A stretch of DNA of 25,887 nt, taken from positions 1-25,887 of the IMG/VR virus record IMGVR_UViG_3300017708_003153. One strand, 5' to 3'. The position numbers and the translations under genes are program-made. The notes beneath the pieces are model-generated. The model searched no databases and had not been told where the DNA came from. It was given only the letters and a program-made list of their open reading frames with translations. This stretch comes from a virus. This document shows positions 1 through 25,887 of the stretch, in pieces (the first letter of the stretch is position 1; each line of letters starts with the position of its first letter).

Positions 1-628
1 CGTCCCAGGCATCTGAATAATTGTGTGGGAAGGCGTTGCCCATGTATGTCACATTTTTCATCACCTGCCTTTTATGGAAGTGTCCTGAGAACACCTGTCC
101 ACATCCTGCAAAATGATTAGTTTGTATTCCGCCCACATCTGGCATTTCGACCATGGCATTCATTTTGAAGTATGGAAGTTCAAAATGTCCAAAGACGTAT
201 TGCTGTTTCATTTTTTCAATCTTTTTATATTCATCTCCCACTATCCACGGAATAATTGCAACATCGTCTTCCACAATCCACTCGTTAACAAGATGTATGT
301 TTGGAATGTTTCTTATGAACTCCATTGAGTTTATTTCTCTTTTTTCTCTGTAGAACAAATCATGGTTGCCCATTATCACATAAACTTTCTCAAATGCCTT
401 CCCTAAACGTTCCATGTTAGAAACTGTGTAGTTCATTGTTGACACGTTTGTACTTGCCCTGTGATGGTGCCAATCGCCCAAGAAAATGCAGGTCTCACAT
501 CCGTGTAGTTTTGCCTGTTCTATGAACCAAATAATAAACGCTTCGCAGTCGTCATTGTGTATACGACTGTTACCTTTCATACCAAAGTGTATGTCCGTGA
601 AGCAGGCCACCTTGTTAAAAAATGCCAT
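1..628 (-). CDS. 47: gp47-like recombination endonuclease subunit (SbcD/Mre11-type phosphoesterase), partial
   Basis: The first 209 codons are present; the gene runs off the left edge. I translated it from the ATG at 628-626. The metallophosphoesterase motifs are in order: DIH at residues 12-14, GDWHHH at 51-56, GNHD at 87-90, GHFE at 147-150 and SGHFH at 181-185. This is the metal-site set of SbcD/Mre11 nucleases. T4 gp47 has about 339 residues, so roughly 60% is visible. With gp46 (not in the window) it forms the Mre11-Rad50-like complex that resects DNA ends for recombination-dependent replication. An AGGTGG Shine-Dalgarno lies about 7 nt upstream. The start is 4 bp past the stop of the sigma-factor gene, so the two are probably co-transcribed. 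The gp55-gp47 pairing is usual in T4-like phages. A generic calcineurin-like phosphoesterase is the alternative, but the neighbour makes gp47 more likely. Confidence 0.88.
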   Translation of the reverse strand, partial: MAFFNKVACFTDIHFGMKGNSRIHNDDCEAFIIWFIEQAKLHGCETCIFLGDWHHHRASTNVSTMNYTVSNMERLGKAFEKVYVIMGNHDLFYREKREINSMEFIRNIPNIHLVNEWIVEDDVAIIPWIVGDEYKKIEKMKQQYVFGHFELPYFKMNAMVEMPDVGGIQTNHFAGCGQVFSGHFHKRQVMKNVTYMGNAFPHNYSDAWD

Positions 629-632
629 TATA

Positions 633-1613
633 TTACCACCTTTTCTTTACGATTGGTTTGTGATTGGTCATGTCAACTTTTTTAGAATTTACAGTTTCAA
701 AATCCTCTGAGCCAATTTTACCTTTTTTCTTTAGCACTTTGTTTAATTTAGCAATACCGGTCTTATTGACTTGCATAACATCTCCGTGTGCTGTTTTCAT
801 TCTCTGTTGGTATGACGGCCCTGCGGTCTCGTTTTCGTTTTGCCTCGTGAAACTTGGCATCATGCCGTTGAACTCCAACAGGTCATCTCTTATTGCTTGA
901 TTTTTCTTTTCGATGTTCAGTATCCTTGTGAAACTGTTTGTTATGGCCGCTGTATAATATGCAAAAGGGTTATCGGACTTAGACTCGTCAAACTGCAATC
1001 CTATCTGTGACAGTTGCATCAACGCCTGTGACTGCATTTCATCATTGTATGTGTAACCTCTCCAGTTGGCCCTGGTACCATATCTCTCACACAACTTCAT
1101 GTACATCATGGCCAGTTGGTTTGTCATCTTGCCATGATCCACGGAGAAGTGTCCGTTGCTCATTCCACCCACCCAATGGCTTTTGCCCACACAAACTAGT
1201 TTGCCTTTTTTGTCAAACTTATAATGTTGGAACGGAGGGAAGTTCACTTTGCTGTGATGGTCCGCTGTGGTTTTAGGATTTCTTTTTCTTTCGTTGTCCA
1301 TAGGTACATGATCGAACATCATGACCCTGAACACAAGATCCGTTTTCTCTATCTTTCTGGGGCTCACAGTGTAGTCCACTAGTTTAATTTTCTTGAGTCC
1401 GGCCGCCTTGGCCTCTTCCCATGCTTCCTGTGTCAGTCGTTTGGCCTTGGCTTTACGTGCCTGTGCAACTGCACTAGCGTTGACCTTCTTGAGATTGGGT
1501 ACGATTAAGTCGTATTGTGCGTCTTCGGGTGTCACGTGTGAGCAGTAGGTGTTCTTGCTGGCGTGTATCTGTGCCAGCAGATCTCGATTGTTTAGGTACT
1601 TGACTCTTTTCAT
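633..1613 (-). CDS. 55: gp55-like sigma factor for late transcription
   Basis: This 326-aa protein resembles T4 gp55 in two places. The N-terminus has YLNNRDLLAQI (6-16), close to the T4 YVNNKELLQAI. A sigma region-2-like segment at 183-240 contains NWRGYTYNDEM, FDESKSDNPFAYYTAAI and SFTRILNIEKKN, matching the T4 FSGYTQSWKQEM, FDETKYKNPHAYIT and FVQRIKKERK. gp55 directs host RNA polymerase to TATAAATA late promoters. T4 gp55 is about 185 aa; here residues 20-170 are a largely unrecognised extra region rich in Lys, Arg and His. The C-terminus ends in basic PIVKKRW rather than the hydrophobic/acidic LDFLYE tail with which T4 gp55 binds the sliding clamp. The start has a good AGAAGGA Shine-Dalgarno. 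No convincing promoter for this strand was found in the 140 bp upstream. Confidence 0.85.
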   Translation of the reverse strand: MKRVKYLNNRDLLAQIHASKNTYCSHVTPEDAQYDLIVPNLKKVNASAVAQARKAKAKRLTQEAWEEAKAAGLKKIKLVDYTVSPRKIEKTDLVFRVMMFDHVPMDNERKRNPKTTADHHSKVNFPPFQHYKFDKKGKLVCVGKSHWVGGMSNGHFSVDHGKMTNQLAMMYMKLCERYGTRANWRGYTYNDEMQSQALMQLSQIGLQFDESKSDNPFAYYTAAITNSFTRILNIEKKNQAIRDDLLEFNGMMPSFTRQNENETAGPSYQQRMKTAHGDVMQVNKTGIAKLNKVLKKKGKIGSEDFETVNSKKVDMTNHKPIVKKRW

Positions 1614-1753
1614 AATTCCTTCTCTTTATGTTAATGTGAATGACCACAAACAGGTCTGTTGAATCGTGCCGTACGGTGAATTAAGTGCGCCTAGAATAAT
1701 GCCTATAAATATAGTTAAAGTATACGAAATTTTACAAAGGAAAGCAACCATTT
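1614..1753. other. Divergent intergenic region between sigma-factor gene and baseplate operon
   Basis: This 140-bp stretch separates the leftward sigma/nuclease genes from the rightward structural genes. It holds the Shine-Dalgarno sites of both flanking genes and a rightward late promoter. An 8-bp palindrome (CCGTACGG, 1669-1676) lies in its middle; its role is unknown. A weak sigma-70-like arrangement on the minus strand (CATAAA near 1618-1623) is too poor to call. No terminator hairpin or small gene is visible. Confidence 0.8.
1704..1711 (+). promoter_or_regulatory. T4-type late promoter TATAAATA
   Basis: A perfect TATAAATA octamer, the single element recognised by gp55-type late sigma factors. 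In T4 this element spans about -13 to -6, which would put the transcript start near 1717. The leader to the ATG at 1754 would then be about 37 nt and contains an AAAGGAAA Shine-Dalgarno (1736-1743). It likely drives the operon starting with the gp48-like gene. The sigma factor itself is encoded directly to the left. Confidence 0.85.
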
Positions 1754-2662
1754 ATGTTGGGAAATATAATCAAGAACGTGGGACAGGGCATATTCAACAG
1801 AACGCTGGGTAGATTGACAGGTGCCGGTATTTCCACAGATTCGAGGATTGTACGTGCAAAGGCCAAGTGGTCTGGACGTAGCGACAAGACCGACTGGCGT
1901 GTGAGATTGCAAGTGCCGGAAGGACCGTTAACACAGTTCTTTGATTTCAACAACAATCCCTTACTGCAACCATTGGCGGAATCCCAAGGCATATTCTGGC
2001 CTCTTACTCCCACAATGCAGATAGCACATCAGGCAAGTTACAACGCAATGGATCAAGTACACAGCAATTACCCACACCAGGCCTACCAGAACTCGCAAAT
2101 TGACTCTTTGAACATCATTGGTGAATTCCCTGTACAGAATCAAGACGATGCTAGGCACTGGGTAGCCACTGTCAACTTTTTAAGGACTGCGACCAAGATG
2201 TTCTTTGGTAGCGAAGGTGGTATAGATGGACTTAAAGGTAATCCACCACCGATCCTGCATCTGTATGGTTATGGGGATCATATGTTCAACAAAGTGCCTG
2301 TGGTTATAAACTCATTCAACATAGAGTTAAGACAAGGGATAGATTACATCTCCACCAAGCAAGGGAGCAAAGGTGATCTTATGAAACAGAACTACATAGC
2401 AGAGCAACAAGGTTATGTTGACTCCGGTTTAAATTATGATCCGTACACCGGCAGACCAATAAACATGGACGCAGTGAAAAATGTTAAAGTAGTGAACAAT
2501 GAAAGTAATTACGAATCACAGACGTGGGCACCCACATTGTCAAACATATCAGTGCTAGTGACCCCTGTCTACAGCAGAGAATCCATCAAGAAGTTTTCAA
2601 TGAAGAAATTTGTAAAAGGAGAACTTAACGGTAGGGGAAGCGACGAGGTAGGATTCATCTAA
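1754..2662 (+). CDS. 48: Baseplate tail-tube cap protein, gp48-like
   Basis: This 302-aa protein has a glycine-containing helical N-terminus (1-30), then a segment with beta character (about 45-200) that includes WRVRLQVPEG and INSFNIELRQGIDYIS. The latter resembles the phrase found in tail-tube-like proteins that describes a tube-strand pair. It stands immediately before gp53, where marine T4-like phages usually carry the gene annotated gp48, the protein that caps the baseplate and initiates tube polymerisation. The assignment rests on position, size and recalled similarity rather than on a diagnostic motif, so a gp54-like tube initiator is possible. It is the first gene after the perfect late promoter. 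Its stop overlaps the next start as TAATG, with an upstream AGGTAGGA Shine-Dalgarno inside this gene. Confidence 0.68.
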   Translation: MLGNIIKNVGQGIFNRTLGRLTGAGISTDSRIVRAKAKWSGRSDKTDWRVRLQVPEGPLTQFFDFNNNPLLQPLAESQGIFWPLTPTMQIAHQASYNAMDQVHSNYPHQAYQNSQIDSLNIIGEFPVQNQDDARHWVATVNFLRTATKMFFGSEGGIDGLKGNPPPILHLYGYGDHMFNKVPVVINSFNIELRQGIDYISTKQGSKGDLMKQNYIAEQQGYVDSGLNYDPYTGRPINMDAVKNVKVVNNESNYESQTWAPTLSNISVLVTPVYSRESIKKFSMKKFVKGELNGRGSDEVGFI

Positions 2663-2961
2663 TGGCCAAGTACTCAAACACATCACCGTATTTCGATACG
2701 GGCCAGATAGCAGACTACCTAGACATCTTAAATCCCAGGACGCTAACCGCGGAAGATGACGATCAAAGTTACACCATAGAGAGGACCTACGCTTACAGGC
2801 CAGACCTATTGGCCTATGACCTTTACGGTTCACCGAGACTTTGGTGGGTTTTCGCACAGCGTAACCCAGACCAGATAGAGGATCCCATTTACGACTTCAA
2901 ACCAGGAGTTACAGTTCAACTGCCAAAGAAAGAAAACCTGCTCAAAGATTTGGGGATATAA
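2662..2961 (+). CDS. 53: Baseplate wedge protein gp53
   Basis: A 99-aa protein with the hallmark of the gp53 wedge family: YRPDLLAYDLYGSPRLWWVF at residues 46-65, followed by AQRNPDQIEDPIYDFKPG and a closing LP-rich stretch. The YFDTGQIADYLD opening (10-21) is also typical. The C-terminal half resembles a LysM-like fold, as described for gp53. In T4, gp53 joins the wedge arms to the hub during baseplate assembly. T4 gp53 is about 196 aa, so this is the short form common in marine phages. It starts within the stop codon of the gp48-like gene (TAATG) and ends 3 bp before the next start. Confidence 0.9.
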   Translation: MAKYSNTSPYFDTGQIADYLDILNPRTLTAEDDDQSYTIERTYAYRPDLLAYDLYGSPRLWWVFAQRNPDQIEDPIYDFKPGVTVQLPKKENLLKDLGI

Positions 2962-2964
2962 CCT

Positions 2965-5154
2965 ATGGTAGGCAAATATAATGGTCCTGATTTTGGGTTC
3001 GTAAAAAATGTAAAGTCAAAAGCAGACAAATACAGAAATTTAGATGAATCGGCCTCCCACGCCAGGAAGGCGAGCATAAAAAAACTTCCGCTGGAGTCAG
3101 ACCCCAACGTGTTGCACAAGTTCGCGTCTTACAACACACTATTCACGCTGTCAGCGTTGAGCACCCGTGAGATACGTAATCCCAAGCAGTTCTTCAACAG
3201 TGCACCACACGACATCATAGCAAGGAGTGGTGGCATAGGTGTAACGGCCAACTATCACCAAGGACCACCAAGCGAACAGGGACAGAGGTTTTCTGATGAA
3301 GTAAAGGCCACATTAAAAAAAAGCAAAACGTTGCGTGATGGCTTGAACAAGAGTACCTTGGAATTTCTAAAAAACAATGACCTATACTTCAACAATGTCG
3401 AGATGACATCCATACCGGGACTGAATGACAAGAGGCGTCTGACCAGTGTCACAAACATCATGATGGAGTTGGTGGAACCGTCGGGACTGACGCTGTTGGA
3501 GAAAGTGAAAGCGGCCGCGGCCAACAACGGCTTCCTGGATCACCTGGACGCACCGTACTTGCTTACTATAGAGTTCAAAGGCTTTGATAACCAGGGTCGG
3601 CCAATGCAAGAGAACACAGATTTTACAAAGAGGGTTATACCTATAAAACTAACCACAATGGACATTGACGTTAACCAGGGAGGATCCTATTACAGCATCA
3701 ATGCCATACCCTACAACGAGTTTGCTCTCACTAACAACTTCATGTATCCCAGGACCAGTGGAACACTAGCATCAAATTCACTGAATGCCACATTTGCAGA
3801 TGCGGTGCAGGATCTACAGAACATATTGAATGAACAGAACGAAGAAGAGCAGGTGAAAGGATACAACCAATTCCCAGATAGGTATGACATATCGATCAGC
3901 GAGGAGCTCAATCCCGAAGCACAACTTTCATATGAACTACTGTCTCAGGCCGGCATGACGCAGAAAAAAGAAATAGCCGCTTCTGGCGAGGAGGCATTCA
4001 CCATGGAATACATCAAGTTCAACTCTGGGGTGAGTCTTTTGAAACTGCTGGAAGAACTGATGAAGACCCACCCGGACTTTGGAGCAAAGAATTTCGAAGA
4101 TTGGGAGAAGGCGGTGTCTACTCCAGGGTCAAAAACTTTTGATCCAAACGGTGCTCTGTCCACATACTTCAAGTACTTCAGGATACGTACAGCCATCGAG
4201 CCCCAGTCCAAATTCGATGAGGTAAGACAGACCAACTCCAAGATCATCAGGATCGTGGTGGAACCGTTCTACATCAGCGCCTACAACTTGGCAACAGCGG
4301 GCATACACCAGGACAAGAACTACCAAGGGTACGTGGCCAAGGCCTACAACTACATCTTCACAGGTGATAACCTGGACATACAGGATCTCAACATCAACTA
4401 CAAGGTGGCCTACTATCAGTCAAGACTGAAGGATCTAGAGGCCACAGAAAACAGGACATTCTCACAAACCAACGACGCACCGCAATCGAAGACCAGCACA
4501 CCAGGAATCAGGAAGAGACCAGATGATATGCCAGACCATCTGAATCTTCTACCGCTCCAGAGTCATCCATCTGTATATCAGAGTTCAAAGGGCAATAGGA
4601 CAGGCAAGGCCAATGCCAGAATAGACCAGTTCTTTGATGCCATTACAAATCCACAGGCGGACATGGTGGTTGTGAACATGACGATACTGGGTGATCCCGC
4701 ATGGCTAGGGGTAAGTCAATTCGTGCCGGCAACACCGAAGAATTCCAACGGCAGTTCACAGGACAACAACATAGATTTCTTCTTGGGTGGTGCAAGGACC
4801 AACGTATGGAACCCTGACCTCAAGTGTTTCAACTACGACGTGGCGGAACCAATAACCAATCTCACGTTCAAGGTGCCACAGGACTTCGACGACAAGACCG
4901 GTGTGTACGAGATGTCATCGGCACAACAGGCTGTGTTCTCGGGTCTCTACAGGGTAACACAGGTAAAACACAGTTTCAGTAACGGCCAGTTTACACAGAA
5001 TTTAACAATGGTAAGATTCAACAACCAGGACTACAATGTAACTCCAACAACGAATTACCAAATCAGTACAAAAAATGGTGTGGTAACAGGAGTCACTAAT
5101 CCAAATCAACAGGCGCAACAGGACATAATTAGTGGAACACTAGGATCATCATAA
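2965..5154 (+). CDS. Probable baseplate hub protein (gp27-like), 729 aa
   Basis: I do not recognise this protein with certainty. It lies between gp53 and the gp5-like needle gene, where the hub partner of gp5 is expected. Visible features: a basic N-terminus; a central part with LLTIEFKGFD (near 200) and repeated SYYSINAIPYNEFAL-type strands; a Gln/Glu-rich helix; and a C-terminal strand pair, GLYRVTQVKHSFSNGQFTQN at about 660-679, followed by TMVRF. A closing Y-x-V-x-x-V-x-H ... F-x-x-x-L pattern is common to hub proteins of the gp27/gpD type, so I infer a trimeric hub that holds gp5. T4 gp27 is about 391 aa; this is nearly twice as long. The tail is Gln/Ser rich. The ATG at 2965 has a modest GGGG Shine-Dalgarno at 2952-2955. 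The stop overlaps the next start as TAATG. Confidence 0.55.
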   Translation: MVGKYNGPDFGFVKNVKSKADKYRNLDESASHARKASIKKLPLESDPNVLHKFASYNTLFTLSALSTREIRNPKQFFNSAPHDIIARSGGIGVTANYHQGPPSEQGQRFSDEVKATLKKSKTLRDGLNKSTLEFLKNNDLYFNNVEMTSIPGLNDKRRLTSVTNIMMELVEPSGLTLLEKVKAAAANNGFLDHLDAPYLLTIEFKGFDNQGRPMQENTDFTKRVIPIKLTTMDIDVNQGGSYYSINAIPYNEFALTNNFMYPRTSGTLASNSLNATFADAVQDLQNILNEQNEEEQVKGYNQFPDRYDISISEELNPEAQLSYELLSQAGMTQKKEIAASGEEAFTMEYIKFNSGVSLLKLLEELMKTHPDFGAKNFEDWEKAVSTPGSKTFDPNGALSTYFKYFRIRTAIEPQSKFDEVRQTNSKIIRIVVEPFYISAYNLATAGIHQDKNYQGYVAKAYNYIFTGDNLDIQDLNINYKVAYYQSRLKDLEATENRTFSQTNDAPQSKTSTPGIRKRPDDMPDHLNLLPLQSHPSVYQSSKGNRTGKANARIDQFFDAITNPQADMVVVNMTILGDPAWLGVSQFVPATPKNSNGSSQDNNIDFFLGGARTNVWNPDLKCFNYDVAEPITNLTFKVPQDFDDKTGVYEMSSAQQAVFSGLYRVTQVKHSFSNGQFTQNLTMVRFNNQDYNVTPTTNYQISTKNGVVTGVTNPNQQAQQDIISGTLGSS

Positions 5155-7628
5155 TGGCAGGCAAAGATTACTTAAAGGGACACGCATCAACATCCAAGGC
5201 ACCAGGTAATGACACAGACTGGTCGGGAGAAAATCCCGGTCCGTACATAGGTGTCGTCAAGAATAACATCGACCCTTTGAGGATGGGCAGACTGCAGGTA
5301 AACATACCTAGCCTCAGCAAAACCAATGATCCGATCAGCGGCAACTTGGTCACATGCGAATACCTATCACCTTTCTATGGAGCCAAGGATGCCAGACACA
5401 GCATACCGGGTTCGACGGCGTACAATGACAGCCAACACAGTTATGGCTTCTGGGCAGTACCACCAGACATAGGAACCAGGGTTTTGGTGATTTTTGCTGA
5501 AGGCAAGATGGACCAAGCGTTCTGGATAGGTTGTGTGCCAGATCCCATGACCAACCAGATGACACCGGGCATAGCATCAAGCGAACTGACGCACGACGCC
5601 TTGGACGGAACTTTCGAGGGTGCGGACGCAGGATTCCAGGATGACAAAAAATCAAAATATGGCACGACCAACGTACCATCAGGAGAAGTCAACAGGACTG
5701 TTAAAGGGTTAACACCAGATCAGTTTGCCACTTTGAGAAGACCCATACACCCATTCGCTGAGACTTTATTAAAACAGGGATTGAGTGCGGACGATGTCAG
5801 GGGTAACACCTCCAGTTCGGCACGTAGAGAAACACCCAGCCAGGTGTTTGGTATCAGCACACCAGGCAGGAAGGACACTTCGACTACACCAGTCAAGGTG
5901 GGAACAAAGGATTCGGGAGCGACAGACCATGTAACAAGAAAGACCGGACACACGTTCGTAATGGACGATGGTGCGTTAGACGGCACGAACCAACTCACAA
6001 GATTGAGGACAGCGTCTGGGCACCAGTTGCTGATGCATGACACCGAAGGTGTGGTGTACATAGCCAACGGTTCCGGTAACGCCTACATAGAGATGCAGAG
6101 GAACGGCAGGATAGATGTGTATTCAGGCTTTGGGGGAATCAACCTGAGGACCGAAGGTGACTTCAACCTGCACTCAGACTCCAACATCAACATGCACGCC
6201 AACGGACAGATAAGGATGAGCTCGGCTAAGGAGATGATACAGAGTGCTGATGCGATACTGACAATTGGAGAAAAAGGAGTGTTACAGAGTTCGCCTGCAG
6301 GTGGCATACAGAGTTACGCAAAGTCAGCCATATCATCATTCACACCGGGATCACAACTACACGGCGCTACTGGCGTATTCCATGTGCAAGGTAGCCAGGT
6401 GCATTTGAACGCACCGATGGGCAGACCAGGTTCAGGTGGAGGCGGAATAACCCAATGGGGGCCAACATGGCTTACCAAAGAAAAAACTGGTATGCAACTG
6501 CGTGAAGAAGGTGACGTAGAATTATTGCAAAAAGGCGTCAACCCGCTGAAAGCATTCACTAGGCAGACCAAGACTACTGTTCACCGATTTGTGACACACG
6601 AGCCAATGTTTAGGGCCACTGCAATAGCCGGTGACTCGATCATCCCTGATACACCCGCCAACAAGAAAAAGTGGGCGGAATTGGCCAACACACCAGGTAC
6701 TCCAGAATTCATTAATCAGAGAAACAGAAAGGGAAAGGCCCGTTTCGCCCAGTACCAGGAAGATGCAAGAGGAGAGCTGAAAGAGAAGATGGGATCAAGC
6801 ACAAATGCCATAAAGGCCAAGAAGATTTTAGAGGACTTTGCCGGTAGGTATGACGAGATATATGGCATCGCTAAAGAGGCAGGTGTGTCGTTCGACATCA
6901 AGGACAGCATATCCAACAAATTCAAAGGATTCAACGTCAACACAGATGTTAAAGATCTTACCAGCACCCTCACTTCACAGGTGATTGATAACTTTACAGG
7001 AGTAAGCAAGGAACTGTTTAAGGACAACGTGTTCGTCAACAGTGCCGGTGAACTGTTTACACTTGGCAACAAAACCATGGAAGGCATAGGTGGTGTCATG
7101 GAAGGCATAGGTGGTGGTTTCGACTTGGCAAATAGCAGTCTTAATGCTGTCAAAGGTCTGAAAGGCAATCTTTCTGCAGGCAACATTCCTGCAACCATAT
7201 CCAATCTATCCAGCATCACACAAAACTACAAGAGTATCATTGGCGGAAATTTAGTGGGAATGGATCAAATCAAGGGTCTGGCTACCAAGGCAGGACTGTT
7301 CAACGCAAGGGAGGCCGGTATAATGGGACAAGGGTTCTTGCAGAACGTAGGGGCCAATATTGGGGCAAAGTTAGGAAGCATCGGCGGGGCGGTCAAAGGG
7401 TTCTTTTCGGGTTTCAAATTTAGCGATCAGAGATTGAAAGAGGACATCAAATTAATTGGCAAGTCGCCTTCGGGCATCAATGTATATTCGTTTAAATACA
7501 AGCACACCGATGGAACATACGAGGGCGTGATGGCCCAGGAGGTTCCATGGGCGAGAAAAATGACACGCACAGGATTCTATGCTGTGGATTACAGCAAAGT
7601 AGATGTGGAATTTAGGAGATTGCATTAA
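5154..7628 (+). CDS. 5: gp5-like baseplate hub/needle protein with C-terminal S74 chaperone domain
   Basis: The 824-aa protein has an N-terminal OB-fold domain (about 27-135) that opens with GPYIGVVKNNIDPLRMGRLQ and contains PPDIGTRVLVIFAEG, as in gp5/VgrG proteins. A variable linker follows. Residues about 266-420 look like the gp5/VgrG beta-helix needle: GHTFVMDDG, then short strands such as YIEMQRNGRIDVYSG and INLRTEGDFNLHSDSNINM. No lysozyme domain is visible between OB fold and needle, unlike T4 gp5 (575 aa). About 400 further residues follow: a Lys-rich helical segment, a Gly/Ala-rich amphipathic stretch (about 640-755), and a peptidase S74-like domain beginning SDQRLK (757-762) with GVMAQEV (791-797). 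The needle punctures the outer membrane at infection. Start and stop are both TAATG overlaps with AGGA-type Shine-Dalgarno sites. Confidence 0.85.
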   Translation: MAGKDYLKGHASTSKAPGNDTDWSGENPGPYIGVVKNNIDPLRMGRLQVNIPSLSKTNDPISGNLVTCEYLSPFYGAKDARHSIPGSTAYNDSQHSYGFWAVPPDIGTRVLVIFAEGKMDQAFWIGCVPDPMTNQMTPGIASSELTHDALDGTFEGADAGFQDDKKSKYGTTNVPSGEVNRTVKGLTPDQFATLRRPIHPFAETLLKQGLSADDVRGNTSSSARRETPSQVFGISTPGRKDTSTTPVKVGTKDSGATDHVTRKTGHTFVMDDGALDGTNQLTRLRTASGHQLLMHDTEGVVYIANGSGNAYIEMQRNGRIDVYSGFGGINLRTEGDFNLHSDSNINMHANGQIRMSSAKEMIQSADAILTIGEKGVLQSSPAGGIQSYAKSAISSFTPGSQLHGATGVFHVQGSQVHLNAPMGRPGSGGGGITQWGPTWLTKEKTGMQLREEGDVELLQKGVNPLKAFTRQTKTTVHRFVTHEPMFRATAIAGDSIIPDTPANKKKWAELANTPGTPEFINQRNRKGKARFAQYQEDARGELKEKMGSSTNAIKAKKILEDFAGRYDEIYGIAKEAGVSFDIKDSISNKFKGFNVNTDVKDLTSTLTSQVIDNFTGVSKELFKDNVFVNSAGELFTLGNKTMEGIGGVMEGIGGGFDLANSSLNAVKGLKGNLSAGNIPATISNLSSITQNYKSIIGGNLVGMDQIKGLATKAGLFNAREAGIMGQGFLQNVGANIGAKLGSIGGAVKGFFSGFKFSDQRLKEDIKLIGKSPSGINVYSFKYKHTDGTYEGVMAQEVPWARKMTRTGFYAVDYSKVDVEFRRLH
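7077..7118 (+). repeat. 21-bp tandem duplication inside the gp5-like gene
   Basis: Two head-to-tail copies of a 21-bp unit (7077-7097 and 7098-7118) differ by one base near the end. They encode MEGIGGV and MEGIGGG, residues 642-655, at the start of the Gly/Ala-rich stretch. The copies are almost identical at DNA level, which suggests a recent in-frame duplication. Confidence 0.9.
7410..7625 (+). other. Peptidase S74-like intramolecular chaperone domain (within gp5-like CDS)
   Basis: The last 72 residues fit the S74 domain: a Ser-Asp start followed by RLKEDI (757-764), a YSFKYK strand, GVMAQEV (791-797) and a closing VDYSKVDVEF. In phage tail spikes this domain trimerises the preceding beta-helix and then cleaves itself off just before the Ser. 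The Ser757 and Lys762 spacing matches the Ser-Lys pair I recall from the endosialidase structure. Cleavage here is inferred. Confidence 0.82.
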
Positions 7629-8041
7629 TGGCATACGGAGATTCAGGATCAGGAGACATGTCAAACAAGTCAGTGACCTTCAAGGGTTTTAGTTCACGTG
7701 CGGAAAAGCGGAACTTCAAACTGTATGACTTTGAGGCGGTTAAGCAGGATCTAATAAACAGGTTATCAGTACGTAAGGGCGAGAGGGTGGAAAACCCGGA
7801 GTTCGGCACTATAATATATGACGCCATATTCGAGCCATTCACAGAACAACTTAAAGAGGCCATAGTCGACGATATTACAGCGAATCTTAACGCTGATCCT
7901 CGCATCAGCACACAGGAGATATTAGTGTCAGAAGCGGACAAAGGTATAGCCATACAGGCCACTATAACCTATGTTCCACTGGACATCACAGAGAAACTGA
8001 GATTCAACTTCGATGAAAACTCACTTATGCGTCTATCTTAA
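7628..8041 (+). CDS. 25: Baseplate wedge protein gp25 (GPW/gp25 family)
   Basis: This 137-aa protein matches the gp25 family along its length. The segment VRKGERVENPEFGTIIYD corresponds to the T4 TTRKGSRPFDPEFGCDLSD. ADPRI near residue 97 stands where gp25/TssE proteins carry the conserved E-P-R motif, here with Asp in place of Glu. gp25 sits in the inner wedge core with gp6 and gp53 and helps to trigger sheath polymerisation; TssE is the type VI secretion equivalent. T4 gp25 is 132 aa, so size is normal; about 15 extra Gly/Ser-rich residues lie at the N-terminus. It overlaps the gp5-like stop as TAATG, with an AGGAG Shine-Dalgarno at 7614-7618. It is followed by a 42-bp gap holding a late promoter-like element. 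Confidence 0.93.
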   Translation: MAYGDSGSGDMSNKSVTFKGFSSRAEKRNFKLYDFEAVKQDLINRLSVRKGERVENPEFGTIIYDAIFEPFTEQLKEAIVDDITANLNADPRISTQEILVSEADKGIAIQATITYVPLDITEKLRFNFDENSLMRLS

Positions 8042-8061
8042 TATACGCACATTTCCTAACA

Positions 8062-8069
8062 CATAAATA
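8062..8069 (+). promoter_or_regulatory. Late promoter-like element CATAAATA upstream of gp6
   Basis: CATAAATA differs from TATAAATA at the first position only, a variant I recall as accepted in marine T4-like phages (NATAAATA). It lies in the 42-bp gap before the gp6 gene. By T4 spacing, transcription would start near 8075, leaving a leader of about 9 nt. There is no visible Shine-Dalgarno before the ATG at 8084. Confidence 0.6.
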
Positions 8070-8083
8070 CCGTTGTAATTACA

Positions 8084-11000
8084 ATGGCCACAACAGATAG
8101 ACAGAATAGATTATTAGTAGCGGAAGATTGGAGAAAGATCTACCAGGCTTTCCAACAGGCAGATTTCAAAAGTTACGACTTCGAGACCCTGAGAAGGACC
8201 ATGGTTGCATATCTCAAGGAGAACTACCCAGACGATTTTAACGATTTCGTTGAGAGTAGTGAGTATGTGGCACTTATAGATCTTATAGCATACATATCAC
8301 AGGCACTATCGTTCAGGGTTGACCTAAACGCCAGAGAGAATTTCCTAGAGACTGCTGAGAGAAGGAACAGCGTTTTAAGATTAGCAAGATTGATCAACTA
8401 CAATGCCAATAGGAATATACCTGCAACAGGAATGTTGAAAATAGATTCAATATCAACGACACAGGACGTGCAGGACAGCACAGGATCCAACCTCGCAAAT
8501 TCAAACATCATCTGGAATGACTCAGCGAATTCAAATTACAGAGAACAGTTTACCGCAATCCTTAACGCGGCAAACCAGACAGGACAACTGTTTGGAAATC
8601 CAAGGGAGTCAAACAAGATTGGAGGCATAAGCACAGAGGTTTACACATTAAGTTCCAATCAGTTGGATCTTCCCATATTTAAATTTTCGAAGTCGGTGGG
8701 AGGCACAAACAGATCATTTGAAATAGTACCAAGCACAATAAACGACTCAGAGAGCATATACGAATCAACACCAGTGCCGGGTACTGGACTTACATACACA
8801 TACAGATCGGATGGATCTGGGGATAGTAGCAACAACACAGGTTTTTTCTTTCTGTTCAAGCAAGGAACAATGGAGAACCAAGAGTTCACGGTAGACACAG
8901 CGATAACAAATTATGTAAAAAGTTTTGAGACAGCCAACATCAACAACACGGATGTGTGGCTATACAAGTTGGACCAGTTTGGACAACTTTCAGAATCATG
9001 GAAGAAAGTTCCATCGCTGGCAGGAAACAATGCAATTTATAATTCATTGGCCAAGGGAGAGAGAAACACTTACAACATAGTGACAAAAAACAATGATGCG
9101 ATTGACCTAGTATTTGGTGATGGCAATTTCTCCAATATTCCTCTAGGAACATTCAGGATATACTACAGGACTAGTGACAATGCCAAGTACGCCATACAGT
9201 CTGCGGACATGCAGAATATACGGTTGACTGTCCCCTACATAGATGTCAATGGTGCACAACAATCACTGTCTATGAATTTGAGCCTTAAACAAAGTGTGTA
9301 CAATTCAGCGGCAACTGAGTCAAATGATTCTATCAAGGAGAAAGCCGGCCAGGTATACTATTCTCAGAACAGGATGATCACGGCAGAGGACTACCAGGTG
9401 GTTCCACTGTCAGCGTCACAGGAAATAGTAAAAGTGAGATCTGTCAACAGAACAGCATCTGGTATAAGCAGAGCAAAAGAAATATTAGATCCAACAGGAG
9501 CGTACTCAAACGTCAACGTGTTTGCAGAGGACGGCATTTTGTACAGAGAGGAATCGTTACAGCAATTCACATTCACATTCAACAACAGGAGTGACATACA
9601 GTCAACAATAGACACATCTGTAGAAGCAAAGTTGAAAGAAGCATACGCTAGACAGTTTTATTATTTAAAGTATGCTACCAAAGGCGTCAGCACACTGTCC
9701 GCAACATGGAATTCAACGACAACTTCCACCAATACCAACACAGGTTATTTCACTTCTGGTGGTGCTTTAGTCATAGGTGATTCAGCCACATCTAATATGA
9801 AGTATGCAAAACCTGGTGCATTAGTGAAATTTACATCACCAGACACGAGAAAATTTTTAAACGGCACATTGGTGACATCGACAACAGACAACGCTGAAGA
9901 CAGGTTATGGGCCAAGATAGGTGCAGTAGTGCTTGATGGAGCCAATTCTGGTGCGGGAAATCTTGAGTCAGGAGTTGGTCCAGTTACGCTTAACAACATA
10001 GTGCCACATGGTTCGGTTATAAATGCAATTATACCTAATTTCAGTACATCATTTAGTACAACGCTGGAAGCAGAGTTAATAGACAGAATAGAAGCCTATG
10101 AGGAATTTGGATTGAGATATGACATAGATTCAGAGACATGGAAAGTGATCACATCAACCAATCTTAGCACAAGCACACTTTTTGATCTGTCCAATGCAGG
10201 GTCAACAGCGGCGATTAATTCTGATGCTAGTTGGTGGTTCAAGTTCACCAATGATGGAAACACATACACTGTCAAATACAGGAAATTAGAATACCTTTTT
10301 GAATCAGAATCACAGAACAAATTTCATTATGATGTGGATGAGAAAATTTACGACTACACGACAGGCAAGACTGTAAAGGACACAGTAAAATTATTGAAAA
10401 CTAACAGCATTGTTTCCACAGGAAACAGTGTGGGATATCCATTGACGTGGCAAGTGGTTGATGTTGTAACAGAAGCAGATGGTTTCCAGGACAATAGGAA
10501 AGTCAAGGTAGGTTTTTTTGATGCAGATGACGACGGTGTTGTTGACAATCCAGAACTGTTTGACATATTTGTTGAACCGACTTTATCGGAATCAACAAAA
10601 TTTGCATTCCAAGAAAAGTATATTTCGTATGATAACATTGAGAGGTACAGGCCATACGCGGCATCTAATTTTGTTGTTGCAGAAAAAGAAGCAGACATAA
10701 ATCTCAACACAATAGTATACACTGATGAACAATTATTTTACTTCTATGACTCAGCAGAAGACGTGATCAAGAAGTACAGTTCTACAACTAACACACTTAC
10801 TACAACTACAGATTACATAGCAAGAAGAGGCAGAAGCTCAATTGAGTTCCAGTACAAACATCACGCGGGACAGGAAACTAGGATAGATCCTAGTGTGTCA
10901 AACATTGTTGATGTATACCTATTAGAACGAACATACGATAACCTATATAGGATATGGTTGCAAGATGGTGGAATGAAACCAACAGAATCAACGGCAGATC

Positions 11001-11566
11001 AATTAAGGATCAATTACTCTGGTGCACTTAATCCTTTAAAATCGCTATCAGATCAGATCATATATCATCCGGTAAAATATAAATTACTTTTTGGTACAGG
11101 TGCAGAAGAACAACTACAGGCAACTTTCAAGGTCGTGAAAAATACAAAAACCAACGTTTCAGACGCGGTGATCAAGACGAGAGTGATAGCCGCTATCAAT
11201 GAATACTTCGCACTCGACAACTGGGACTTCGGGGACACTTTTTATTTTACAGAATTAGCCGCTTACATACACAATCAATTAGCACCAGATTTATTGACAG
11301 CAGTGATTGTGCCTAACCAGTCAGGACAGGGTTTTGGGTCCTTGTTCCAACTTGACTCGGCGGCGGACGAAATTTTCATCAGTGGGGCCACCGTTGATGA
11401 TGTGTCAATTATTACAGCACTTGGAGCCAATCAATTGGCGGCATCAGGCACTGTAGTCACATCAACATCAACTGCCACGAACAACACCACAACAGGATCA
11501 GCGGTATCAGGCTCTACTACAACAGGTTCCGGTTCAAGCACCGGCAGTAGCGGGTCAGGATACTAA
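8084..11566 (+). CDS. 6: Baseplate wedge protein gp6, enlarged
   Basis: The 1160-aa protein has both ends of gp6. The N-terminus (about 1-120) contains RLLVAEDWRKIYQAFQQADF and FRVDLNARENFLETAERRNS. A baseplate-J-like part has LVFGDGNFSNIPLGTFRIYY around 343-362. The C-terminal domain has WDFGDTFYFTELAAYIHNQL from residue 1047 and DEIFISGATVDDVSIIT, matching the T4 gp6 C-terminus. gp6 forms the inner iris of the baseplate with gp25 and gp53. T4 gp6 is 660 aa; the extra length lies mainly between about 470 and 1000, with strand-rich sequence I do not recognise. The last 39 residues (1122-1160) are a low-complexity Ser/Thr/Gly tail ending GSGY. The start follows a NATAAATA element and lacks a Shine-Dalgarno; N-terminal family similarity supports this ATG. 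The stop overlaps the next start. Confidence 0.92.
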   Translation: MATTDRQNRLLVAEDWRKIYQAFQQADFKSYDFETLRRTMVAYLKENYPDDFNDFVESSEYVALIDLIAYISQALSFRVDLNARENFLETAERRNSVLRLARLINYNANRNIPATGMLKIDSISTTQDVQDSTGSNLANSNIIWNDSANSNYREQFTAILNAANQTGQLFGNPRESNKIGGISTEVYTLSSNQLDLPIFKFSKSVGGTNRSFEIVPSTINDSESIYESTPVPGTGLTYTYRSDGSGDSSNNTGFFFLFKQGTMENQEFTVDTAITNYVKSFETANINNTDVWLYKLDQFGQLSESWKKVPSLAGNNAIYNSLAKGERNTYNIVTKNNDAIDLVFGDGNFSNIPLGTFRIYYRTSDNAKYAIQSADMQNIRLTVPYIDVNGAQQSLSMNLSLKQSVYNSAATESNDSIKEKAGQVYYSQNRMITAEDYQVVPLSASQEIVKVRSVNRTASGISRAKEILDPTGAYSNVNVFAEDGILYREESLQQFTFTFNNRSDIQSTIDTSVEAKLKEAYARQFYYLKYATKGVSTLSATWNSTTTSTNTNTGYFTSGGALVIGDSATSNMKYAKPGALVKFTSPDTRKFLNGTLVTSTTDNAEDRLWAKIGAVVLDGANSGAGNLESGVGPVTLNNIVPHGSVINAIIPNFSTSFSTTLEAELIDRIEAYEEFGLRYDIDSETWKVITSTNLSTSTLFDLSNAGSTAAINSDASWWFKFTNDGNTYTVKYRKLEYLFESESQNKFHYDVDEKIYDYTTGKTVKDTVKLLKTNSIVSTGNSVGYPLTWQVVDVVTEADGFQDNRKVKVGFFDADDDGVVDNPELFDIFVEPTLSESTKFAFQEKYISYDNIERYRPYAASNFVVAEKEADINLNTIVYTDEQLFYFYDSAEDVIKKYSSTTNTLTTTTDYIARRGRSSIEFQYKHHAGQETRIDPSVSNIVDVYLLERTYDNLYRIWLQDGGMKPTESTADQLRINYSGALNPLKSLSDQIIYHPVKYKLLFGTGAEEQLQATFKVVKNTKTNVSDAVIKTRVIAAINEYFALDNWDFGDTFYFTELAAYIHNQLAPDLLTAVIVPNQSGQGFGSLFQLDSAADEIFISGATVDDVSIITALGANQLAASGTVVTSTSTATNNTTTGSAVSGSTTTGSGSSTGSSGSGY

Positions 11567-11571
11567 TGGCA
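11556..11571 (+). promoter_or_regulatory. Overlapping stop/Shine-Dalgarno/start junction, copy 1
   Basis: CAGGATACTAATGGCA encodes the Gly-Tyr-stop end of gp6, provides an AGGA Shine-Dalgarno and opens the giant gene at the overlapping ATG (11566). The same 16 bases recur at 25148-25163. Translation of the giant is probably coupled to gp6. Confidence 0.8.
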
Positions 11572-14500
11572 GACAACCCAACAAACGCACTGACAAATAA
11601 CGAAGTCGTTAAACAAGGTACGAATGAATACAGGCGTACTGTACAACACCTACCTGCTTTCTATAGGACAGATGCCAACCAGAGATTCCTATCAAGTACA
11701 ATGGATCCCTTGGTTCAGAAAGGCTCACTGGAGAGGGTGGACGGTTACGTAGGCAGACAGGATGCCTACACCAGGTCAATCGATGACAGGTATATCGGTG
11801 CAATCAGCAGGGATAGATTTGCATATCAACTAGAACCTACGGTAACTTATACAGACAGAGACACTACATCTGCCAATCCAGAAGACCAGGTCAAATTCAC
11901 AGGAACATATGACGACTACATAAATCAAATCAAATTTCTAGGCGGAAAAGTGGCAAACCACGATAGACTTAACAAGGAGACGGTGTACAGTTGGAACCCT
12001 GCTATAGATTATGACAAATTAGTGAACTATAGGGAGTATTACTGGATGCCAGACGGTCCTGGAGCGATAGAGATAGACTCAGTTGGACCTAGTGCAGTGG
12101 TGGAATTTGCAGTTCAGAATTTGAAACAAGGTGCATACAACTTCACTCACAGGGAGAACGAAAACAATCCTATCTTGACACTGTATAGAGGTAACACATA
12201 CAAGTTTAATGTTGACGCTAAAGGCCATCCTTTCTGGATAATGACAGAGCCATACAAGAGCAAGGTTTCTGCAGATGGCTCAACATCGACAATATTCGAC
12301 ACAGGAGTAATAAACAACGGTGCGGACGAAGGAACAGTAACATTCACAGTACCCACAACAGGCGTACCGGACACTTTATATTATCAGTGCGGCAACCATG
12401 ACGCCATGTATGGTATACTGCAGATCAAAGATGCAACAAGCACTGCGACTATTAATGTTGAGGATGACATAGTTGGAACAAAAAACTACAGCCTGAGGAC
12501 TTTAGATTTATCCAACGGAATGAAGATAAAATTTACAAACTCGTTGGTGGCAACCGCATACCAAGGTAAAGAATACTACGTAGAAGGAGTTGGTGATGCA
12601 ATCACATTGACCGATGTCGAGGATCTAATGACACCAGGCAGTTATGCAACCGAGACTACTGTGCTGTATGACCAAGCAGGGTATGATTCACGGCCATATG
12701 CCAAAGCATATTACCTACCAGAGACAAAAGACTACATCACAATCAAGAGGGATTCACAAGATCAAAATGCGTGGTCGAGGTACAACAGGTGGTTCCACAG
12801 ATCGATAATAGATGAAACGGCAAAGGTTACAGGATTTACTCCCACACTGAATGAGGAAGACAGGGCCAAGAGGCCTATTATAGAATTTGATTCAGGACTT
12901 GCCTTGTACAATCACGGTACAGTGGCCAAGAGATCTGTGACATTGTATGACACAGTGACGACGGATGCATTTAGTAAAGTTTCCAAGCAGACAGGTTACA
13001 TAATCGATGGATTACCACTAGCATCTGGAATGAGAGTAGTGTTTGCGGCCGACACAGACCCCATAGTAAAGAACAAGATATACGATGTCAATTTCGTCAC
13101 AGCAGGAGACTCAACACAGGTCATAAATTTAACCGAGGCATCTGATGCCATACCATCTAACGATGACTCTATCTTCATTGAGTTTGGTACAACGAATCAG
13201 GGCAAAACTTTCCGTTATGATAGCACCACAGAAACTTTTGTTGAAGCACAACAGAAAACAGGAATAAACCAACAGCCGTTGTTTGGCATGTGGGATGATA
13301 ATCACACCTCATTCGACGATACCACTACATATCCTAATTCAACTTTTTCAGGAGCGAAAGTTTTTGCTTTTGCAACATCGGACACAGCGACCACTGACAC
13401 GGTGCTTGGAATTAAAGTCAAGTACAACACAATTAACAATGTAGGAGACATTGTTTTCGAATCTGATCACACGTCAGGGACGTTCACTTACAAGAGTGGA
13501 ACAGACACGATCACAAAGAACCTGGCAGAAGGACATCTTCATTATACCACAGGCATAAGCACACACAACTCGAGAAGTGCTTGGATTAAAAGAACAAGTG
13601 AAAGCAAACAGCGTGTCATTAGGACTTTCATAGTAAACGCAACTGAGAAACAATTATTTGCAATAGACTTTTACAAAGATTCAGCGGACCTATCTGATTT
13701 GGAAGTGTCTGTGACTGTGAACGGATCGAGGAAAACTCTAATCACAGATTATACCATAGAAACAGGAACAAAAAACAAATTCATAAAATTCAACATAGCA
13801 CTAGAAGTCAACGACCAGGTCCGGATCGCGGCACACAGCAGTGCTGATAAGATTGCCGACAAGGGCATATATGAGATACCGGAGAACCTAGCAACCAACA
13901 GCCTCAACAAACAGTTGGGCACTTTTACTTTTGGCCAGATATTGAATCATGTCAAAGATATCTTTGACAAGAACCAGGATGTAAAAGGTATAATACCCGG
14001 AGTATCAAACTTACGGGATAAACCAAATGCCAGGCTCAAGGGTGGAAGCATACATCAACATGAAGCGCCATTGGTACCTGCTATTTTTAGCACAATAGAC
14101 CAGGAGACAAACTTCTTCACAGCAACGGATTACGTAAACCAGGAGTATGAGAAATGGTACAACGCATTCCTGACACACGCAACAGGAACAGCGTATGAGG
14201 GGGTGGCCGCTGACAGGGTTGATGAAATAATCACAGCCATAACGCCAGGTAGGAACAGCACTTTCCCTTTCTACTACGAAGACATGATAGGTTGGGGAGA
14301 AAATGTTTCGACTAGATCATATACAGTGATGGGAGCATCACAGACCGACTACGCACTGAACTCACAACATGATATAACAATATTGAGCAATAGAGCGGTA
14401 TACGTTTACCTTAATGATGTTCAACTATTACTAGGAACAGACTACACATTCAGCACAACAGATGACAGTGTGTACATCAGCAAGCCATTAGCAGAAGGTG

Positions 14501-17500
14501 ACAAAATAGTAATCAAGGATTACACAGATACAACCGGCAGTTACATGCCACCATCGCCAACCAAACTTGGAATGTATCCCAAGTTTACACCTGAAGCATT
14601 CACAGACACGACTTTCATCACAGATACAGCAATGATAAGGAGGCATGATGGAAGTACAATCAAAGCATATGGTGACGAACGTGATGACCTCATAATAGAA
14701 TTAGAGAAAAGAATTTACAACAATATAAAAGTAGTATACGATCCAGCATTGATAGACATACATGATGTGTTACCAAGTGCTTTCACGTCAACGGAATACA
14801 CGCTACAGGAAATAGATAGTGTGATGAGCCCAGATTTCTATCAGTGGGCGGGACGTAACAACGTGCAATACATCAATAACACAGTTTTCTCAGAGGGATT
14901 ACCTTTCACCTACAACTACGCAAGATCAAAAGGCAGACTAATAAATGAGAACTTGCCAGGACACTGGAGAGGAATATACAAATATTTCTACGACACTGAC
15001 GTCCCTCATATTAGACCATGGGAGATGCTTGGCCATTCAGAGAAACCCAGCACGTGGGACGCTACCTATGGAACCGCTCCATACACGTCAGGCAATGATG
15101 TGTTATGGAATGCAATAGCAACAGAACCTGGAAGATACGGAAAACCATCAATCGGATCCTACCTACCAGTTGATTCATCAGGAAATTTACTAGACCCATT
15201 AGCGGCAGGACTCGTTGATAACTTTGACATACCAGGAAGGCAGAATGCTTGGAAGTTTGGAGATCAAGCACCAGCGGAGACGGCATGGAGGAGATCCAGT
15301 GCTTATCCTTTCACCGTGATGAAGACCTTGGCACTAACCAAACCGGCAAAATTCTTCTCTAATTTTTTTGATCCATCTAGGCTTACAACGAATACGGCAG
15401 GAAATCAGATATACACATCTACTGGTGTGAGAAAAACACTAAAGACAGCAAAATACCATTTAGAGACAGAAACCGACCTAAAAACAGGTATCACAACGAG
15501 ATACCAAACAGCGGGGTACCAACCGTTTGTAATAAATTATCTAACCTCTAGAAACCTAGACAGTAAGACCTTCTATTACGACAAGATGAAGAATCTGTCT
15601 GTACAGTGGTCATACAAATTATGTGCATTCACAGATAAGGACAATATAAAAATCCTGACAGACAGTGTGTCTCCAGGATCAACAGCAGGATCAAAATTCA
15701 TACCGGATGAGAATTACAAGATATTATTTAGAACATCTAACCCTGTTGAGAGTTTCCAATATTCAGGTGTGCTTATAGAGAAAAATACAGATATCAGTGA
15801 GGATGGATCAACAGTGTTGGGAGGATACAAGTTATTGGGTTACAGCACTGTCAAACCTTACTTCAACTTCAACTACCCTGTCAGAACAACAACAGCAAAG
15901 GCAGTGTCTGTTGAGGGATCTACTGTGGTCAAACAATATGCAAATTATCAAGGGACAACGCAGACCATACCATATGGATACGTGTTAAACACCATTCAAG
16001 ATGTAGCGGACTTCCTGTTTGGATATGGACATTGGTTGGAATCACAGGGCTTTCGATTCAACAAGTTCTCAAAGGAACTTAAAGAAACAATAAACTGGGA
16101 GAACGCAGTCAGAGAGTTTTTATTCTGGACAACGCAGGAGTGGACTCCTGGATCAGCAATCACAGTGTCACCTGCCGCTGACGGTTTTGAACTGAACACC
16201 AACAACAGCATTGTGGGGAAACTGAGGAACCTAGCAGGAGACTATTCATTACTAGACTCTGGAGGCAGAAAGATTGATATAGGCGAAATATCGACCAAGC
16301 GTATAGGTAAGACATTTGAGTTGGGCATTAAATCCGACACGGTGGGTCTTTATAACATAGCACTGAACACTGTGCAGAAAGAACACATACTGTTGTTCGA
16401 CAACAGCACAGTTTTTTCTGACATCATTTATGATCCATTCACTGGATTCAGACAACAGAGATTGAGACTGGTAGGATGGAAGACAGCAGGGTGGAACGGA
16501 GACTACTATGCACCAGGCTTCGTGTTCGACGCCGCGAAAGTCACGTACTGGTTGGCAAACACGGATTACAGGATAGGTGACAGCGTTGAACACCAAGGCA
16601 AGTTCTACGTGGCAAAAACCAATCACAACTCGGGTTCGACTTTTGAGACAGCCAATTGGAAGCTCAAAGACAAAAAACCAGCACCACAGTTGGTACCCAA
16701 TTTCGAGTACAAGATCGCACAGTTCAATGATTTCTATGAGTTGGAGACCAACAACTTTGACGAATCACAACAGAAGTTGGCACAAAGGCTTACAGGATAT
16801 CAGAGCAGAGACTACTTAGAAAATTTATTTGTTAATGATGTTTCTCAGTACAAGTTCTACCAGGGCTACATCAGGGAGAAGGGCACACAGAACGCCATAG
16901 ACAAGATTCTCAAGGTCAAGTATGAGGGCGAGGACATAAGTCTTGACCTGTACCCAGAATGGATGATACGTACAGGTAAATTTGGTAACACAGATTCCAT
17001 TGAGAACATACAGATTGTTCTAAAGGACAACGAGATAAAGGCAAACCCACAAAGTATAGAACTTTTAGACACATCCAATGACACGGTGGAGTACAGTAGA
17101 TCAGATTCTATATCCAAGGAGAATTTCTACTACAAGCCAGTTGAATACACAGCATCAAACACATTTCAGAGATTGGACTACACCAAGGAAGGAGTCAGCA
17201 GGGACACAGCACAAGTCTTAAAGACAGCAGGGTATCCTCAACTGCAACAGGTACAACACACTGCGTTCAACATTGATGAAATATTAAATTTAGACATGAA
17301 TGCTATCACAGCCAGTGATCTCATTTGGGTTGCCAACAAGAGCAACCGGGACTGGGACGTGTTGAGAATTACAAGTGCTGGCATAAAGATAGCAAATCTA
17401 CAGTTGATCAACAATGCCGCACAGTTGGAGATCACGTTCACAGGATCACATACATTGTCAGCAGGTACGACCACAACTGATGCCGACTACTTCGGCATAT

Positions 17501-20500
17501 CAAACAGTGAGGAAGCAACACTTAACGGTGTGTATCGTGTCAGTTCCACACCAGACCACAAGACAGTGACCATAGACTACGACGGTAACGTTGGATTCAT
17601 CCCCGCCCTAGAGGACGGTTCGACCGCTGACAGTTACGGAAACGTATACAAATTTGTATCAGTTAGATTGGCATCGATGGACAATGTCAACGATTTAATT
17701 AGTTTTGAAGAATACATAGACAAGGATGATGCCACAGAACAGCCAGGCGACAAGGTGTTTACAGACTCCGACATGTCGGGTCTATGGCGTGTATACGAAA
17801 AACACGATCCATACACTACACAACTACGGCCATCACCAGACGTGATCACGGCGGACCAGCATTTCGGACACAGGATCGTAGCACGTAATGATGGTAGGAC
17901 AGTCATTGCCTCAGCACCAGGAAAAGGACAAGGGGAGGTTCACTTCCTGTTCAGATCTATTCCAGATGCAGGCACGGAATGGCTGACTCAATTGACTGCA
18001 ACAATGTCTGACAATGATGACAACACCAGCAGATTAGGTGAGTCACTTTCAATAAGCACTGATGAAAACTTTGTGGTTGCGGGTGCACCATACGCCAACG
18101 CTGTCGGGGCCGACGGAAGCACAAGATTTATTGACTCAGGACTCATTAAGATCTACATTTGGGATCCAAGCACATTTAAGTACGGTATACTAGACACAGT
18201 GAGGGCACCGACCGATGGGTCGACAGTAAACGAGAATCTCAACTTTGGATGGGCACATAAAATATCAGAACCTGGTGCAACATCAACAAGGACTACAGCA
18301 GACAAATATATGTTTGTTTCTGCTCCAGGGCATGACAACGATCGAGGAAGAGTGTACATGTACACGTGGGGTATCGGTGCAGATGGATCAACATACGACA
18401 CCTGGACACAGGACTACACAATCGAACCACCAGCGGGCGGTCGAGGACAGAGATTTGGACACAGGATACAGGCCAACGACAACGGTGACATCATCGCTGT
18501 CAGTTCACTGGCACCAGGCAACGCGGGCAAGGTAGAGATCTTTATCAAGACGTCACAGAGCAACGACGGAAGCACACAGAATTCATTCGCACTGGCACAA
18601 ACTATCACCGGAGTGGCAAGTGACGGATCATCAATCAACACTGCTTTTGGAGAATCCATGGCGATGAGCAAGGATGGCACCACACTTATAATTGGCGCCC
18701 CGGGGGTTGATGGCACTGCACATCCTGACACAGGTGCCATTTACTACTACAAATGGAATGCGGATGATTCAACAAACACTTACACTTTGAAACAGACCAT
18801 TAATGCACCTAATACTATCTCAAATATGAAGTTTGGTACCACTCTAGGTTTGAACAACAATGGCACAAGAATAATAATAGGTGCTGAGAATTTTGCAAGT
18901 TATAAAGAAATAAAATTTGATTCTGGCGAGACCACATTTGACTTGCAGGACACTAGCATAGTGGACAGTAACGTTGAGTCCGGTGGTGCATTCACGGCGA
19001 CCATGTACAACACCAAGTTTGTGATAGACGACCGACTGACGTCTGCTAACATGTCAGCAGATGATGACTTCGGACGTGGGGTTTGTATTACTGACAACTC
19101 AGTTTACGTTGGTGCACCGAAAGATGATGCCAATACGGCAACAGACGGAAGCACCAAGATAGTCAATGACGGATCAATTGTTTGCTATGATCTCACAGTC
19201 AGTGGAAAATATGCATGGAATAACATTGTTAGTGAAACTGCACTAATGGACACGGAAAAACTTGGTAAGGTATTCGAATTCAACAACAAATCAAAACAAT
19301 TAAGAGACTACTATGACCTATACGATCCTGTTAAGGGCAGACTAATGGGCGTAGCCGACAGAGAAATCAACATAAAGACGGCTTGGGATCCGGCCACGTA
19401 CAATGTTGGAGTGAATGCAAACACAAGCACACCATGGGCAGAGAAACACATAGGTGAAGTATGGTGGGATCTGTCAACAGTCAAATGGTTATGGTACGAG
19501 CAGGATACACAGGAATATAAACACAATCACTGGGGACAGACATTCCCGGGTTCGAGCATAGACATTTACGAATGGGTAGAATCTCGATTACTGCCAAGCG
19601 AATGGAACAGGAGAGTCGAGGGCAGGGCACAGCAAACTGTAACAGGCACTGCTCTGTACGGTGATGATTCACAGTACACAGCGACACAGAGATATGATTC
19701 GAGACTAGACCAGTTCGTCAACTACTATTACTACTGGGTCAAGGGCAAGGGCACACTGCCGACCAACAGCGTGGTTGCGAGGAAAAACACTGTGGCTTAT
19801 GTGGCAAATCTTATACAGAATCCTAGTGCATTTGACTTTAAATATTACTCAGTCACAGACACAAATAAATTTTTACTTAACAATGTAAAAAATCTAGTCA
19901 ATGACGACATAGTGTTGAACATGGACATAAGGACCAACACTTTCGAAGGTGACTCCCACAGCGTGTGGAAGTTGGTTAGGGAAGGTGATACAGAATACAG
20001 GCCTGGGGTACATATAGAGACACGTTGGTGGGATTCATTGATAGGTAAGAATTCAGTGGGAGACATTGTCCCAGACCTGGATTTGCCACTCAACGAAAGA
20101 TATGGCAACAACATACGGCCAAGACAGAGTTGGTATGTGGACAGATACAATGCATTAAAAGAAATAATTGATTATGCTAACTCAGTATTAAAGAAAAATC
20201 AACTAGTTGGCCAAATCAATTTGAAAAATCTAGATTCAAAAGATCCAGAGCCCACAGCACAGAGTTTGGAGTGGGACGCCTCCGTCGACACATATGCGGA
20301 ATTGACCTACGTGAACACAGCAGACATATCGGGCACTGTGAACTACTTGGTCAAGGCAGACGAGACGGCCAACAATTTTTGGGCGATATACACCTGGGAT
20401 GGTACTGATTGGTCTAGAACCAAAATACAGACCTACAACACCTCTGCATACTGGAGTTACACAGACTGGTATGGCACAGATCCTGACATACACCAAATGA

Positions 20501-23500
20501 TCCACAGCGAAAACACTCCGATAGACAAGCAAATTAAATTCGAATACGAGTTGGACACTTTAGATCTTGCCATAGGTAAACACGTCAAGGTCACCAATGC
20601 AGACACAGGCGGCTGGAAACTGTTCATGAAGACTTCAACAGGTTGGACTAATGTTGGAACGGAGAACGGTACAATCAGATTAAGCACAAAACTTTACGAC
20701 TACAGCCAAGACGCATCAGGATTTGCCGGCCAAGACAACTTTGACGACAACTTCTTTGACCAGGAGCCAAGCATTGAGACAAGGAAAGTGTTGACCGCAT
20801 TGAGGGACGACCTGTTCATCAATGACCTAGCAGGAGAATACAACACGTTGTTCTTCACAGGACTTAGAAAAGTGTTGTCTGAACAGACGTACGTGGACTG
20901 GATGTTCAAGACATCATTCATAAATGCCAAGAACAGTGTGAGAAAACTAGACCAGAGGAAGACCTACACAACAGGAACGGATTCATGGATAGAGAGTTAC
21001 ATCAATGAGGTCAAACCATTCCACACAAAACTCCGGGAGTACAGGCTGGGTTACAACAAAACAGAGACACAGGACGGCATCTATTCAGACTTTGACAATC
21101 CAACGTTCTATGACGCTACAACAGGCAAGATCAGAAGCCTAAATGTTGATTTAGACACAGCGAAACTGACAGAGTTTCCATACCAAATGTGGTATGACTA
21201 CCACAAGAAGTACGTACAGTCAATCACAGTAACAGCAGGTGGATCAGGATATGAGGTTGCACCTACGGTGACCATACTGGGAGGTACAGAAGGATCAACA
21301 GGCCCATTCCAGATACAGGCGACCAGCTCGTCGGGTACCACAAGCGGACAGTTTGGATATTATTATCCGTTGTTCACTAGTGAGAAACAGGCCGAGATAT
21401 ATGACACACAGAATTCAGGATCAGGTACAACCAAAACTTACACATTTGATGGCTACACTGACACATTCTATGGTCCAACAACGTCAGTGAATGAATCACT
21501 GAGTGACAAGTCAGGCACGTTCAAGATGTACGTTTCACCAACTACCACGGCGGCGACTGCCACAGCAATCATACAGGGCGGCGCGGTCATTAAAATAAAT
21601 GTTACAGGCATTGGTGCAAACTACACAACGACACCTACTGTGGTGTTGTCAGGCGGTAAGACGGATGGAACAACACCGACCGACACAGCCAAGGCCTATG
21701 CTAATTTAAACAATGATCTAGTAAGGGACTTTGACACTACTATCAAGTTTGACAGAGTTTCAAGCACTTCACGTGTTGTTGATTGGGCGGCATCAACCGC
21801 ATATGCTTACAATGACTTGTTGAGATACAAAAATCAACTGTACAAAGTCACAAATGCATTCACGTCAAGTACAGACTTCGATGACAACAAAGGAAGCGTT
21901 TACAAAGTTTACGGTGACGAGACAGGACTGACAGCGGCAGACAGGACAAAGGGATTTTACACACCAGGTTCTGGCATGCCGGGCAATGAACTGGACCAGG
22001 TGATGACAGGCGTTGACTACGGTGGCACCATGGTTACGGGTCTACTATTCAACCAGGAAGCAGGTTGGGACAAATCGGGTTGGTATGACTTCCCATGGGA
22101 CAACTACGGAAATTCGAGAATCAAGGCATTCAGGGCAGACGGGTCGACATCATCATACACATTTGACACTGCGCCGACGAGCACTGAGGTTTATCAGGTA
22201 TACATCACAGCGGATGACAGCACAAGAAGAAAATTAAGTGACGTAATAAGGGGCGACGGGTCGACAGTGACATTTACTATCAGCGAAACAGCAGACGGTG
22301 ATGCTCTCGTTGAATTCATACCGTTCGACGACGACGGTGTGCTTACACCAACAGACGACAGGACAATGGATTCCATAATCAAAGGTGGCCTGTTCACTTC
22401 AGCACTGGGTCACGCACCTAGCGATATAGTGTTAGAGGGAGATGCCTTTGTCTCACCAGACACAAGTTACGCACCAGAAGAAACTGTACCAGGTCAAATT
22501 TTTGACACACTAGATATTAAGGTTTACACATCGCCAGAGTCGGGTGTGCCTTTCATAAGCGAAATGAATCATAGAGGTAACGGAAGCACTACAACATTCT
22601 CAATAGGTGATTATCCCGGGTCATTGGGATCAGTGACTGTATCTGTTGATGGTGTCGTACAGAAATTGACAACAAACTATTCGATCAATGTTGGGAACAA
22701 AACCATTACATTCACATCCGCGCCTGCAAACCACTCTGTGATATCAACCAAGGTGTTCGCAATATCAGGTGAGAACTACAGGGTGTTGAACACATTCACC
22801 GGCGACGGCAATACGACGTCATTCTTGACATCTACCAGGGGTGAGTTCAACCTAGATTCATCATCATCTGACATCTATGTCACGATAGACGGTGTACCAA
22901 CATCATCGTACACGACCAGTACCACAGCAAACACAATAACAGTGGAGTTCAGTGCGGCGCCAGTGGCAAGTTCTTACATACAGATAGCAGGTTTCAACAA
23001 ATCGGCAACAAGTTCAAGAAGTTACGCAAGTATAAGGACTCAAGAACTGACTTATGCAACAGGGACCAACAGATACACAATAACATATCCACCTGGATCT
23101 ATTGGACCATTCTCAGGTTTGACGACAGTCGAAGTAAACGGCAGGGTGTTACGAGGCCCGGACAACACTTACTATGTTGGTGACGGAAGCACTTACACCT
23201 ACGGAGTTGTATCGGGACTCAGCGACGACTCAACAGTTGATCCTGCTAAAACGATAACAGCCGCTTCGCAAGTAGAAGTATATGTAAACGGAACCAAAAA
23301 AGATTTGAACACTGATTACACAGTGGACATAGGAAACCAAAACATTGAATTCGTCACAGCGTCTGTACCAACATCAACAGATGTAATTTGTATTTCAACA
23401 TTGGTTGACCATCAGTACTTTAATGAGGGCACCGATATTATTTTGATATCAAGTGCAATCACTTCACCTTACTCGTTGTCAAACAGTGACAAGATCTCTG

Positions 23501-24420
23501 TTACAACGTTCAACAACGCTCTTGGAATGAAACAGAGAAGAGAAGTTCTCGAAGGCAGATCGAGCGGTGTGTTCAAATTGAGATTTGACACCCTTAATGC
23601 AGGATACACATACGTGTGGTTGAATGGTGAGCAATTGGTACAGGGATCAGATTACACAGCAAGTGGCAACACAATTACTGTGGTCGGAAAAACTATTACA
23701 TCATCTGACAGACTGGATGTTATGTACTTCGCATTAGAGACTGCGATCGGAAGCACAGGATTCAGGATATTCAAAGACATGATGAACAGGACTTTCTACA
23801 AACGTATCAGCAAAACAGAGACAACAAAATTAACATTAGATATGACGGAAGGCACGCAGACTATTACAGTTGAAGACGCAACTGCACTGCCTACCCCAAA
23901 CGCGGCGAGCAATACTCCGGGAGTCATATTCATAGACAAAGAGAGAATAGAATACTTTACAAAATCAGGTAACACGTTGGGACAACTAAGACGTGGAACC
24001 CTTGGTACAGGAATTAAGGAGCATGGATCAGGCACGGAAGTGGTAGATGCGTCTGGTACTCAAACCATCCCTTACGCAGACACTGTGTACACCAACACCT
24101 TCACAGGCGATGGAAGTACAGTTGTGTTTGCACTATCACAAACACCATCATCCGCTAGTGAGTTAGACATATTCATTGGTGGCCAACGATTGTTGCTCAC
24201 TAGCGAGGATGGATCAACTATCAACTACTCTGTTTCTGGAGCAAACGTGACTCTAAGCACCGCACCTGCTTCTGCAACACAGATAAAAATATTACACAAG
24301 AAAGGACAGGTTTGGTACACAGCACTAGATGGTAATCCGGCAGATGGTAAAGGATTGCAGGCTTCTGGCACTCAACAGGCTAAATTCATTGCTAATGAGC
24401 CTACAAACGCACCTGAATAA
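11566..24420 (+). CDS. Giant baseplate wedge/adhesion protein (gp7-like core with added modules), 4284 aa
   Basis: One uninterrupted frame of 12.9 kb. Segments recalled from the gp7-position proteins of marine T4-like phages lie throughout: LPAFYRTDANQRFLSSTMDP (about 30), SIHQHEAPLVPAIFSTIDQE (near 830), PNFEYKIAQFNDFYELETNN, GYQSRDYLENLFVNDVSQYK (near 1750), and SYINEVKPFHTKLREY (near 3150). Inserted or appended modules, in order: cupredoxin-like (195-289), CBM5/12-like (about 1658-1703), seven FG-GAP-like blades (2095-2545), two Gly-rich GY...PTV repeats (about 3217 and 3338), a second CBM-like motif (about 3402), beta-sandwich modules (about 3520-4070 and near 4180), and a GVIFIDKERIEYFTKSG segment near 4110. 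T4 gp7 is 1032 aa. In T4, gp7 links the inner wedge to the periphery. The gp7 equivalence is inferred from position after gp6 and from these segments. Translation is coupled to gp6 by TAATG. Confidence 0.75.
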   Translation: MADNPTNALTNNEVVKQGTNEYRRTVQHLPAFYRTDANQRFLSSTMDPLVQKGSLERVDGYVGRQDAYTRSIDDRYIGAISRDRFAYQLEPTVTYTDRDTTSANPEDQVKFTGTYDDYINQIKFLGGKVANHDRLNKETVYSWNPAIDYDKLVNYREYYWMPDGPGAIEIDSVGPSAVVEFAVQNLKQGAYNFTHRENENNPILTLYRGNTYKFNVDAKGHPFWIMTEPYKSKVSADGSTSTIFDTGVINNGADEGTVTFTVPTTGVPDTLYYQCGNHDAMYGILQIKDATSTATINVEDDIVGTKNYSLRTLDLSNGMKIKFTNSLVATAYQGKEYYVEGVGDAITLTDVEDLMTPGSYATETTVLYDQAGYDSRPYAKAYYLPETKDYITIKRDSQDQNAWSRYNRWFHRSIIDETAKVTGFTPTLNEEDRAKRPIIEFDSGLALYNHGTVAKRSVTLYDTVTTDAFSKVSKQTGYIIDGLPLASGMRVVFAADTDPIVKNKIYDVNFVTAGDSTQVINLTEASDAIPSNDDSIFIEFGTTNQGKTFRYDSTTETFVEAQQKTGINQQPLFGMWDDNHTSFDDTTTYPNSTFSGAKVFAFATSDTATTDTVLGIKVKYNTINNVGDIVFESDHTSGTFTYKSGTDTITKNLAEGHLHYTTGISTHNSRSAWIKRTSESKQRVIRTFIVNATEKQLFAIDFYKDSADLSDLEVSVTVNGSRKTLITDYTIETGTKNKFIKFNIALEVNDQVRIAAHSSADKIADKGIYEIPENLATNSLNKQLGTFTFGQILNHVKDIFDKNQDVKGIIPGVSNLRDKPNARLKGGSIHQHEAPLVPAIFSTIDQETNFFTATDYVNQEYEKWYNAFLTHATGTAYEGVAADRVDEIITAITPGRNSTFPFYYEDMIGWGENVSTRSYTVMGASQTDYALNSQHDITILSNRAVYVYLNDVQLLLGTDYTFSTTDDSVYISKPLAEGDKIVIKDYTDTTGSYMPPSPTKLGMYPKFTPEAFTDTTFITDTAMIRRHDGSTIKAYGDERDDLIIELEKRIYNNIKVVYDPALIDIHDVLPSAFTSTEYTLQEIDSVMSPDFYQWAGRNNVQYINNTVFSEGLPFTYNYARSKGRLINENLPGHWRGIYKYFYDTDVPHIRPWEMLGHSEKPSTWDATYGTAPYTSGNDVLWNAIATEPGRYGKPSIGSYLPVDSSGNLLDPLAAGLVDNFDIPGRQNAWKFGDQAPAETAWRRSSAYPFTVMKTLALTKPAKFFSNFFDPSRLTTNTAGNQIYTSTGVRKTLKTAKYHLETETDLKTGITTRYQTAGYQPFVINYLTSRNLDSKTFYYDKMKNLSVQWSYKLCAFTDKDNIKILTDSVSPGSTAGSKFIPDENYKILFRTSNPVESFQYSGVLIEKNTDISEDGSTVLGGYKLLGYSTVKPYFNFNYPVRTTTAKAVSVEGSTVVKQYANYQGTTQTIPYGYVLNTIQDVADFLFGYGHWLESQGFRFNKFSKELKETINWENAVREFLFWTTQEWTPGSAITVSPAADGFELNTNNSIVGKLRNLAGDYSLLDSGGRKIDIGEISTKRIGKTFELGIKSDTVGLYNIALNTVQKEHILLFDNSTVFSDIIYDPFTGFRQQRLRLVGWKTAGWNGDYYAPGFVFDAAKVTYWLANTDYRIGDSVEHQGKFYVAKTNHNSGSTFETANWKLKDKKPAPQLVPNFEYKIAQFNDFYELETNNFDESQQKLAQRLTGYQSRDYLENLFVNDVSQYKFYQGYIREKGTQNAIDKILKVKYEGEDISLDLYPEWMIRTGKFGNTDSIENIQIVLKDNEIKANPQSIELLDTSNDTVEYSRSDSISKENFYYKPVEYTASNTFQRLDYTKEGVSRDTAQVLKTAGYPQLQQVQHTAFNIDEILNLDMNAITASDLIWVANKSNRDWDVLRITSAGIKIANLQLINNAAQLEITFTGSHTLSAGTTTTDADYFGISNSEEATLNGVYRVSSTPDHKTVTIDYDGNVGFIPALEDGSTADSYGNVYKFVSVRLASMDNVNDLISFEEYIDKDDATEQPGDKVFTDSDMSGLWRVYEKHDPYTTQLRPSPDVITADQHFGHRIVARNDGRTVIASAPGKGQGEVHFLFRSIPDAGTEWLTQLTATMSDNDDNTSRLGESLSISTDENFVVAGAPYANAVGADGSTRFIDSGLIKIYIWDPSTFKYGILDTVRAPTDGSTVNENLNFGWAHKISEPGATSTRTTADKYMFVSAPGHDNDRGRVYMYTWGIGADGSTYDTWTQDYTIEPPAGGRGQRFGHRIQANDNGDIIAVSSLAPGNAGKVEIFIKTSQSNDGSTQNSFALAQTITGVASDGSSINTAFGESMAMSKDGTTLIIGAPGVDGTAHPDTGAIYYYKWNADDSTNTYTLKQTINAPNTISNMKFGTTLGLNNNGTRIIIGAENFASYKEIKFDSGETTFDLQDTSIVDSNVESGGAFTATMYNTKFVIDDRLTSANMSADDDFGRGVCITDNSVYVGAPKDDANTATDGSTKIVNDGSIVCYDLTVSGKYAWNNIVSETALMDTEKLGKVFEFNNKSKQLRDYYDLYDPVKGRLMGVADREINIKTAWDPATYNVGVNANTSTPWAEKHIGEVWWDLSTVKWLWYEQDTQEYKHNHWGQTFPGSSIDIYEWVESRLLPSEWNRRVEGRAQQTVTGTALYGDDSQYTATQRYDSRLDQFVNYYYYWVKGKGTLPTNSVVARKNTVAYVANLIQNPSAFDFKYYSVTDTNKFLLNNVKNLVNDDIVLNMDIRTNTFEGDSHSVWKLVREGDTEYRPGVHIETRWWDSLIGKNSVGDIVPDLDLPLNERYGNNIRPRQSWYVDRYNALKEIIDYANSVLKKNQLVGQINLKNLDSKDPEPTAQSLEWDASVDTYAELTYVNTADISGTVNYLVKADETANNFWAIYTWDGTDWSRTKIQTYNTSAYWSYTDWYGTDPDIHQMIHSENTPIDKQIKFEYELDTLDLAIGKHVKVTNADTGGWKLFMKTSTGWTNVGTENGTIRLSTKLYDYSQDASGFAGQDNFDDNFFDQEPSIETRKVLTALRDDLFINDLAGEYNTLFFTGLRKVLSEQTYVDWMFKTSFINAKNSVRKLDQRKTYTTGTDSWIESYINEVKPFHTKLREYRLGYNKTETQDGIYSDFDNPTFYDATTGKIRSLNVDLDTAKLTEFPYQMWYDYHKKYVQSITVTAGGSGYEVAPTVTILGGTEGSTGPFQIQATSSSGTTSGQFGYYYPLFTSEKQAEIYDTQNSGSGTTKTYTFDGYTDTFYGPTTSVNESLSDKSGTFKMYVSPTTTAATATAIIQGGAVIKINVTGIGANYTTTPTVVLSGGKTDGTTPTDTAKAYANLNNDLVRDFDTTIKFDRVSSTSRVVDWAASTAYAYNDLLRYKNQLYKVTNAFTSSTDFDDNKGSVYKVYGDETGLTAADRTKGFYTPGSGMPGNELDQVMTGVDYGGTMVTGLLFNQEAGWDKSGWYDFPWDNYGNSRIKAFRADGSTSSYTFDTAPTSTEVYQVYITADDSTRRKLSDVIRGDGSTVTFTISETADGDALVEFIPFDDDGVLTPTDDRTMDSIIKGGLFTSALGHAPSDIVLEGDAFVSPDTSYAPEETVPGQIFDTLDIKVYTSPESGVPFISEMNHRGNGSTTTFSIGDYPGSLGSVTVSVDGVVQKLTTNYSINVGNKTITFTSAPANHSVISTKVFAISGENYRVLNTFTGDGNTTSFLTSTRGEFNLDSSSSDIYVTIDGVPTSSYTTSTTANTITVEFSAAPVASSYIQIAGFNKSATSSRSYASIRTQELTYATGTNRYTITYPPGSIGPFSGLTTVEVNGRVLRGPDNTYYVGDGSTYTYGVVSGLSDDSTVDPAKTITAASQVEVYVNGTKKDLNTDYTVDIGNQNIEFVTASVPTSTDVICISTLVDHQYFNEGTDIILISSAITSPYSLSNSDKISVTTFNNALGMKQRREVLEGRSSGVFKLRFDTLNAGYTYVWLNGEQLVQGSDYTASGNTITVVGKTITSSDRLDVMYFALETAIGSTGFRIFKDMMNRTFYKRISKTETTKLTLDMTEGTQTITVEDATALPTPNAASNTPGVIFIDKERIEYFTKSGNTLGQLRRGTLGTGIKEHGSGTEVVDASGTQTIPYADTVYTNTFTGDGSTVVFALSQTPSSASELDIFIGGQRLLLTSEDGSTINYSVSGANVTLSTAPASATQIKILHKKGQVWYTALDGNPADGKGLQASGTQQAKFIANEPTNAPE
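12148..12432 (+). other. Cupredoxin-like domain inside the giant protein
   Basis: Residues 195-289 read as a plastocyanin-type fold: LTLYRGNTYKFNVDAKGHPF, an acidic/Gly loop, GTVTFTVP, and LYYQCGNHDAMYGILQIKD. His221, Cys275, His278 and Met281 are placed as the four ligands of a type 1 copper site (H ... C-x2-H-x2-M; plastocyanin has C-x2-H-x4-M). Copper binding is inferred; the motif is seen. Confidence 0.75.
16537..16674 (+). other. CBM5/12-like carbohydrate-binding motif, copy 1 (within giant CDS)
   Basis: Around residues 1658-1703 the pattern YWLANTDYRIGDSVEHQGKF, YVAKTNHNSG and FETANWKLKD follows the W...Y..GD.V...G..Y.A......W layout of chitin-binding CBM5/12 modules. In phage fibres such modules are thought to bind sugars or help folding. 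Assignment is by pattern only. Confidence 0.55.
17848..19197 (+). repeat. Seven FG-GAP-like repeats: predicted beta-propeller inside the giant protein
   Basis: Seven blades begin at FG or LG pairs at residues 2100, 2157, 2227, 2297, 2361, 2423 and 2502, spaced 57-79 residues apart. Each continues with a short strand, a DG or NG turn, a hydrophobic strand ending in (G/S)AP or a variant, then G-x-(V/I)-x-x-(Y/F). Examples are RLGESLSIS...VVAGAP, AFGESMAMSKDG...IIGAPG and DFGRGVCIT...YVGAP. This is the integrin-alpha type FG-GAP repeat; seven copies would close a propeller. Blades 4 and 6 are the most degraded. Confidence 0.8.
21217..21657 (+). repeat. Two Gly-rich GY...PTV repeats (within giant CDS)
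   Basis: SITVTAGGSGYEVAPTVTIL (about 3219-3238) and KINVTGIGANYTTTPTVVLS (about 3343-3362) are two copies of a short module of the form I-x-V-t-G-x-G-x-x-Y-x-x-x-PTV. This module is frequent in phage tail proteins. They are separated by about 100 residues of Ser/Thr-rich strand sequence. Confidence 0.65.
21769..21915 (+). other. CBM5/12-like carbohydrate-binding motif, copy 2 (within giant CDS)
   Basis: VVDWAASTAYAYNDLLRYKN then QLYKVTNAFTSSTDFD, residues about 3404-3440, repeats the layout seen near 16537: an aromatic-led strand, a Y..(G/N)D turn, then a Y-x-V/A strand and an acidic loop. It lacks the closing Trp, so it is weaker than the first copy. Confidence 0.45.
22126..24312 (+). repeat. 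Degenerate beta-sandwich modules with F-x-G-D-G-S-T openings (within giant CDS)
   Basis: Several modules share one plan: G(D/N)G(S/N)T followed by a Phe or Tyr strand, then V-x-V-(D/N)G, then DYT or NYS, then I-x-F-x-x-AP and an isoleucine-rich strand. Openings are at residues about 3524, 3564, 3671, 3746, 3872 and 4181; one without the DGST opening starts near 4000. Two similar modules lie much earlier in the protein, around residues 690-760 and 925-985. These are probably Ig-like or fibre-type folds that extend the C-terminal part outward. Confidence 0.6.
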
Positions 24421-24423
24421 ATA
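24416..24423 (+). promoter_or_regulatory. Late promoter-like element AATAAATA, overlapping the end of the giant gene
   Basis: AATAAATA fits NATAAATA, overlaps the giant's stop codon and ends 6 bp before the ATG at 24430. By T4 spacing, transcription would start about one base before that ATG, giving an almost leaderless message. No Shine-Dalgarno is visible. It could be chance, since TAA stop plus AT-rich sequence makes the motif easily. Confidence 0.45.
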
Positions 24424-24429
24424 CACTAG

Positions 24430-25158
24430 ATGACACAAGACAATAAACCAACAGAATCTAAAAAAGAAGAGAATAACAAGCCTCAGGATAACACAGGTGT
24501 TATGATGACAGGGCATATAAAGATTTCAGACCCAGAGACCGGCGAAGTTATCGTAGACAAGAGAAATGCAATACACTACGAGAACATGTCTCAGGCACTT
24601 GCTAATTCTTTAGCAAACAAGACAACAGGTTTCATACATGAGATTGCACTAGGCAACGGTGGTACAAGTGTTGATCCAACAGGTATAATAACTTACCTCA
24701 CGCCAAATTCAACAGGAACAAACGCTACGTTGTACAACCAAACTTATTATAAAGTTATTGATGACAATTCTGCAACAAACAAAGACACCACAAGAAACAA
24801 GATGGAAGTGAGACACACAGCAGGTAACAAATACACTGATATAGTTGTGACCTGTACACTGGACTATGGCGAACCAACAGGACAGGCGGCTTTCGATAAC
24901 ACAACAGATTTCAACGGTGACTATGTGTTTGATGAACTAGGATTAAAAAGTTGGGAAGGAACAGAGAACGGAGCAACCAACAAGTTGTTGACACACGTAA
25001 TTTTTCACCCAGTACAGAAGTCATTGAACAGACTTATACAGATTGATTACACATTGAGAATACAGAGTTTAACAACTTTCGCCGAAACACGTTCAACAGC
25101 ACAGTCAACGTCGAACACAGATAGTGGAACAACATCAGGGGGTAACACAGGATACTAA
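24430..25158 (+). CDS. Virion structural protein conserved in marine T4-like phages, function not assigned
   Basis: The 242-aa protein has a charged, Asn/Lys/Glu-rich N-terminus (1-23), then a globular part with phrases I recall from uncharacterised structural proteins next to the baseplate genes of cyanophages: NAIHYENMSQALANSLANKT, CTLDYGEPTGQAAFD and LLTHVIFHPVQKSLNRLIQI. No enzymatic motif is visible. Position after the gp7-like gene suggests a peripheral wedge or fibre-attachment role, perhaps filling the place of T4 gp8 or gp9, but I cannot show this. Residues 218-242 form a Ser/Thr/Gly tail ending GY, like the end of gp6. The ATG at 24430 has no Shine-Dalgarno. A second possible start, ATGATG at 24501, has AGGT a few bases upstream and would remove only the charged leader. 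Confidence 0.8.
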   Translation: MTQDNKPTESKKEENNKPQDNTGVMMTGHIKISDPETGEVIVDKRNAIHYENMSQALANSLANKTTGFIHEIALGNGGTSVDPTGIITYLTPNSTGTNATLYNQTYYKVIDDNSATNKDTTRNKMEVRHTAGNKYTDIVVTCTLDYGEPTGQAAFDNTTDFNGDYVFDELGLKSWEGTENGATNKLLTHVIFHPVQKSLNRLIQIDYTLRIQSLTTFAETRSTAQSTSNTDSGTTSGGNTGY

Positions 25159-25163
25159 TGGCA
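25148..25163 (+). promoter_or_regulatory. Overlapping stop/Shine-Dalgarno/start junction, copy 2
   Basis: The same 16 bases as at 11556-11571 (CAGGATACTAATGGCA) end the structural protein with Gly-Tyr-stop and start the fibre-like gene at 25158. Confidence 0.8.
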
Positions 25164-25887
25164 TACACTGTAAACAAAACAAGTAGTGGTTCATACACCG
25201 TACAGGATGGTGTTGTCAACACACAGACAGATCTTTCTTTCATAGGTAAAGGATACGCAGGATATGGAGAAACGATAGCAGAGAACTTCCTACATCTATT
25301 AGAAAATTTTTCAAATACTTCAGCACCAACAAAACCGATACAAGGTCAACTTTGGTATGACAGCACTAATTCTCTATTGAAAGTGTATTCAGGGTCGGCG
25401 TTTGTGCCTGCAGGCGGAAATGTACCGTACCAGACTAGTGCACCGAGCACTTTATCACAAGGTGATCTTTGGATAAACTCAGATACAGATCAAATTTATT
25501 TTTACAACGGATCAACTAGTGTCCTTGTAGGACCACCTGCTTCAACTGGAACCAATAACGGTTTTATTTTTGAAACAATACTAGACAGTGCAGATGCAAG
25601 TCAGAACATCACAAAATGGTACAATGATGGCAATCTTATTGCTATTGTTTCTGAAGACGAATTCACACCAAAACTTGCAATCAGCGGATTTGCAACAATT
25701 AAAAAAGGTATTACACTTACAACAGCGATAGCAGATACAAAATTTCAAGGCACTGCCACTAACGCTGATCAATTAGGAAATGTGGCCGCGGCCAATTATC
25801 TTAGATCAAATATCAATGACACCACATCGGGTACAATCAGTATTGCAAACGATGGCGGACTTGTAGTTGGTGCTGACAGTGATTTCA
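25158..25887 (+). CDS. Tail-fibre-like structural protein, partial (3' end beyond window)
   Basis: Translated from the ATG at 25158, 243 codons are open to the right edge. The N-terminal part contains FIGKGYAGYGETIAENFLHL followed by LENFSN, then two related strand-turn units: GQLWYDSTNSLLKVYSG and GDLWINSDTDQIYFYNG. These phrases are typical of the fibre or fibre-attachment proteins after the baseplate genes in marine T4-like phages. Further on, a segment GTATNADQLGNVAAANYLRS followed by a T..GTISI..DGGLVVG phrase resembles the NAD.L.G...A..YLR repeats of long tail fibres. It is therefore probably a receptor-binding or peripheral fibre protein. Translation is coupled to the upstream gene by the TAATG overlap. 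The C-terminal end, where a host-recognition domain would sit, is not in the window. Confidence 0.78.
   Translation, partial: MAYTVNKTSSGSYTVQDGVVNTQTDLSFIGKGYAGYGETIAENFLHLLENFSNTSAPTKPIQGQLWYDSTNSLLKVYSGSAFVPAGGNVPYQTSAPSTLSQGDLWINSDTDQIYFYNGSTSVLVGPPASTGTNNGFIFETILDSADASQNITKWYNDGNLIAIVSEDEFTPKLAISGFATIKKGITLTTAIADTKFQGTATNADQLGNVAAANYLRSNINDTTSGTISIANDGGLVVGADSDF

Follow-up and report, generated by a model that had tools for sequence, protein, structure and literature searches.

A cupredoxin domain with a strictly conserved, predicted type 1 copper site in a giant baseplate protein of a marine phage

Cupredoxins, among them the blue copper proteins used in photosynthesis and respiration, are well known as cellular electron carriers and as domains of enzymes. 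Amicyanin, a soluble electron carrier and no component of a virion, has His53, Cys92, His95 and Met98 as its ligands, and the residue that follows the first His is Asn54 (the corresponding residue is Ser86 in rusticyanin); altering this residue in amicyanin shifts the potential (PMC12723479). Rusticyanin and AcoP of Acidithiobacillus (PDB 1rcy and 7z3f) are electron carriers of acidophiles, and AcoP has a rather long ligand loop, C-x6-H-x4-M (PMC4059628). In three-domain nitrite reductases (PDB 2dv6, 6tfo) and in NirK (9cck), a cupredoxin domain is fused to a larger protein and belongs to an enzyme that has additional copper sites. As for phages, a metal on a host-contacting part of the particle is already the subject of the Trojan horse or Ferrojan horse hypothesis, which concerns tail fibres that bind iron via HxH motifs (PMC11705849). 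A cupredoxin in a phage tail is undescribed in the literature that we searched: we found no report of a cupredoxin or plastocyanin domain in phage tails, baseplates or cyanophages, and the words cupredoxin, copper and plastocyanin are absent from a survey of jumbo phages (PMC7824862).

The DNA analysed here, called the window below, is a stretch of 25,887 nt (positions 1-25,887 of the IMG/VR record IMGVR_UViG_3300017708_003153). It carries, on the plus strand, a T4-type baseplate operon in which the ORF of a giant protein follows gp53-, gp5-, gp25- and gp6-like genes (Table 1), and a place behind gp25 and gp6 is the one expected of T4-type baseplate wedge proteins. The giant protein scores 1124 bits against PHROG 10938 (virion structural protein), and over its N-terminal 1500 residues it is 27-33% identical to large virion proteins encoded by jumbo phages (Atu_ph07, PA5oct, SCTP-2, Munch and Vibrio 2.275). 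The record of the PA5oct relative is annotated ESI-MS/MS, and in both Atu_ph07 and PA5oct the preceding gene is annotated as a baseplate wedge subunit. Because a profile of the parent protein has no match in the PDB (T4 gp7 and any other solved wedge protein included), the label "baseplate wedge" rests on gene order and on homology to virion proteins.

Several other features of this region deserve mention in their own right. The giant protein contains 14 copies of the tetrapeptide DGST (residues 237, 1028, 1413, 2017, 2183, 2217, 2273, 2334, 2527, 3525, 3564, 3873, 4182 and 4215), against 0.23 copies expected from composition; the copies differ in their codons, some being in beta-repeat contexts and others outside, and there are none in the other ORFs checked, in the fetched parts of the jumbo-phage orthologues or in the giant protein of P-TIM68. 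Two further stretches of the window's giant protein, at residues 1662-1691 and 2350-2393, are CBM_5_12-like (with a score slightly short of the cut-off) and made of FG-GAP repeats, and the gp5-like gene contains a perfect 21-bp tandem duplication at 7076-7116. As regards the host, the gene psbA is absent from eight related contigs, all of them fragments.

Table 1. Features of the window discussed in the text (positions count from the first nucleotide of the window)
Feature	Position	Strand	Basis
Baseplate wedge subunit, gp53-like by size and position	2662..2961	+	PHROG 7145
gp5-like hub/OB-domain protein with Peptidase_S74 end	5154..7628	+	Pfam PF04717, PF13884; PHROG 13211
Baseplate wedge subunit, gp25-like by size and position	7628..8041	+	PHROG 261/43
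gp6-like baseplate wedge subunit	8084..11566	+	PHROG 10646 and 219; weak match to Pfam Gp6-like_1st
Giant virion protein with cupredoxin insert, 4284 aa; behind the gp6-like gene, in gp7 position	11566..24420	+	ORF; PHROG 10938
Predicted cupredoxin domain, aa 179-290	12100..12435	+	AlphaFold2; Foldseek/VIA; PDB profile search
His221, predicted N-terminal copper ligand (GHP)	12226..12228	+	58/58 diverse copies; His of a relative aligns with pseudoazurin GHN
Pro222, after the first predicted ligand	12229..12231	+	58/58; Ala or Gly in divergent-type copies
Extra loop specific to the window lineage (aa 229-240, around PYKSKVSADGST)	12250..12285	+	58-copy alignment; low model confidence
Cys275, predicted thiolate copper ligand	12388..12390	+	Invariant; sole Cys in 52/58 copies
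His278, predicted copper ligand	12397..12399	+	Invariant; CAT and CAC codons both occur
Met281, predicted axial copper ligand	12406..12408	+	Invariant

An earlier note on this DNA had placed a cupredoxin-like domain at 12148-12432 (residues 195-289). This stretch is indeed open in the frame of the giant ORF, and its plus-strand translation holds GHPFWI and YYQCGNHDAMYG, but the true extent is slightly longer: since the relatives and the model include a first strand, the domain starts around residue 179 (12100) and ends around residue 290. The AlphaFold2 model, built on a 58-sequence alignment, is a beta-sandwich of eight strands (pLDDT 88.5, pTM 0.82), with lower confidence in the extra loop (pLDDT 61 over model residues 51-60). 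At E<=0.001, all 40 PDB chains matched by Foldseek (40/40) are either cupredoxins or enzymes assembled from cupredoxin domains (multicopper oxidases and nitrite reductases); AcoP (E 3.7e-5), rusticyanin, plastocyanin, pseudoazurin and azurin are among them. The best VIA-align match is the Hyphomicrobium nitrite reductase 2dv6 (Z 10.7, rmsd 1.9 over 89 residues), and rusticyanin, which together with AcoP is one of the best structural matches, reaches Z 8.6-9.7. The model and these matches thus give the Greek-key cupredoxin fold on which the earlier proposal depended.

A family search, which the note had recommended and which does not depend on the structure, points to the same proteins. With the window domain alone as query, phmmer returned only noise from the PDB (xylanases, for example), so that a profile was needed; searched against 177,635 PDB sequences, the profile puts NirK, plastocyanin, azurin, auracyanin and amicyanin on top, with modest E-values (1.1e-4 and up). 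In Pfam, PF25489 (At5g54830-like, a family named after a plant protein) is matched by 31 of the 58 members of the alignment; the window copy scores 24.7 bits against a curated cut-off of 27, whereas a viral relative (L161) lies above it with 29.9. By its modelled fold, the domain is a cupredoxin.

As to the copper site, the translation bears out the residues that had been proposed as the four type 1 ligands, numbering included. Cys275, His278 and Met281 are in the loop CGNHDAM, just before strand E104-110 of the model, and His221 is upstream; when a relative is aligned pairwise with known proteins, its GHP falls opposite the GHN of pseudoazurin, and its C-x2-H-x2-M loop opposite that of amicyanin. 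In 58 diverse copies, drawn from viral, bacterial and archaeal contigs, seven positions are invariant (58/58: His221, Pro222, Ile225, Tyr273, Cys275, His278 and Met281), and the four residues between the loop ligands vary freely, with 7, 9, 10 and 8 different values.

One could object that such a motif arises by chance, or that the search itself favoured copies with the Cys/His motif. A profile in which the four ligand columns had been emptied before searching still recovers the window copy (E 2.5e-35), and H-C-H-M is found in 217 of 230 distinct copies; the remaining ones are gapped in a ligand column, mostly through truncation, or belong to one divergent type, in which the reading of the first His has slipped (this His is present in the three copies displayed). 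To avoid the bias of a motif search, 80 loci were also fetched by their N-terminal flank alone; the full site is present in all complete copies (78/78), and the other two of the 80 end at a contig edge inside the domain. (The genome scan was queried with a single protein, the first alignment being too diverse for it.) The blanked profile and the flank-anchored sample together rule out a chance motif, and the second, by giving the same result, also disposes of the search bias. Free variation of the Cys and of both His would, according to the earlier note, have spoken against a copper site; these residues are on the contrary constant across the homologues of both samples. Moreover, both synonymous codons are used at His221, Cys275 (TGT/TGC) and His278 (CAT/CAC) among 80 distinct DNA copies of the window lineage, and these residues are therefore held by selection on the protein. 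A disulfide inside the domain, as the reason for the invariant Cys, is excluded by the presence of a single Cys in 52 of the 58 copies.

The conserved residues might serve another metal or simply the fold, without any copper being bound in nature. It is true that a Cys/His/His set can hold Zn, but the axial Met is present in all copies, the single Cys leaves no disulfide to invoke, and the copper family PF00127 (Copper-bind) is matched by 23 of the 58 members (best 8.7e-7); moreover, amicyanin has the same ligands with the same spacing (PMC12723479). We therefore consider this reading to be very improbable. The amicyanin loop also bears on the spacing C-x2-H-x2-M, correctly described beforehand as shorter than that of plastocyanin: the different geometry then suggested as possible is unneeded (PMC12723479), and the loop of NirK 9cck, CTLHPWM, likewise has the spacing of the phage domain. 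Sequence and model together indicate that this is most likely a real type 1 copper domain, which would be occupied by copper.

Amicyanin (PDB 1aac) shares with the phage domain the cupredoxin fold, the set His-Cys-His-Met and an identical loop, and it is matched by the profile, but sequence identity is low and the residue after the first His is Asn instead of Pro. Because Pro222 (58/58) replaces this Asn, we file the phage domain under cupredoxins and not under amicyanins. The almost invariant Pro (Ala, Gly or Pro in the divergent-type copies) is, as judged from the alignment, a real departure from the classical sites. The other known relatives also differ in one respect or another: the ligand loop of AcoP is longer than that of the phage domain, AcoP and rusticyanin serve acidophiles as electron carriers, and the nitrite reductase domains, although similarly fused to a larger protein, have no viral structural role. 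In the iron-binding tail fibres, a metal would be carried on a host-contacting part of a marine phage, as proposed here; however, the translation of the cupredoxin domain contains no HxH motif.

A bolder reading would make the domain a redox module, in which a change of copper state at the host envelope would help to trigger docking or contraction, or in which electrons would be exchanged with host surface proteins. The completeness of the type 1 ligand set, axial Met included, and the structural matches to rusticyanin and AcoP, both of which transfer electrons, are in its favour, as is the Pro in place of Asn or Ser beside the His, which would be expected to alter the potential (by extension from PMC12723479). 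On the other hand, the window shows no redox partner, and a complete site alone is no proof of electron exchange, so that we find a redox module rather improbable.

How the domain came to be in the giant protein can be read from the jumbo-phage orthologues. Residues 4-154 and 151-459 of the SCTP-2 protein align to residues 23-179 and 300-645 of the window protein with nothing between them, meaning that the domain is inserted. It is missing from the orthologues of PA5oct, SCTP-2, Munch and Vibrio 2.275, that of Atu_ph07 has another sequence at this position, and a search with the ligand-blanked profile turns up no copy in the segments fetched from these five phages. The domain is present elsewhere, in quite different proteins. 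In cyanophages and uncultured relatives it forms the C terminus of gp9/10-like connector proteins (T4_gp9_10_N; PHROG 677), with the same four ligands as the window copy, but at the end of the protein instead of inside a giant wedge protein, and in records that carry no description as a copper protein. In P-SSM2 and in three further sequences (L098, L114 and L150) it stands beside collagen repeats, and in P-SCSP2 it is near the start of a hypothetical protein; its carriers include myoviruses as well as P-SCSP2, an Autographiviridae phage. Among cultured cyanophages, P-SSM2, S-ShM2 and P-SCSP2 carry the domain, and a relaxed threshold gives matches in 236 of 50,697 phage records, nearly all of them cyanophages. 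Bacteria (Flavobacteriaceae, Bdellovibrionales and others) also have it as the only domain of small proteins, about 136-150 residues long and with a lipoprotein-like signal in front, which is one of the usual forms of a cellular cupredoxin. The domain tree recovers the window lineage as a single clade (100/100) and gives no supported separation between the other phage copies and the bacterial ones. Taken on sequence comparison, the cupredoxin domain is a mobile module reused across unrelated tail proteins.

Some further copies and neighbours may be recorded here. A divergent form of the cupredoxin domain, interrupted by a long insertion, is present at L182:2316-4307 and L087:2779-3144, in the gene that follows the gp9/10-like one, so that two adjacent baseplate genes each have a predicted copper-type site. 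In L182 it directly precedes a YHYH domain, a predicted tail-associated metal-dependent hydrolase (PMC7824862). In P-SSM2, a gene annotated piuC (L083:6086-6679) comes three genes after the cupredoxin-bearing tail-fibre-like gene. Finally, three small "beta-sandwich proteins" in BFVD, from Pithovirus and Marseillevirus records (A0A481Z6J5, A0A481YVH3 and A0A481Z7Q7), match the cupredoxin model with E 4e-8 to 3e-6, and giant viruses of eukaryotes may carry related domains.

This distribution bears on the main rival to the explanation that we favour, namely that the beta-sandwich serves structure or adhesion and that copper, or a different soft metal, does no more than stabilise it, without any redox or recognition role, in the manner of Ig-like tail decorations. 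In favour of this reading, the domain is an accessory of many different tail proteins, found beside collagen repeats and other decoration domains, and the parent protein occurs without it in other phages; but a purely structural domain would be expected to tolerate the loss of the Met or a His in some lineages, and no such loss is seen in the 58 diverse copies. A purely stabilising role seems to us possible, but unlikely.

The fold, the ligand set, its strict conservation, the insertion and the spread over tail proteins are established computationally. The explanation towards which we lean, with only slightly more confidence than doubt, is that a cupredoxin of the bacterial surface kind entered a loop of a large baseplate-arm protein in a marine myovirus and became there a copper-binding, metal-stabilised module for contact with the host. 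The domain would fold as a cupredoxin and most likely bind one copper ion through His221, Cys275, His278 and Met281. Because there is little free copper in the reducing cytoplasm, the ion would be acquired outside it, probably after lysis. The two ends of a cupredoxin, where its first strand begins and its last one finishes, are on the side opposite the metal, and insertion by both ends would for this reason turn the copper loop outward from the baseplate. Given that the module recurs in baseplate and fibre proteins, it would most likely serve to contact the host envelope, organised around the copper, and would not act as a carrier in a metabolic electron chain. It counts against this explanation that the domain would be synthesised in a copper-poor cytoplasm, unlike exported cupredoxins, and that it has a nearly invariant Pro where amicyanin has Asn and rusticyanin Ser.

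The sequences and the model suggest that the host-contacting part of some ocean viruses bears copper. That many marine phages have copper-loaded type 1 sites in their tails, with the metal taken up after lysis and helping in host recognition or in the triggering of infection, is a more general proposal, a counterpart for copper of the Trojan horse hypothesis for iron, which we put forward tentatively and with considerable doubt. The finding also offers a means of annotating a module now labelled "hypothetical" or "tail fiber". If the proposal is true, phage particles would be possible carriers of copper in a copper-poor ocean, and their adsorption would include a metal-dependent step that is open to testing in cultured cyanophages.

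Follow-up and report, generated by a model that had tools for sequence, protein, structure and literature searches.

A predicted seven-bladed FG-GAP propeller within a RaK2/PA5oct-like giant virion protein

Propellers are known from phage and giant-virus proteins. The window analysed here (the whole stretch of DNA, a virus record of 25,887 bases) raises the question of whether a run of FG-GAP-like units within a giant virion protein forms a genuine propeller, how it came to lie there, and what it may do for the virion. A sequence-only reading had proposed a closed propeller between 'gp7-like' segments of the baseplate wedge arm, serving as an extra receptor-binding or scaffold head. FG-GAP domains in viruses have been held to be almost unknown, and the prasinovirus MntV1 has an FG-GAP protein (PMC11467894). 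In our literature search, we came across no account of a propeller nested within a wedge protein of a contractile tail.

The giant protein and its gene neighbourhood

The window contains genes for a late sigma factor (on the minus strand), a gp53-like protein, a virion protein, a gp5-like hub/lysozyme, a gp25-like protein, a gp6-like protein and a giant protein of 4284 aa, in this order. The last two are as follows:

8084..11566, + strand: gp6-like baseplate wedge protein (phrog_10646, 5.1e-287; phrog_219, 4.2e-22)
11566..24420, + strand: giant virion protein, RaK2/PA5oct-like (phrog_10938), 4284 aa; probable baseplate wedge/arm protein, at the place of gp7

T4 gp6 belongs to phrog_219, and phrog_10938 is the virion protein of RaK2/PA5oct/CBB/GAP32-like jumbo phages. 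The giant matches phrog_10938 with 1123.7 bits over five stretches and is homologous to it over the full length; like the RaK2, PA5oct and CBB members of this family, it lies after gp6, and its propeller is bordered by flanks homologous to theirs. CBB_236, the homologue of the giant in phage CBB, has been detected in virions by mass spectrometry (PMC5259590). Protein gp245 of phAPEC6 (381.88 kDa), which adjoins a wedge protein (PMC7247149), is probably another homologue.

The gene of the giant is directly 3' of the gp6-like gene, as expected for the place of T4 gp7. No match from the giant to phrog_964 (T4 gp7 baseplate wedge initiator) was found, and profile-profile comparison (hhalign) of T4 gp7 with the N-terminal, downstream and whole-giant alignments gave a probability of about 0.1 percent with shallow profiles, which does not prove absence. 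Thus, of the claim that the propeller lies between 'gp7-like' segments of a wedge arm, the position directly after the gp6-like wedge gene stands, while gp7 homology is undetected. The wedge location and the label 'gp7-like' derive solely from gene order (gp53, gp5, gp25, gp6, giant), according to which the giant probably belongs to the tail baseplate, as a wedge protein at the gp7 position.

Several other features of the giant were observed. Residues 172-290 (12079-12435) match phrog_677 ('baseplate wedge tail fiber protein connector') in its C-terminal domain, with an E-value of 3.8e-17. A CBM_5_12-like carbohydrate-binding motif is present at residues 1662-1691 (16549-16638; two stretches scoring 26.0 bits, just short of the 26.2 cut-off), and a Pseudomonas phage homologue is annotated with a chitin-binding type-3 domain. 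The giant (11566-24420) contains 14 copies of the tetrapeptide DGST, encoded by varying codons; several copies are located in propeller loops, where they are largely conserved across the family.

Sequence and predicted structure of the propeller

The propeller and its blade units are assigned as follows:

17809..19206, + strand: seven-bladed FG-GAP beta-propeller, residues about 2082-2547 (Pfam, AlphaFold model, structural matches)
17863..18033, + strand: blade unit 1, FG at residue 2100; 22.7 bits, 0/2000 shuffles
18034..18243, + strand: blade unit 2, LG at residue 2157; 17.5 bits, 0/2000 shuffles
18244..18453, + strand: blade unit 3, FG at residue 2227; 27.1 bits, 0/2000 shuffles
18454..18645, + strand: blade unit 4, FG at residue 2297; 32.6 bits, 0/2000 shuffles
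18646..18831, + strand: blade unit 5, FG at residue 2361; 34.7 bits, 0/2000 shuffles; best Pfam stretch
18832..19068, + strand: blade unit 6, FG at residue 2423; 11.5 bits, 0/2000 shuffles; long strand 2-3 loop, low model confidence
19069..19206, + strand: blade unit 7, FG at residue 2502; 7.0 bits, 4/2000 shuffles reach this score; 3.7e-9 with the refined blade profile

Pfam FG-GAP_2 (PF14312) matches the propeller piece with 4.7e-15 and 55.9 bits (cut-off 23), and the whole protein with 35.5 bits; it also matches each of the 39 aligned relatives (E<=1; best, 1.6e-23). The blades start at residues 2100 to 2502 with spacings of 57, 70, 70, 64, 62 and 79 residues, which agrees with the seven units at 57-79 residue spacing that had been read from the sequence; the proposed coordinates, 17848-19197, were right within about 15 residues. 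In a leave-one-blade-out test, in which a profile built on the remaining six scored the left-out blade against 2000 shuffles of it, blades 1-6 outscored all shuffles and blade 7 was weaker (4/2000). After refinement on the relatives, a blade profile detects seven units in the window, in all 80 of the 80 near relatives and in the majority of distant ones, with one match in 84 intervals in a reversed-sequence control; this profile is not independent, because it was trained on the same set.

A structure of the propeller was predicted by AlphaFold2 from 39 sequences (pLDDT 80, pTM 0.82). The model contains seven four-stranded groups, with the propeller extending from the strand at model residues 34-40 onwards; blade 7 probably takes its outer strand from the N-terminal strand of the domain. 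In a Foldseek search with the model, integrin alpha chains occupy the top 11 places among the PDB matches, and VIA-align superimposes the model on integrin alpha-M with a Z of 35.1 and 3.3 Å over 371 aligned residues, spanning model residues 31-506. On the basis of the model, residues 2082-2547 are assigned as a closed seven-bladed FG-GAP propeller with the integrin-alpha fold, as the sequence-only reading had proposed.

A different explanation is that FG and GAP motifs occur by chance in a beta-rich protein that has no real propeller. This would fit the fact that just two stretches of the window pass with Pfam alone, and the weakness of blade 7. Against the four blades that the sequence-only reading had asked of a profile search, Pfam alone thus falls short, while the family-specific profile (seven units) and the model go beyond that number. 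Because the chance explanation is contradicted by the PF14312 matches in every aligned relative, the model, the shuffle test, the integrin matches and the constant seven units, we consider it hardly credible.

The integrin alpha head (FG-GAP, PF01839), whose chains provide the best solved matches, likewise has seven blades. However, the WD40 protein Ciao1 scores close behind the integrins (Z of 31.4), which means that a common origin with them cannot be read from the fold alone. The repeat sequence, unlike the fold, does point to FG-GAP_2: propellers of this family in bacteria and viruses have the same repeats, with a short 'sxDGttLxvGAP'-type turn between strands 1 and 2. Identity between the integrin alpha head and the phage propeller is about 13-19%. 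In PDB sequence searches, the propeller alignment retrieved only integrin alpha-4, at chance level (E 0.35), and the flank alignment retrieved nothing. Integrin-type DxDxDG calcium loops between strands 1 and 2 are absent from the window and, among 431 blades of the relatives, occur in 2; on these grounds we discarded a calcium role like that of integrins. No ligand motif or catalytic motif was found in the propeller.

Insertion site, distribution and history

Relatives were aligned by the flanks on both sides of the propeller, which defined the following features:

16642..17457, + strand: upstream flank common to propeller-free relatives (flank alignment)
17785..17802, + strand: WRVYEK, host-hairpin strand 1, immediately preceding the insertion (motif W-x-[VI]-[YF]-x-K)
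19210..19227, + strand: YAWNNI, host-hairpin strand 2, immediately following the propeller; in L095, strands 1 and 2 are contiguous (WAVYKKGVYSWAQYR)
19249..19605, + strand: downstream flank common to propeller-free relatives (flank alignment)

The motif W-x-[VI]-[YF]-x-K stands before the propeller in 23 of the 26 relatives checked, and in most relatives the propeller is followed by W, then a charged strand and D. The two strands probably form one conserved hairpin with the propeller in its turn; model strands 25-30 and 502-507 are the candidate hairpin strands. The interval between the flank anchors is about 545-620 residues in most propeller-bearing members, 98 in RaK2, 107 in relative L095 and 105 in L114 and L119. 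In L095, the hairpin strands meet directly, WAVYKK-GVYSW / NNKWAVYKKGVYSWAQYRTQVDSVD, and thus provide a natural empty site; the site in L114 resembles this junction (PWKVYQKYGVWFEYRSENKKVD).

The propeller is present in 61 of 72 loci that were picked by the downstream flank alone and have both anchors, a way of picking that favours kin of Pseudomonas phage Ettore. No propeller occurs in RaK2, Ettore, SCTP-2 or Vibrio 2.275.O. In the five RaK2/PA5oct/CBB-type isolates compared, the site spans 98-1539 residues and, unlike in the window, contains no FG-GAP unit. By eye, the SCTP-2 insert gave the impression of a lectin; this assignment was dropped, Pfam having found nothing. The giant of Atu_ph07 (L086 2446-15795) has about 1539 residues between the same flanks, without FG-GAP unit or clear Pfam match. 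Atu_ph07, whose giant is without the propeller, does have a stand-alone FG-GAP gene annotated 'hemagglutinin protein' (AUZ95081.1; L253 3019-4200, equal to Atu_ph07 243018-244199). This protein and the FG-GAP proteins of giant viruses are also viral FG-GAP propellers, but they are encoded by stand-alone genes, not within a tail protein; more generally, FG-GAP_2 propellers sit in surface or stand-alone proteins, whereas here one is nested inside a giant jumbo-phage virion protein.

A tblastn search with the propeller against the phage collection, which contains no isolate of the window's clade and from which near records may be missing, gave no match. A genome scan gave five loci in marine MAGs of unlike bacteria; these are probably misbinned phage contigs, and no host is inferred from them.

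The history of the propeller was read from the downstream flank by maximum likelihood, in a midpoint-rooted tree of 84 rows in which some long branches meet. Propeller presence requires two changes on this tree, forced by well-supported branches, compared with 14.8 in shuffles, and 0 of 500 shuffles are as low. The simplest reading is one gain in the ancestor of 69 rows and one loss in L095; L141, the sister of L095, carries all seven units. Of the two events the loss is the more secure, since the midpoint rooting and the long branches weaken the case for the gain. The 353-kb record of L095 contains no other FG-GAP_2, which indicates that the propeller head is dispensable there. Of the proposal that the propeller might be present, absent or swapped as a block among relatives, presence in some and absence from others (L095 among them) were observed; free swapping was not, given the two changes and the covarying identities described below.

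Rates of change and the putative role of the propeller

Identities of propeller and flanks covary (Spearman 0.80; Mantel 0/500). Within the window's clade, the propeller averages an identity of 0.72 and the flanks average 0.71 and 0.75, and along the whole giant near relatives are 0.75 identical in the propeller and 0.78-0.79 elsewhere. In the sister clade, the propeller changes much faster, with an identity of 0.33 versus 0.53-0.56 for the flanks. Loop conservation, averaged by hand, is about 0.67-0.69 for the 2-3 and 4-1 loops and about 0.74-0.79 for the 1-2 and 3-4 loops. In the L094/L136 pair, the flanks are 74% identical and the propellers 40%; here the propeller has perhaps been replaced as a block.

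Several relatives (L088, L144, L146/L152, L156, L164, L165 and L166) have 70-350 extra aa between blades. In L156, a YHYH domain (PF14240, 2.1e-38) lies between blades 1 and 2, at interval residues 289-641. Integrins of the alpha-I type have a domain between blades 2 and 3, and some relatives here likewise carry domains between blades.

An extra receptor-binding or scaffold head on the baseplate, as suggested by the sequence-only reading, remains a plausible proposal. We favour, with a probability of roughly 0.55, an accessory interaction head that is displayed by the baseplate wedge and vertically inherited, without being the main determinant of host range. On the simplest reading, the propeller arose once in a large uncultured clade of RaK2/PA5oct-like jumbo phages; it is passed on vertically, with a clean loss in L095. 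Since it is attached at a hairpin turn, and since the host domain also occurs in its absence, the propeller would stand out from the wedge as an independent head. Its loop-bearing face may bind a conserved feature of the host envelope or a glycan during landing, or another part of the virion (fibre or whisker). In other lineages, the head would additionally bear domains between its blades, like the I domain on integrin alpha heads. In the window's clade, the partner of the propeller would change slowly.

A primary receptor-binding head that sets host range would account for the integrin-like fold, the fast divergence in the sister clade and the L094/L136 pair. We regard it as improbable, since the propeller is not hypervariable in the window's clade, its identities track those of the flanks, its presence changes only twice on the flank tree and its blade number is constant. 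It is the slow change in the window's clade that argues against a primary host-range role.

An internal structural role would explain the slow evolution in that clade just as well. The propeller could be a rigid hub inside the virion that holds wedge proteins, fibres or whiskers and makes no host contact, consistent with vertical inheritance, constant blade number and, in the window's clade, conservation matching that of the core. The related phage CBB has Kelch propellers (CBB_550, CBB_552 and CBB_554), of which CBB_552 is found in virions (PMC5259590); they too are beta-propellers of a RaK2-like jumbo phage, but separate proteins of the Kelch and not the FG-GAP type, outside the baseplate giant. 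On the other side, L095 lost the propeller entirely without retaining a second copy, RaK2, Ettore, SCTP-2 and Vibrio 2.275.O lack it, the sister-clade propeller changes far faster than its flanks, and large domains are tolerated between blades. Fast change together with nested domains outside the window's clade argues against a purely internal scaffold; internal docking is the main rival to the accessory head, possible but less likely.

More tentatively, the accessory head may be a modular display platform, a hub acquired once, whose inter-blade loops accept binding domains (YHYH, adhesin-like stretches), so that it would parallel, in a phage, an integrin head bearing an I domain. If so, it would be a second recognition organ of jumbo phages, apart from the tail fibres. 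A single gain, constant seven blades, a precise natural loss and nested domains would together make a clean case of modular baseplate growth, and, for an uncultured and widespread group of phages, the propeller provides a candidate recognition or docking part that can be put to the test.
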